Source: Cordylochernes scorpioides (Eukaryota > Arthropoda > Arachnida > Pseudoscorpiones > Chernetidae). From it: a stretch of 64,000 nucleotides of DNA. Of this stretch, positions 1 through 64,000 are shown piece by piece. Below the pieces are notes generated by a model. It did not search any database. It saw nothing but the letters and a program-made list of their open reading frames with translations, and was not told the DNA's origin. Location of the stretch: NCBI GenBank assembly GCA_030710605.1, contig CP092879.1, positions 44,645,151-44,709,150 of the forward strand, given 5' to 3'. The position numbers and the translations under genes were made by a program. Within the stretch, counting starts at the first letter, position 1; each line of letters starts with the position of its first letter.

Positions 1-715
1 CTTAATCTTTGTTGGGAGGTAATTGAGTAGATCATTAAATTTCTATTGGGGATCAAATTAACAGCTTTTTTGTCTCTTGTCAAATCTGTATTAAATAACA
101 TTCAAGTCTTTGTTAGTATGTAATAGATCATTAGTTTTTGTTGGAGATAAAATTAGTGGCTTTCTATCCTTTTGTCAAGGCTGTATTAAATAATATTCTT
201 TATTGGGATATATTTGAACAAATCGTTATTATTTGTTGATGAATATATTAACAGCTTTCTTGCCTCCTGTCAAGGCTTCATTAAATAGCATTAAAGTCTT
301 TGTTGGGATATAATTGAACACACAGATCGCTATAATTTTGTTGTGGATCATATTAACCGCTTTCCTGCCTTAAATACGAGGTAATAAGACCAAATCCAAA
401 TAAATGTGTGTAACAACAGCGTTCTTACCATCTTCAGACAAAGGTGCTCCTCGCCTCTTGTGTGCCAAGGTTGCATTAAATAGCATTCAAGTCTTTGTTG
501 GGATGTAATTGAACATTTCGCTAAAATTTTGTTGGAGATCATATTAACAGCTTTCTTGCCTCATGTCAAATTGTATTAAATAGCATTCAAGTATTTGTTG
601 GGATGTGAGTAAACAATTCGCTAGATTATTGATTTAGATCTAGTTAACGGCGTTCTTTCCTCTTGTCAAGGCTGAAAGGAATAGTATTCAAGCTCCTTGT
701 TGAGTTATATCAAGC
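1..715. repeat. 98-bp tandem repeat array
   Basis: About seven imperfect copies of a 93-101 bp AT-rich unit. The anchor TTTGTTGGGA (variants included) recurs near 7, 109, 200, 297, 493, 592 and 691, and each copy also carries AACAGCTTTCTTGCCTC and a TTAAATAGCATT stretch. One unit (about 366-467) is enlarged by roughly 100 bp that starts TTAAATACGAGGTAAT, a motif also seen at 52238. No coding capacity is maintained. The array runs off the left edge of the window. Confidence 0.8.
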
Positions 716-719
716 AAAT

Positions 720-1245
720 AATTAAGAACAAAGAGAGAAAATGTTAAGTTGTTATTATGAATGAAATGCAAGCCATGAGCAGCTCAAATAAACCTTTATG
801 GCAAAGCATCATATTCATAAATAAATACCAAATATTCTGATATATTAGCCAGTCTACAATCTTAATCAGGAAAGAAGCTACCATTGAGAGTGATTATGTA
901 AATGACCATTCGAACTAGTATCTTCTGGAAATATAAAAAGAACTATATTATGACGGCAATAAGTTTACTCGCACAAACTTTATTCAAGATGAGATTTGGA
1001 GACAAAATGAACAAAATTTGATCCAATACTTTCCAATAAGAATAGAGAGAGTCATCGTGTAATAGCAATATATTCAGAATTCTTGAGAAGTCAAAAAACA
1101 GTTATTTCGAACTTTTCATTCGTTTTTATCTGAAGCCTTTTTTTTCACAATTCTGTTATAAAAACATCTAATGATGGCCAGAGAAGTCAGAAATCTTTGT
1201 AAAGTATGAAGTTTGTATATTACCGAGTATTATCGTTTTAAACTT
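720..1245. other. unannotated AT-rich sequence
   Basis: No open frame, RNA gene or recognisable repeat seen in this stretch. Confidence 0.5.
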
Positions 1246-1249
1246 TACA

Positions 1250-1419
1250 TATATAAGAAATGGAAAGCATTGAAGCACGAATGTTTCTTTTAAACATAAA
1301 ACATTTACATTTTTTTTCTTTTACGCATTTATTTTTCATCGCAATAAGAACAGTGGACCTTTGTTTTATGTGTAAAAGAAATATTCGTGCTTTAATGCCT
1401 CCATTTCTTATTTATATAT
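1250..1419. repeat. foldback MITE-like element
   Basis: Two inverted arms of about 60 bp (1250-1309 and 1355-1419) share the motif GAAGCACGAATGTTTCTTTT and its complement, around a centre containing TTTTTCATCGCAATAAGAACAGT. Relatives are at 3764-3937, 19096-19200, 25093-25165, 25738-25815, 54398-54480 and 54733-54960. No transposase is present, so this is a non-autonomous element. Superfamily not determined. Confidence 0.65.
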
Positions 1420-1466
1420 GGCGCGTTATTGGTTTTTAATTAAACTTCATATATTACTGATGTATT

Positions 1467-2545
1467 TTGTCTGAATTGAGAAAAATAATATTGAAAGGGC
1501 TTGAGCTTAATAATTTCCATGTTTCCACGTTGTGACAATGACAATGAAAACAATTTTATTGACTTTTCAGTCAATGATTACACTCAAAGAGTCAATGGGA
1601 GAAAGTACAATTATTTACAATTATTTTGATTCTGTTAGGAGCTCAGAGCCAGCCTGAGCTCGTATATTCCCCTTTGAATTAAGGGGTGGTGGTCGCGAGC
1701 ATGTTCGGCGACAGTGCCGAGAAACTCGGCGAGAATGGCTTTGTGTCTGGGTCTAGGTGAGAGAGTCTTGAGGAGATACTCCTTACTCTCGAGCCACATG
1801 ATCGCAAATGAGAGGCCTTGTAAATCTAGCCCTTTCTTGTGGGACTGTCCAGCGCTTCGACAGTCTCTATTTTGTCTGAATTGATGGAAAGAATGTTGAA
1901 AGGGCTTGAATCTAATATTTTTCATGTTGAGAGAGAGACCAATCGGATGTGTGACTGTTCAGCCGCTTCCAAGGTCACTATTTTGTTTGAATTGAGAAAA
2001 GGAATGTTGAAAGAACTTGAGATTAATATTTTCCATGTTTCCATGTTGTGCAACTGTCCAGCGCTTCGAAAGTCTCTATTTTGTCTGAATTGAGAAAAAT
2101 AATGTTGAGATCCTTTAGCTTAATATTTTCCATGTTTTGTGACTGTCTAGCCGCTTCGACAGTCTCTATTTTGTCGGAATTGAGAAAAAGAACGTTGAAA
2201 AGGCCTTAGCTTAATATTTTCCATGTTTCCATGTTTTGTGACTGCACAGCGCTTCGAAAGTCTCTATTTTGTCTGAATTGAGAAAAAAAATAATGTTGAA
2301 AGGGCTTTAGTTTAAAATTTTCCATGTTTTGTGACTGTCTAACGGCTTCGACAGTCTCTATTTTATCTGAATTGAGTAAAAGAATGTTGAAAGGGCTTTA
2401 GCTAAATATTTTCCATGTTGAACAATCGGTTGTGTGACTTCTCAGCCGCTACGACAGTTTCTATTTTGTCTGAATTGAGAAAAATAATGCTCAGAGAGTT
2501 TGAGCTTAATGTTTTCCATATTGACCAATCGGTTGTGTGTTTATC
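1467..2545. repeat. ~100-bp tandem repeat array
   Basis: Units carry a GACTGTCCAGCGCTTCGACAG-type box, then CTATTTTGTCTGAATTGAG, then TTGAAAGGGCTT, then TTAATATTTTCCATGTT. About eight copies run from 1843 to 2545, with a further part-copy at 1467-1530 split off by the LINE fragment. Spacing is about 95-115 bp, so reading frame is not conserved between units. Short open frames here (1839-2093, 2415-2540) are read-through of the repeat. Confidence 0.75.
1548..1845 (-). mobile_element. LINE 3' end fragment (C-terminal codons plus 3' UTR)
   Basis: The minus strand encodes a short C-terminal tail ending ...EFLGTVAEHARDHHPLI and a stop near 1635. A 3' UTR follows, ending in a small hairpin TTGACTG..CAGTCAATAAAA next to 1548. 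The same tail type (EFLNMAIEHVGDNTSIM) and the same hairpin occur at 5850-6112 and 20650-20880, so this is a retroelement family, not a host gene. It interrupts the ~100-bp tandem array: array sequence lies on both sides (1467-1530 and from 1843). The upstream open frame beyond 1845 is read from array sequence and is not part of the element. Confidence 0.6.
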
Positions 2546-2786
2546 CAGTCGCTTCGACGGTCTCCGCAACTGTCTGCGTGAGGGATTGGCCGAGTGTAGC
2601 GAGGATGCTCAGGAGTTCCTGCAGGAGGTAGTCCAGGCATATGCCTCTGAGGCTCTGGACTTGGCTTGCTCTGGGTTCGAGTCCGGCTCGGATAAGTGCA
2701 ACGAGCTTCCTGAGGTGCCTATCATCAACAACTCCACCTCAATCACGGTCTTCGGGCCCCTGGTCAACATCATCAAATCTCTGTAA
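2530..2786 (+). pseudogene. GC-richer open frame, unrecognised (C-terminal end)
   Basis: From about 2530 the array gives way to markedly GC-richer sequence with an open frame ending at TAA 2784-2786. The frame reads LREGLAECSEDAQEFLQEVV, then a Ser/Gly/Asn stretch and a hydrophobic end VFGPLVNIIKSL. The composition is unlike the flanks and the frame has no clear start of its own; it opens inside the tandem array. It could be the C-terminus of a retroelement ORF1 or a displaced exon. I do not recognise the protein. Confidence 0.35.
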
Positions 2787-2933
2787 TCACCATCTACCCC
2801 ATATATGTATATACCTCCTTCCTTACTTCATTCTATTAAATAGTCTTTTTTGTTTCTTTACCCTCTTGTCTTCACTTCTCAAATATCATCAGAAAGATAC
2901 GCATAGAATTACATTCATAAACAAAACTTATGA

Positions 2934-3010
2934 AGTTCTTTAAATTAAAGATACTTCTTAAAAAAAAAAAAAAAGATTTACTGGCTGAAGTATCTTTAAT
3001 TTGAAGAACC
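2934..3010. repeat. foldback hairpin with AAGATACTTC arms
   Basis: Arms TTAAATTAAAGATACTTC and GAAGTATCTTTAATTTGAA flank an A-run of about 15. The right arm continues into a GAACCGTGAATGCCGGCCAG tail. The same arm and tail occur at 51860-51965, 35826-35900, 53690-53760, 60140-60200 and 60436-60490, where it sits next to hammerhead-like sequence. Confidence 0.65.
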
Positions 3011-3040
3011 GTGAATGCCGGCCAGGCAGTCTCTATTTTT

Positions 3041-3253
3041 ACGAAAACTTATGAAGGTGGAAATCTTTGATATCAACGAATCGCGTCTGTTTTGGTTTTG
3101 GAAAAAGACGGAACAATTTTTACACACTTGGTTATTTCGTGTGTCTTAAAAAAAAGAGGCACTGTGTATCAAATATCTTTCAGAGCTATTGTCTGAATCT
3201 CGATATACATGCTGAAAGGTACAACTTCCTTAAGTTTTGTCCCCATGAGTGTA
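3041..3253 (+). mobile_element. Tc1/mariner-type MITE (about 210 bp family)
   Basis: Decayed member of a family whose good copies begin TACACTCATGGACAAAACTT and end with its inverse, AAGTTTTGTCCATGAGTGTA, a terminal inverted repeat of about 28 bp bounded by TA. The left end here is eroded and the right end (TTTTGTCCCCATGAGTGTA) is clear. The body includes GGTTATCTCGTGTGTCTT. No coding capacity. Confidence 0.65.
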
Positions 3254-3763
3254 TATCACATCTTGTTTTCCAAGAGAAATATATTAATATCCAAAAGGAG
3301 TACCTTTGTAGTATAAAATACATTAAAACATGATGAGTACCATAGCGAGAAACCATGGTATAGAGGTTTGCTTTTGTTTGTATTTGGTAAAACTGATGTT
3401 GGGGCACATTCATATCGTCCATCTTTGCGTTCTGCACTGTATTAAAAACAAAATGCATTGTTTTAATGCATTTTTAAGCAAGAGGGGTTTTCTATTTGGA
3501 CATAGAATCTTGTAAATAAGATTCTATAGTAGGAATATGAAGAAGAAGAAAGAGCTATGAGTTCAAAAGATGATAGTTAAATTAGATAATAGTTTGTGTG
3601 CTACATTGTTCTATAGTGCATGAGAGATAACAATGAGAATACATTTAATTATTCTACTTTTCATACAAATTATTTATCTCCACATTACTATCCGAGTATC
3701 TCGCTCTCTCAGAACTACTACAAACATAACAAGATATGATATCATAAGGCGATAACGGGCCAT

Positions 3764-3937
3764 CTATATATAATAAATAGAGAATCATTATAGCATGAAT
3801 GTATTTTTTATACATGAAACAAACTTATACTGTCCTTAATGAAATAAAGGAATATCACAGTAAAGACAGTAGATGTATTTAATATGTTTGAAAAATACAT
3901 TCGTGCCATAATGCTTTAATTTCTTATAAGATATATT
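3764..3937. repeat. foldback MITE-like element
   Basis: Inverted arms with AGCATGAATGTATTTTTTAT and its approximate inverse, separated by AATATCACAGTAAAGACAGTAG. Same family as 1250-1419. The corresponding copy in block X2 is cut by the N gap at 19095/19096. Confidence 0.6.
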
Positions 3938-4176
3938 GTGATGGATATAACATGAAAATTATTGAAGTCCCTAAATTCGACTGAACATGAATGTTGAAAG
4001 ATTGTCCTGCCTCAAGTGAATCAGTTTTAAGACTTGTGTGTACCTTATCAAAAAATCTCCTTCAAGATTATCAATCCGTAGTTTTTGACTAGTGATAAGA
4101 TGTTGACTTCGTTTCTCTCTTCAGTTGATCCATCTTATACTAGATATATATATTTTTTATTTCTTTTTTATTTCCA

Positions 4177-4290
4177 CTCATGGAAAAAACCTTAAGAACG
4201 TGGAAAGTCTTTGATGTCGCCTGCGTCTATTTTTTAAAGGAGACAGATACAATTTTGTTCACACTTGGTTATCTCGTGTGTTCCCTGAAA
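4177..4290 (+). mobile_element. Tc1/mariner-type MITE, truncated
   Basis: Left end CACTCATGGAAAAAACCTTA and the body up to GGTTATCTCGTGTGT match the ~210-bp TA-flanked family. The right half and right terminal repeat are missing. The matching copy in block X2 (19438-19641) keeps both ends. Confidence 0.6.
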
Positions 4291-4643
4291 GTGTGAATAA
4301 TAACTTTACAAAACCTTTTTTTCTGTGGATGAAATCCTACGACACTTTTTGATTTTTATATATAATTATATTTTTTTATCTCTGATTCTTCTTAATAATA
4401 TATACGCAATTTTTCGATATAATTCAAATATTTATTTTTGGTTGAGTCCTTTAAAGATAAGGTGAATTTTATCTTTAGACTTATTTAATATCGTATCAGA
4501 TATTACAAATGTTCATTACTAATAAAGAACAATATTAAAATAGTTCTTATTTAAAAAGGATTTTATAAATTAAGAACGTTTGTGCTAAAGAAAAAATAAT
4601 CAAATAATATGGAACTTTTGAGATATCACACACCTACAATTCA

Positions 4644-5736
4644 CACACACACACACAAAGCCTTTATTAAGACGTTAGTCTTATACAGATTCTCCGTACA
4701 AGGTGCAATAACAGGAAAATAGCAGCACAGGAAACCATTAGTTCCGCAACTATATACAATTATTAGTAATAAGGAAAAGTAAGATTTAATATGAAAGGTC
4801 GACGCCATCGCCCCAAGTCTTCAATTTCATAAGCGCGGAGCAGAAATAGGGACTAAGTTATTTATTTCGCCATAAATATAGCATCCAGACACAAAAAGAA
4901 GGTCTACTCCAGCACAGCCATCCATATCACCTGCTCCGCAATCTCATCGTCGACCAACACGATGGCCCCTCGATGTTTCGTCATCATTCTGAGGTGTAAG
5001 AACAATAGCTTCCAAGTTCTCTTTTCTCCCTCTTTACACCTACTGCCTTGTAAAAATTATATAGGGCCTGAGCAACTTTATCTACTTGTTTGGGCACTGG
5101 TTAACATCGTTTGGATTGACCTAAGTTGGCTGGTGTCTACCGTTGAAAAGAATGTCCTTCTCTCCTCGCTGATATCTTGGCATTCATAGATATAATTAGA
5201 TAGTTCAGTTTCCATATTTTCTTTGCAGAGATCACAAATCTTATCACCCTCCCTGAAAATTTTTGTATGGTTTTCTTTGAAAAACGAATATAGTATTCTC
5301 TGTTGTGCGATATAGCGTTTTACTGGGAATGGAAAGTTGCTAAGTAAATAGTTTTCAATTCGGAATGAACTGTGTAGATACTTATAGTGAGGGTAGAATT
5401 TAGACTTCTCTATTTTTGCCTGGTCACTTTGAATAGATTGTTCTATTGCAATTTTAGTTATTAATGGTATTTCTTGCCGGACAATCCTTGCATCGTTGCA
5501 GTTAATTAACCAAGAAAATCCTGTTGAGTTGAGTATGTTGGCCAAACTTTCCGCAAGTCCAATATATATATTTCTATTTTTTGATATCTCATATAGTTGA
5601 GCTAAGCATATATAGGGGAGTCGGCTGCTGTTCATTTTTTAGAATTCTAAGCCAGAACCCGAGTGTAAGTTTCAGCACCGTAACTCCCAGTGACATTCTT
5701 CCGCACTCCATACGTATAATAAAACCAGGAGTATCA
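4644..5736 (-). mobile_element. 5'-truncated LINE with (TG)n 3' tail
   Basis: A 1093-bp insertion flanked by a 9-bp target duplication, TACAATTCA, at 4635-4643 and 5737-5745. The paralogous block has the uninterrupted site near 20440. The element lies on the minus strand. Its 3' terminus, read in sense, is AATAAAGGCTTTGTGTGTG, so the tail is a TG microsatellite with a polyadenylation-like AATAAA just upstream. Coding remains are at 5078-5635. The same tail occurs on fragments at 18800, 30000, 33316, 55990 and 57640. Clade not assigned. Confidence 0.85.
5078..5635 (-). pseudogene. LINE reverse transcriptase C-terminal region (broken)
   Basis: An open frame of about 185 codons inside the 4644-5736 LINE. 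Near its end it has the Cys/His-type pattern CDLCKENMETELSNYIYEC, which matches the C-terminal zinc-binding region common after the RT domain of Jockey/CR1/R1-type LINEs. Polymerase motifs, including the YADD box, are absent because the copy is 5'-truncated. Further C-terminal codons (a KHRGAIVLVDDE stretch at about 4930-4980) lie in another frame, so at least one frameshift exists. Not functional. Confidence 0.7.
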
Positions 5737-5849
5737 TACAATTCATTTTATTGAAAATGCGAACATTTAAAAGATGTACCTAAAATGGTATATTTATTTG
5801 AAATGAATGTAAGATGAAACAGAGAGAGAGAGAAACATACTCTATTGAC

Positions 5850-6112
5850 GTCCAGTCAACATCAAAACAAAGTTACAACAAAATTACAGCTATCAGCATT
5901 ATAATAAAATATATACATGACATCAGACTCGTGGCCTTCTCCGAGGGACGTCTAGACTATATCAAGGGCTACAAGCCGCCCTGAGTCCGGATAGGAGCTT
6001 GGCCATTATGGAGGTGTTGTCCCCAACATGCTCAATTGCCATGTTGAGGAATTCGCACAGAATGTTCTTGTTTTTCTGCGAGAGCTGCCTGAGAGAATAT
6101 ATATAGGAGAAA
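5850..6112 (-). mobile_element. LINE 3' end fragment
   Basis: The minus strand reads a tail ILCEFLNMAIEHVGDNTSIM...SGLRAACSP, a stop, and a UTR that ends in the hairpin TTGACTGGACGTCAATAGAG near 5850. Homologous to 1548-1845 and duplicated at 20650-20880. Upstream coding sequence is absent. Confidence 0.6.
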
Positions 6113-6149
6113 TATTTATTTATAAACGTTTTCTTCTATGATTTATAAT

Positions 6150-6306
6150 ATTATAAAGTAAATAAAGCTTCCAGGGTTAAGTTTCTTGTTCAAATTTTTT
6201 TTTGGTTCAAATTTTCTTTTTTTTTTTGTAGAAGGACTTACAAGTCCGAAAGTTTTAAAATAAAAATTTGAACAAGAAACTTAACCCTGGAAGCTTTATT
6301 TACTTT
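6150..6306. repeat. palindromic element with hammerhead-like centre
   Basis: The arm GTAAATAAAGCTTCCAGGGT... (from 6158) is repeated in inverse as ...AACCCTGGAAGCTTTATTTAC (to 6304), about 40 bp near-perfect. The centre reads GTAGAAGGACTTACAAGTCC followed by GAAAG, a stem-loop followed by GAAA that resembles hammerhead stem II plus GAAA with a changed CUGANGA box. Copies: 21175-21335 (block X2) and 47640-47735. Confidence 0.6.
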
Positions 6307-6711
6307 ATAAGAAATATTTATTACCTAAAATATAAAAAGTAACTAATTTATCCCAACAATAGACCGTCAATGAAACATACACAATTTATCGCTCTCTGGA
6401 AAAGATACTCGATCTAACCGAATTCTTTCATTCTTTTCGATAATATCGAAAAAAATAAAAACAAATAATTTTCCATTATTTTTAAGCAATCTTGAATATT
6501 GAAGCATGTTCGCTTTTAAAGAAGAGAACGAATATCAAGTGAGTTAAAAATTCTTTATAAAGAATTTTTTTTCAAATTATCTATAAATATCTTTCAGTAT
6601 GTTCTGATTTATAAAATTCAATATTTTTATATCAAAATATATTCTGGTATCATTACAAAATTTGTAATTAAAGATGAAGTGATTATTATAATTTTCAAAA
6701 TGATCAATATT

Positions 6712-7165
6712 TTCGAAGACATGTATTGCTTGATTCCTTACCTCATGGAAGTTTCTTATGTTTGGCATTGTAATTGTCAATTCTTCTCTTGGTATTGCCA
6801 CACTATTCAAGCAATCAAAGACATATTTCTCATCATGCTACGTGCATGCGTCCTGTGATTTCCATGTTCAGTATTATCCTCTTATCAGACGGTGAGTATT
6901 TACTTCAACTTTTCTAAAGCTGCTACTGAAGCAACATTTTCGAAGACATGCATTGCTTGATTACTTACCTCATGGACGTTTCTTATGTTTGGCATTTAAT
7001 TGTTGATTCTTTACTTAGTATTGATGTCGCCTTATTCAAGCAACCAAAGACATCTTTCTTATCATGCAAAGGCGTATGCGTCTTGTGAGATTTCCATGTA
7101 CAGTATAATCCTCTTCTAAAAATCAGCAGAAGATGAATATTTACATCAACCTTTCTAAGGCTGCT
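6712..7165. repeat. two tandem copies of a ~230-bp repeat
   Basis: Both copies contain a GAAGACATG(T/C)ATTGCTTGATT box, a CTCATGGA(A/C)GTTTCTTATG box, a CAACCAAAGACAT box and the end TTCTAA(A/G)GCTGCTACTGAA. The duplicated block has the same pair at 21840-22300. Inverted copies are at 11616-11807 and 25384-25685. A 77-codon open frame on the minus strand (6577-6810) only partly overlaps and has no family resemblance. Confidence 0.7.
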
Positions 7166-7520
7166 ACTGAAAAACTTGGAATTCAGTCATTTATTGTATC
7201 TAAAGTTGAGTTAACTGGCAATATAACTAACAAGATTTTATATTTAATAATATTTTGACCATTCAACTTTATTCAACTGTAAATACAAAGCGCGATGTCC
7301 CGTCAAGGACACTGGCGCCCAAAGGAAAGCAGCACAAGAGAGAGAGAGAGAATCTATTAACATATGCTCAAGGCATTTACCATTTTCCCGAAATTGATTT
7401 CAAACAAGCATACTATATACATTGGTAATTTAGTTTAAACACATCTCAAAATAAAGAAAAGAAGGGAAAAAAATCATATATACAGCAACATAGTTAATTA
7501 TACCTAACACATGAGATTAT

Positions 7521-8895
7521 TTAAAACTTTGATATATATTTACAAAATCTATTGAATACAATGTATGAATCCCTGCTGGATATCAGTTCTCTTGGATTGG
7601 TACAGAGAATACCGTTATTGAGTCTGTAGTCTTGAAATGCTGGGCACTTAAGTAAAAGGTGAGTAGAATCTTGAATGCGGCATCCACAAAAACATCCCGG
7701 ATCCTCCGATGCATGGATTCTTTCCAGAAAACTTCCGAAATTACCATGGTTGGTTACAAATTGTGTGTTGTGGAAATTAGGGCGAAAATAACTTGGAATA
7801 CCCCGGTTGAAAAAACTTGTAAATGTCTCGTTTGTATTATTCAGTAAGAGCAACATTCTTTCGTCTATATAGGATTTAATTATAAAGGGAATATCGATGT
7901 TGTATTTTTGCTTGTCCTCGAACGATAAGTTATTTAAGTCATATTTCATATTTTTTGCTTCAATGTAATCTGCAATCAATGGAACCGTAGCCAAACTGTG
8001 AACACAGTTGTACGAAGTTGTCTTGTATGCTTGAATGCTCCATATTAATATCTGATATTGCATTGAGTTTAATTTTTGTATCGATTTTTTGTTTAAAAAT
8101 TTGAACCATATTTCTGATCCATATGTTAAAGTTGATCTGAATAAAGATTTATACAATGTAATTCTTTTATGGGAGCTCAAACCCCATGATTTGCTGCACA
8201 GAGAGAATAGAAAATGTTTTATTCTTTGAGTTCTGCTCACTATTTCCTCTATATGAAAAGCAAAATTTAATTTGTTTTTTCTTCTATGATTTGCAATTGT
8301 TATTCCCAAAATTTTTATTTTCTGTACTGGTGAAATTAATCCACTCTTAAATTTAACTGGGATCTTCTCTTTATTATGCAAATATAAAATGTTTGTTTTT
8401 TCGGAACTGATTTCTAACTTGTTCTTAATACACCACAATTCGATAGTATTTATTGCTTCCTCTATAACTGTTTTTAGTGATGTTAGATCTTTATTCCAGC
8501 ATATGATCGAAATATCATCCGCATAACAAATCAACTCACTATTGGGCACCTGAAAATTCAACAGCAAATCGTTCAACAAAATTGTCCATAGAAGTGGAGA
8601 AAGCGGACCGCCCTGAGGACACCCCTTGGTATTGGCTTTGAAGTTGTTAGATTGTCGTAACTGAATGAAATGATCCTGGAATTTAAATATGATTGTAGAA
8701 TTTTGATCAATTTTTCCGGTAAATTGTCTGAATCTATTCTTTTGATGATCGCTGGCCACCAGGCATTATCAAAAGCCCCCGAGATATATATTGTAACTAG
8801 TGCAGACAGTTCTTTTTGCTTATGCTCCATTAGTACATCGATTACAGTATTCAAAGCAGTGATAGTTGACTTTGACTTGATAAATACGTGCTGCC
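7521..8895 (-). pseudogene. LINE ORF2, reverse transcriptase palm/thumb and C-terminal Cys/His region
   Basis: Two overlapping frames joined by a frameshift near 8680. The first carries motif A as TIYISGAFDNAWW: the expected catalytic Asp is a Tyr (codon TAT at 8786-8788), so the enzyme would be inactive even if the frame were repaired. The second carries motif B GCPQGGPLSPLLW, motif C CYADDISIICW (catalytic Asp pair present), the KLEISSEKT and LGITIANH motifs and the thumb region. It ends with the zinc-binding-like CFCGCRIQDSTHLLLKCP and a stop at 7521. Related at the same motifs to the fragment at 12876-13883. Confidence 0.85.
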
Positions 8896-8899
8896 TCGA

Positions 8900-9413
8900 G
8901 CTTAACAGATTGTTTTGAATATAAAATTCATATATTTTATTTTTGAGAATTTTTCTAGAATCTTTGAAAAATTGGATAATAAAGATATCGGACGGTAGCT
9001 TTTAGCTGATTCATAATTGGTTTTGCCGGGTTTGGCTATTATTTTGAGTGCTGCTGTTTTCCATTTTTTTGGGAAGTATCCTATTTGAATACATTTATTA
9101 AATATTGAGTGTAAAATCGGAAGTATTAGTTGAAAAGCATTCTTTATCATATTATTACTAATATTGTCTGGACCAGGAGCTTTATTTACATTAATTTTGT
9201 CGATTAGCTCTTCTATTTCTTTCTTATGAATATTGCATGAGTTGGAGTTTGTAAAATTCGGTGTATAGTTCCTTATTGATGTATGGTGAGCAGTATCCGA
9301 TATAGTTGTATCATCAGGAATTAGTTCATTAATCAGATCTTTTATTAGAGATTCTTTAGAATCCACTGGTGCCTGTTCAATTATTGGTAATCCCTTTTGT
9401 TGATTAGAGGAAC
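8900..9413 (-). pseudogene. LINE ORF2, start of reverse transcriptase domain
   Basis: This continues ORF2 in a new frame after the slip at 9414. RT fingers motifs are clear: KAPGPDNISNNM, FPKKWKTAALKIIAKPGK and SYRPISLLSNFSKILEK. The frame is lost again near 8960, at another short A-run after ILEK. Shifting by one base restores sequence corresponding to the family's QHGF-type motif (here RQHVFIKSKST). Confidence 0.8.
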
Positions 9414-10562
9414 TCAGTTTTTTAAGGTTCTATAGGCGTTTCCAAACGGATTATTAGATCCATTTTCTTCTATAAAATCTCGCCAACTATTCCTCTTAGC
9501 TTTTCTTATACTATTTTTATATTTATTTCTGACAGACTTATATTCATTAACACTAATTGCTTTATGATGAAAGTATAGATTTCTCACATAATGAAAATAC
9601 TTTTTCTTTTGTTCTAATTCTTTGTTCCACCACTTGATCCCGGTATCGAAAGTGAAGTTGGAAGATTTCACCTCCAGTGATTGATATGCAGCTTCCAGAA
9701 TTATATCCGTTAGCCTGTCAACTACCATGTCAATATCAGTTTCTTTTTCGACCTTTTTTATATCGTTTTCCAGTCTTCTTACTTCCTGTTTGGAAATTGT
9801 ATTTGAAAACAGTGACCAATCTGCTTTCTTTTCGCTAAATTTCCATGTAGATTTTTGTTGATTGTTTGTAATATCTAAGTTAACATTGATATCAAATGAA
9901 ACTGTCACATGGTCGGAAATATTGGTTAATTCGAAAGTTTGCCAATTGTTCACCAGTTTCAATGAATGTCTATTCGAAATGGTGAGATCTATTATGCTTT
10001 TATTACGACAGGTAGGAGTTTTGTTATTGTGAATAAATAGATTATATTCATTAATAATAGGTTGCATTTTATATCCGTTAGAGTTTGTAATTCTATCGAA
10101 CCAAACCGGGTGACGGGAATTGAAATCCCCACAGAGGACTAGGGGAGTACTCTCGAAGGTAGCTATCAAATTCTTTAAAAAGTTCAAATGTTCGTCCTCG
10201 CATTTGTTTGGAGGAATATAAAAGTTTGCTATTATCGTCCTAGATTTAGGTGTATTTATAGAGATTGATGTACAAAACTGATTTGTGAAACCCTCCAACT
10301 TCCTATATTTTATATTTTTATTAAATATAACCGTTGCAGTATAAGTGTTTTCTGTTGAGGAACAATGTACTATGTGCGAGTCCATATCGAACACGACCTT
10401 TCTATTTAAAACATATGGCTCTTGAAGAAGGAGAATATCTGGAGGATTGTCTCTAATTGAGCTTCTGAGTTCGGTAGTTGCAATTATACTTTTCCTTAAA
10501 TTCTGTTGTATACAATTAAATTTTCCTATTGTTAAACTTTTTGCTTCTTTCATAATGGTCAT
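9414..10562 (-). pseudogene. LINE ORF2, AP endonuclease domain
   Basis: An open frame of about 382 codons. Endonuclease/exonuclease/phosphatase motifs are visible in order: FNCIQQNLRK near residue 17, the catalytic Glu in DILLLQEPYV near 43-50, LVLCGDFNSRHPVWF near 140-155, IDLTISNR near 190, and the C-terminal NISDHVTVSFD near 215. A basic linker (WWNKELEQKKKYF) follows. This domain nicks the target DNA to prime reverse transcription. The frame ends at 9414 by a 1-base slip in an A-run (ACCTTAAAAAACTGA). In the shifted frame the protein continues directly into the RT part, so this is one damaged ORF2. Confidence 0.85.
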
Positions 10563-10689
10563 CTATGCAAAACGCTTATGAAAATTTCATATGAGATTAT
10601 TTCTGTTCTATTCTACCTCCAAATCATAAAAATATTGGGTTCTATCTATAATTCTATCAACTTGTGTTTTATAAAGACCATTAATTCTC

Positions 10690-11600
10690 ATTTGATATTG
10701 TATCGAAGAAATAATTTATTATTTAATTTAATATTATACAATGAAAATATTCCACAGATTATATAGATATATATTACTCTGTATTTGTAAAATCATCTTA
10801 AATATATTTCTTAGCTTATTTGTTCAAGATTCCTTAGCTGTAGATAGTTGGGGTTAATTTTTTAATAATTGTCGACTAGTCGCCGTGATGTCATCAATAA
10901 ATAATTTCAAACATTCAGATATACAAAGACTTGATTTCTACGCTACAATATTATATAATGTTAGCCTTGTTGATATTACTTGCTTATTCAAAGGCGTTTA
11001 GCAAATTGTGAAAGTGAAGACAACGATAATCTCCCTATTCACTATAGAAGAAGAATAACAAGTTGAGGAGAATAGCTTCTTATAAAATATCTTCTTCCCG
11101 ACTTGTTCTTCTTTTAAATTATGAAATTCTCTCAAACAGCGAATGTTGATTCGTACTTATTCGTGGATAGAGACTAAAAACCACTATTTATTAATGAAAA
11201 CTTTTTCCAACATTGACCCCATTCTTGATGTTGAATAATAAATGGCTTTGAAGAATGTGTTATTATCTCCATATATGGTATACCTTCATGAATAGTGTGA
11301 GGTGTTAAATTTGGGAATTCTGTGAAAGTCCTTCAAGATCGGATAACTCGAAAAACTGAGATGTTTTCAAGTATTTTATATAGAAATCATTTTTCATTAG
11401 ACAGCTTTATATAGATATTATTATGATTTCCAAGAAATTCGAGGTTACTACTGCCTGTTCTAGCGTGTGTTCGAGATTCTTCATTTCATATATAACTTTT
11501 CTTCCTAGAAAAGGTTTAAATAGAATTGCGAACCTAGAGTGAAATTAAGATAAAGGCATCTCCTGATCATGTAACTATCTAAAGATGATTTTTCTTAATC
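10690..11600. other. duplicated AT-rich sequence without genes
   Basis: Collinear with 22395-23290 of the paralogous block. No open frame of note and no structural RNA seen. Confidence 0.5.
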
Positions 11601-11615
11601 CATCAACTTTATACT

Positions 11616-11807
11616 ATCGTAAATAGTATCAGCCTTAGAAAGGTTGATGTAAATATTCATCTTCTGCTGATTTTTAGAAGAGGATTATACTGTACATGGA
11701 AATCCTACAAGACGCATACGCGTAGCATGATAAGAAAGATGTCTTTGGTTGCTTGAATAAGGCGACATCAATACTAAGTAAAGAATCAACAATTAAATGC
11801 CAAAAAA
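11616..11807 (-). mobile_element. 192-bp retroposed fragment with A-run tail
   Basis: Flanked by an 11-bp direct repeat, AACTTTATACT (11605-11615 and 11808-11818). The paralogous block at about 23290-23310 has a single copy and no insert. The insert is an inverted copy of the 230-bp repeat at 6995-7165 and ends in CCAAAAAAAA before the right duplication. An 11-bp target duplication plus an A-run suggests LINE-mediated retroposition. Confidence 0.65.
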
Positions 11808-12039
11808 AACTTTATACTAGTACAATTTCACTTCTGTACTATTTTTCATCCAGAGTAAAATGTTTGTTGGATTTTACGTGTTGTGTGAGCAATATATGTT
11901 TTGTGTTGTTTTTTTCAGTTGTATATGTTATATTAATGTATGCTGTTTGGTGTGTTTTGTGTATTATGCTTGTATTGTGCGGTTTTTAGTTTTGGTTTTG
12001 TGTGCGCTGATTGTGTGTTTTGAGTATGAAGTGTCTTTA

Positions 12040-12205
12040 TTAGGCTTAGGATAACCCTATACTCACGAGGACCATTCTCCCGAAACCATGTTCTTCAGGT
12101 TAACCTTCTAGGCTTACCAGGGTTCAAATTGTGGCTTTGTCAACGACCAGAATCCGCTAGTTTCTTGAAACGGTCAATAAATGGCATTCAATTTTAGTGT
12201 TCATT
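12040..12205 (+). mobile_element. decayed hammerhead-bearing retroelement terminus
   Basis: CTCACGAGG, a spacer, then CCCGAAACCATGTTC (12062-12093) aligns with the intact minus-strand hammerhead at 37952-38006, but with core G5 changed to C and stems II and III broken. Downstream GTGGCTTTGTCAACGACC and ACGGTCAATAAATGG match the sequence that follows the intact ribozyme, so the whole module is homologous. The copy at 23590-23745 carries the same lesions. Confidence 0.6.
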
Positions 12206-12654
12206 GGTCGGGATTGGTGGCCGTTATTTTTATAGATTGAAAACCTTTTTACATTTATTTTTATATATTGTGTTTAAAATGTTAATTACTCTGAAGACAT
12301 ATTCAATTTTCAAAATTTTAAGAGATGAGTTAATAATAATAAATAAATTACTTACTTTTCTTACATTTAAATTCATTAGACATCTTCCTCTATTTGATAA
12401 ATATTTATTATTATTGTGACAATTATTTAATTAATATTATCAAATATATATGTACATTATGAGAATTTTTTGATCAAAAAGAAATTTAAATAGAATTACA
12501 TTCACGTTTATATAAGAGATAGAGAGAGATTTGTGAAACTAGTTACATTTAAAGTTTTCATATTTCTTTTTGTCTTTTATAGCGTCACATATTTCTCTTC
12601 AAAAACTTATGTTTTGGGAGAAGAAATGGACAGAGTTGTCTTGTTTCTTTCCAT

Positions 12655-13883
12655 TTTATTTATTTAACAGTTGGGAGAGACACGCCATATCCACAATTTG
12701 GATAATTGCGTGTATATTTTAAATTATATACAATTAATACAATTGAACATTGGGAATCATGAAAATTAAAAGTTCGATGTCAAATTTTGCATATAGTAAT
12801 TATAAATAGTAGCTTGAAATATGTACAGTCAATACTTTCGCCTCAAAATATACATCCTGCAGAATCTATTAAACTTTATGTATTGGTCTTTATTGCGCAA
12901 GCAGCTTGTTTTGTATTAGTCAGGTAAAGTTGGTTTTCTTCCCTTAGATCAGAAGTTAATGGACAGTCTATCAGAAGATGTTCAGGGGTTTGTTGTTCGT
13001 TTCCACAAGTGCATGCAGGTGAATCAATTTTGCCAATTCTAAACAAATATGTGTTAAAGTCACCATGTCCAGTAGAAAATTGAACGTTATAAAAGTTGGG
13101 TTGAACATAGTTAGGAATTCTTGAAGTATCAAAGAATCCTTTGAAATTATCATTGGCACCCCCATAGTATTCCTCAAATTTCTGGTTTATAAAATTAGAT
13201 ATAATTTTTCTTTTAGTTGGATCTGATTTTTTGTATCCAATATTTATTTTTAGTATATTTGTTTCAATAAAGTCCGTGAGCTTTGGTGTTCTAGCAACAA
13301 AATGAGTACAGTTTGAAGATGTTGAATTATAAACCTGTGTACTGTGCTTCAAAATTTTGTACTGCAGAGAGTTTAATTTATCTTTGACTTTTTTGGGCAT
13401 AAAGTTGTACCAAATCGTGGAACCATAAGTTAGTGAACTTCGAAACAGTGTCTTATAGAGTTCTATTCTTCTTTTACTGTCCAGTCCCCATGCTTTCCCG
13501 GTTAATCCAATCAGGTATCCACTAGCTTTATTTGTCTTAGTAATAATCTCATCAATATGGGGCACAAAATCCAATTTATTTTTATTTCTATGATTTTTAA
13601 AAGTTATTCCCATAATCTTCAGTTTTTCTACCCGATTGGCAGTGATAGTGTTCGGAATTTTTGCAGCTATTTTGCCATTAAACAAGTATAAGATTTTCGT
13701 TTTCTCTTCAGATACGGTCAACTTATTGTTCCCACACCAGTCTAATATTCTCCCCATGACCTTTCCTGTTGTATTCCGAAGTTCTGTCAAGTTGTTTCCC
13801 CAACATATCACAGTTATATCATCCGCATAAGCAATTATTTCACTGTTTGATTCTGAATAGTTATTCAATAGTTGTCTTGTTTG
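12655..13883 (-). mobile_element. 5'-truncated LINE related to 7264-10675
   Basis: A 1229-bp insertion flanked by the 10-bp target duplication TTCTTTCCAT (12645-12654 and 13884-13893). Minus strand. It keeps the RT from just before motif C to the stop, plus a 3' UTR of about 220 bp. The 3' end is AT-rich without a long poly(A). Confidence 0.85.
12876..13883 (-). pseudogene. LINE reverse transcriptase C-terminal half
   Basis: An uninterrupted frame of about 335 codons inside the 12655-13883 LINE. It starts a few residues before motif C, IIAYADDITVICWGNN. It continues with KLTVSEEKTKILYL, IMGITFKNHR, LFRSSLTYGSTIWYN and the C-terminal CTCGNEQQTPEHLLIDCP, and stops at 12876. Layout is the same as the 7521-8759 frame but the sequence is clearly diverged, so it is a sister family. 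The ATG at 13901 lies in flanking DNA, so no genuine start exists. Lack of stops over this length suggests a fairly recent insertion. Confidence 0.85.
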
Positions 13884-14169
13884 TTCTTTCCATGCTTCCA
13901 TGCGCGTGAGTGCTTTGTAATTAATTTAAGATAGTGTCGCTAACCCTACAAAGGAGTTGTCGCATAAATATCTGACCCATACTACAAAAATATATAAGCA
14001 TACAAAATTTTAAAATACATTATTTATTTTTAAAGTATAGTTTTTCCTCTCTTTTTTCAGCCTATACATTCGTTCATAGACCTTATAATGCTTCTATATT
14101 TTTTTACGAGGTGTCGCCATAAATATGTCTCTAAGAACTTTTATATCATGATGCATTAGCGCGCCATCT

Positions 14170-14500
14170 GTTATGAAAATTTGAAACTATTATAGACGCG
14201 TATGATTCTTTTTGAAATTAAACAATTTCTACTGCCCTTACTGCAATGGAAAAATTATAGGGAGGTCCTGGCTCATCTGTGGTGAACCCTCCCAGCAGTT
14301 TCGTCAGTTCAATCTACTAATAAATTAATTTCTACTGCCCTTACTGCAATGGAAATTAGATTAAACGGGCGAAACCGCTGTGAGGGTTCGCCATGGATGA
14401 GCCAGGCCCTCCCTATAATTTTTTCCATTTCAGTAAGGGCAGTAGAAATTGTTTAATTTCAAAAAGAATTATACGCGTCTATAATAGCTTCGACTTTTCT
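14170..14500. mobile_element. foldback element with long inverted arms
   Basis: Arms of about 130-160 bp. TTGAAACTATTATAGACGCG at 14181 is mirrored by CGCGTCTATAATAGCTTCGA to 14493, and CTACTGCCCTTACTGCAATG is mirrored inside. The middle includes a TGGCTCATC...GATGAGCCA pair. A second copy is at 26085-26392 and a half copy at 30241-30320. Non-autonomous, no coding capacity. Confidence 0.75.
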
Positions 14501-14654
14501 AAGAATTTCCAAAGGGGAATCAATTATTTCCTTATTATATCTTCTACTTTATTTACTATATAAATAATTTTCAGGATCTAGCCTAATATCTACTAGAAGC
14601 TGGTAAATTATAGGGATGGTGGATGATTGTACGTCCTTGATAGAGGTGGGGGGT

Positions 14655-14735
14655 CGGTAGAAGGATGGTCTAAACCGTTGGTTTTTGACCGCTACGACCC
14701 GTGTTCAATTCCCGCAATGAGTACTTTTTTTCTGA
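14655..14735 (+). repeat. tRNA-like (possible SINE head)
   Basis: A candidate A box (AGGATGGTCTAAACCG), 31 bp of spacer and a candidate B box (GTGTTCAATTCCC) are followed by a T-run at about 14726. No convincing cloverleaf or anticodon stem can be drawn, so it is at best a decayed tRNA-derived sequence. A sister copy is at about 26530-26615. Confidence 0.35.
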
Positions 14736-14809
14736 TTAAAAAAGAAATGCTCCAATGACCCCCCGATTCTTGCAAAAGTGCAATTCCACCAGCGAGTGCA
14801 AGTAACTAA

Positions 14810-14950
14810 ACGGTGCTCTGGCACATTTGTAAGTGCAAAGTCGAACTGCTTTTCACATGTGTAGACATGTGGTGCACTTATAGTAAAAGCAGTCGCCTAT
14901 CTCTACCCACCATGATTATCATGGCCTGTACCACGTGTACTAGGGATAAG
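14810..14950. repeat. dispersed repeat with ACATGTGTAGACATGT palindrome
   Basis: GTGCAAAGTCGAACTGCTTTTCACATGTG... is shared by 14830, 26715 and a diverged copy at 48370-48440 (AAGCTTCGAACTGCTTTCAACATGTGTAGACATG). Function unknown. Part of the X1/X2 repeat content. Confidence 0.5.
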
Positions 14951-15165
14951 CAAAAAAAAAAACTTGATAAAGGCTCTACTGGATTTTTTTTTTTTTTTTA
15001 TATTTCAAATTTATTTTATTTCAATAAAATACTCTGGTACATACATAGAATTTATCTAAACCATTATTGATATTAGTTTAAAATAGCATTTATAATTAGT
15101 TTGTACTTTTGACTATAGATGGCGCGACCAGTTTTATCCAAATGAAGGAAATAATAGCGTAAATA

Positions 15166-15342
15166 CAGTTAAACCTGTCTATAGTGCCCCCTCTTGAGAC
15201 TCACCAAAATAGGGTGCTATAGAGAGATGGTGCAATAGACAGGTCACTTTTAATGTAAAATGTTTACATTTTAATTTTTAAAATCGGGCGCTATAGAAAG
15301 GAAGGCGTTATTTAGAGGGGGCGCTATAGACAGGTTTAACTG
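15166..15342. mobile_element. pogo/Tigger-like MITE
   Basis: 177 bp with inverted ends CAGTTAAACCTGTCTATAG / CTATAGACAGGTTTAACTG (about 30 bp including CGCCCCCTCT) and a TA on each side (15164-15165, 15343-15344). CAGT... ends with TA duplications fit pogo-like elements of the Tc1/mariner superfamily. No coding. Other copies: 27045-27203 (left end lost) and 30644-30820. Confidence 0.8.
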
Positions 15343-15984
15343 TATTTACTAGCAAAATATTGCACTCAAATTATAATAGCTGATATTGTTTGTTTTCCAA
15401 AGTAAAATTTCTATAGTAAGTAAGCTGAAGAATTTAGTGTCTTCTTCGTTTAATGATTTTTTTAAACTTTGCTTTCAATTGAAAAATTCGAGACTGACGA
15501 TGGTGATGATTTGTTTAACATTTCAATTGTTTATTCCAAGTTGAATTTGTGTGTTTGTGTGATGTATTTGTTTGAGTTTTATGAGACATAAAAGAAAAGA
15601 AACTCATTGCGAAAGGTTGTATTTTTATACAAAGTACTTTGTGCTAGTGTTGGTTATATAAACAGTGAGTTATATACGTACTCTCGACGTCTCTTTGGGG
15701 GCATTATATACAATGATATAAATCAAACTTTAAAATACAAGAAGTGTAACAATGCTACCAAAAATATACAATAGCGCTTTGAATTTAAATGAAATATTAA
15801 TAAACCGTGCTGGAGACGCCGGTTATTTATTTATTTTTTTTTTTTTTGCTTATTCAGCTAGAAGATTTACATATTTGTAAATATAATTCTGTATATAAGG
15901 ATGTGTAAGTTGAATAAAGGTGTGTCAATTATAAATCGGGTGTTGGTGAATTATCAGTGTCATCAGGGTTTCTGGTGTTGTGGG

Positions 15985-16150
15985 CACTTTTAAAGAAGCA
16001 TATAGGCTTCAATTCGGTTGGAGACCAGAAGAAGTCTGGTAAAAAAATACAGTCAAGCTCTGTCATAACTATTTAGATAAGGCCAGACTTATCCAGGATG
16101 CGGCAAGATTTCCGAGATTAGTAAGTGAGGGCAGTGATCGTATCCGAAAC
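15985..16150 (+). repeat. coding-like repeat block, copy 1 (broken)
   Basis: A block present three times (also 27790-27990 and 31425-31615). In the other copies it reads openly as FKEANRLQFGWRPEEVWQE... and FKEAYRLQFGWRPEEVWQE.... Here the frame hits a TAA straight after EEVW (16039-16041) and shifts again near 16130. The protein is not recognised. Amino-acid differences between copies are many, so no clear sign of constraint. Confidence 0.5.
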
Positions 16151-16195
16151 ACGTACTTTGTTTTGTGTTTCTATGTATGTGGAATGTCTTGTGTG

Positions 16196-16875
16196 TTGCT
16201 ATGTCCGGCGTTGGTTGTGAGTAATATGTTATGTGTAGTGATGTGTGAATCAGGTATTCGGGGTGTTGGTTAATTCAATGTGTTGTTGTGTATCGTGATA
16301 TACACTGATGCCCAAAAGTTAAGTTACACCTGGTGTTTGCTCCATAAGTTCAAAATTAAGGCAATTAAAGCACAAAAGAGCAGTCAAGTATGTGTTGTGT
16401 ATATGCTATGTGGCGTGATGTATGAATCAGGTATGCAGTGTGGGTTGTTTAGTGTGCTATTGTGTATCGTGATATACACCGATGGCCAAAAGTTAAGTTA
16501 CACCTGGATTTTGCTCCATAAGTTCAAAATTAAGGCAATTAAAGCACAAAAGAGCAGTCAAGTATGTGTTGTGTATATGCTATGTGGCGTGATGTGTGAA
16601 TCAGGTATGCAGTGTGGGTTGTTTAGTGTGTTATTGTGTATCGTGATATACACCGATGGCCAAAAGTTTAGCTATACCTGGATTTTGATTCATAAGTTTA
16701 AAAATAAGGCACTTAAAAGCACAAAACAGCAGTCAGGTATGTGGTGTGTATATGTTATGTGGCGTGATGTGTGAATCAGGTATGCAGTGTGGGTTATTTA
16801 TTGTGTTGTTGCGTATCGTGATATACACTGATAGTCAAAAGTTAAGTTGCACCTGGATTTTGATTCATAAGCTTA
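16196..16875 (+). repeat. 174-bp satellite, about four units
   Basis: The anchor TATCGTGATATACAC occurs at 16291, 16465, 16639 and 16814, spacing 174, 174 and 175 bp. Because 174 is 58 codons, a 164-codon frame (16280-16774) stays open through three units. This is a consequence of unit length, not evidence of a protein. Each unit includes ACACTGATGGCCAAAAGTTA, reminiscent of a Tc1-like terminal repeat. Further arrays: 28020-28540, 31690-31790 (cut by a gap) and 55437-55620. Confidence 0.8.
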
Positions 16876-17249
16876 AAATGAATACAAAGGATTTATTATA
16901 GCTCCAAAATATTAAACATCCTAAAAGAGGAAATAATATAAATCAATTTATATACAAAGGATAAACATGGTGATCAAAATTAAACAAACGAATGCTATGA
17001 AAGCATTTATATAAATACTAGTAGAAAAGCCCGTCCAAGGACGGGATCGGCTAGAGCAGGTGGATTCCTAATTTTATTTCTCACATTCCTTTTTGATACT
17101 TAATAATATGTAATCGGAAGCGTTCGAGGTAAAATAACGTTCATGGTCCGTCAGGGATCGATCCCCTTCCGAGCGTTGCAACATTTTACCTTTCGGGTCA
17201 TTTTATTGATATTTTTTTAATTAACATTTTCACCTTAGAAGAGGTGAAC

Positions 17250-17885
17250 TTACAATGAATAAATTTCTTTGTAAACAACATTTTTGGTGAAGCAAGCTGA
17301 ACTATTTTCAAGAAGCCTTCCTTGCTTGCTTCCGTGGATTATTTTTATTTTAACACACTTAGAGCTTTTCACCCTAGAAAAAGCAACATATAACTGACCA
17401 TGGCTAAAAACTGGTTCAGGTAAATAGATGCCAACCATTTCAAGGGTTTGGCCTTGTGATTTATTTATTGTCATAGCGAAGGCTAATTTTACAGGGAACT
17501 GTCCCCTTCTGAGAATGAAAGGAATCTCAGAATGTATTGGGGCCAAGTAAACTCTCGGAATAAATACAGATTGATCTACTGCAGTGCCAGTCCGAACTTT
17601 TGCAATAATTAAATTAGGTAACAATTTAGTTACTACTAATCTCGTCCCGTTACAAAGACCTCGCTTTGTGTTTAAGTTTCGAAGAAGCATTATGATTGCT
17701 CCAACTTATAGCTTCAGCTTATGAAGTGGCATTCCCGAAGGGTTAAGGCTGTTGAGAAATACCGGTGGATAGCTCTCATTATCTTCAGGTGTCCCATCAT
17801 CTATTGAGTCTGAGCTGAAATATGTTATGGAGTCACCTTCAAGGATATCTAAAACTCGGAAGTTGATGCTTTCCAGTCATTAAAC
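17250..17885 (-). pseudogene. Helitron RepHel helicase C-terminal fragment
   Basis: From about 17885 the minus strand reads ILEGDSITYFSSDSIDDGTP, ESYPPVFLNSLNPSGMPLHK, a TAA stop at 17706-17708, then [40 protein letters not shown] and [15 protein letters not shown], ending at 17250. These are the late motifs of Pif1-type helicases (SQGQT and YVAFSRV). Walker A and B motifs are absent. The in-frame stop plus the deletion make it non-functional. Confidence 0.85.
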
Positions 17886-17913
17886 TTTCAAGTAGTTCAG
17901 AGGTTTGAATCGG

Positions 17914-18297
17914 TTAAAGTTCGACTTTTCCTTTGGAACAGCATTTATGAAAAGTTTTACTGTATGTCGTTTGTTCCAATTCGAAATACTTTGCTCTACA
18001 TTTTGGGCAAACTTGATCAAGTTGGCCACAAAGGTGCAGGGGAATTTGATCTTCCTCGAAACATGTCCCTGTTGGCAAAGGTAGATTATCTCCCTGTCGA
18101 ATTCTTTGCATCCTCAGCCTACTGTTTTCCCTTTGAAGGGCTCTTTGATTTTCGCTCATATTCATTCGGTATTGCCGTTGTTGTTCATTATGCCGTTCTC
18201 TTACGGGTGAATTTAAACGTCTTTGTCGCTGCTGTTCAATACGACGTTGCTTTGCTTCGATGGCCTCAACAATAGAAAGGGCTCTTTTAGGAGACAT
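17914..18297 (-). pseudogene. Helitron RepHel N-terminal fragment
   Basis: A 127-codon frame beginning MSPKRALSIVEAIEAKQRR with a strongly basic, Gln/Arg-rich repeat region. It ends in a Cys/His cluster, CPKCRAKYFELEQ...FHKCCSKGKVEL, typical of the N-terminal zinc-binding part of animal Helitron Rep-helicases. The frame stops where the internal deletion joins it to the helicase tail. The HUH nuclease domain is missing. Confidence 0.8.
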
Positions 18298-18556
18298 TGT
18301 TTATAAAAATAAAATAATCAAGCTAAATTAAAAAAATTAAATTATTTTAAAAATATTATTCCTCAAATATTCACCGAATAAATTGCCGAAAGCAAAACAT
18401 GACTAATAAGGTCAGAATAGAATAAAATAAAGGATGAAAACAAAAACCAAACAGACCTACAGCCGGCCACGTCACTTAACTACGTAACTTGAACACGTGA
18501 CACAGAATGGACCAATCCTATTCGGCTTCAACGAACAAACGCTTTATTATATGTGA

Positions 18557-18995
18557 TATTATTAAGGAAGGAAAACAAGATAAAAGGTTAGAGGAAATAA
18601 TTTTTAGGAATTATCACTTAATTAGATTTCGTAAGTGTTGAGATCAATTTATGTTTCGAAAGAAATGTGAGGATTTCACACCCCTACCTACAATACTTGT
18701 TAGAACCTGGTGGATTTAAAAAAAGTGTTTTCATCTATATTAGATTGTATATTACAAAGAGTAAACGATATTCTCACACAATAGGTGTGAGATTTTCTTT
18801 TATCACACACACAAAGCCTTTATTAAAACACCAGTCTTATTCAGATTCCCCTCTCTCACTGTCAGCTTGCAACGATATCCTCACGATGATCAATCGCCAT
18901 CATGCAAACTTCGATTTCATAAGATCCTATGATGGGATATATGAAATCGGTCGAATTGGCCAAAAGTGTGCTTAAGCTGATGAAGTAACAAGAGT
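18557..18995. repeat. X-block repeat with LINE-tail sequence, cut by gap
   Basis: Matches 29755-30185 and 55765-56200. Includes CACACACACAAAGCCTTTATTAA at 18803, the TG-tailed LINE 3' end in minus orientation. The sequence stops at the N gap with ...AACAAGAGT. Confidence 0.7.
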
Positions 18996-19095
18996 NNNNN
19001 NNNNNNNNNNNNNNNNNNNNNNNNNNNNNNNNNNNNNNNNNNNNNNNNNNNNNNNNNNNNNNNNNNNNNNNNNNNNNNNNNNNNNNNNNNNNNNN
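18996..19095. other. assembly gap 1 (100 N)
   Basis: Exactly 100 N, the usual placeholder for an unknown-size scaffold join. The left edge joins perfectly to the right edge of gap 2 when compared with 56191-56210. Confidence 0.95.
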
Positions 19096-19437
19096 ACTGT
19101 GATGAAAGAATATCACAGTAAGGACAGTAGATGTATTTTTCATGTTTAAAAGAAATATTTGTGCCATAATGCTTCCATTTCATATAAAATATGATATATT
19201 TGTTGTGGATATAACATGGAAATTATTGAAGTCCCTAAATTCAACTGAACATGAATGTTGAAAGATTGTCCTGCCTCAAGTGAATCAGTTTCAAGGCTTG
19301 TGTACCTTATCAAAAATGTTCCTTCAAGATTATCAATCCTTAGTTTTTGACTAGTGATAAGATGCTGTCTTCATTTTTCTCTTTAGTTGGTCCATCTTGT
19401 TTCAGATATTTTGGATTTTTCAAATTATTTTTTATTT

Positions 19438-19641
19438 CCACTCATGGACAAAACGTGGAAAGTCTTTGATGTCGCCTGCGTCTATTTTTTAAAGGAGACA
19501 GATACAATTTTGTTCACACTTAGTTATCTCGTGTGTCTTCAATAAAGGTCACTGTATATCAAACACCTTTCAGATTTATTGTCTGAATCCTGGTATACAT
19601 GTTAAAAGATACAACCTCCTCAAGATTTGTGAAGGAGTGTC
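19438..19641 (+). mobile_element. Tc1/mariner-type MITE
   Basis: Left end CACTCATGGACAAAACGTGG and right end ACCTCCTCAAGATTTGTGAA...GAGTGT. The body is the same as the family described at 3041. The right terminal repeat is partly mutated. Confidence 0.6.
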
Positions 19642-20526
19642 TATTGTGGAATATTTAATAGAGGCTATTTAACATTCCAACCCTAGCATGGATATGTAAA
19701 ATGGCACCTAGGTAATTGTGCATTGATTCGCAGTATCTATAATGTCCTTCATTTATCTTCAGCTCCGTTGAAGAGCTTTTTGTTGGAAAGCTTGTTTTAT
19801 GGCTGTAAAAATAAACATGTCAACGGATGTTCTTTATCAGAACCTATTTTAGAGATTCAACGTTTTTCTATAATATTTAAAAGGTCAAGATTATCAAGAG
19901 AGGTTAGATTGGCAAAAAGGCTTAAGGACTATCTTTGCATTAGATATTAGCAGCAGTGATGTTGTCCATGTGATGTAAGTTTACAAGTGAAAATATCTGT
20001 TACATAGCTTCCTTTCTCTTTCGAATGTGGCGCAAATTAAGTTCATATAGATACGAAGATACGAATATTAGAGTGGATAGACCTTCCCTGAGAGTGTGAA
20101 TAATAACTTTTCAAAACTTTTTTTTTCTGTGAATGAAATCCTACGACATTTCAATATTTCATATAAAATTATATTTTTCATTTTTAATGCTTCGTGGTAA
20201 TATATACGCAATTTTTTCGACCTAATTAAAATATCCATTTTTGGTTGAATCCTTCAAAGATAAGGTGAATTTTATCTTTAGACTTATTTAATATCACATA
20301 TCAGGTATTACAAATTTTGATTCTAATATTGGATCAATATTAAAATAGTTCTTATTTAAACAGGATATTATAAATTAAGAATGTTTCTGCTAAAGAAAAA
20401 AAAATCAAATAATATGGAACTTTTAATATATCACACACATAAAATTAATATTATTGAAAATGTGAACATTTGAAAGATGTACCTAAAATGGTATATTTAT
20501 TCGAAATGAATGTAAGATGAAATAGA

Positions 20527-20567
20527 GAACGCTTCACGATTTTGCGTGTCATCCTTGCGCAGGGGCC

Positions 20568-20607
<40 letters not shown>

Positions 20608-20616
20608 ACCGCCAAG
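20527..20616 (-). pseudogene. U6: U6 snRNA retropseudogene
   Basis: The minus strand reads GTACATATACTAAAATTGGA, then ACGATACAGAGAAGATTAGC, then ATGGCCCCTGCGCAAGGATG and ACACGCAAAATCGTGAAGCG, ending GTTC. This is U6 from about nucleotide 12 to the 3' stem; only the first ~11 nt and the terminal U-run are missing. It includes the ACAGAG box that contacts the 5' splice site and the AGC triad. It is bracketed by a 15-bp direct repeat, AAGATGAAATAGAGA (about 20515-20529 and 20614-20628), and is absent from the paralogous site at 5812. It is therefore a retroposed copy lacking its own promoter, not a working gene. Confidence 0.9.
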
Positions 20617-20649
20617 ATGAAATAGAGAGAGAAAGAGAGAAACATACTT

Positions 20650-20880
20650 ATTGACTTCCAGTCAACATCAAAACAAAGTTACAACAAAATTACAGCTATA
20701 AGCATTATAATAAAATATATACATGACATCAGACCCGAGGGACGTCTAGATTACATCAAGGGCTACAAGCCGTCCTGAGTCCGGATAGGCGCTTGGCCAT
20801 AATGGAGGTGTTGTCCTCAACATGCTCAATTGCCATGTTGAGAGATTCGCACAGAATGTTCTTGTTTTTCTGCGAGAGCT
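20650..20880 (-). mobile_element. LINE 3' end fragment (copy of 5850-6112)
   Basis: Same C-terminal tail and terminal hairpin (TTGACTTCCAGTCAA) as 5850-6112, with small deletions. Part of block X2. Confidence 0.55.
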
Positions 20881-20943
20881 GCCTGAAATAATATATATAG
20901 GAGAAATATTTATTTATAAACGTTCTTCCCTGATTTATAATAT

Positions 20944-21171
20944 TGTCGCGGAGATAAATAAAGCAAGGGCAAATTTGGGAATAAATAATTTATTATAAGG
21001 GATATTTATAGGGAGAGAGAGAGAAAGTACGACTTACTCCAAGTTGAAGATTATCCTAATGTCCGCCACCGTCCCGTTTTCCTTATTTACAGATCAGGGG
21101 GGGATCATGTGGTCCCCCCCGGGGTCCAGGGATGATTGACAGGTGCCCCATCTGGATGGAGCTACTTGACA
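20944..21171 (-). mobile_element. solo LTR (probably Gypsy-type)
   Basis: 228 bp beginning TGTCAAGTAGCTCC and ending CTCCGCGACA on the minus strand (TG...CA, short inverted TGTC/GACA ends). Flanked by the 4-bp duplication ATAT (20940-20943 and 21172-21175). The uninterrupted site is at about 6165-6180. A TATAAATA box (21003-21010) and a downstream AATAAA (20989-20994) lie in sense order on the minus strand, as expected for a promoter/polyadenylation LTR. No internal retrovirus-like sequence is adjacent, so it is a recombination-derived solo copy. Confidence 0.8.
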
Positions 21172-21174
21172 ATA

Positions 21175-21335
21175 TTATAAAAAGTAAATAAAGATTCCAA
21201 AGTTAAGAGTTTCTTGTTAAAAAAAAAAATTTTTTGTTCAATTTTTTTTTAGAAGGATTGACAATTCCGAAAGCTTGAAAATAAAAAAATTGAACAAGAA
21301 ACTTAACCCTGGAAGCTTTATTTACTTCATAAGAA
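21175..21335. repeat. palindromic element with hammerhead-like centre (X2 copy)
   Basis: Block-X2 counterpart of 6150-6306. Arms GTAAATAAAGATTCC and GGAAGCTTTATTTAC, centre TAGAAGGATTGACAATTCC followed by GAAAG. Confidence 0.55.
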
Positions 21336-21839
21336 ATATTTATTGCCTAAAATATGAAAATTAACTAATTTATCCCAACAATAGACCGTTAATGAAACCT
21401 TATACACAATTTATCGCTCTCTGGAAAGATACTCCATCTAACCGAATTCTTCTTTTCTTATCGATAATATCGAAAAAATGAAAAGAAATAATTTTCCATT
21501 ATTTTCAAGCAATCATGAATATTTGATCATGTTCGCTTTTAAAGAAGAAAATGAATATCAAGTGAGTTAAAATCTTTATGAAGAATTATTTTTCAAATTA
21601 TCTATGAACATCTTTCACTGTGCAATAAATTGATAAAGAGGGAGCAATCTCTCGAAATATTTTAAGAAAAAAATTGTTTTTTTTTCTTTACAGATCCAGG
21701 TACGCCCTTTTATATAATCTTTCACTATGTTTGGATTTATAAAATTTAATATATTTTATATCAAAAATATATTCTGGTATCATTACAAAATTTGTAATTA
21801 AAGATGAAGTGATTATTCTAATTTTCAAAATGATCAATA

Positions 21840-22300
21840 TTTTCGAAGACATGTATTGCTTGATTCCTTACCTCATGGTAGTTTCGCATTGTAATTGTCA
21901 ATTCTTCTCTTGGTATTGTCAAACTATTCAAGCAACCAAAGACATATTTTTCAACATGCTACGTGCATGCGTCCTGTGATTTCCATGTTCAGTATTATCC
22001 TCTTATATCAGTAGAGAGAATGAATATTTACTTCAACTTTTCTAAAGGTGCTACTGAAGCAACAATTTCTAAGACATGCATTGCTTAATTACTTACCTCA
22101 TAGACGTTTCTTATGTTGGGCATTTAATTGTCGAATCTTTACTTAGTATTGGCGTCGCCTTATTGAAGCAACCAAAGACATCTTTCTCACAATGCTACGC
22201 GCCTACGTCCTGTGAGATTTCTATGTACATTATTATCCTCTTCTAAATCAGCAGAAGATGAATATTTACTTCAACTTTTCTAAAGCTGCTACTGAAACAA
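21840..22300. repeat. two tandem copies of the ~230-bp repeat
   Basis: Counterpart of 6712-7165 with the same boxes. Absence of the LINE downstream gives the empty site used to bound 7264-10675. Confidence 0.65.
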
Positions 22301-22399
22301 ACTTGGAATTCAGTCATTTATTGTATCTAAAAGTTGAGTTAACTGGCAATATAACTAACAATTGTTTATATTTAATAATATTTTGACCATTAATTCCCA

Positions 22400-23285
22400 T
22401 TTGATATTGTGGCGAAGAAATAATTTATTATTTAATTTAATATTATTCAATGAAAATATTCCACATATTATATAGATATATATTACTCTGTATTTGTAAA
22501 ATCATCTTAAATATATTTCTTTGCTTGCATGTTCAAGATTCCTTAGCTGTAGCTAGTTGGGGTTAATTTGTTATTAATTGTCGACTAGTCGCCGTGATGT
22601 CATCAATAAATAATTTGACACTTTCAGATATACAAAGACTTGATTTCTACGCTATAATATTATATAATGTTAGCCTTGTTGATGTTACTTGCTTCTTCAA
22701 AGGCGTTCAACAAATTATGAAAGTGAAGACAACGATCATCTCCCTATTCACTATAAAATAAGAAACAGGTTGAGGAAAATAGATTCTTATAAAAGAAGAT
22801 TTTCCCGACTTGTGTTTATTATTTTAAATTATGAAAGTCTCTCAAAGAGCGAACGTTGATTTGTATAGAATAGAGACTAAAAAACACCATTTATTAATGA
22901 AAATGTTTTCCAATATTTTCCCCCATTCATAATATTTAGTGATGAATGGCTTTGAAGAATGTGCTATTATCTTCATATATGGTATTCCTTCATGAATAGT
23001 GTGAGGTGTTGAATTTGGAAATTCTATGATAGTCCTACAAGATTGGATAACTCGAAAAACTAAGATGTTTTCAAGTATTTATATAGAAATCCTTTTCCAT
23101 TAGACAGCTTTGTCGAATATTATTAGAACTTCCAAGAAATTCGAGGTTACTACCGAGTGTTTTAGCGTGTGTTCGAGACTCTTTATTACATATATAATTT
23201 CGCTTCCTAGAAGAGGTTTGAATAAAATTGAAGGCCTAGAGTAAAATTAGGATAAAGGCATTTCCTGATAATTCAATTATCTAAA
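22400..23285. other. duplicated AT-rich sequence without genes
   Basis: Counterpart of 10690-11600. Nothing coding seen. Confidence 0.5.
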
Positions 23286-23589
23286 GATGTATTTATCAAC
23301 TTTATACCTGTACAATTCCATTTCTATGCTATTTTTTCATGCAGAGTAAAATGTTAGTTGCATTTTTCCTGCTATGTTAGCAATATATGTGTTTTGGTTA
23401 CTGCTATTTCTGTTGTTTAATGCTTGTTGTGAGTTTTTACAGTTGAATATGTTGTGTTCATGTATGTGGTTCTGTGTATTAAGCTTTGTTATGCGGTCGG
23501 TAGTTTTTGTGTTGTGTGCGTAGCTTTGATATGCGGTCTTTAGTTTTGTTTTGTGTGCGCTGATTGTGTGTTTTGGGTATAAAGTGTCT

Positions 23590-23745
23590 TTATTGGGCTA
23601 AGGATAATCCTATACTCACGAGGACCATTCTCCCGAAACCATGTTCTTCAGGTTAACCTTCTAGGCTTACCAAATTCGAATTGTGGCTTTGTCAACGACC
23701 CGAGTCCGCTAATTTCTTGAGACGGTCAGTAGATGGAATTCAATT
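23590..23745 (+). mobile_element. decayed hammerhead-bearing retroelement terminus (X2 copy)
   Basis: CTCACGAGG and CCCGAAACCATGTTC at 23614-23645, followed by GTGGCTTTGTCAACGACCCG and GACGGTCAGTAGATGG. Same core G5-to-C lesion as 12040-12205, so the change predates the block duplication. Confidence 0.6.
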
Positions 23746-24199
23746 TTAACGTTCATTGGTCGGGGGATTGGTGGCCGTTACTTTTATAGGTTGAAAACCT
23801 TTGTACATTTATTTTTTATATTTTGTGTTTAAAATGTTAATTACTCTGAAGGAAAATCCAATCTTCAAAACTGTAAGAGATAAGTTAATAATAAATAAAT
23901 TACTTACTTTTCTCACATTTAAATTCATTATACATCTTCCTCTATTTGATAAATATTCATTATTATTGTGCCAATTATTTAATTAATATTTCCAAATGTA
24001 CATTATGAGAATTTTTTTATGAAAAAGAAACTTGAATAGAATTAAATTCACATTTATATAAGAGATAGATATTTGTGAAATTATATTTATATTTAAAAGT
24101 TTTATATTTATTTTTGCCCTTTATAGCGTCACATATTTCTCTTTAAAAACTTGTTTTTTTCGTAGAAGAAATGGTCAAAGTTGTCTTGGTTGTTCTTTC

Positions 24200-25080
24200 T
24201 TCTTTATAGATATCTCGTATATAACCTCCAATGTTTTCTTTAGTAAAAATGGTCCTTCATATTTCGATGATTTTTGCTGGAATAAAGGTCTTTGCAGGTA
24301 ATTATTCTTATAAGAAAGTCTTCTATTTCAAATACTTGATATATTGACTATTTATTGTATTTTATTTTAATATTACAGAAGCACGAAGTCTATCAGACTA
24401 TTGTGCTATATTAGAATTATTTGCATATATATCTTTAATTATTTACACGATGAATTAGTAGTGATTTATAAATCTGTGTACAAATTGCTCTAAACTTGCC
24501 AAAGTGTTCATAAGATTGAGTATATACAGAAAGATGATTTGGCATTATGTCAAAGTAAGCAAGTAAAATTTGGTTAGTCAGAGGGCAAGCCAACAAAAGA
24601 TGGTGTTTCAACATCTAGACAGCATTCACATGTTGGATCATCTTCCATTCATTTCTATAGTGGGTTGACTCTCATGTCTCTGAATTGCTGGATTGGCTAT
24701 CGTGTTTCTGATCTTCCATTTGATTCAATAGTAGGTTGACTATTGAGTCCAATCCTCCATTTATTTTCAATTTGTATTTTATATATACGTAGTTTGGCTT
24801 TCTTCTTGACCTTTTCGATTGTGATTGGAGATTGTTCGAAAAACTCTCTTGAGTATAATTCAGATTTCATGCATTAAGAGCAATAATATTCTGTATTCCC
24901 ATCCCTGGACATTTTATTTTTCGTTTATCATTACTCTTCACAATTCATTCTATCATACTTCATCTCTAAGGTTAGAAATAATCGTTATTTCTCCTTTAAA
25001 TAAATTTTCGATTTTTCGTTCAAAAGAAACATTTGCGGTATAATTGTCAAATTTCGTTCTTACAATCATAAGCCGCATGG
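24200..25080. other. AT-rich sequence private to X2, no gene recognised
   Basis: Contains a few short T-rich open frames but nothing with a recognisable domain. A GTTGACT-containing motif repeats near 24660-24740. Confidence 0.4.
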
Positions 25081-25383
25081 TATTAAGTATAGCAGAAGTT
25101 TGTTTTATGTGTAAAAGAAACATTCGTGTTTATAATGCTTTCATTTCTTATGCATATATGGTGTATTTATTGCCCTATAATTACTTTATACCTGAATGGC
25201 GTTGTCCTTATTGTTTGTGAAAGAGTTTTGTTCTATGTAAGTATTTCTCTGTAATTCTACTGTTCTTGAAGATTGTGTTTATAGCTTGCTTAAATACCAT
25301 TTCTAATATTCTACACTTTAATGTAACATATATAAGCAGAATCGTCGAATACTCTAATCGTCTAATATTCATATTCTGCTGAT

Positions 25384-25685
25384 ATAAGAGGATGATACTG
25401 TACATAGAAATCTCTCTCTCACAGGACGCAGGCGAATAGCATGGTGATAAAGATGACTTAGGTAGCTTGAATAGGGCGACGTCTATACTAAGTAAAGAAT
25501 CGAAAATTAAATGCCAAACATAAGAAACGTCTATGAGGTAAGTAAAAAAGCAATGCATGTCTTCGAAAATGTTGCTTCAGTAGCAGCTTTAGAAAAGTTG
25601 AAGTAAATTTTCATATTCTGCTGATTTATAAGAAGATGATACTGAACATGATAATCACAGGACGTAAGCGAATAGCATGATGAGA
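25384..25685 (-). repeat. inverted copies of the ~230-bp repeat
   Basis: Reverse orientation of 6712-7165: CTAAGTAAAGAATCGAAAATTAAATGCC, then AAGACATGCATTGC in inverse, then TTCAGTAGCAGCTTTAGAA. About 1.3 units. Confidence 0.6.
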
Positions 25686-26084
25686 ACGCTCCCGCTCCCT
25701 CCCGCTGGGAGTGTTCACCACTGATGAACCAATCCTAATATTTTTTCATCGTAGTAAGAACAGTAGAAGTTTGTTTATGTGTTAAAGAAACATTCGTGCT
25801 TTAATGCTTACATGCGCGTTAGTGCTTTGTAATTAATTTAAGATAGTGTAGCTTAAACTACAAAGGAGTTTCCCATAAATATCTGACCCATGCTACAAAA
25901 ATATATAAGCATACAAAATTTTGAAATATTTATTTTTAAAGTATATTTTTCTCTCTCTTTCCAGCCTATACATTTGTTCACAGATCTTATAATGCTTCTA
26001 TACTTTTTTACGAGGTGTCGACATATATATTCCTCTAAGAACTTTTATATTATGATGCATTAGCGCGCCATCTGTTATGAAAAT

Positions 26085-26392
26085 TTGAAACTATTATAGA
26101 CGCGTATGATTCTTTTTTAAATTAAACAATTTATACTGCCCTTACTGCAATGGAAAAATTATAGGGAAGGCCTGGCTCGTCAGTGGTGAACTCTCCCAGC
26201 AGTTTCGCCAGTTTAATCTACTTGAAATTAAACATTTTATACTGCCCTTACTGCCTTAAACTGGCGAAACCGATGGGAGGGTTCACCGCTGATGAGCCAG
26301 GCCATCCCTATAATTCTTTGCATTGCAAGTAAAGGCAGTATAATTTTTTTTCAATTTCAAAAAGAATCATATGCGTTTATAATAGTTTCAAA
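26085..26392. mobile_element. foldback element (copy 2)
   Basis: Same long-armed palindrome as 14170-14500, with arms TTGAAACTATTATAGACGCG and ATGCGTTTATAATAGTTTCAA. Confidence 0.7.
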
Positions 26393-26529
26393 TTTTCTGA
26401 GAAATTTCACAAGGGATTAAATTATTTCCTTATTATATCTTCTACTTTATATAAATAAGTTTCAGATTCTAGCCTAATAGCTACTAGAAGCTGGAAAGTT
26501 ATAGGATGGTGGATGATTGTACGTACTTG

Positions 26530-26615
26530 ATAGAGGTGGGGGGTATGTGGAAGAATGGTTTAAACCGTTGGATTTCGACCGCTACGACCCGTGTTCAATT
26601 CCTGCATTGAGTACT
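26530..26615 (+). repeat. tRNA-like (possible SINE head), copy 2
   Basis: Counterpart of 14655-14735 with AATGGTTTAAACCGTTGG and GTGTTCAATTCC followed by a short T-run. Confidence 0.3.
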
Positions 26616-27044
26616 TTTTCTGATTAAAAAAAAAAATGCTCCAATAGCCCCCCATTCTTGCAAAAGTCCAACTCCACCATCGAGTGCAAGTAACCAAACG
26701 GTGCTCTAGCACATTTTAAGTGCAAAGTCGAATTGCTTTTCACATGTGTAGACATGTGGTGCACTTACAGTAAAATCATTCGCCTATCTCTACTCACCAT
26801 GATTATCATGGCCTGTACCACTAGTACTAGGGATAATAATAAAAAAAAAACTTGATAAAGGTTCTACTGGATTTTTTTTAATATTTCAAATTTATTTTAT
26901 TTCAATAAAATACTCTGGTGCATACATATAATTTATCTAATCCATTATTGATATTAGTTTAAATGAAATTTATAATTAGTTTATACATTTAACTATAGAT
27001 GGCGTGACCAGTTTTATCCAATTAAGGAAACATTAGCTTAAATA

Positions 27045-27203
27045 GCGCCACTTCTTGGGACTTAACAAAATAGGGTGCTATAGAGAGGGGGTGCTATAGG
27101 CAGGTCGCTTTTAATGTAAAATGTTTACATTTTAATGTTTCAAATCGGGCGCTATAAAGAGGAAGGCACTATTTAGAGAGGGCGCTATAGACAGGTTTAA
27201 CTG
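27045..27203. mobile_element. pogo/Tigger-like MITE, left end deleted
   Basis: Keeps the right end CTATAGACAGGTTTAACTG|TA but has lost the outer 15-16 bp of the left inverted repeat, starting at AGCGCCACTTC. Confidence 0.7.
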
Positions 27204-27789
27204 TATTTACTAGCAAAATATTGATTCAAATTATAATAGCTGAAATTGTTTGTTTTCCAAAGTCAAATTTCTATAGTAAATAAGTAGATATTTTAGTGTC
27301 TTCTTCGTTTAATGCTTTTTTCAACTTTGCTTCAAATTGAAAAAGATTGAGGCTGACAATGATGATTTGTTTAACATTTCAATTGTTTATTCCAAGTTGA
27401 ATTTGTGTCTTTGTGTGCTGTATTTGTTTGAGTTTGATGAGACAAAATGATAATTTTATACACAAAGTACTTTGTGTTATTGTTGGCTATATAAACAGTG
27501 CTATATACTATCGACGACTCTTTGGAGACATGATATACAATGATATAAATCAAATTCTAGAATATAAGAAGAGTATCAATGATACCGAAAAGCTACAATA
27601 GCGTTTTGAATTTGAATTAAATAATAATAAACCGTGCTGGAGACCCCGGTTATGTAAATTTCTCTTTTTTTTTTTTTGCTTATTCAGCCAGAAGATTTAC
27701 ATATTTGTAAATATAATTCTGTCTATAAGGATGTGTATGTTTAATAAACATGTATCAATTATAAATCGGGTATTAGTGGATTATTGTTG

Positions 27790-27990
27790 TCATCAGGGTT
27801 TCTGGTGTTGTGGGTACTTTTAAAGAAGCAAATAGGCTTCAATTCGGTTGGAGACCAGAAGAAGTCTGGCAAGAAGATACAGGCAAGCTCTTCCATAACT
27901 ATTTAGATAAGGCCAGACATATCCAGGATGCGGCAAGCTTTCCGAGCTTAGTAAGCGAGCCAGTGATCATATCCGAAACACGTGCTTTGT
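27790..27990 (+). pseudogene. coding-like repeat block, copy 2 (open, unrecognised)
   Basis: A 70-codon open frame, 27810-28022, FKEANRLQFGWRPEEVWQED...LDKARHIQDAASFPSLVSE. Sequence homologous to 15985-16150 and 31425-31615. Looks like a fragment of an old protein-coding sequence carried in the repeat. No domain recognised. Confidence 0.4.
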
Positions 27991-28019
27991 TTTGTGTAAC
28001 CCCACCCGGCGTGGGGTTG

Positions 28020-28540
28020 TGAGTAATATGTTATGTGTAGTGATATGTGAATTAGGTATGCAGTTTGGGTTATTTAATGTATTGTGTATCGTGATATACA
28101 CTGATGGCCAAAAGTTAAGTTACACCTGGATTTTGATTCATAAGCTTAAAAATAAGGCACTTAAAAGCACAAAACAGAAGTCAGGTATGTGGTGTGTATA
28201 TTTTATGTGGCGTGATGTGTGAATCAGGTATGCAGTGTGGGTTGTTTAGTGTTTGGTATTGTGTATGGTGATATACACTGATGTCAAAAAGTTAAGTTAC
28301 ACCTGGAGTTTGATTCATAAGTTCAAAAAAAGGGCATTTAAAAGCACAAAACAGAAGTCAGGTATGTGGTGTGTATATGTGATGTGTGAATCAGGTATGC
28401 AGTGTGGGTTATTTAGTGTGTTGTTGCGTATCTTTATATACATTGATGGCCAAATATTAAGTTAAACCAGGTTTTTGCTTCATAAGTTCAAAATTAAGGC
28501 ACTTAAAAGCACAAAGCAGCAGTCTGGTATTTAAAATGAC
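28020..28540 (+). repeat. 174-bp satellite, about three units
   Basis: Anchors at 28087, 28264 and 28429 (spacing 177 and 165 bp). More diverged than the array at 16196-16875, so the frame is interrupted. Confidence 0.7.
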
Positions 28541-28708
28541 ATGATGCGTCAGAAAATACGCAAAGTTATTTCAATATCAAATTAGATATGACTACTCAAC
28601 CATTTATTGTTTCTCTGGCTAGGTCTCTGGCCTGACTCTGCTGCTTCTTGTTGTCTGAAGATTTCTGAATCGTTTCTTTTCAACTCAATTTTATTCTTTT
28701 GTACTTCA

Positions 28709-28905
28709 ATGACTTCTAGGCATCATTCAGCTGATTATTTAAGGTGGCGTGGTATTGGATGGATGGAAATAGGATTAAGCCAAGCTAATGCAGAAAGAAG
28801 TCTAAATGTTTCATGAAAGGTGGCCTCACGCCTCTGGAAACAGTTTCAAGATACAGATGTTTCCTGAAGACCTTTTGCAGGATGCCTAAAATTCCAGGAC
28901 CATTC
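28709..28905 (+). pseudogene. Tc1-like transposase N-terminus, degenerate
   Basis: From ATG 28709 the frame reads MTSRHHSADYLRWRGIGWME, then IGLSQANAERSLNVS, a TGA, KVASRLWKQFQDTDVS, a TGA, and RPFAG. This is the paired-like helix-turn-helix of Tc1-type transposases, which binds the terminal repeat: recognition pattern RWR..G...GLSQ..A...LNVS..V..RLW.QF. Both stops are TGA where the family has Trp/Ser-type and Arg codons, consistent with single transitions. The DDE catalytic region is not found downstream. Confidence 0.75.
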
Positions 28906-29620
28906 GGACTTCTAGATTATTTTTGCCGTTTTTGTATACATTCTAAAATATATATTTATTATATAATCAATTCCGATCTGCAAATATAATGGTGAAATTT
29001 ATTTTATCAAATGCTAGAAATATAGAACTAAGAAGTAAGAAGGCAAGAAGATATCAAAACGGTTTTTTAAATGGTAAAATGATATTAAAAGTATCTTCCG
29101 GAATTTCCAACTGAGAGTTGATTATGAAGACTACTATATCCTTTGGAATAAATATTTGTTTAGAATATCGGTCTGACCTATTTTGAATATTGGTCAAATG
29201 ATTTCTAAATATTATCAAAACCTTTTTTAAATATCGGTCAAATTATTATATTTTTTTTATATATCAAGAAAGCCAACCACGTACACATTTCAGTCTTATG
29301 GCCGACTTCACGTTCTACCTCAGTAACTCATCAGAAGAAGAATTTTTTAAAGGGAGAGCCTATACTCTTTATAGAATGTTCAGACATGTGATAAAATATA
29401 GAACAAAAAGGAAACATATTCCATGAACCAAAAAGGAAATTGCTTCTAATATATCAGAAAAAACCTCAAAATATGACAAGTTATTTTCCAAAGATTAAAC
29501 AGATGTTGTAAATATCTTCTAGATTTCTTTTAGACGTTTCAAATGTAATCGTTCAACATCTCTAACAGATTGTATTCAATTTTAGATAAGCAAAAAATCA
29601 AATTTTGGATAAATGAAAAA
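28905..29620. other. AT-rich sequence private to X2, no gene recognised
   Basis: No open frame with a domain. An AAGCCAACCACGTACACATTTC stretch near 29268 resembles AAGCTAACCACGTACGGGCT at 32403 and 56715, so part of this is a dispersed repeat. Confidence 0.45.
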
Positions 29621-30240
29621 TGAATACAAAGGATTTATTATAGCTACAAAATATTAAACATCATAAAAGAGGAAATAATATAAATTAATTTATATACAAA
29701 GGTTAAACATGGTGAATAAACACAAACGTATGCTATTAAATAATTTATATAAATATATTATTAGGGAAGGAAAACAAGATAAAATGTTAGAGGAAATAAT
29801 TTTTAGGAATTATCACTTAATTAGATTTCGTGAGTGCTTAAATCAATTTATGTTTCGAAAGAAATGTAAGGATTTCACAACCCCTACCTACAATACTTGT
29901 TAGAACCTGATGTATTAAAAAAGTGTTTTCATCTATATTAGATTGTATATTACAAAGAATAAACGATATTCCCACACAATAGGTGTGAGATTTTCTTTTA
30001 TCACACACATAAAGCCTTTATTAAAACACCAGTCTTATTCAGATTCTCCTCTCTCACTGTTAAGTTGCAACTATATCCTCATGATGATCAATCACCATCA
30101 TTCACAATTCGATTTCATAGCATCCTATGAGGAAATATATGAAATCGGTCGAATTGGCCAAAAATGTGCTCAAGCTGATGAAGTGACAAGGGTACCATTG
30201 GATAGTGGGCTACCTAGATCGAAGTCTGTACGCCTGAGTA
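29620..30240 (+). repeat. X-block repeat unit without the Helitron
   Basis: Homologous to 16880-17017 joined to 18557-18995, and to 55625-56245. This and the 55.7-kb copy show the pre-Helitron state. Holds a 64-codon frame, 29709-29903 (ends EEIIFRNYHLIRFRECLNQF...), which is frameshifted or stopped in the other copies. Protein not recognised. Confidence 0.7.
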
Positions 30241-30320
30241 GATTGCAGTAAAGACAGTAGAAATTGTTTAATTTCAAAAATAATCATACGCGTCTATGAT
30301 AGTTTCGAATTTTCTAAGAG
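30241..30320. repeat. half foldback element
   Basis: One arm only of the 14170-14500 family (CAGTAGAAATTGTTTAATTTC...CGCGTCTATGATAGTTTCGA). It marks the junction between the two tandem X units. Confidence 0.55.
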
Positions 30321-30643
30321 CTTTCACAGAATAATCAAATATCTTTATTATATCTTATACTTTATTTACTGTATAAATAAGTTTCAGATTATAACCTATT
30401 AGCTACTAGATTCTGGTAAATTAATAGGAATGGTGGATGATTTTACGTCTTTGATAAAGGTTCTGCTAGATTTTTTTTAATATTTCAAATTTATTTTATT
30501 TCAATAAAATACTCTGGTGCATACATAGAATTTATCTAATCCATTATTGATATTAGTTTAAATTACATTTATAATTAGTTTATACTTTTCACTATAGATG
30601 GCGTGACCAGTTTTATCCAATTAAGGAAACAATAGAGTAAATA

Positions 30644-30820
30644 CAGTTAAACTTGTCTATAGCGCTCCCTCTTGGGACTTACCAAAATAGGGTGCTATAG
30701 AGAGGGGGTGCTATAGACAGGTCACGTTTAATGTTAAATGTTTACATTTTAATGTTTAAAATCGGGCGCTATAGAGAGGAAGGCGCTATTTAGAGGGAGC
30801 ACTATAGACAGGTTTAACTG
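30644..30820. mobile_element. pogo/Tigger-like MITE (copy 3)
   Basis: 177 bp, CAGTTAAACTTGTCTATAGC to CTATAGACAGGTTTAACTG, TA on both sides. Same length as copy 1. Confidence 0.8.
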
Positions 30821-31424
30821 TATTTACTAGCAAAATATTGCACTCAAATTATAATCTGTGACAGTGTTTATTTTCCAAAGTCGAATTTCTATAGTAAGTA
30901 AGCTGAAGAATATAGTGTCTTCTTCGTTTAATGATTTCTTTTAACTTTGCTTCAAATAGAAAATTTTGAGACTTACGATGGTGATTATTTGTTAACATTT
31001 CAATTGTATATTCCAAGTTGAATTTGTCTGTTTGTTTGCTGTATTTGGGTGAGTTTTATGAGACAAAATTATAATTTTCTACACAAAGTACTTTGTGTTA
31101 TTGTTGGTTATATAAACAGTGAGTTATATATTCTCGACGTTTCTTTGGGGACATTATATACAATAATATAAATCGAACTTTAAAAAATAAGAAGAGTATC
31201 AATGCTACCAAAAAGCTACAATATCGCTTTGAATTTATATTAAATAATAATAAACCGTGCTGGAGACGCCGGTTATGTACATTTCTCTTTTTTTTTTTTT
31301 GCTTATTCAGCCAGAAGATTTACATATTTGTAAATATAATTCTGTATATAAGGATGTGCAAGTTTAATAAAGGTGTGTCATTAATAAAGCGGGTGTTGGT
31401 GAATTATTAGTGTCATCAGGGTTT

Positions 31425-31615
31425 CTGGTGTTGGCGGCACTTTTAAGGAAGCATATAGGCTTCAATTCGGTTGGAGACCAGAAGAAGTCTGGCAAGAAGA
31501 TACAGTCAAGCTCTGCCATAACTATTTAGATAAGGCCAGACTTATCAAGGATGTGGCAAGATTTCCGAGATTAGTAAGTGAGGCAGTGATCGTATCCGAA
31601 ACACGTACTTTGTTT
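31425..31615 (+). pseudogene. coding-like repeat block, copy 3 (open, unrecognised)
   Basis: An open frame reads FKEAYRLQFGWRPEEVWQED, then LDKARLIKDVARFPRLVSEA, through to ETRTLFCVSM. See 27790-27990. Confidence 0.4.
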
Positions 31616-31790
31616 TGTGTTTCTATGTATGTGGAATGTCTTGTGTGTTGCTATGTCCGGCGTTAGTTGTGAGTAATATGTTATGTGTAGTGATGTGTGA
31701 ATCAGGTATTCGGTGTTGGTTAGTTTAGTGTATTGTTGTGTATCGTGATATACACTGATGCCCAAAAGTCAAGTTACACCTGGTTTTTGC

Positions 31791-31890
31791 NNNNNNNNNN
31801 NNNNNNNNNNNNNNNNNNNNNNNNNNNNNNNNNNNNNNNNNNNNNNNNNNNNNNNNNNNNNNNNNNNNNNNNNNNNNNNNNNNNNNNNNN
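31791..31890. other. assembly gap 2 (100 N)
   Basis: Exactly 100 N. Left edge (...TGGTTTTTGC) is adjacent to gap 4's right edge (TCCATAAGTT...) in the homologous unit at 16331-16350. Right edge (ACCATTGAAT) is adjacent to gap 1's left edge at 56191-56210. Confidence 0.95.
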
Positions 31891-33315
31891 ACCATTGAAT
31901 AATGGGCTACCTAAACCGAAGTCTGTACCCCTGAGTGACAAGGGCAAATTATATGTACCAAATGAGGCATCTCTCCACTTAAATATGCATCAAAACGATC
32001 CACACGAGATCTAATGGAATCTTCACAATCTCCCAAAGAGGTATTTAGCTGGCAAAGTGGCTGGGCCAAATCAATGGCTAAAATATAGATGGAAATTTTG
32101 CCGGCAGGATATGGCAACAAAGGTTATGTTATATCGAACATGCAATAATGATCTTAATAATAATTCGTCCAACGACTGTCCTTGAATGATCTGATTATGG
32201 AGAAAAATAGGGCACGTAAATTGCCTAAACCAAATCACTCCTATGCTTAATTGTTTAAAATATTAAAAGTTTTAATTTTGGATAATATAGGAAGCGAATT
32301 TGAGATATATGAAAAGGAAAATCGTAATAAATATCAACTATTCTCATTGATTTTTAATTATTACCGAATTTGCCAAATACCCTTTCTTAATTAATCAAGA
32401 AAAGCTAACCACGTACGGGCTCTTGGCCCTCATCACGTTGGTGCAAACTGTACCTCAACGACCAAAAAACTGGTCATTCATGCATCCAGAAAAATCATAA
32501 ATTAGAGATATATGTGAATGTATATTCAATTTAAAATATTTTGAATAATTTAGAGTATTTGAAATCCTTCTAAAAATTAAATGTATTATCTTTACTTCAC
32601 ACAGATACAGGTACACCTCTTTTACCATCGTAAGATATATTGGATCGCCAATCATACTTACTTTCGGTTTTGAAAGCATTCAATTTGAAAATTTTAGGGC
32701 AAATAATTTAATGCTCTAGTTTAAGTTCTACATAAAACATAAACAATTTCCTACTACTTCAACTTCAATTATAAATTTCTTGAAATGGTTCATCAGCGGT
32801 GTATTCTAACGATGGTTTCACCACTGCATCCTTTGAGGCTCTTTTAGGAATATCGCAAGATCACACTTACCTACCATATCTTGAAATATCGTGATATATG
32901 GGGATAGCCCACTATCTAGAAACGATATAGTCTGTTAATGTATCTAAAAAATCATATTTCATATATTCCGCATAGTTTGGGAATAGTTAGAGAATTTCGT
33001 AAAGGATGTTTCACTTCCTTATAAGGAATTAAAATGTCTCAATTGGATAGGAGGGGATAAGCGAGGTTAAAGTTGAGAGACCATCTTGCCTAACATTGGC
33101 GAATACTGAATAAGCTAAAGATATTTCTGCATTATATTTGGGTCTGTTGAGAGATGTTACATGCATTTGCTAGTCTTTGTTTTTATTGGTCTTGATTTGC
33201 CCTTTCCCGGAATTTTCTTTAATAAAATATTGATTCTGATAAATGAAGAGAACTTAGCATGTCGAGGTATAGATCCTTCTAATACTAAATCAGAGAATGG
33301 TTTTCTGGGTTCTGT

Positions 33316-33645
33316 TGATTTATATACACACATACAGCTTTATTAAGAGACCACCGGTCTTATACAGATTCACTATAGGAAGGAAGCATAGATGGAGTTC
33401 CTATACTCCAGGCAGGGCAGAACCCAATACTTTCCAGGTCCGACGCATCTCAAGTGGCCACAGAATCCACCGTGCATAGGTTAAGCATAGGCACTGAAAA
33501 GGCGAGTGTGGAATCAGCCGCATGCTAGTCTTTCGCTTTCTTCATCCAAATAGACCACGACATTCGGCGATTCTATTAATCTCCGAACGGTGACTGCAGC
33601 CTTGCAGAATTTCCGTTGATTTATATATTTATAAGCTGGAGATTT
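33316..33645 (-). mobile_element. TG-tailed LINE 3' fragment
   Basis: The minus strand has C-terminal codons AAVTVRRLIESPNVVVYLDE near 33545-33600, then decayed sequence, then the 3' tail CTTAATAAAGCTGTATGTGTG at 33316-33345. Same family as 4644-5736, whose C-terminus has the comparable KHRGAIVLVDDE. Duplicated at about 57640-57945. Confidence 0.6.
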
Positions 33646-33649
33646 TGGA

Positions 33650-35050
33650 ATGCAAAGGTAATACTTGTCTATAGCATCTCTACTTCACAACTCCTTACAA
33701 CCGCAGATTTGGGTATGGGCGAAATTGTGATCTAATGATGATTATTGATTTTTAAAAAGAAATATTTTGCTACGCTGCAGCTCTCGCGAAAGAAGCGCAC
33801 GGTTCGAGGAATGTTTTATTTATTCGTAAAAACAAGCAATGATTGATATCTTAAGAAAAACGATTTTTAAATATTCGAAATGTCTAACATTATAAGTGTT
33901 ATCTTGTAAAAGGGTACATTTTCAGACTTTCCGAAGAGTTCAGATAATTATGAAAAATATATAATATTGCTATTACTAAAGAAATAAAGAAAATATTATA
34001 TATTTATTAAATTAAGGGGGAATATTTTTATGTGAAAAAAGGTGCCTGAAAAAACCCTTAACTCCAACCGAAAGGAATATGAAGGAAATTGTTGTCAGAG
34101 AGAATCTGAGAAATGATTCCAATAAAATTTTGATTTTATTAAGAAACAAAAAGATTTTGACGAAAATATCAGAAAAAAGTATATAGGGTTATATATAAGT
34201 TTTAAAAAGGAACAAATATAATGAATAGATTCGTTGCTTGCCGAATTTCTCTAAGTTACGTTACCAAATGATTACGACATTGCGTATTTGCCATCAAAAG
34301 GTGAAGAAATGGCCATAAACAGAAGGTCTTCGAACGGATTTCCCACTTCTCCATTATCTGTCAGTTAAGTGCCACACCTAGATACATAGGAATTTCTTTA
34401 TAAGGAAAGTTTTGACCAGGGTCACATGTCCCAATCTGTTTCCCCTAGTATTATGGGAGGGACCTGTTCTTATTATTGCCTCATGCCTTAAGTCCTTTAC
34501 ACTCCTTTGGCGTTTCTATGGTCACGGCTTTGTCGTTTAACATTGACTTTAACATCGGTATGAAATGAATCATTTCATACCTAAATTCTCCAATAATTTC
34601 TGGAAATGGCTGAACCCACAATCAATATGTTAAGGTCTCGACGTATAGCATGGATTTAGAAGGGAATTTTGACTAACACGAATAGTTCAATGGGCGCTAT
34701 TTGGTTATTTTCCCTGCTTCCTCACCTGATTACTTCTTTTTACATAATACGTTTGAGAACATAATACCTTCTCTTGTTCTGCGTCAACTTCTTTTGTCTC
34801 CTTTTATACTTCTTGTCTACTTTTTATATATTTCTTGTGTCTTCCTTATGTACCTCTTGTGTCCAGTCCTTATATGATTCTATATTCCCTCTTGTATATT
34901 TGCATACCCTTTTTGGACTTCATATGTAATTATAGGCTACACTTCTCTCTCTCTCTCTCTTTCTCATTATCACATAAATAGTGCGGACTGTGCACTTTAC
35001 ATGTATTGACAAGAGGTCAATAAAACTATGTCAATTGTCATTGTCTCTCT
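33650..35050. other. no gene recognised (block Y1)
   Basis: AT-rich unique-looking sequence, duplicated at 57950-59345. A TTGTGTC/CTCTTGTCT-rich pyrimidine tract at 34790-34980 ends in (TC)n. No supported feature. Confidence 0.5.
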
Positions 35051-35053
35051 TAA

Positions 35054-35135
35054 AGTAGCGTGGCCGAATGGTCTAAGGCGCTGGTTTTAACCACCAATCT
35101 TAATGAAGGCGTAGGTTCGGATCCTATAGCTGCCA
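35054..35135 (+). tRNA. tRNA-Leu-like (UAA), probable pseudogene or SINE head
   Basis: 82 nt with a Leu-type long variable arm. D arm GCCGAATGGTCTAAGGC, anticodon stem CTGGT/ACCAA with loop TTTAACC (anticodon TAA at 35088-35090), variable region, T arm GTAGGTTCGGATCCTAT, discriminator A and a 7-T terminator (35136-35142). The body resembles eukaryotic tRNA-Leu(AAG) (GTAGCGTGGCCGA...GCTGCCA) but with a changed anticodon. Acceptor pairs 1-72 (A-C) and 7-66 (G-A) are mismatched, stem pair 27-43 is C-A, and base 37 is C rather than a purine. These defects argue against a functional tRNA. About 150 bp downstream to a T-run at 35280 is conserved in both copies. Confidence 0.6.
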
Positions 35136-35144
35136 TTTTTTTAG

Positions 35145-37205
35145 ACGATTAACACTCTCCTTTACAAAGATGGAATATTCTTCGGACCCAGAGGTAACCA
35201 GGATTTTTAGAAGCGGTATTTCATTGAGGTGCCAATGTTGTAACATGGTGTTGTTATTCGAGATCTTCTTTAAGATGTTTTTTTTTAATTTTTTTTTAAT
35301 TAAGTCTTTTTAATCTCAGGTATGATAGAATTTTGTATATTTTCTTTTTTATGATAAAGAGACAATAAATTAAAATTAAAATTGAGCTTTTATTTCCACT
35401 TTATTTAATAGTGATAGAACTCGAGAACTTTTGAAATGTTCAAAAAAGAAATCCGATTTACTAGCTTCAATAATACATCAGAATTTCTAAAAAGAAATAT
35501 GTCAAATAATTCACATTCTCAAATGTTAGATAAAGACATATTTTCTTAACAAAGTTAACTTCTCATTCCATGAGACTTTAATAAAAGGAATAAAATATAT
35601 TTGAATAAAAAAACTAGTTTTTGGGCAATGAGTTTCTTTAATTTTTAGGTGTTTCAAGTATTCGAGCAAATATTGATAGTCAATAGGCATATAATAATAA
35701 ATAAGACAACAAGATTATCCTTAAGCCAGAGAAATTAAAGGAAATTATTTGTCTGGTGAAAAGCAGAATTTTCTTTAAAGTTTGCAACACCTCAAATAAA
35801 GAAAGAGGCTCCCTGGCCAGCATTCATAGTTCTTGAAAATAAAGATACTTCGGCCAGCAAATCTTTTTATTACCTCGACATTTTGACAAAAATATTTTCA
35901 AAAATAAAATAATTTCTTCTTCTTCTTTCTTATCTCCACTCAATCATATTAGAGAATCAAGTTGTGACTCTTGATGGTGTCTGTTTGACAACCATCATGA
36001 CTGGGTGAAGTAGAATGCGTCTGCCTTTGTTATAAAGTATCTTTATTTTCAAGAACCTCAAATAAAGCTCTTTTTCGTTCAAAAGCTAGTTTTCTTTATT
36101 CAAATATTTCTAGGTAACATTTGTTCGAATAAAATATATTGTTTATTGATAATGTGTTTGATTGCTCATTTAAAAACACACAAATTCAGTATAGCTCTAA
36201 TTATTTTTAACAATATATTTTTAGCTAAAGGAGGGAATTGTTTTATTAGTTATTATTAGTGTAGACTTAAGTTTCCCCAGAAATAATATTTTTATTTTTA
36301 ATAAAATTTAAATTTATTTCATCGTCTTTCTTGCAGAATGTTGTGAAAGATAATGATTTACAACTGCGTTTAAAGGGGTATTAGTAGTTCTGTTGGAAAA
36401 AATGCCAAATTTCAACTTCTTTAACCCATTTACTCTAAATATTGAAACATATGAGCAATGATATTTCTAAAAATGTCTAAATATGGTTCGTGTTACAAAG
36501 TAGAAATGAATATAACTTTTTAATAGAGAAATCATATGATATAAAACCATGTCGATTAAACAAAAAAGGACTTTATTAAAAGCTTTATTTTAAATATATA
36601 TACATGTATATGCCTCTAAGAACTTTGACTCTTGTTAAGAAAAATGACAAAACTAAACGTTTCCGAAATATGATTTTATCTTAGAAAGGAGGCTTTGAGA
36701 AGTAAGGAATACTGTTATAACAACATGTTTTGATGATAAGGTACAATTTGGATTAGAAAAACAAAGTAATAAAACCATATCCAAATAAATAGTAAATAGC
36801 ATGTGACCTTAGGTAACAACGTTGTTACCACTATCAGAGAAAAATATTTTGTTACCGAAACGTCACACATTATTTATGTATTTAGATTTGGCTTTATTAC
36901 CTCGTGTTTCTAATATATAGTAACGATGTATATAGTCTCAACGTTTGTACATATATATTCTTTCCCTGTTTTATTTTTCTATATAAAATCTCCTTCAGCC
37001 TTTTTTTCTTTTTCTCTTTTCTGAGCGAGGATGCCATTTCTTACCTGCTTCTCATTTCTATGTGGATCCATTACTCACAGGAGAATCGTCTGTTTAAGAC
37101 GGAATGTCTTAGGAAAGGCTTGTGTGTTTGTTTCTAATATATAGTTTAGGTAAAATTAGAAAGACGAAAGGTAACAAAATATGAACATAATTCTCATAAA
37201 ATTGA
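35145..37205. other. block Y1 sequence with repeat scraps only
   Basis: Contains the AAGATACTTCGGCCAGCAAATC repeat at 35835-35900, the start of the ~160-bp repeat (CTTATCTCCACTCAATCATATT) at 35930, and CGAAACGTCACACATTATTT at 36857. No coding sequence recognised. Confidence 0.5.
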
Positions 37206-37211
37206 ACAAAA

Positions 37212-37420
37212 TACACTCATTGACAAATTTAAGGAAGTTGTACTTTTGCAATGTATATCGTGATTCAGGTAATAACTCTGAAAGATATTTGATACATATA
37301 GTGACCTTAATTAAAAACACACGAGATAACCAAGTGTGAACAAATTGTATCTGTCCTCCTTCAAAAATATAGACGAATATAAAAGACTTTTCACTTCCAT
37401 AAGTTTTGTCCATTAGTGTA
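37212..37420. mobile_element. Tc1/mariner-type MITE
   Basis: TACACTCATTGACAAATTTA at the left and TAAGTTTTGTCCATTAGTGTA at the right, inverted to each other. 209 bp bounded by TA. Duplicated at 61634-61841. Confidence 0.75.
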
Positions 37421-37819
37421 TAAAGGTTTTGAAATTGAAGCATATTTTTATCTTTAAAACACAAACTGCATCTTTCCAATTTTCATTTCTATAAATGACA
37501 TGATAGCCACTAGTTTGAAAAGGGGTACTTACCTGATTCAGACAAGAATGTTGTGATTCCAAGAGATAAAGGACTTTACAGAAGTGAGACATCGTTTGTT
37601 CCTAATTTAAATAATCTAACTTTTTTTTCACTTCAGCCACTTTGTCTATATAAATGTTATGAACTCTGTAGAATAATACATGTAAATTTGTGATTATTTA
37701 ATTCTAAGTTCTAATTTGTTTGTTGTTTTGTTTCCTCTATATTAGGCGCAAATATTTCAATATCGCGCCAGGTTGATTAATAAATTAATTTAAAAAGAAA
37801 TAGATGAAGGAAATATTTT

Positions 37820-38168
37820 CCATAGAAGCACAGGGCACCTCTCCCGTCAAAATAAAGGTCAAAAACTGACGCCATCTATTGACCGTCGCCGCAACTAGCG
37901 GCCTCGGGTCGGTGACAAAGCCACAACACCAGCTTTGGCAAACTGAGAAGCGTCCACCTAGAGACCATGGTTTCGGGCTAATGGCCCTCGTCAGTCTAGG
38001 GCGGACTTTATTCCATGAGATCCACAAGGGATCTAATGGAATCTTCAAAATCTACCAAAGAGGTGTTTTGCTGGCAAGGTGGCTAGGCCAAATCTATGGC
38101 TAGAATAATGATGGAAAATTTGCCGGGAGGAAATTGATCCATAGAAGCACAGGGCGCCTCTCCCGTCA
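37820..38168 (-). mobile_element. hammerhead-bearing module between 30-bp direct repeats
   Basis: The 30-bp repeat CCATAGAAGCACAGGGCRCC... occurs at 37820-37849 and 38139-38168 (29/30 identical), 319 bp apart. Between them on the minus strand lie a GATCTAATGGAATCTTC-type segment (also at 32010 and 56320), the hammerhead ribozyme (37952-38006) and a GTGGCTTTGTCACCGACC...GACGGTCAATAGATGGCG segment. Direct-repeat bracketing suits either a long target duplication or a partial tandem terminal repeat as in Penelope-like elements and retrozymes. No coding sequence. Confidence 0.6.
37952..38006 (-). ncRNA. type I hammerhead ribozyme
   Basis: All core bases are present on the minus strand: CUGACGA (37994-37988), GAAA (37974-37971) and UC before the predicted cleavage point (U 37964, C 37963 | 37962). 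Stem II is GGGC/GCCC with loop CAUUA (37987-37975). Stem III is the minimal ACC/GGU with a 2-nt loop (37971-37964); ACCAUGGU is self-complementary and could pair between two RNAs. Stem I is CCUAGA/UCUAGG (6 bp), an internal loop (GC opposite U), then GUCC/GGAC (4 bp). The internal loop in stem I opposite a stem II loop is the arrangement that gives natural hammerheads fast cleavage. Expected role: self-cleavage of retroelement RNA. Confidence 0.85.
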
Positions 38169-38468
38169 TAAAATATTTTGTAATCTTATATTTGAATATT
38201 CTTCCTGATTAATTGAATAATATTTTTAGAAAGTAAATAGAAGTTTTATATAGAAGTCAGTCATCTCTCAGTTCTGACCTTATTAACGGCATTTGACTTA
38301 TTCTTTAAATCACTTTCTATAGTTTTGACTTCTTTATCTTTGTTACATTCAAATTCTCAGGTCTCAAATAGATCATTTTCATTTATTCCGCTTCTCAATC
38401 AGTTTAGTAATATTTGGATATCATCTTTCTAATCATATGGTACCCAGTTAAAATATTTTGTTTAAAAT

Positions 38469-38683
38469 TACACTCACGGACAAACCTTAGGGAAGTTGTA
38501 CTTTTTAGCATATATATCGTTTTTCAGACAATAACTCTGAAAGATATTTGTCACACAGTGACCTATATTGAAGACACACAAGATAAGCAAGTGTGAACAA
38601 AATTGCCTCTGTCTCAATCAAAAAAAAGATGCCTGGGGCGTAATAAAAGACTCTTCACTTCCTTAAGTTTTTCCATGAGTGTA
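38469..38683. mobile_element. Tc1/mariner-type MITE
   Basis: TACACTCACGGACAAACCTT ... AAGTTTTTCCATGAGTGTA, 215 bp, TA at both ends. Duplicated at 62877-63089. Confidence 0.8.
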
Positions 38684-38689
38684 TATACT

Positions 38690-39925
38690 CATTAACAGAA
38701 TATGAGTACTTGAAAAGGTTTCAAATGAAATATTACTGGAATGAGAGTCGATTGAAAGATTTCATCTTTTGTAATTATTTCTTAATATTACTTTGTTTCA
38801 TTTTTCTTTACTTTTCTTCTTATAATTTATTATATATTAAATATAATATTTTATTTTAAACCATTTTTAAAAAACTATATTTTCTTCATTTTTATTTAAT
38901 AGTGAGAGTCCATCACTTCAATTTGAATAGTTTTGAACACTATTCTATACTTGCTTGAATAAATAAATAAATATATATATTGAATCATATTTTCTTGTTT
39001 ATTGAATTATGTATGTTCTTGATTTATAGTTATACTAAGGAATTCTGAATATTCTAGATTGAAATAGCTTTTCACTGAGAAATCAGAAATTTCAATGACT
39101 ACTTTGAGAGATAGGTAGTTTGAGTATAGGCTTGCAAAGAGTGGCCAAAGGCTAACGGCTGGAAACGCATCAATTTTTGGCTTTTCTTGATTTATCGTAA
39201 ACATATTTTAGGCCAATATTCTGTAATAAAGTTTAATCATTAACTTAAGATATCGTTTTATCAATAGCAATATTCAGTGAAAGATAACGATATGAATTTT
39301 TCATTATACATTTTTTATTTTCGAGTTTGTATATCTCAAATTCATATATTAGCATTTTCATGTGTTGGAATAATTATAGTAAGCCTTTTGCCCAATAAGT
39401 TATTTTATCTGATTAAGGGATTGAATCTTTATACATTTATAATATATATTCTAATTTGATATATCTATGTGAAACATATTTTTGTTGAGGTTTAATACTT
39501 TATAGAAACCTGGAAGATAAATTAGTATTTTAATCGTATAATCAATTTTAGCTTGTTTCTTATTCCATTATCTGGTCCTCATATTCATAAATAAAATGAT
39601 TTTGATGACTTGTTTATTTACTTCCTAGAAATTTTGGCATTTTATATTCTTGATTTGAATACAAATTAAGTTTATTAAAGAGAATCAATAACAGTGTAGT
39701 TTTTCATTTCCTTCTTTGCCTAGAAACTAGAAGATCAACTGTTCAACTATAAGTTCGGATATGAGAATTGGTAGCAACTGTGTAACTATGTTTATTGATT
39801 CTTTCTATGAATGTGCTGAAGCCGATGGTACTAGCTGAAGCTCCTTATTGCATTATTGAGATACGAAGGACTGGTGAAATCTCTAGTATTTCTTATGGAT
39901 GGATGTTCTGAAAATGGATTATATT
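38690..39925. other. AT-rich, no gene recognised
   Basis: Up to 39587 this is the end of block Y1. The remainder is single-copy within the window. No supported feature. Confidence 0.5.
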
Positions 39926-39929
39926 TCAT

Positions 39930-40142
39930 TCATAGTCAAAACCTAAGGAAATGGAAAGTATTTAATCTCTTGGTCATCTATTTTTTCATAAGGAAGCAGA
40001 GGCAATTTTGTTTACATTTGGTTATCTCGTGTGTCTTCAATAAAGGTTACTGTGTATCAAATATTTTTCAGAATTATTATCTAAATCCCGATATACATGC
40101 TAAAAGGTACAACTTGCTTAGGTTTTTTGTCCATAAGTGTTT
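39930..40142. mobile_element. Tc1/mariner-type MITE, decayed
   Basis: Left end eroded (AGTCAAAACCTAAGGAA); right end CTTAGGTTTTTTGTCCATAAGTG. Body GGTTATCTCGTGTGTCTTCAATAAAGG matches the family. Confidence 0.6.
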
Positions 40143-40144
40143 AT

Positions 40145-41035
40145 TTTGAAATACAATTCTAAAATTGTTAAAAGACAAATATTCTGAAAAAGATAAGTAG
40201 AAGGTCAGGTTAAAAAATAAATCCAAAGAAAGATCCTGACCGCACAAATGATTGTTTAAGATTACATATTTTATAAGATATTTTCTTATATGATAGGTGT
40301 CGTTCATTCAGCACTATTCTGAAATATTTTCAACTCTCCTTTCACCTTCTACTGTCCATTAATAGTAATTGAACTTCGGTGAAGATGAGTTGGCAATCGT
40401 TCATCAGTAGGGTTGATGGTAGTAATTTGTGTCGAATTATTTTCAACTCTACTCACTTTCTACTGTTCATTACTTCGCCAAGTGGGGAATAAGGGGTGAG
40501 ACGATGTCTCAATGAGGAAGTGGATATCCCAGCAGGAAAATTTCCTCGAAGTTTTGCCAAACCGATCATTCTTGCGGCAGATTTGGTAATAGATTTGTAA
40601 TTATAGGAATAATTAAATATACTATTTGAAGGCTAACATGAGGTCAGTGTCGTATCTTTTAAAGAATACATAGATTTCTTTCTCAGCAAAAGATGCGGAA
40701 ATTCCCTATTATAGAGTCGTAGCAGAAGAATACTTTCAATCCCACTCTCGTATATTTATAAAATGAACCTTTTTTATGAGAAAGATGAAAATATGTCATT
40801 AATAAGGCTATATAACTCGTTACTACTTCCTCATAATAATAACTGAACGAAATGGCGAAAAAACAACCATTATATATATATATATATGAATCATCAGGAA
40901 AATAAATACCATATTTGATTTCCTGTAAAGGAGATGAAACATTATGTTTAGGATAAAAAATATATTTTACTTTTTGTGCTAACTCTCAGTACTATAATTA
41001 CAATATATGAATCAAGTGTGAATATTTATGTACCT
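40145..41035. other. AT-rich, no gene recognised
   Basis: A CAACTCTACTCACTTTCTACTG / CAACTCTCCTTTCACCTTCTACTG pair near 40330 and 40443 indicates a local duplication. Otherwise nothing supported. Confidence 0.45.
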
Positions 41036-41089
41036 CTTCTCCATAGTTACATCAAACACTAACACTAAACCTCCCTTTTTTTTTTGTTT

Positions 41090-41245
41090 TTTTTTTAAGG
41101 AGACAGAGGCAATTGTGTTCATACTGGTTAGCTCCTGTGTTTTCAATAAAGCTCACTGTGTATCAAATATATTTCAGAGTTATTGTCTGAATCCCGATAT
41201 ACATGATAAAAGGTACAACTTACTTGAGTTTTATCTATGAGTGTA
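41090..41245. mobile_element. Tc1/mariner-type MITE, left end replaced by T-run
   Basis: Begins inside the body after a long T-rich run and ends ACTTGAGTTTTATCTATGAGTGTA. Left terminal repeat not found. Confidence 0.55.
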
Positions 41246-41349
41246 TTGGGAGGGCTTTATTTCTTCATTTGTAACATGTTTACAAATACATCCATAAACC
41301 GATACCTCTTAGAAAGGCAAAAATAGTAAAACTATACGTTTTCTAGATG

Positions 41350-41560
41350 AGGTACTTATTTCGAACGAAACGAATAAAATGGACTGATAGATTGTGCCAA
41401 CGAGGCTATCCTAATATTGATCGAGTTGGGATATGGTCTACTGGAAGCGATTGAAAGAATCCGCATGTTTGAACATCTTATTCGGCACTCTAAGGAGCTA
41501 TCGGTGTCACTGGAGGGATGTGTATGGTTGGAAGACCAGCATGAATAATAGACGAGAAAA
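41350..41560 (+). pseudogene. RTE-like LINE C-terminal remnant
   Basis: Reads KRIKWTDRLC, then in a shifted frame NEAILILIELGYGLLEAIER, then IRMFEHLIRHSKELSVSLEG and a stop. The order WTDR..NEE.L......L...I..RR..F.GH..RH resembles the tail that follows the RT domain in RTE-type LINEs. Short, frameshifted and without flanking RT. Assignment rests on motif spacing only. Confidence 0.45.
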
Positions 41561-41741
41561 TGTTAATGGATAATTTCGGGAAACGACCCCATGAATTTAA
41601 CGAAATACTGAATGTGGAAAAGAATCTCTGGAAGGACAATAGTACCATCTAACAATCTAGATGATGAGGTGATATAAATGAAGATAAATAAGTAGAATAA
41701 AATCAATGAGAGAAGTAACAGAAGTTCAAAATGTCTTCAAG

Positions 41742-41952
41742 TACACTCATGAACAAAACCTAAGTAAGTTGTACCTTTTAGCCTGTATATAGTGATTCAG
41801 ACAATAACTAAAATATATTTGATAGGCAGTGACCTTTATTGAAGATACACGAGATAACCAAGTGTTAACAAAATTGCTTCTGTCTTCTTAAAAAAACAGG
41901 CTCCGGCGACATTAAAGAATTTACACTTCCTTAAGTTTTGTCCATGAGTGTA
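41742..41952. mobile_element. Tc1/mariner-type MITE, well preserved
   Basis: 211 bp. TACACTCATGAACAAAACCT ... CTTAAGTTTTGTCCATGAGTGTA, with terminal inverted repeats of about 28 bp and TA at both outer edges. One of the clearest members for defining the family. Confidence 0.85.
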
Positions 41953-42124
41953 TATTATAGTTAGGTATGTCGATATTTGCAAGCCCTATATGCCCAAGAA
42001 CCAGGCTATTTCTTTTCCCTGTCATCGTACTCGGATGGATAAACAATATACCTATCGTTCTAAACCCTGAGGAGTTGAGCTTTAACCAAAAATTAACAAA
42101 AAATCCTAAACAAGATCTATGATA

Positions 42125-43129
42125 ACCTTCCTATCTCTCTCTGCCTGCCTGAAGGGGTCCAGGCCTATCTTCGCGGTGCCGCCAACAGCTACTCTTGGCT
42201 GGTCCTTAGCCGGGCGTGGCTGACACCGCCGGCTCCTGACGTCTGGCTCTCGCCTAGGAGGAGGAGACTGCTGAGCCTGTGGGAGGCCTCCTCGAGCTTG
42301 ACCACCGGGTTCTTCATCCCGCCAGCCTGAGGTCCCTGCGTCTTCGAGGTGACAACAGGTTCCTGCGGCCGCCAGACCTGCTGGCTCCCGAGCGCTGGTA
42401 CAAGCGACTGTCGGGGACTTCTCCGATGGCGCCCCTGCACTAGCGCGCTCAACGCGGGCCGCGCTCCTGGACGCGCAGCATCTGGGGGCCTTCTGCCAAC
42501 GTCTCCTGCGGGAAAACGCCAGCTCCAGCTATCATGTGGAGTACGAGGCGGAGACCATCGTCATGCGGGGATCGGCGACCCCCATCACCCACCTTACCAG
42601 CCAGAGGGCGCGCCGGGCATTGGACTCGGCACGGCTCCAGGCGAATCCTACTGCAGAGCTGGCTGCCCGGTGGACCCCCACCGTGGATGTGCCCCGCTCC
42701 ATCCCCTGGGCCGACCTGCGTCGAAACTGCTTCTCGGGGCACGACGCAGATGTCGCCCTACGGCTGGCCCTCCACGCCCTACCACATCCTGACCATCCTG
42801 CTTCGAGGCGTGCCACCTGTGCCGCCTGTGGGTCAAGCGACGGGGTCGCTGACCCACAGATATTGGAGTTGCTGAGCCGTGCGACCCCTGCTCCGGGAGG
42901 TGTTCGCCTCCTGCGAAATGCCCCTGGATTTGCAGGCCTGGCTCTTCGCGTCTGCCTCCATCCCGAGGCTGTGAAGCTAACAAGTGTGGCGAAGGCTACC
43001 ATCTACAAGTACCATCTTGGTCTTGAGTTGGGTAATGCCAGCCAACACATCGACCTGCCCACTCTGTGGGAAAGAACTCTCGCAGTCCATCGGTGGCGGA
43101 GTCTTTCTCGCGGTGGGCGCCACCAATGA
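42125..43129 (+). pseudogene. GC-rich LINE 3' end, frameshifted ORF C-terminus
   Basis: About 1 kb of conspicuously GC-rich sequence in an AT-rich setting. Plus-strand frames join as GVQAYLRGAANSYSWLVLSR / WLTPPAPDVWLSPRRRRLLS (42150-42326), LRSLRLRGDNRFLRPPDLL, then DAQHLGAFCQRLLRENASSS and YEAETIVMRGSATPITHL (from 42418). A CAACGSSD Cys motif follows, with a frame-shifted LTHRYWSC...AVRPLLREVFAS, and finally AKATIYKYHLGLELGN to a stop at 43129. This resembles the region after the RT in a LINE (Cys cluster, HRYWSC), with at least three frameshifts. Clade unresolved (Tx1-like is a guess). Antisense frames here are shadows. Confidence 0.55.
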
Positions 43130-43260
43130 AGACCTTGTATATATTATTTATATATATATGTATATTTATCAATTATTTTATCTATTTATATCTATTTATT
43201 CATATATCTATCATTATTAATCTTATTTATTCATTTTATGTATTTAACCTTATATAATCT
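43130..43260. repeat. low-complexity AT (TATT)n tract
   Basis: TATTTATATATATATGTATA and related tetranucleotide-like repeats immediately after the GC-rich LINE end. Probably its microsatellite tail. Confidence 0.5.
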
Positions 43261-43294
43261 TATATGTACGTTATAATGAATCAGTTTCAATCTC

Positions 43295-43392
43295 AATCTC
43301 TCTCTTTCTCTCTCTCTCGGCCGTGCGGCCACGCGGCGCACGAGCTCCTCGTTTTTCGCCGATGGAGGCGAGGAATATTGAGCTGACCAACT
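43295..43392. other. (TC)n then GC-rich scrap, cut by gap
   Basis: CTCTCTCTTTCTCTCTCTCT is followed by GC-rich GGCCGTGCGGCCACGCGGCG... up to the N gap. GGCCGTGCGGCC is palindromic. Composition resembles the 42.1-kb element, so perhaps another retroelement end. Confidence 0.4.
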
Positions 43393-43492
43393 NNNNNNNN
43401 NNNNNNNNNNNNNNNNNNNNNNNNNNNNNNNNNNNNNNNNNNNNNNNNNNNNNNNNNNNNNNNNNNNNNNNNNNNNNNNNNNNNNNNNNNNN
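43393..43492. other. assembly gap 3 (100 N)
   Basis: Exactly 100 N. Neither edge could be joined to another place in the window. Confidence 0.95.
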
Positions 43493-43716
43493 TTTCAAAC
43501 ACAATAATCATGATATCAACAAAATATTTGGCATCAAAGTATCAGTGAATATTTGAAATAAATTTATAAAATCAATTTTCAAAGCAAGTCTGATAAGTTC
43601 GAATACAGTCGCGCGTAAGGGTTTTCTACAAATATCTATTTAGGAATGTTTGTACTTAGAAGAAACGCCTGTGGAAGAGGTTTTTTAACTTCTCGAAAGC
43701 TTGATAATATTAATAA

Positions 43717-44137
43717 CTAGCCGAATGACCCGGGCAACGCCCGGGTTTTACCCTATTAAATGTACCCTGTTTCACCCGTGGTCTCTGTTTTTTGGATTTT
43801 TTCCGATATAATTTTGTATCTGATAATCAAACATGATACAGCAAAATTTTTAAAATAGCCTATCGTCTTCCCAGTATTCTTTTACCTATGTATGGAAATT
43901 TTGGTTTGAATTAATGAACTACTGAGAATTTGTAGACGAATGACCCGGGCAACGCCCGGGTTTACACGATTAAATGTATATTACATATGGAAGATGGACG
44001 TAGTTCCCGGAGGGCACCCGCGAGGCCACTCTGCCCCCGCGCAACTGTCCAACTGGGAGCGCCCCGCGCCGTCAAAATCGTCACGCGTTCTAGAGGGCGC
44101 TGCTCCGGCCGTCAGCCGGGAGATCTCATTTACTCGG

Positions 44138-44175
<38 letters not shown>

Positions 44176-44475
44176 GGGGAAGGGAAGTCACGTGCTGCGC
44201 CGGCAGCCAATCGTCGCGCGCCGCCATCGCCCGCCTGAGTGTTTTAGAGGGCGCTGCTCGTGAGCTAAGTTGAATAATTTGAATATATAGTTTTAATAAA
44301 TGATTTATATATTTTTTAAAATAGCCTATCGTCATCCTCGTTATTTTTTACCTATGTATGGAAATTTTGGTTTGAATTAGTGATCTACTGCGAATTTGTA
44401 TAGGAGTCATACGAACAAAGACAAAGACAAACAAACATACAAACATACAAACATTCATTTTTATATATATAGAGA
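43717..44475 (-). mobile_element. non-autonomous Helitron with duplicated 3' module
   Basis: Minus strand: 5' end TCTCTATATATATAAAAATG (44475) followed by TTTGTATG-rich sequence, the usual start of a common Helitron type. 3' end CTAG at 43717-43720, preceded by a CCCGGGCGTTGCCCGGG hairpin and an 8-nt spacer. Flanks are A/T as expected. A second hairpin CCCGGGCAACGCCCGGG lies at about 43945. Internal segments 43850-43935 and 44317-44400 are tandem homologues, so the terminal module is doubled. The centre (43985-44240) is GC-rich foreign sequence with a 34-G run and a GAGGGCGCTGCTC motif twice. No Rep or helicase sequence. Confidence 0.85.
44139..44172 (+). repeat. 34-bp homopolymeric G tract
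   Basis: Uninterrupted G-run inside the GC-rich payload of the Helitron. A potential G-quadruplex and a likely sequencing-length error site. Open frames across it (poly-Gly/poly-Pro) are artefacts. Confidence 0.9.
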
Positions 44476-44769
44476 TATGATGAAGAAACCTTTTGCCGAA
44501 TACTTGATTAAGTATTTTAAAATATTTTCTGCAATTTTCATATGCGACGGTATCAGCAATATTAAGAATTATTTTAGGTTCTTTATCCTTTCGTTTAAAT
44601 GAGATTCTACCGTATAAACACATAGAAAGATACACCTTTAGTTGTATATTAATTTACAAGAGAAGGAATTACCGTTATATTTTTATTCCTTTTTAGAAAT
44701 GTATAATATTCTGTTCATCGAACAAATGAAACTTATTACTCCGGAAGTCTGAGGCTTTTATCTTAATAT

Positions 44770-45080
44770 GATCCAGGGGATTAATTTATTGTTGTTGTCG
44801 TGTCCAAAGAAGAGCATCTGATGTCTCCATGCATCTCTATCATAACAGCAGCAATTTCCACTATCTTGAGTGTGTAAAGCTGCTGCTCTGGGGGGGGGGG
44901 GGGGGGGGGGGTGAAGTCCAACCACACCTCCCTGCGGTCCCCCCTGGACCCTTGGAATATTCGACCAAGTTCTGGTTCATTTCCAAGGTGACTAAAGTGG
45001 CAAAGGCACCCATTTTCCAATTAAGAGCAAAACTGATTAATTTATTGAAAATGTTGAGGAAGATGTGTTATGGGAAAATT
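44770..45080 (-). pseudogene. retroelement-like coding scrap interrupted by 22-G run
   Basis: Minus strand: LENGCLCHFSHLGNEPELGR / IFQGSRGDRREVWLDFT, a poly-Pro from the 22-G tract (44890-44911), then EQQLYTLKIVEIAAVMIEMH, GDIRCSSLDTTTT. The second half is homologous to plus-strand EQQLYTPKIEDIA...HGDI...SSLDTT at 46480-46590 and 53410-53510. A dispersed transposon-derived coding fragment. Family not identified. Confidence 0.5.
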
Positions 45081-45084
45081 TCAA

Positions 45085-45950
45085 GCTTCTGGGAATATAT
45101 TTATTCAAATAACTATATAAGCACCCTCTGTATTTAATTATATTTGAACTCTAGTCCTATTGACGATTTATTGTAGCGTGTTTTCTCATGTAGAAGGGAT
45201 TTCATGCCTAAAAGTCAGAGATTTGCGTATTGAAATGTTTTAAAAGAAGCTTATTCCCGATAAAAGGAATATTTTCCCCTTATAATTATTGTTGGTGGTA
45301 GATTTCAATAATAACTTCTCTTCTAAAATATAAATCAACTTTATTGAAAGAACAAAAATAAGGAACATAAATAACTAAATATATCTAAGTAAACATTACT
45401 AATAAAATAACATCTCTCTAACAACACATCTCTATTAACTCTCACCTATATATTCCTGACACCACAGTTTTTAAGTCACAGATTACTACAATCATAGAAT
45501 AAAAATAATATTTGACAATAACATCCAACAATTATTTCCCTTGTTTTTGGATGATTTTTTTGTGTTTTCAGTTTCATTGTTTTCATTAAATCTATCACTT
45601 GTTTTTCGATTATTGTTATTGTGTTTACAGTTGTATTGTATATATTGATTATATCGCTTGTTTTCCTGTTATACCTTTATGCTATTGTATTCTCAGCTGT
45701 ATTATAGGCATTGGTTGTGTTTTTTTAAATTCTGAATATACCTTTTGTGCTCTCAGTTGATCAATGTCTAATTGTATTCTTTGGTTTCTGGTTACTGGCT
45801 GCTATAGCTTTCTAGTTTTATTGCATATGTGTAAAAGATATATAGGATATCCTTTATGAATAAACACCATCATCAAAATTATTTATTATAAATATATGAA
45901 AATATGGTTTTGAAAATAGAGCTAGACCTTTAATCAAAAAGGCGTATATT
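45085..45950. other. AT-rich, no gene recognised
   Basis: A TTGTTTTCAGTT / GTGTTTACAGTTGTATTG / TATTCTCAGCTGTATTAT motif recurs about every 60-70 bp between 45560 and 45760, a weak tandem pattern. Nothing coding. Confidence 0.45.
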
Positions 45951-45954
45951 GGAT

Positions 45955-46025
45955 CAAAAAATAATTTATTTACCAATATTTCAGTTGGCTAAACGCCAAC
46001 CTTTTTCAAGGTATAACAGCATATT
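45955..46025 (-). repeat. Penelope-like terminal motif, hammerhead-derived
   Basis: The minus strand reads ACCTTGAAAAAGG, GTTGGCGTTTAGCCAAC (stem-loop), TGAAATATTGGTAAAT. This has the order box / stem-loop / GAAA / stem of a hammerhead with a decayed first box. ACC and GGT can close stem I. Same family as 54120-54350 and 55000-55075. Confidence 0.45.
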
Positions 46026-46249
46026 TATGTCAACAACAAATATATGCAAATAATTTCTCTCTGTAATACTTATCATTCTTTCAAGTCATGCCCGAAGGAT
46101 GCATCCAAATATCTTTTTGAGGGTAAGTAAAATTTGTTATAGTTTATTACCAGAACAACCAGACATTGTAAAGCCTTCCAATAAGCGACCACCTCACAGA
46201 ACGACCGCTTTGTAGCTTCAGAAATGACGTGTGTCTTAATCTAATTTGA

Positions 46250-46610
46250 CACCTCTAATGGCACAAGAACCTACAGGACATGCAACAATTGTCCTGGTGT
46301 GGAACTAACACCTCCCTAAATATTTTCATGTCCAGCAATGGCCACAGCCTTGCAGAAAATTGACATGGACCCAGAACAGCAGCTTTGTACACCCAAGATA
46401 GAGGACATTGCAAATGCTGTAGTAGAGACGCATGGAGACATCTGAGGCTCTTCATTGGACACGACAAAAACAACAACACAAAATTGACATGGACCTAGAG
46501 CAGCAGCTTTACACACCCAAGATAGAGGACATTGCAACTGCTGTGATAGAGATGCAGAGAGACATCTGAGGCTCTTCATTGGACATGACAACAACAACAC
46601 TTCTAATAGG
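46250..46610 (+). repeat. two tandem copies of the DPEQQLY-type fragment
   Basis: GACATGGACCCAGAACAGCA / CCAAGATAGAGGACATTGCA / GGAGACATCTGAGGCTCTTC is present twice (46365-46465 and 46485-46590), reading IDMDPEQQLYTPKIEDIA and HGDI-stop-GSSLDTT. Dispersed copies at 44780 (minus) and 53396-53515 (plus). Probably the coding tail of an old retroelement. Confidence 0.55.
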
Positions 46611-46619
46611 AGACTTGCT

Positions 46620-47600
46620 CCAAGAGAGCCTGAAGGAATATCATTATCTATGTCTTCTCATGTACAAGAAACGTTATATCTCTATAAGAAAAATGCTTGA
46701 ATTGAACAGTATTCGAACACACAGAAGTCTCTTCAAATGAATTTTGGTAGAATGTCATATTACGTGACGAAACCTGTTTAGTTTAAGGAAAATTTGTACA
46801 ATTGCACATCAGTCACATTTCCACACGCTATTAACACTTGCAAGATAAAAAACATAGTTTTTTTAAAAAGCTCTTTATCACAAAAAACATACTTGTTAAC
46901 GGTAAATATAGTTGGTGGAAATGGAAAAAACTAGTTTGAAGAGCATTCTAATTGCTTGGATTTTCCCAAGATATTTTTCAATTTATTTTGTGAAGCAAGT
47001 TTTAATGAATGATCAACATTTACATGATGTGTTTTGATAAGAAGCATAATTAGTAATTTCATAGAGAGAGATTTTTTTTTACAGTTTGGCAATGGAGCAA
47101 AAAAAAAATCTCGGGGTGAATTAGAGAGAAGATATATATTTTTAAACAAAAAGGTTTTTTTTTTTTTAAATTATATTTTGGAAATGGTGTTTACAAAGTA
47201 ATTCTTTTTGAGTTCACTTATTTCTTAGCATACTCTTTATACAAAATTGGAATATCAACCCTCTAAATGATTTTTTACACATTCTATAAAATTATCGACA
47301 CACAAAAAAGGATTTTAGTATAACAACATATAAGAGAAACAGGCCATTCCTTCTCCCTATCAGAACCAAAGACCCATTACTCCAACATCCCCAATAGACT
47401 ACAGAGACTTATCATAGAATCCATCATATCCAGAAAGCACAATAGTATTAACAGAAGAATAGATGTTCCGGAAGAGTTTATAACATTATATTCCCTGAGC
47501 CCAGCCCATAACTCCCAAGTGAAGCGCGCGCAACAGAAGCCCGCGTTGATTATGCCTTAAAACAAATATAAACAACTAAAGAACTTTTTTTAAGTTTAAA
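46620..47600. other. AT-rich, no gene recognised
   Basis: Several A- or T-runs of 8-12 bp. No supported feature. Confidence 0.45.
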
Positions 47601-47639
47601 TATTATTTTATTGGCGTATTAAGGATGTAAAATAGTTTC

Positions 47640-47735
47640 TCCCGTAGAAGGGCTTACTTGCCCGAAAGCTCGAGATATTTTGAAATAAAAATATTTTTAA
47701 AATAATCTTTTCCCTGGAGGCTTTATATTTTTATT
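47640..47735 (+). repeat. hammerhead-like terminal motif
   Basis: CCCGTAGAAGGGCTTACTTG followed by CCCGAAAGCTCGAG: a GGGC/GCCC stem-loop, then GAAA, then a self-complementary CTCGAG. Same type as the centres at 6230 and 21250. The first box is GUAGAA instead of CUGANGA, so catalysis is unlikely. Confidence 0.45.
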
Positions 47736-48119
47736 TTAAAAAAGGATTTGTCTAATATGAAAATGTGTATAGAAAAACGTTTTTACCGAGCATGTAAATG
47801 ATTGAAATTGATCCAGCGCATCTAAACTACGCATCCAGCACGAATATTCTAGAGGTAGACTTGAATTCATGAGATCCACGGTAATTCCTCATATCTTCAG
47901 AATTTGCCAAAGAGGTGTTCAGCTGGCAAAGTGGCTAGAGCTCGTTTTTAGTGATTATTTTAACGGTAGATATGGATATTTTATATATCATTTTCACAGA
48001 AATATGGTGCTTAATGTTACAATTTTTTTATTAAAGCGGCAGCGTGAACCAGATTTTTGTAGAAGAACTATATTTATTTTTGATCGAATGTGAATAAGTA
48101 TAGAAAGAAGTAAAGAAAA

Positions 48120-48235
48120 AAAAGGTTTAACAGGAAACTTTCAAAACAGGTTCAGGTACCAATGAGATAGAAGTGAGCAGTATTGACAAACTGGATTCTA
48201 GGATCGAATCCGGTCTTAAAACACTTTTTTATTAC
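48120..48235 (+). other. possible tRNA-derived scrap
   Basis: GGATCGAATCC at 48201 fits a pol III B box and a T-run follows at about 48224, but no A box or cloverleaf is convincing upstream. Confidence 0.25.
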
Positions 48236-49084
48236 CCCCGATTCCTGAATAATGGGGCTTAAGATAGCTATTTGTCCAGGTAATCCCGTTCTTCGGCCAA
48301 ATAAATTATTCTCTGGTTACTGAAACAAGTCTAAAATAATCTAAGAGTATCGATAACTTAGCAGGGTTCTTGCAACTTGTAAGTGAAAGCTTCGAACTGC
48401 TTTCAACATGTGTAGACATGTGCTGAACTTATAGTATAGGTAATTGCAAACCTCTAGCAATTTAATACAATATAATACGGCTTGTGATTGTAAAACGGCA
48501 TTGAAAATTATACCGCATGCGTTTCTTTTCAACGAAAAATCCAAATTTATTTTAAAGAGAAATAACGATTATTTCTAACCTTAGGGATGAGGTATGAAAG
48601 GATGAATTGTTAAGAGTAATGATAATCATGCCATCATGATCATTATGCCTATCACAGCCTATTCCATCTGCACTTGAATTAGGTAATAATGTTTTTGTGC
48701 CTGCAATCATAATGGCCATAATGAATTAGTATTAAAAGAGAGGGACGCTGTATATAGAATAAAATTACATCTTTCTAGAAATTCGCCAAAATATTCACAT
48801 AGGTAGCTCGGTCCAAGTTGAAGGAACCTGTTGCTCGTATAATAATTGTAATGGAGAATATTGTATGGCATGTTCATTGTTTGGTAGCGTCTTTTGATTG
48901 ATGAAGATAACAGAGGCTGCGACATCGACTCTGTCGTCGTGGAAATCCCGTAGTTTCCCGGGTGACGAAATTTATCGTATACGAGGACATAATACGTATC
49001 TTCCTGAGTGGTTTCGTCAATTTTTGGTATTTACAGTTGTTTTGATAAGGAATATTTTGTTTCTTAAGAAAACGATCTTTTTCT

Positions 49085-49450
49085 TCTTCCTCATCTCCAC
49101 TCAATCATATTAGGGTATTAAGCCTGGAGAGATTGATATTTTGATGATGTCATCTGATGATTAGAATAGCTCATTAAAGAAGATTCCATAATGACTGGGT
49201 GAAGCAGAATTCATCTGCCTTTGTCATTAAGACTGGAAGCACTACTCAGTGGCAGGCCGACTTAGCTCCAATATGAAATGGCCGCCTTTGACATGAGGAA
49301 CAGACGTCATATGCAGCCGCTCCTAACATGGAGTACAGACACTGCTCATCTGTATCCCTGGATTAGGAGCCTTACAGGGTTACTATCAGCTGGGCTCAGG
49401 GTTTTTTAGAGTGGTTGGTACTGCTCCCCCTCCTCCTTTTTTCATCCGGG
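49085..49450 (+). mobile_element. retroposon 3' end-like fragment
   Basis: After a copy of the ~160-bp repeat start (CTCCACTCAATCATATTAGG at 49094), a GC-richer stretch at 49240-49460 contains GCCGACTTAGCTCC, AGGGTTACTATCAGCTGGGC and CGGGCTTGGGACCGGCAAAG. It looks like a retroposon UTR. No frame. Family not established. Confidence 0.35.
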
Positions 49451-49560
49451 CTTGGGACCGGCAAAGGCGGAGTTAGTTAAGAAAAGTATGATTTATTGAT
49501 CTTTAGATTTTGTTGAGTAAGATGTTTGAAAAAAGTATCGAAATAATTTTTGATCCTTAA

Positions 49561-49966
49561 TTATCGATTGTCGTTGTCATTTAAATATACTTTAGTTATC
49601 TTGCTACCAGAAGGACTAAGATACTCTACGTAAACAAGTTTATACTTTTTAAATTTATACTTAAATTTTATTTGAAAAGGACTTTTAAATTCATATATTC
49701 TATAAGTCATAAAAAACTTATAAAATTCCCATGTCGTGCTTGTATTTGCTATAGGAGGGGAGTGTTTATCAGTTCTTTTGTCATCACGAATCGTTGTTTT
49801 TGGAAAGGCTAATAGCAAAATAATGGAGTTTTTTTTCACAGAATAGATGTGAGTCATTTCTTTGGGAATGATTACGGTCGAGGAAACTTTCGCAAATATT
49901 CCTTCGTTAATTGACTGCAGGAAAACCTCACGCAATGTCGCGAGTCCTGAAGTTTTTGTCTTGTAC
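49561..49966 (-). CDS. unrecognised open frame (hypothetical protein fragment)
   Basis: About 135 codons without a stop on the minus strand. After an in-frame TAA it reads VYQIWKCRLVKYKTKTSGLA, then REVFLQSINEGIFAKVSSTV, IIPKEMTHIYSVKKNSIILL, and a Lys/Tyr-rich end KFKYKFKKYKLVYVEYLSPS, stopping at 49561. There is no ATG at the 5' end of the frame, so it is an internal exon or a broken gene. Composition is protein-like (mixed hydrophobic/charged, no simple repeats) and unlike the surrounding repeats. No copy elsewhere in the window, and I recognise no domain. Confidence 0.4.
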
Positions 49967-50424
49967 TTGACAAGGCGACATTTCCATATTTGGTAGACTT
50001 GAAGGTCTTAATGAGGCTTTTCACCAGAAGTTCTTCACACACAAGCACACAAAAATAAATTTAAAAAACTCATTTTCACATCTTTCGAACAGTTCATCTA
50101 TATCTCTATAACAGGTTACAGGTAAATTTTGCCAGAGGGAAACTGATCATAAAAAGAAAGACCACATCTTCAGTGAAAATTCAAGTTCAAAATTATACGA
50201 CAGCCATTGTCCGTCTCTTCTATCTATAAAGCGGGGCGATTACAAAGTCATAACACGTCTTTTCATCATTTTTGGAGAGGATAGTCAAAATATTCATCTA
50301 TATTTGGCCTTAGAATTGGCTTAGCATTTTTCAAGATAAGAACCTATTTGGAAAACTTCAAAGATTTGATGCATTCTCTCATAAACAAAGCCGCCATAGT
50401 ATAAATATGTCCGTAGCGCTCTAA

Positions 50425-50565
50425 AACCATGGTTTCCATGGGCATTCGGAAATTTATAAAACTCACGATGATGGCTTTGCTACCGGTACAAAGATTACAT
50501 ATTTCGATTACAGAGATGGTCAACAGATGGCGTATAGTTTTTGCGTCTATATTTTGAAAGGAGAT
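50425..50565 (+). mobile_element. strongly decayed hammerhead-module copy
   Basis: AAACCATGGTTTCCATGGG, then ATGGCTTTGCTACCGGTAC and AGATGGTCAACAGATGGCGT are in the same order as the segments following the ribozyme at 37820-37990 and at 12040-12205. The CUGACGA box is gone. Confidence 0.45.
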
Positions 50566-50633
50566 GTAGCATTATTTTTTGATTGTATAGATAGGAACAC
50601 AAGTCGGATATGCAGTAAGTAGTAAGCATAAGG

Positions 50634-50861
50634 TACACTCATGAACATCAACTTAAGGAAGTGGAAATGTCTTTGATATTGCCATTTCTGTTTTTTTTTT
50701 TTTTTTTTTGGAAGAGACAGAATCATTTTTGTTTACACTTGGTTATCTCGTGTGTCTTCAATAAAGGTCACCATGTATCAAATTATTTCAGAATTATTGT
50801 CTGAATTCCGAAATGTTTATGCTAAAAGGTGCAACTTCCTCAAGTTTTGTCCATGAGTGTA
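50634..50861. mobile_element. Tc1/mariner-type MITE
   Basis: TACACTCATGAACATCAACTTAAGG ... CTCAAGTTTTGTCCATGAGTGTA, 228 bp including a 19-T run. Family body clear. Confidence 0.8.
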
Positions 50862-50869
50862 CATCATTT

Positions 50870-51850
50870 TATGTAGAACTTGAAGACCACCTTGATTGGC
50901 TTGGATAATTCGAAATTGAGGAATTATCTAGAATAGCAAATGCCCTTTTTTTAACTTCTTGGAATTCTTGAAACTTTCGATTCCATTCACGAAATGCTAA
51001 AGTTCTGGTTTACAAATTTTATTGTAATAATGACAACGAAATTAATATATCAATAAAATAGGAGATTTTTAAACTTTTGGGGGATAATTTTTATAATTCA
51101 GTTTTTTTATACAAGGTATTTGAAATTCTAGCGATACATGTCACTGAAATAGAAAATGTTTTTGCCCCGTAAAATAATATAAAAAAAAAATAAAAAAAAA
51201 AAAACCATGATCATTAATAATTTAATAAAACGATGTCTTGACAGTTATTCCAAGGAGGAAATTACTTCTAAAAATGCAATACTCACCGAATTTATCTGAA
51301 TCCAAATATAGATACCTAAAAAGAGGGAAGAAACATTGAGGGGAATCTAAAGGGACCGTTTTGAGTCAGATCACGTACTTCATGCATAATCTTCAATAAA
51401 AACATCTTCGGTTTCGACACCATTCTGGCTAAATGCCAATGATAAGAAAGTAATTCATCCAGTAGCATCATGCTAAATCTTGATGAGAATTTTTTTACCA
51501 AGTTCATTTAAGCTATTTTGGAGTTTTTTGGATCAATTATTAGGTCGTTTGATCAAGATGGTTTGTCCTTCGTTTAACCTTGAGATTTCTACGAACAGTT
51601 TAGGGTTAGAGGTTAGTTCTGAGATAACCTTTTTTTTACAAATTAAATTGTTCTTATAAAATATTGGAACAAGTTTAAAAATAATGTACAATATTTTAGT
51701 GTTATCTATCACTTTTTACCATACAGTATAAGCGGACATATTCAACTGGTTTAATCAATCAAAAGAGATAAGCATGACCACATTTTCAAATGTAAAAAAT
51801 GAAGGTCTCCTTTTTTTGTTCAAAAAGAAAATTGTGTTTGGAATTAAAAA
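50870..51850. other. AT-rich, no gene recognised
   Basis: Long A-runs at 51179-51203. No coding or structural feature supported. Confidence 0.45.
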
Positions 51851-51859
51851 AGAGATAGT

Positions 51860-51965
51860 TCTTCTTTATTAAAGATACTTCGGCCAGTAAATCTTTTTAT
51901 TAAAAAAATTACTGGTCGAAGTATCTTTAATTTAAAGAACTATGAATTACGGCCAGGCAGCTTCT
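51860..51965. repeat. foldback of AAGATACTTCGGCCAG repeat
   Basis: TTAAAGATACTTCGGCCAGTAA and TTACTGGTCGAAGTATCTTTAA face each other around TCTTTTTATTAAAAAA. The right arm continues to GAACTATGAATTACGGCCAG as at 3000 and 53740. A head-to-head pair of the hammerhead-associated repeat. Confidence 0.65.
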
Positions 51966-51969
51966 ATCT

Positions 51970-52690
51970 TTACGATAAAAAAAAAATATATATATAGGTA
52001 TCCTTCTTTTGATATATTGAAGGCAGAAGATATAAAATTGATTGGTAAATTGTTTAGCACACGTATACTAGAAGGTTTGTACATGAAGCAAGAAAATGAT
52101 TATTCTTGAGTGTGAAAGTTGTAAAAAAAGGGAATTTACTCTCTATATTAATGTGTTTATTTTTTCTTTGTCGTCTGTTTTGCACAAGTTGAATCTGGTT
52201 ATAACGATGTATGTAAATTATGTGATTCTTTTGTTGCCTTAAATACGAGGTAATTAACTCGTTTCTCTCTATATTATACCTAAAAATGTTTAAGTTTAAT
52301 AAATTAATTTATAAATATGAGAGTTGCCTTCAAAAACGATCCACAGTACATAACAACTAAAATATGAAATGTATATTCCTAGTTAAAAGATAAAAATTTC
52401 CAGAAGTTATGCGTCTTTTCTTTTCAAAATTTTGTTATATTTCTATTATTTATATGAAGTATATATAAATAATAAACAAAACGGTTTCTGAGGATGCGTT
52501 TCTTGTTTTATTGTATATTCATCTTAAACTTTCGGGTATCACAAACCCTTCAACAGGAAGTACATGATAAAATAAATTTTAATCTTTAACTTGAAAGTAT
52601 ATTACTGACAAGCCATCTATTTTTCCACCATTTTGGCCCCCGGGATTGTCTGAATTATAATTGGAGATCTAGAGAGGTCTAAGAGCTCTC
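51970..52690. other. AT-rich with one terminal-motif scrap
   Basis: The minus strand at 52531-52560 reads CTGTTGAAGGGTTTGTGATACCC then GAAAG, another stem-loop plus GAAA motif of the hammerhead-like class (core A6 is U). TTAAATACGAGGTAATTAAC at 52239 matches the insert near 370. Otherwise nothing supported. Confidence 0.4.
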
Positions 52691-52699
52691 GGAAAAACT

Positions 52700-53125
52700 C
52701 TCATTCTTTCTTATTTACACTCAATCATATTAAGGTATCAAGCTTGTAAAGCTTGGGACTTTTGATGGTGTCTGCCGGGATGAGTAAGCTCATCAATGGA
52801 TAGTCAATACAGTCAATAATGTGTTTTGGGCTTTTTGGGGTTCAAATACCAATATCTTCTTTACTTTCTTATCTCACCAACCATATTAGGGTATGAAGCT
52901 TTTAAGCTTGAGAATTATGATGGTGTCTGCCGGGGATAAGTAGAGTTCATCAATGGATAAGTCAATACAGTCAATAATGTGTTTCGAGGTTTTTGGGGTT
53001 CAAATACCAATTTCTTCTTCTTCTTTCTTATCTCCACTCAATCATATTAAGGTATTAAGCTTGTAAAACTTTAGACCTTTGATGGTGTCTGCCGGGGATG
53101 AGTAGAGTTCATCAATGGATGGGGG
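52700..53125 (+). repeat. ~160-bp tandem repeat, three units
   Basis: CTTATCTCCACTCAATCATATT-type starts at about 52706, 52867 and 53025, each followed by GATGGTGTCTGCCGGGGATGAGTA and GTCAATACAGTCAATAATGTG. Single-unit relatives at 35930 and 49085. Confidence 0.75.
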
Positions 53126-53395
53126 ATGAGTCAATAAATAGGAAAAACTCTTGATATGCCTTAATTTAATATAAGCATATTATTTATCAATAGAAATTGT
53201 AGATATGATTGAGACAAAATATTCCTTCGAAACATATTGCAGTATAACATTTAGTTTTATGAATTCATTGTTGAAATTGAATATAATAAGCATGCGACAA
53301 AATGATAACCAGTTTGCAATAAGCTTAAAATAAAAGTATTGTCTTAAGAATAATCATGAGGTACTCCAAAAGCAGACGCATTCTACTTCACCACA

Positions 53396-53515
53396 CAGAA
53401 AATTGACATGGGCCCAGAACAGCAGCTTTACACATCCAAGATGGAGAACATTGCTGTGATAGAGATACATGGAGACATCTGAGGCTCTTCATTGGACACG
53501 ACAACACAACAAACA
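53396..53515 (+). repeat. DPEQQLY-type fragment, single copy
   Basis: KIDMGPEQQLYTSKMENI and GDI-stop-GSSLDTT in frame. Homologous to 46250-46610. Confidence 0.5.
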
Positions 53516-53640
53516 CGGTACCCCTTGTCGATAATATGCAAACACGACCCGGGATCGAAAATCGTATTGTGTGTGGACACTTTTTCCTTTAGTTATTAGA
53601 ATTAGGGCACTTCGGCAAAATTCTTTTGACCTTGTCAGAA

Positions 53641-53760
53641 ACAAAACGTTCCTGACGAGGACAAAAGATTTTTATCGAAACGACGTTGAGAATAAAAAAT
53701 ATTTATTGACCGAAGTGATCTTAATTCTAAGAACTATGAATGCCAGCCAGATAACCTCTA
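53641..53760 (+). repeat. hammerhead-like element, decayed
   Basis: CCTGACGAGGACAAAAGATT then TTATCGAAACGAC: an intact CUGACGA box (53652-53658), an AT-rich stem II and GAAAC (53677-53681). The cleavage-site GUC is GAC here, so self-cleavage is not expected. Followed by the ACCGAAGTGATCTTAATT / GAACTATGAATGCCAGCCAG tail of the AAGATACTTCGGCC repeat. Confidence 0.6.
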
Positions 53761-54119
53761 TCTTCATAACTTTTTCTGTTTAAATTGCACTCGATTATTG
53801 CTCAAATCCAATTTCATCAGTTATTGCAAGTAACCAAATGGGGCTAGGACACATAGATTAAAAATTTGATCTTATTCTACCTATGTAGTAATCTAGCACA
53901 TGTGAAAATTATGGCTTGTAACACGCATTTTGTGATAGGAAAACACAAAGCTTTATTGATGTTTTGAAACAATTAAATATTTTCTAATTGTTTTCTCATT
54001 CTATAATTATATACGAAAATTCTATACTTTGATATTTATAGATCGCCCCTTTATATCTTAAAACAAACAATAGGTAGCTTCACAAAAATCTTTTAGCTAA
54101 TTATTTCTTCAAAAAACAT

Positions 54120-54350
54120 TATATTTTGAAAATAGAGCAATCCATAATAAATCTTTAATTAAAAATGCATATTGGATCAAATATCATTTATTTTACCAAT
54201 ATTTCAGTTGGCTGAACGCCAACCTTTATCAAGGTAATATAACACATTAATATGTTATAATACCTTGATAAAGGTTGGCGTTCAGCTCACTGAAATATTG
54301 GTAAAATAAATGATATTTTGATCCAATATATGGCTTTTTAATTAAAAACA
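54120..54350. repeat. head-to-head Penelope-like terminal motif (foldback)
   Basis: TATTGGATCAAATATCATTT...ACCAATATTTCAGTTGGCTG... is mirrored by ...GAAATATTGGTAAAATAAATGATATTTTGATCCAATATA. About 90-bp arms around ACACATTAATATGTTATAAT. Each arm contains the TTGATAAAGG / GTTGGC-loop / GAAATATTGGT hammerhead-like order. Confidence 0.65.
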
Positions 54351-54397
54351 TATATTCAATATGAAGCTATAAGGCGTAATCTATATACAAGAAATGA

Positions 54398-54960
54398 AGA
54401 CATTAAAGTACGAATGTTTTTTTTTATATATAAAACAACTTCTACTGTCATTACTGTGATGAAAAAATATTGAGAGGACTTAGCTCATCAGTAGTGAATT
54501 TTACCAGGGGTTTCGCCAATTCAATCTACCAGATCGTTTCTCAGAGCTCTAATACTGTATTGGATGATTCTGCTCATATATGCTGCACTGAAGAGTGGAT
54601 TCTCAAGTAAACTATGGACATAAGGTTTTTGGGCAGTAGAATTGAATTTAAATATTTGCATCAAGAATGCTCTTCCGTAAACAATGAGGAAAAGGCCAGT
54701 CAGGCATAAATTAATACATAGCAATAACGCGCCATCTATATATAACAAATGAAGACATTAAGACGCGAATATTTCTTTCACAATAAATCAAACTTATAGT
54801 GTCTTACTGCGATGAAAAAAGATTGGGAGGGCTTAGCTCATCAGTGGTGATGACAGTAGAAGATGATTTATTTGTGAAGGGGGGCATTCGCGTATTGGTG
54901 TTTTCATTTGTTGCATATAGATGGCGCGCTATTGCCTTAATATTAACATATATTTGAAAA
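54398..54960. repeat. cluster of foldback MITE-like pieces
   Basis: Copies of the GAAGACATTAAAGTACGAATG / ACTGTCATTACTGTGATGAAAAAATATTG family (see 1250) with GCGCCATCTATATATAACAAATG ends. The 75-codon minus frame at 54521-54748 has no recognisable domain. Confidence 0.5.
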
Positions 54961-54999
54961 TAGAGCAATTAATAAATAAATATTTAATTGAAAAGGCAT

Positions 55000-55075
55000 A
55001 TATTGGATCAAAATATCATTTATTTTACCAATATTTCAGTTGGCTGAACACCATCCTTTATCAAGGTAATATAAC
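55000..55075 (-). repeat. Penelope-like terminal motif, hammerhead-derived
   Basis: ATTTTACCAATATTTCAGTTGGCTGAACACC...TTATCAAGGTAAT on the plus strand. Same module as 54120 and 45955. Confidence 0.45.
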
Positions 55076-55336
55076 ATATCAGGGAACAGGCTAAATAAAT
55101 GATTAGTTGATTTCTGTTCCACCAGATGGCGCTCTGCCTTTGAAAAGCACATGTGCTCCTGGTCAGGATATGCCTTTTTATTTTTAGCATATATATGTTA
55201 TAATAAATAAATAATGCTGCAAGAGTTATGTTTCGTGTATAACCTTTAATTTCCTCAAACTTTCAGACATATCAGCCCTTCGACGGGAGTATTAATATGT
55301 TTAAATAGAGTTTGGCATTCCAAAACACAGGTATTC

Positions 55337-55436
55337 NNNNNNNNNNNNNNNNNNNNNNNNNNNNNNNNNNNNNNNNNNNNNNNNNNNNNNNNNNNNNNNN
55401 NNNNNNNNNNNNNNNNNNNNNNNNNNNNNNNNNNNN
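55337..55436. other. assembly gap 4 (100 N)
   Basis: Exactly 100 N. Right edge continues the sequence broken at the left of gap 2. Confidence 0.95.
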
Positions 55437-56200
55437 TCCATAAGTTTAAAAATAAGGCAATTAAAGCATAAAACAGCAGTCAGGTATGTGGTGTGTATAT
55501 GTTATGTGGCGTGATGTGTGAATCAGGTATGCAGTGTGGTTTATATATTGTGTTGTTGCGTATCGTGATATACACTGATGGAAAGTTAAGTTACACCTGG
55601 ATTTTGATTCATAAGCTTAAAATAAATACAAAGGATTTATTATAGCTCCAAAATATTAAACATCCTAAAAGAGGAAATAATATAAATCAATTTATATACA
55701 AAGGATAAACATGGTGATCAAAATGAAACAAACGAATGCTATGAAAGCATTTATATAAATATATTATTAAGGAAGGAAACAAGATAAAAGGTTAGAGGAA
55801 ATAATTTTTAGGAATTATCACTTAATTAGATTACGTAAGTGTTGAGATCAATTTATGTTTCGAAAGAAATGTAAGGATTTCACACCCCTACCTACAATAC
55901 TTGTTAGAACCTGGTGGATTTTAAAAAAAGTGTTTTCATCTATATTAGATTGTATATTACAAAGAGTAAACGATATTCCCACACAATAGGTGTGAGATTT
56001 TCTTTTATCACACACATAAAGCCTTTATTAAAACACCAGTCTTATTCAGATTCTCCTCTCTCACTGTCAGCTTGCAACGATATCCTCATGATGATCAATC
56101 ACCATCATTCAAAATTCGATTTCATAGCAACCTATGAGGGGATATATGAAAATGGTCGAATTGGCCAAAAATGTGCTCAAGCTGATGAAGTGACAAGAGT
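55437..56200 (+). repeat. X-block repeat unit (pre-Helitron state)
   Basis: Starts inside a 174-bp satellite unit, then matches 16870-17017 plus 18557-18995 without the Helitron, then passes without a break into block Y2. A 161-codon frame at 55914-56399 spans this junction. It is open here but closed in the sister copies, and no domain is recognised. Confidence 0.8.
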
Positions 56201-59200
56201 ACCATTGAATAGTGGGCTACCTAAACCGAAGTCTGTACCCCTGAGTGACAAGGGCAAATTATATGTACCAAATGAGGCATCTCTCAACTTAAATATGCAT
56301 CAAAACGATCCACACATGGATCTAATGGAATCTTCACAATCTGCCAAAGAGGTATTTAGTTGGCAAAGTGGCTGGGCCAAATCAATGGCTAAAATATAGA
56401 TGGAAATTTTGCCGGCAGGATATGGCAACAAAGGTTATGTTATATCAAACATGCAATAATGTTCTTAATAATAATTCGTCCAACGACTGCCCTTGAATGA
56501 TCTGATTAGGGAGAAAAATAGGGCACGTAAATTGCCTAAACCAAATCACTTCTATGCTTAATTGTTTAAAATATTAAAAGTTTTAATTTTGGATAATATA
56601 GGAAGCGAATTTGAGATATATGAAAAGGAAAATCGTAATAAATATCAACTATTCTCATTGATTTTTAATTATTACCGAATTTGCCAAATACCCTTTCTTA
56701 ATTAATCAAGAAAAGCTAACCACGTACGGGCTCTTGGCCCTCATCACGTTGGTGCAAACTGTACCTCAACGACCAAAAAACTGGTCATTCATGCATCCAG
56801 AAAAATCATAAATTAGAGATATATGTGAATGTATATTCAATTAAAAATATTTTGAATAATTTAGAGTATTTGAAATCCTTCTAAAAATTAAATGTATTAT
56901 CTTTACTTCACACAGATACAGGTACACCTCTTTTACCATCGTAAGATATATTGGATCGCCAATCATACTTACTTTCGGTTTTGAAAGCATTCAATTTGAA
57001 AATTTTAGGGCAAATAATTTAAAGCTCTAGTTTAAGTTCTACATAAAACATAAAAAATTCCCTACTACTTCAACTTCAATTATAAATTTCTTGAAATGGT
57101 TCATCAGCGGTGTATTCTAACGATGGTTTCACCACTGCATCCTTTGAGGCTCTTTTAGGAATATCGCAAGATCACACTTACCTACCATATCTTGAAATAT
57201 CGTGATATATGGGGATAACCCACTATCTAGAAACGATATAGTCTGTTAATGTATCTAAAAAATCATATTTCATATATTCCGCATAGTTTGGGAATAGTTA
57301 GAGAATTTCGTAAAGGATGTTTCACTTCCTTATAAGGAATTAAAATGTCTCAATTGGATAGGAGGGGATAAGCGAGGTTAAAGTTAAGAGACCATCTTGC
57401 CTAACATTGGCGAATACTGAATAAGCTAAAGATATTTCTGCATTATATTTGGGTCTGTTGAGAGATGTTACACGCATTTGCTAGTCTTTGTTTTTATTGG
57501 TCTTGATTTGCCCTTTCCCGGAATTTTCTTTAATAAAATATTGATTCTGATAAATGAAGAGAACTTAGCATGTCGAGGTATAGATCCTTCTAATACTAAA
57601 TCAGAGAATGGTTTTCTGGGTTCTTTTGATTTATATACACACATACAGCTTTATTAAGACCACCGGTCTTATACAGATTCACTATAGGAAGGAAGCATAG
57701 ATGGAGTTCCTATCTCCAGGCAGGGCAGAACCCAATACTTTCCAGGTACGACGCATCTCAAGTGGCCACAGAATCCACCGCGCATAGGTTAGCGCATCAC
57801 TGAAAAGGCGAGTGTGGAATCAGCCGCATGCTAGTCTTCGCTTTCTTCATCCAAATAGACCTCGACATTCGGCGATTCTATTAATCTCCGAACGGTGACT
57901 GTAGCCTTGCAGAATTTCCGTTGATTTATATATTTATAAGCTGGAGATTTTGGAATGCAAAGGTAAATACTTGTCTATAGCATCTCTACTTCACAACTCC
58001 TTACACCGCAGATTTGGGTATGGGCGAAATTGTGATCTAATGATGATTATTGATTTTTAAAAAGAAATATTTTGCTACGCTGCAGCTCTCGCGAAAGAAG
58101 CGCACGGTTCAAGGAATGTTTTATTTATTCGTAAAAACAAGCAATGATTGATATCTTAAGAAAAACGATTTTTAAATATTCGAAATGTCTAACATTATAA
58201 GTGTAATCTTGTAAAAGGGTACATTTTCAGACTTTCCGAAGAGTTCAGATAATTATGAAAAAATATATAATATTGCTATTACTAAAGAAATAAAGAAAAT
58301 ATTTTATATTTATGAAATTAAGGGGGAATATTTTTATGTGAAAAAAGGTGCCTGAAAAAACCCTTAACTCCAACCGAAAGGAATATGAAGGAAATTGTTG
58401 TCAGAGAGAATCTGAGAAATGATTCCAATAAAATTTTGATTTTATTAAGAAACAAAAAGATTTTGACGAAAATATCAGAAAAAAAGTATATAGGGTTATA
58501 TATAAGTTTTAAAAAGGAGCAAATATAATGAATAGATTCGTTGCTTGCCGAATTTCTCTAAGTTACGTTACCAAATGATTACGACATTGCGTATTTGCCA
58601 TCAAAAGGTGAAGAAATGGCCATAAACAGAAGGTCTTCGAACGGATTTCCCACTTCTCCATTATCTGTCGGTTAAGTGCCACACCTAGATACATAGGAAT
58701 TTCTTTATAAGGAAAGTTTTGACCAGGGTCACATGTCCCAATCTGTTTCCCCTAGTATTATGGGAGGGACCTGTTCTTATTATTGCCTCATGCCTTAAGT
58801 CCTTTACACTCCTTTGGCGTTTCTATGGTCACGGCTTTGTCGTTTAACATTGACTTTAGCATCGGTATGAAATGAATCATTTCATACCTAAATTTTCCAA
58901 TAATTTCTGGAAATGGCTGAACCCACAATCAATATGTTAAGGTCTCGACGTACAGCATGGATTTAGAAGGGATTTTTGACTATCATGAATAGTTCAATGG
59001 GCGCTTTTGGTTATTCGCCATGCACCCTCACCTGATTACTTCTATTTACATAATACCTTTGAGAACATAATACCTTCTCTTGTTCTGCGTCAACTTCTTT
59101 TATCTCCTTCTTTTATAATTCTTGTCTACTTTTTATATATTTCTTGTGTCTTCCTTGTGTACCTCTTGTGTCCAGTCCTTATATGATTCTATATTCCCTC

Positions 59201-59352
59201 TTGTATATTTGCATAACCTTTTTGGACTTCATATGTAATTATAGGCTACTTCTCTCTTTTTTTCTCATTATCACATAAATAGTGCGGACTGTGTACTTTA
59301 CATGTATTGACAAGAGGTCAATAAAACTATGTCAATTTTCTTTCTCTCTTAA

Positions 59353-59434
59353 AGTAGCGTGGCCGAATGGTCTAAGGCGCTGGTTTTAACCACCAATCTC
59401 AATGAAGGCGTAGGTTCGGATCCTACAGCTGCCA
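59353..59434 (+). tRNA. tRNA-Leu-like (UAA), copy 2, probable pseudogene
   Basis: Same as 35054-35135, except that the T stem is fully paired here (GTAGG/CCTAC) and the terminator is 5 T (59435-59439). Acceptor mismatches 1-72 and 7-66 and the C-A pair in the anticodon stem are shared with copy 1, so they predate the duplication. Confidence 0.6.
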
Positions 59435-60139
59435 TTTTTAGACGATTAACATTCTCCTTTACAAGGATGGAATATTTTTCGGACCCAGAGGTAACCAGGA
59501 TACCAGTAACCATTTTTAGAAGCGGTATTTCATTGAGGTGCCAATGTAGTAACATGGTGTTGCTATTAGAGATCTTCTTCAAGATGTTTTTTTTTTTTCA
59601 TTTTTCTTAAATGAAGTCTTTTTAATCTCAGGTATAATATAATTTTTTTATTTTTTCTCTTGTATGATGAAGAGACAATACATTTAAATCAAAATTGAGT
59701 TTCAATTTCCTTTATTTAATAGTGATAGAACTTATAAAACCTTTTGAAATGTTCAAAAAAGAAGTCCGATTTACTAGTTTCAATAATACATCAGAATTTC
59801 TAAAAAGAAATATGTCAAATACTTCTAATTCTCAAATGTTAGATAAAGACATATATTCTTAACAAAGCTAACTTCTCATTCCATGAGAATTTACTAAATG
59901 GAATAAAATTCATTTGAATAAGAAAAATTAGTTTTTGGGCAATGAGTTTCTTTAATTTTGAGGTGTTTCAAGCATTCGAGCAAATTTTGTTCTTCAACAG
60001 ACAAATAATACTAAATAGGAAAACAAGATTATCCTTAAGCCAGAGAAATTAAAAGAAATTATTTGTCTGATGAGAGAAGCAGAATTTGCTCTAAAGTTTG
60101 CAACACCTCAAATAAAGATAGAGGCTGACTGGCCAGCAT

Positions 60140-60300
60140 TCATATTTCTTGAAAATGAAGATACTTCGGCCAGCAAATCTTTTTATTACCTCAACGTTTT
60201 GACAAAAATATTTTCGAAAATAAAATATTTTTTTTTATCTGGATTAAAGATCATCTCGTTGTCCTATTAATTATTATTTGCCCATTGAAGAGTAAAATTT
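60140..60300. repeat. AAGATACTTCGGCC repeat, inverted hammerhead remnant
   Basis: GAAGATACTTCGGCCAGCAA then TTTTATTACCTCAACGTTTTGACAAAAATATTTTCG: read on the minus strand, the latter is a stem, GUCAAAACGUUGAGG, a decayed version of the 60396 motif. Counterpart in Y1 at 35826-35910. Confidence 0.55.
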
Positions 60301-60395
60301 GCTCGAATTCTTGAAACACCTCAAAATAAGAAACTCTTTTTTCCCAAAAGCTAGCTTTCCTAATTAAAATATATTTTATTCCTTTTAGAAAAAAA

Positions 60396-60490
60396 ATCTC
60401 CTGACGAGGACAAAAGATTTTTGTCGAAACTTCGAGGTAATAAAAAGATTTACAGGCCGGAGTATCTTTATTTTCAAGAACCTCAAATAA
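60396..60490 (+). ncRNA. hammerhead-like ribozyme motif, family 2, near-intact
   Basis: CUGACGA (60401-60407), stem II GACAAAA/UUUUGUC with a GAU loop, GAAAC (60426-60430). Stem I can form as AUCUC (60396-60400) with GAGGU (60434-60438). Defects: one extra unpaired G beside A9, and the GUC cleavage triplet reads UUC. Followed by the ...AAAGATTTACAGGCCGGAGT repeat. Probably an inactive relic of a type I hammerhead. Confidence 0.55.
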
Positions 60491-61633
60491 AGATCTTTTT
60501 CGTTCAAAAGTTAGTTTTCTTTATTCAAATAATTTCTAGGTAACTATTGTTCGAATAAAATATTTTGTTTATTGATAATGTGTTCGATTACTTATTTAAT
60601 AACACACAAACTCTGTACAGCGCCAATTGATTTTTAAATATATATATTTTAGCTAAGGGAGGGGGGGGGGTGGAGATTGTTTTGTTAGTTATTATTAATG
60701 TAGACATGAGTATCCCAAGATTATGTATTTTTTATTGATAAAAAAATTAAATTTATTTCGTTTTTCTTGCAGAATGTTGTGAAAGAATGATTTAAAACTG
60801 CGTTTAAAGAGGTATTAGTAGTTCTGCTGGAAAAATGCCAAATTTCAACTTCCTTAACCCATTTACTCTAAATATTGAAACATATGAGCAATGATATTTC
60901 TAAAAATGTCTAAATATGGTTCGTGTTCCAAAGTAGAAATGAATATATAACTTTTTAATAGAGAAATCATATGATATAAAACCATGTTGATTAAAACAAA
61001 AAAGGCCTGTATAAAAGTTTCATTTTGAATGCATGTATATATCCCTTAAAGAAACTTGACTCTTATTGAGACAAATGGCAAGTTTACAAGTTTTCGAGAT
61101 ATGATCCTGTTATAGAAAGGAAGCTCTGAGAGGTAAGAAATACTGTTCCAACAACATGTTTTGATGATAAGGTACAATTTGGATTAGAAAAACAAAGTAA
61201 TAAAACCAAATAAATAAATAGCATGTGACGTTAGGTAACAACGTTGTTACACTATCAGAGAAAAATATTTTGTTACCGAAACGTCACACATTATTTATAT
61301 ATTTAGATTTGGTTTTATTACCTCGTGTTTCTAATATATTTAGCGATGTATATAGTCTCAACTTTTGTACAAAGGTAATCTTTCCCTGTTTTCTTTTTCT
61401 ATTTAAAATCTCCCTCAGTCTTTTTTTTTCTTTTTCTCTTTTCTGAGCGAGGATGCCATTTCTTCCCCTGCTTCTCATTTCTATGTGGATCATTACTGAC
61501 AGGAGAATAGTGTGTATAAGACGGAATGTCTTAATAAAGGTTTGTGTGTGTGGTTCTAATATAGAGTTTGAGTAAAATTAGAAAGACGAAAAGTAACAAA
61601 ATATGAACATAATTCTCATAAATTTGGACAAAA

Positions 61634-61841
61634 TACTCTCATGGACAAAACTTAAGAAAGTTGTACCTTTTGCAATGTATATCGTGATTCAGACAATAAC
61701 TCTGAGAGATATTTTATACACAGTGACTTTTATTGAAAACACACGAGATAACCAAGTATGAACAAAATTGCCTATGTCTTCTTCAAAAATATAGACGAAT
61801 ATCAAAGACTTTCACTTTCTTAAGTTTTGTCCATTAGTGTA
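61634..61841. mobile_element. Tc1/mariner-type MITE (Y2 copy)
   Basis: TACTCTCATGGACAAAACTT ... TAAGTTTTGTCCATTAGTGTA. Counterpart of 37212-37420. Confidence 0.75.
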
Positions 61842-62237
61842 TAAAGGTTTTGAAATAGAAGAATATTTTCTATCTTTATAACACAATATGCATCTTTCTA
61901 ATTTTCATTTCTATAAATAACATGATAGCCACTAGTTTGAAAAGGGGTACTTGCATGATTCAGACAAGCATGTTGTGATTCCAAGGATAAAGGACTTTAC
62001 AGAAGTGAGACATCGTTTGTTCCTAATTTAAATAATCTAACTTTTTCACCTCAGCCACTTTGTCTATATAAATTTTATGAACTCTGTGATATAATACATA
62101 TAAATTTGTAATTATTTAATTCTAAGTTCTAATTTGTTTGTTGTTTTGTTTCCTCTGTATTAGGCGCAAATATTTCAATATCGCGCCAGGTTGATTAATA
62201 AATTAATTTAAAAAGAAATAGATGAAGGAAATATTTT

Positions 62238-62576
62238 CCATAGAAGCACAGGGCGCCTCTCCCGTCAAAATAAAGGTCAAAAACTGACGCCATCTATTGA
62301 CAGTCGCCGCAACTAGCGGCCTCGGGTCGGTGACAAAGCCACAACGCCAGCTTTGGCAAACTGAGAAGCGTCCACCTAGAGACCATGGTTTCGGGCTAAT
62401 GGCCCTCGTCAGTCTAGGGCGAATGAGATCCACAAGGGATCTAATGGAATCTTCAAAATCTACCAAAGAGGTGTTTTGCTGGCAAGGTGGCTAGGCCAAA
62501 TCTATGGCTAGAATATAGATGGAAAATTTGCCGGGAGGAAATTGATCCATAGAAGCACAGAGCGCCTCTCCCGTCA
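62238..62576 (-). mobile_element. hammerhead-bearing module (Y2 copy)
   Basis: 30-bp direct repeats at 62238-62267 and 62547-62576. Same interior as 37820-38168 but with a short deletion after the ribozyme's stem I. Confidence 0.6.
62371..62420 (-). ncRNA. type I hammerhead ribozyme, truncated stem I
   Basis: Core CUGACGA, stem II GGGC/GCCC, GAAA, stem III ACC/GGU, UC cleavage site and inner stem I CCUAGA/UCUAGG are identical to 37952-38006. A deletion of about 11 bp has removed the outer GUCC strand (GGCGAATGAG follows instead of GGCGGACTTT), so the outer half of stem I and the tertiary-contact internal loop cannot form. Cleavage would be expected to be slower. Confidence 0.75.
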
Positions 62577-62876
62577 TAAAATATTTTGTAATCTTATATT
62601 TGAATATTCTTCCTGATTAATTGAATAATATTTTTAGAAAGTAAATAGAAGTTTTATATAGAAGTCAGTCATCTCTCAGTTCTGACCTTATTAACGGCAT
62701 TTGACTTATTCCTCAAATCACTTTCTATAGTTTTGACTTCTTTATCTTTGTTACATTCAAATTCTCGGGTCTCAAATAGATCATTTTCATTTATTTCGCT
62801 TCTCAATCAGTTTAGTAATATTTGGATATTATCTTTCTCATCATATGGTTCCCAGTTAAAATGTTTTGTTTAAAAT

Positions 62877-63089
62877 TACACTCACGGACAAACCTTAGGG
62901 AAGTTGTACCTTTTAGCATATATATCGTTTTTCAGACAATAACTCTGAAAGATATTTGTCACACAGTGACCTATATTGAAGACACACAAGATAAGCAAGT
63001 GTGAACAAAATTGCCTCTGTCTCAATCAAAAAAAGATGCCTGGGGCGTAATAAAGACTCTTCACTTCCTTAAGTTTTCCCATGAGTGTA
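62877..63089. mobile_element. Tc1/mariner-type MITE (Y2 copy)
   Basis: TACACTCACGGACAAACCTT ... AAGTTTTCCCATGAGTGTA. Counterpart of 38469-38683. Confidence 0.8.
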
Positions 63090-64000
63090 TATACTCATTA
63101 ACAGAATATTAGTACTTGAAAAGGTTTCAAATGAAATATTACTGGAATGAGAGTCGATTGAAAGATTTCATCTTTTGTAATTATTTCTTAATAATACTTT
63201 GTTTCATTTTTCTTTACTTTTCTTCTTATAATTTATTATATATTGAATATAATATTTTATTTTAAACCATTTTTAAAACGATATTTTCTTCATTTTTATT
63301 TAATAGTGAGAGTTCATCACTTCAATTTGAATAGTTTTGAACACTATTTTATACTTGCTTGAATAAATAAATAAATATATATATATTGAATCATATTTTC
63401 TTGTTTTTTGAATTATGTATGTTCTTGATTTATAGATCTACTAAGGAATTCTGAATATTTTGGACTGAAATAGCTTTTCACTGATTAATCAGAAATTTCA
63501 ATGACTACTTTGAGAGATAGGTAGTTTGAGTATATAGGCTTGCAAAGAGTGGCCAAAGGCTAACGGCTGGAAACGCATCAATTTTTGGCTTTTATTGATT
63601 TATCGTAAACATATTTTAGGCCAATATTCTGTAATAAAGTTTAATCATTAACTTAATAAAATCGTTTTATCAATAGCAATATTCAGTGAAAGATAACGAT
63701 ATGAATTTTTCATTATACATTCTATTTTTTTTTCGAGTTTGTATATCTCAAATTCATATATTAGCATTTTCATGAGTTGGAATAATTATAGAAAGCTTTT
63801 TGGCGAATAAGTTATTTTATCTGATTAAGGGATTGAATCTTTATACATTTATAATATATATTCTAATTTGATATATCTATTTGAAACATACTTTTTGTTA
63901 ATGTTTAATACTTTATAGAAACCTGGATGATAAATTAGTATTTTAATCGTTTAATCAATTTTAGTTTGTTTCTTATTCCATTATCTGGTCCTCATATTCA

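Follow-up and report, generated by a model that had tools for sequence, protein, structure and literature searches.

A type I hammerhead motif within a probable retrozyme-type repeat of the pseudoscorpion Cordylochernes scorpioides

A complete type I hammerhead motif was identified on the minus strand of contig CP092879.1 of Cordylochernes scorpioides, within a short non-coding insertion that has diverged relatives in the same 64,000-nucleotide stretch of DNA (hereafter the window). We consider it reasonably probable that the insertion is a metazoan non-LTR retrozyme-type element, probably mobilised by Penelope-like machinery, with a hammerhead that would act mainly as a dimer. Hammerhead elements are thereby probably extended to a pseudoscorpion; a literature search for pseudoscorpions and ribozymes, incomplete in coverage, found no paper.

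Recognition of the hammerhead motif

Two sites in the window carry the motif, the first of them also in an extended form:

37957..38000, minus strand, type I hammerhead core (descriptor scan; covariance model 37.6 bits, E 1.6e-10)
37952..38006, minus strand, the same hammerhead with an outer 4-bp GUCC/GGAC extension of stem I (sequence, fold)
62375..62418, minus strand, identical hammerhead in a segmental duplication copy, outer extension gone (descriptor scan, covariance model)

The minus strand of the first site reads CCUAGA CUGACGA GGGC-CAUUA-GCCC GAAACCAUGGUC UCUAGG, with a 6-bp stem I (CCUAGA/UCUAGG) and a 4-bp stem II (GGGC/GCCC) capped by the loop CAUUA and followed by GAAA and ACCAUGGU. 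All core elements of type I hammerheads, CUGANGA, GAAA and U-H17, were present as judged by sequence, descriptor scan and covariance model, and the three helices of 6, 4 and 3 bp, with stem I open, gave a covariance alignment spanning model positions 1-50. The original prediction had placed a complete core on this strand (CUGACGA, GAAA and UC at the scissile site), and the letters agree; the 4-bp stem II and the outer GUCC/GGAC helix of its 6+4-bp stem I with an internal loop are likewise there. The internal loop of stem I is confined to the copy at 37952..38006 and is absent from the 62-kb duplicate. Stem III was correctly described as self-complementary, but rather than 3 bp with a 2-nt loop it is better drawn either as an intermolecular stem of 8 bp or, within one molecule, as 2 bp closed by a CAUG tetraloop. 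From the sequence, cleavage would be expected after the C at 37963 (37963|37962).

A descriptor scan of both strands of the window returned this motif and the identical one at 62375-62418, and no others. The original prediction had put the motif forward as the only element that looks functionally intact; the second minus-strand copy of the 44 nt contradicts its being the only one, and what is supported is an intact sequence rather than an intact function. In 1500 Markov-resampled windows, scanned on either strand, motifs with stems of at least 6/4/3 bp turned up twice, these thresholds having been picked post hoc once the motif was known.

A covariance model was built from viral-contig hammerhead patterns and included no sequence from the window. 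Among the matches listed, 348 passed the stem checks and 192 distinct candidates had the chosen loop sizes, leaving 116 after thinning. In the alignment of these 116 sequences 98.4% of cells were paired on the hammerhead structure, compared with 66.3% in shuffles, a figure that checks the alignment and not the motif, the training sequences having been preselected for pairing stems. Applied to the window, the model gave two sites at 37.6 bits and the next best at 11.3 bits (E 0.43), its E-values being rough; with filters off over 30000-64000 the same two hammerhead sites ranked top. The original prediction had staked its claim on a covariance hit, and this independent model from 116 viral-contig hammerheads matches both sites.

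The hit that it had expected from Rfam did not appear with release 15, in which no hammerhead was found over the window at curated cut-offs, nor at E<=10 on 3001 or 101 bases. None of the 10 viral-contig control loci picked by hammerhead pattern (7 of them also in the stem-checked list) passed the hammerhead cut-off, and all three controls searched by E-value scored below the RF00163 cut-off of 34 bits (30.5, 28.5 and 28.4), which argues that this cut-off is strict; these three were listed by Rfam below the cut-off, whereas the 37957-38000 motif was unlisted even at E<=10. A chance match to a short motif would be in keeping with the lack of an Rfam match and with the two motifs in resampled windows, but we give it virtually no weight, since the site scored 37.6 bits with the independent model, 26 bits over the next site, and since decayed relatives hold recognisable hammerhead remains at the same unit position. 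A chance motif is rejected on the covariance model, which separates the site from background. At the level of sequence, the complete type I hammerhead at 37957-38000 is confirmed.

The same searches yielded several separate observations. Three viral-contig type I hammerheads (L014, L020 and L026) score 28-30 bits with RF00163 and are missed at default settings. Another viral-contig locus (L146:4245-5360) carries four type I hammerheads spaced 257-494 nt, each with GGAGCAT..ATG within about 30 nt downstream, resembling a ribosome site and start codon; the same hammerheads occur at L158:9236-10320. Other viral-contig pattern scans gave 3, 2 and 0 loci, and a BLAST search of three family copies from the window against 125 viral-contig loci gave a best E of 0.033. 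Rfam matched a U6 snRNA-like sequence at 20518-20623 (minus strand, 101.3 bits) and tRNA-like sequences at 35054-35135 and 59353-59434, inside the segmental duplication, where ARAGORN with the bacterial setting found none.

The insertion, its relatives and its duplicate

The hammerhead at 38 kb lies in an insertion with the following parts, all on the minus strand:

37820..38170, non-coding retroelement insertion of 351 bp (direct repeat, target-site duplication, family profile)
38171..38179, 9-bp target-site duplication AAAATATTT, upstream copy on this strand
37811..37819, 9-bp target-site duplication AAAATATTT, downstream copy on this strand
38138..38171, 34-nt repeat, copy at the insertion's 5' end, joined head-to-tail to the unit
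37819..37852, 34-nt repeat, copy at the insertion's 3' end

The limits 37820-38170 follow from AAAATATTT, which adjoins both sides; this sequence is AT-rich, and an equally good match occurs in 9 of 4000 junction pairs drawn at random from the region. The 351 bp comprise one 319-nt unit and 32 nt belonging to another. The last 34 nt of the unit recur at its front with 94% identity, 319 nt apart, and the 5' repeat has a profile match at 38171-38137 (model 291-325, E 0.0076). Diverged counterparts of the 34 nt lie close to the 3' end in the 12-, 23- and 50-kb copies, with scores reached by 2, 3 and 3 of 500 shuffles, respectively, the 50-kb counterpart covering the first 16 nt and the 12- and 23-kb copies being duplication partners. 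Because other copies hold these counterparts in their 3' regions, the 34-nt repeat belongs to the element, and its reading as a target-site duplication is ruled out. At the front of the 50-kb copy the 34 nt are not evident (125 of 500 shuffles equal), and the head-to-tail junction of 32-34 nt occurs in one insertion and its duplicate. The covariance model found no tandem second hammerhead at any locus in the 64-kb window. The 319-nt unit has a GC content of 49.5% and is overlapped by no ORF of at least 120 aa, none of which occurs between 25577 and 42105.

Further copies of the family were found by BLAST and with a family profile:

12048..12245, plus strand, copy truncated 5' at the hammerhead, core mutated to CUCACGA (BLAST, family profile)
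23603..23799, plus strand, partner of the 12-kb copy by duplication, likewise with a mutated core (BLAST, family profile)
31995..32119, minus strand, copy of the 5' module only, without hammerhead (BLAST, family profile)
56306..56430, minus strand, segmental-duplication partner of the 32-kb copy, 5' module only
47854..47944, minus strand, fragment stopping near hammerhead stem I, without hammerhead
50276..50600, plus strand, near full-length copy, hammerhead decayed (profile E 9.3e-61, the copy itself being in the profile)
50148..50272, minus strand, partial copy in inverted orientation (model 197-322), facing the 50-kb copy head-to-head
3331..3412, plus strand, fragment with decayed hammerhead, AAACCAUGGU retained (BLAST E 2.9e-4)

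The profile was built including seven relatives from BLAST, the weakest being the fragment at 3331 (E 2.9e-4); the inverted copy at 50148-50272 is a sequence outside the profile and matched it with E 9.5e-7. With duplication partners counted once, the family occupies six independent loci including the 38-kb insertion. None of the diverged relatives in the window has an intact hammerhead, the core being changed at 12, 50 and 3.3 kb and the hammerhead absent at 32 and 48 kb. A candidate hammerhead remnant 5' of the 32-kb copy (32408-32442; partner 56719-56753) was rejected at only 6.7 bits (E 9.8).

A fixed 3' end common to the 38-, 12- and 50-kb copies is only suggested by the sequences, these copies having been cut at one 3' point for the profile, which partly sets the shared end. 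Beyond it the 38- and 12-kb copies show a weak similarity, equalled by 21 and 36 of 500 shuffles, and their BLAST match extends about 100 nt past the cut, with 66-67% identity over the whole match, while the 38- and 50-kb copies are dissimilar there (172 of 500 shuffles equal). The copies at 32, 48 and 3.3 kb stop before the profile 3' end, and inspection by eye of the flanks of the 12- and 50-kb copies revealed no target duplication.

The second intact hammerhead belongs to a segmental duplication (31891-39587 against 56201-64000) of two blocks with 95.7 and 92.5% identity, 24.3-24.4 kb apart, and the two intact hammerheads are therefore one insertion seen twice:

62238..62578, minus strand, duplicated insertion, differing by 7 substitutions over 341 columns and by a single 10-nt gap

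The 9-bp repeats AAAATATTT also bracket the duplicate (62579-62587 and 62229-62237), and a 10-nt deletion takes away its outer stem I helix. Between the duplicates the changes amount to 7/341 in the element, 0/44 in the hammerhead and 209/3509 in the second block, and 11 of 101 windows not overlapping the element were equally conserved or more. Selection on the hammerhead, considered from this pair, is not supported, the close neighbourhood being similarly conserved.

The same comparison bears on whether the ribozyme at 38 kb is a fossil, that is, a young and undecayed copy that is idle in the cell. This is a serious possibility, which we hold tentatively: every other family copy in the window lacks an intact hammerhead, one duplicate has lost the outer helix, and the conservation of the element is not clearly above that of its neighbourhood. 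The core and three stems are unbroken in both duplicates (44/44 identical), a counterpoint that is weak, about one change being expected in 44 nt at the element's rate. That the host has adopted the hammerhead for RNA processing at this locus seems very improbable; the motif is intact in both segmental duplicates, but its conservation does not clearly exceed that of the surroundings, the interval 25577-42105 has no ORF of at least 120 aa, and the motif sits in a mobile element.

A GIY-YIG or Penelope protein was found in none of the 18 of 21 ORFs of at least 120 aa that were scanned. In the same set, reverse transcriptase and endonuclease matches were restricted to 7521-9001, 9414-10562 and 12876-13925, which are LINE-like and distant from the element.

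Several other repeats and open frames were observed in the window. Broken LINE-type copies with endonuclease/reverse transcriptase sequence occupy 7521-10562 and 12876-13925 (minus strand). For the endonuclease ORF at 9414-10562, the matches listed include six homologues at E<=1e-20, five of them from Cordylochernes scorpioides with 94, 99, 75, 97 and 52% identity over 57, 32, 40, 27 and 52% of the query, respectively. A Pif1 helicase 2B-domain match at 17250-17705 (minus strand) perhaps represents Helitron remains. The region 42001-44000 is GC-rich (47%, against 28-37% in other 2-kb windows) and has six overlapping open frames of at least 120 aa, of which four were scanned and none gave a Pfam match. 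A dispersed family of about 220 bp, with ends like ACACTCATGGACAAAACTTAAGGAAGT, is perhaps a small DNA transposon:

37208-37422, 38465-38685, 39903-40150, 41739-41955, 50634-50861 and 19433-19655, both orientations among the copies, ~220-bp family

Predicted folding and proposed mode of multiplication

In the minimum-energy fold of the 55-nt monomer (-22.2 kcal/mol) the core GAC pairs with the GUC at the cleavage site, compared with -16.2 kcal/mol for the hammerhead fold without stem III and -14.9 kcal/mol with it, all with energy parameters that omit the non-canonical core of the hammerhead. A lone 55-nt RNA is thus predicted to fold into an inactive form. Among the 116 control hammerheads, 96 keep at least 80% of the hammerhead pairs in their minimum. 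For two molecules the minimum, at -51.6 kcal/mol against twice -22.2 kcal/mol, was a double hammerhead in which stem III spans 8 bp and stem I is slightly displaced; the exact textbook double-hammerhead pairing gave -46.8 kcal/mol. These models hint that the hammerhead acts mainly as a dimer through the self-complementary ACCAUGGU stem III. Dimer action had been anticipated by the original prediction, with which the modelling accords: in the monomer minimum the core is paired to the scissile strand, and two molecules are predicted to be most stable as a double hammerhead.

Folding z-scores for the hammerhead region were -3.08 (63 nt, with the extension), -1.93 (44-nt core) and -0.90 (57-nt duplicate), and for the 57-nt stretch of the 62-kb duplicate 30 of 200 shuffles folded as well. 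The 353-nt RNA had a folding energy 5.0 sd below that of shuffles, with none of 100 equal to it. A 319-nt circle folded at -115.2 kcal/mol, whereas Markov shuffles gave -85.5 (sd 11.3) and mononucleotide shuffles -85.9 (sd 6.0). Of its bases 64.6% were paired; the corresponding values for the two kinds of shuffle were 59.9% (sd 4.1) and 61.1% (sd 3.3), a difference of +1.1 sd. PMC4918200 cites more than 70%, above the fraction found here.

For the retrozyme-type element we infer transcription, cleavage, circularisation, a start site and a mobilising enzyme as follows. The hammerhead would cleave read-through transcripts of the units, mainly as a pair of hammerheads held together by the ACCAUGGU stem III, and the RNA would stay multimeric or be sealed to a circle of about 319 nt. 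A reverse transcriptase given in trans, probably Penelope-like, may begin copying within the unit, 143 nt 3' of the cut, and proceed once round plus 32 nt more, with integration at an AT-rich site generating the 9-bp duplication. A unit followed by 32 nt of the next is what would be expected if multimeric or circular RNA was copied. Since the 38-kb locus has one hammerhead only, it is more likely to be an insertion product than an efficient source.

Comparison with known hammerhead elements

The original prediction had likened the minimal stem III to those of Penelope-like elements and animal retrozymes, a likeness supported by the covariance model, the dispersed repeat family and the insertion anatomy. 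A weak, tetraloop-capped stem III of 1-2 bp is also described in PMC7229834 for newt satellite DNA and for axolotl HHR_Amex1 and HHR_Amex2, being palindromic in HHR_Amex1; the amphibian repeat unit of about 330-350 bp is near the size found here, and amphibian retrozymes with a weak stem III cleave better as dimers. Unlike the amphibian repeats, the present family has another host and sequence, and no tandem hammerheads in the window.

Animal retrozymes are described in PMC7229834 as small non-LTR repeats, about 170-400 nt long and low in GC, that carry type I hammerheads, form RNA circles and have target duplications of more than 4 bp. The strong candidate for their mobiliser there, as also in PMC7761336, is Penelope-like elements. 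An example from a tick appears in the legend to Fig. 7 of PMC4918200. The 319-nt unit (GC 49.5%) with a type I hammerhead and short stem III, the 9-bp target duplication and a stable predicted RNA resemble metazoan retrozymes so described, while the Penelope-like insertion marks seen here are not among the retrozyme traits given in the sections of PMC7229834 drawn on here. Retrozymes as published usually have tandem hammerheads, at least two per locus. Unlike metazoan retrozymes, the 38-kb locus has 1.1 units and one hammerhead.

The Penelope element of D. virilis has a 34-bp extension. According to PMC3846280 and PMC11167929, Penelope elements have a pseudo-LTR (pLTR), an optional tail of 31 bp or 30-40 bp, target duplications of 8-10 bp at AT-rich sites, head-to-head inverted pLTRs and solo pLTRs, with a hammerhead at the pLTR-ORF junction and reverse transcription beginning inside the ORF, 111-118 nt from its start. 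The main rival to the retrozyme-type assignment is accordingly that the insertion is a solo pLTR with the tail of an autonomous Penelope-like element and not a separate retrozyme, its minimal hammerhead marking the pLTR-ORF junction and the AUG of ACCAUGG being, or lying near, the start codon. This anatomy is matched by the 34-nt repeat, the 9-bp duplication and the one head-to-head partial copy, and the 3' end lies 149 nt after the AUG (115 nt without the 34 nt). We nevertheless find this reading doubtful, as the 34-nt repeat abuts the unit directly, without coding sequence in between, and GIY-YIG was not found in the 18 of 21 ORFs of at least 120 aa that were scanned. Starting at the AUG, the reading frame stays open for 30 codons in the 38-kb copy, 42 at 50 kb and 2 at 3.3 kb, lengths reached by 470, 111 and 1861 of 2000 shuffles, respectively; an ORF beginning in stem III was not retained, its coding signal being unclear with open lengths that shuffles reach. 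The 38-kb family is filed as retrozyme-type, probably mobilised by Penelope, with the solo pLTR as the leading alternative.

As a retrozyme-type family it differs from Penelope in that no attached reverse transcriptase or GIY-YIG ORF was found and in its head-to-tail junction inside a non-coding unit; it also has the pairs of a short stem III, whereas minimal Penelope variants usually lack helix III according to the reviews cited. It resembles Penelope in its minimal stem III, the likely action as a dimer suggested by the folding models, the 34-nt tail, the 9-bp duplication at an AT-rich target and one head-to-head inverted partial copy (50148-50272), although the tail, the duplication and the inverted copy are each known from a single insertion, and no one insertion combines all three. 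We offer as speculation, and consider unlikely, the more general proposal that animal retrozymes are ORF-less Penelope pLTR units that retain a hammerhead, an internal start of reverse transcription with its tail of about 34 nt and Penelope-style integration, and are moved directly by Penelope machinery; if true, it would name the enzyme that mobilises animal retrozymes. The family joins a retrozyme-sized unit with Penelope-style insertion marks, and the question of the mobilising enzyme can be tested by genome-wide junction counts.
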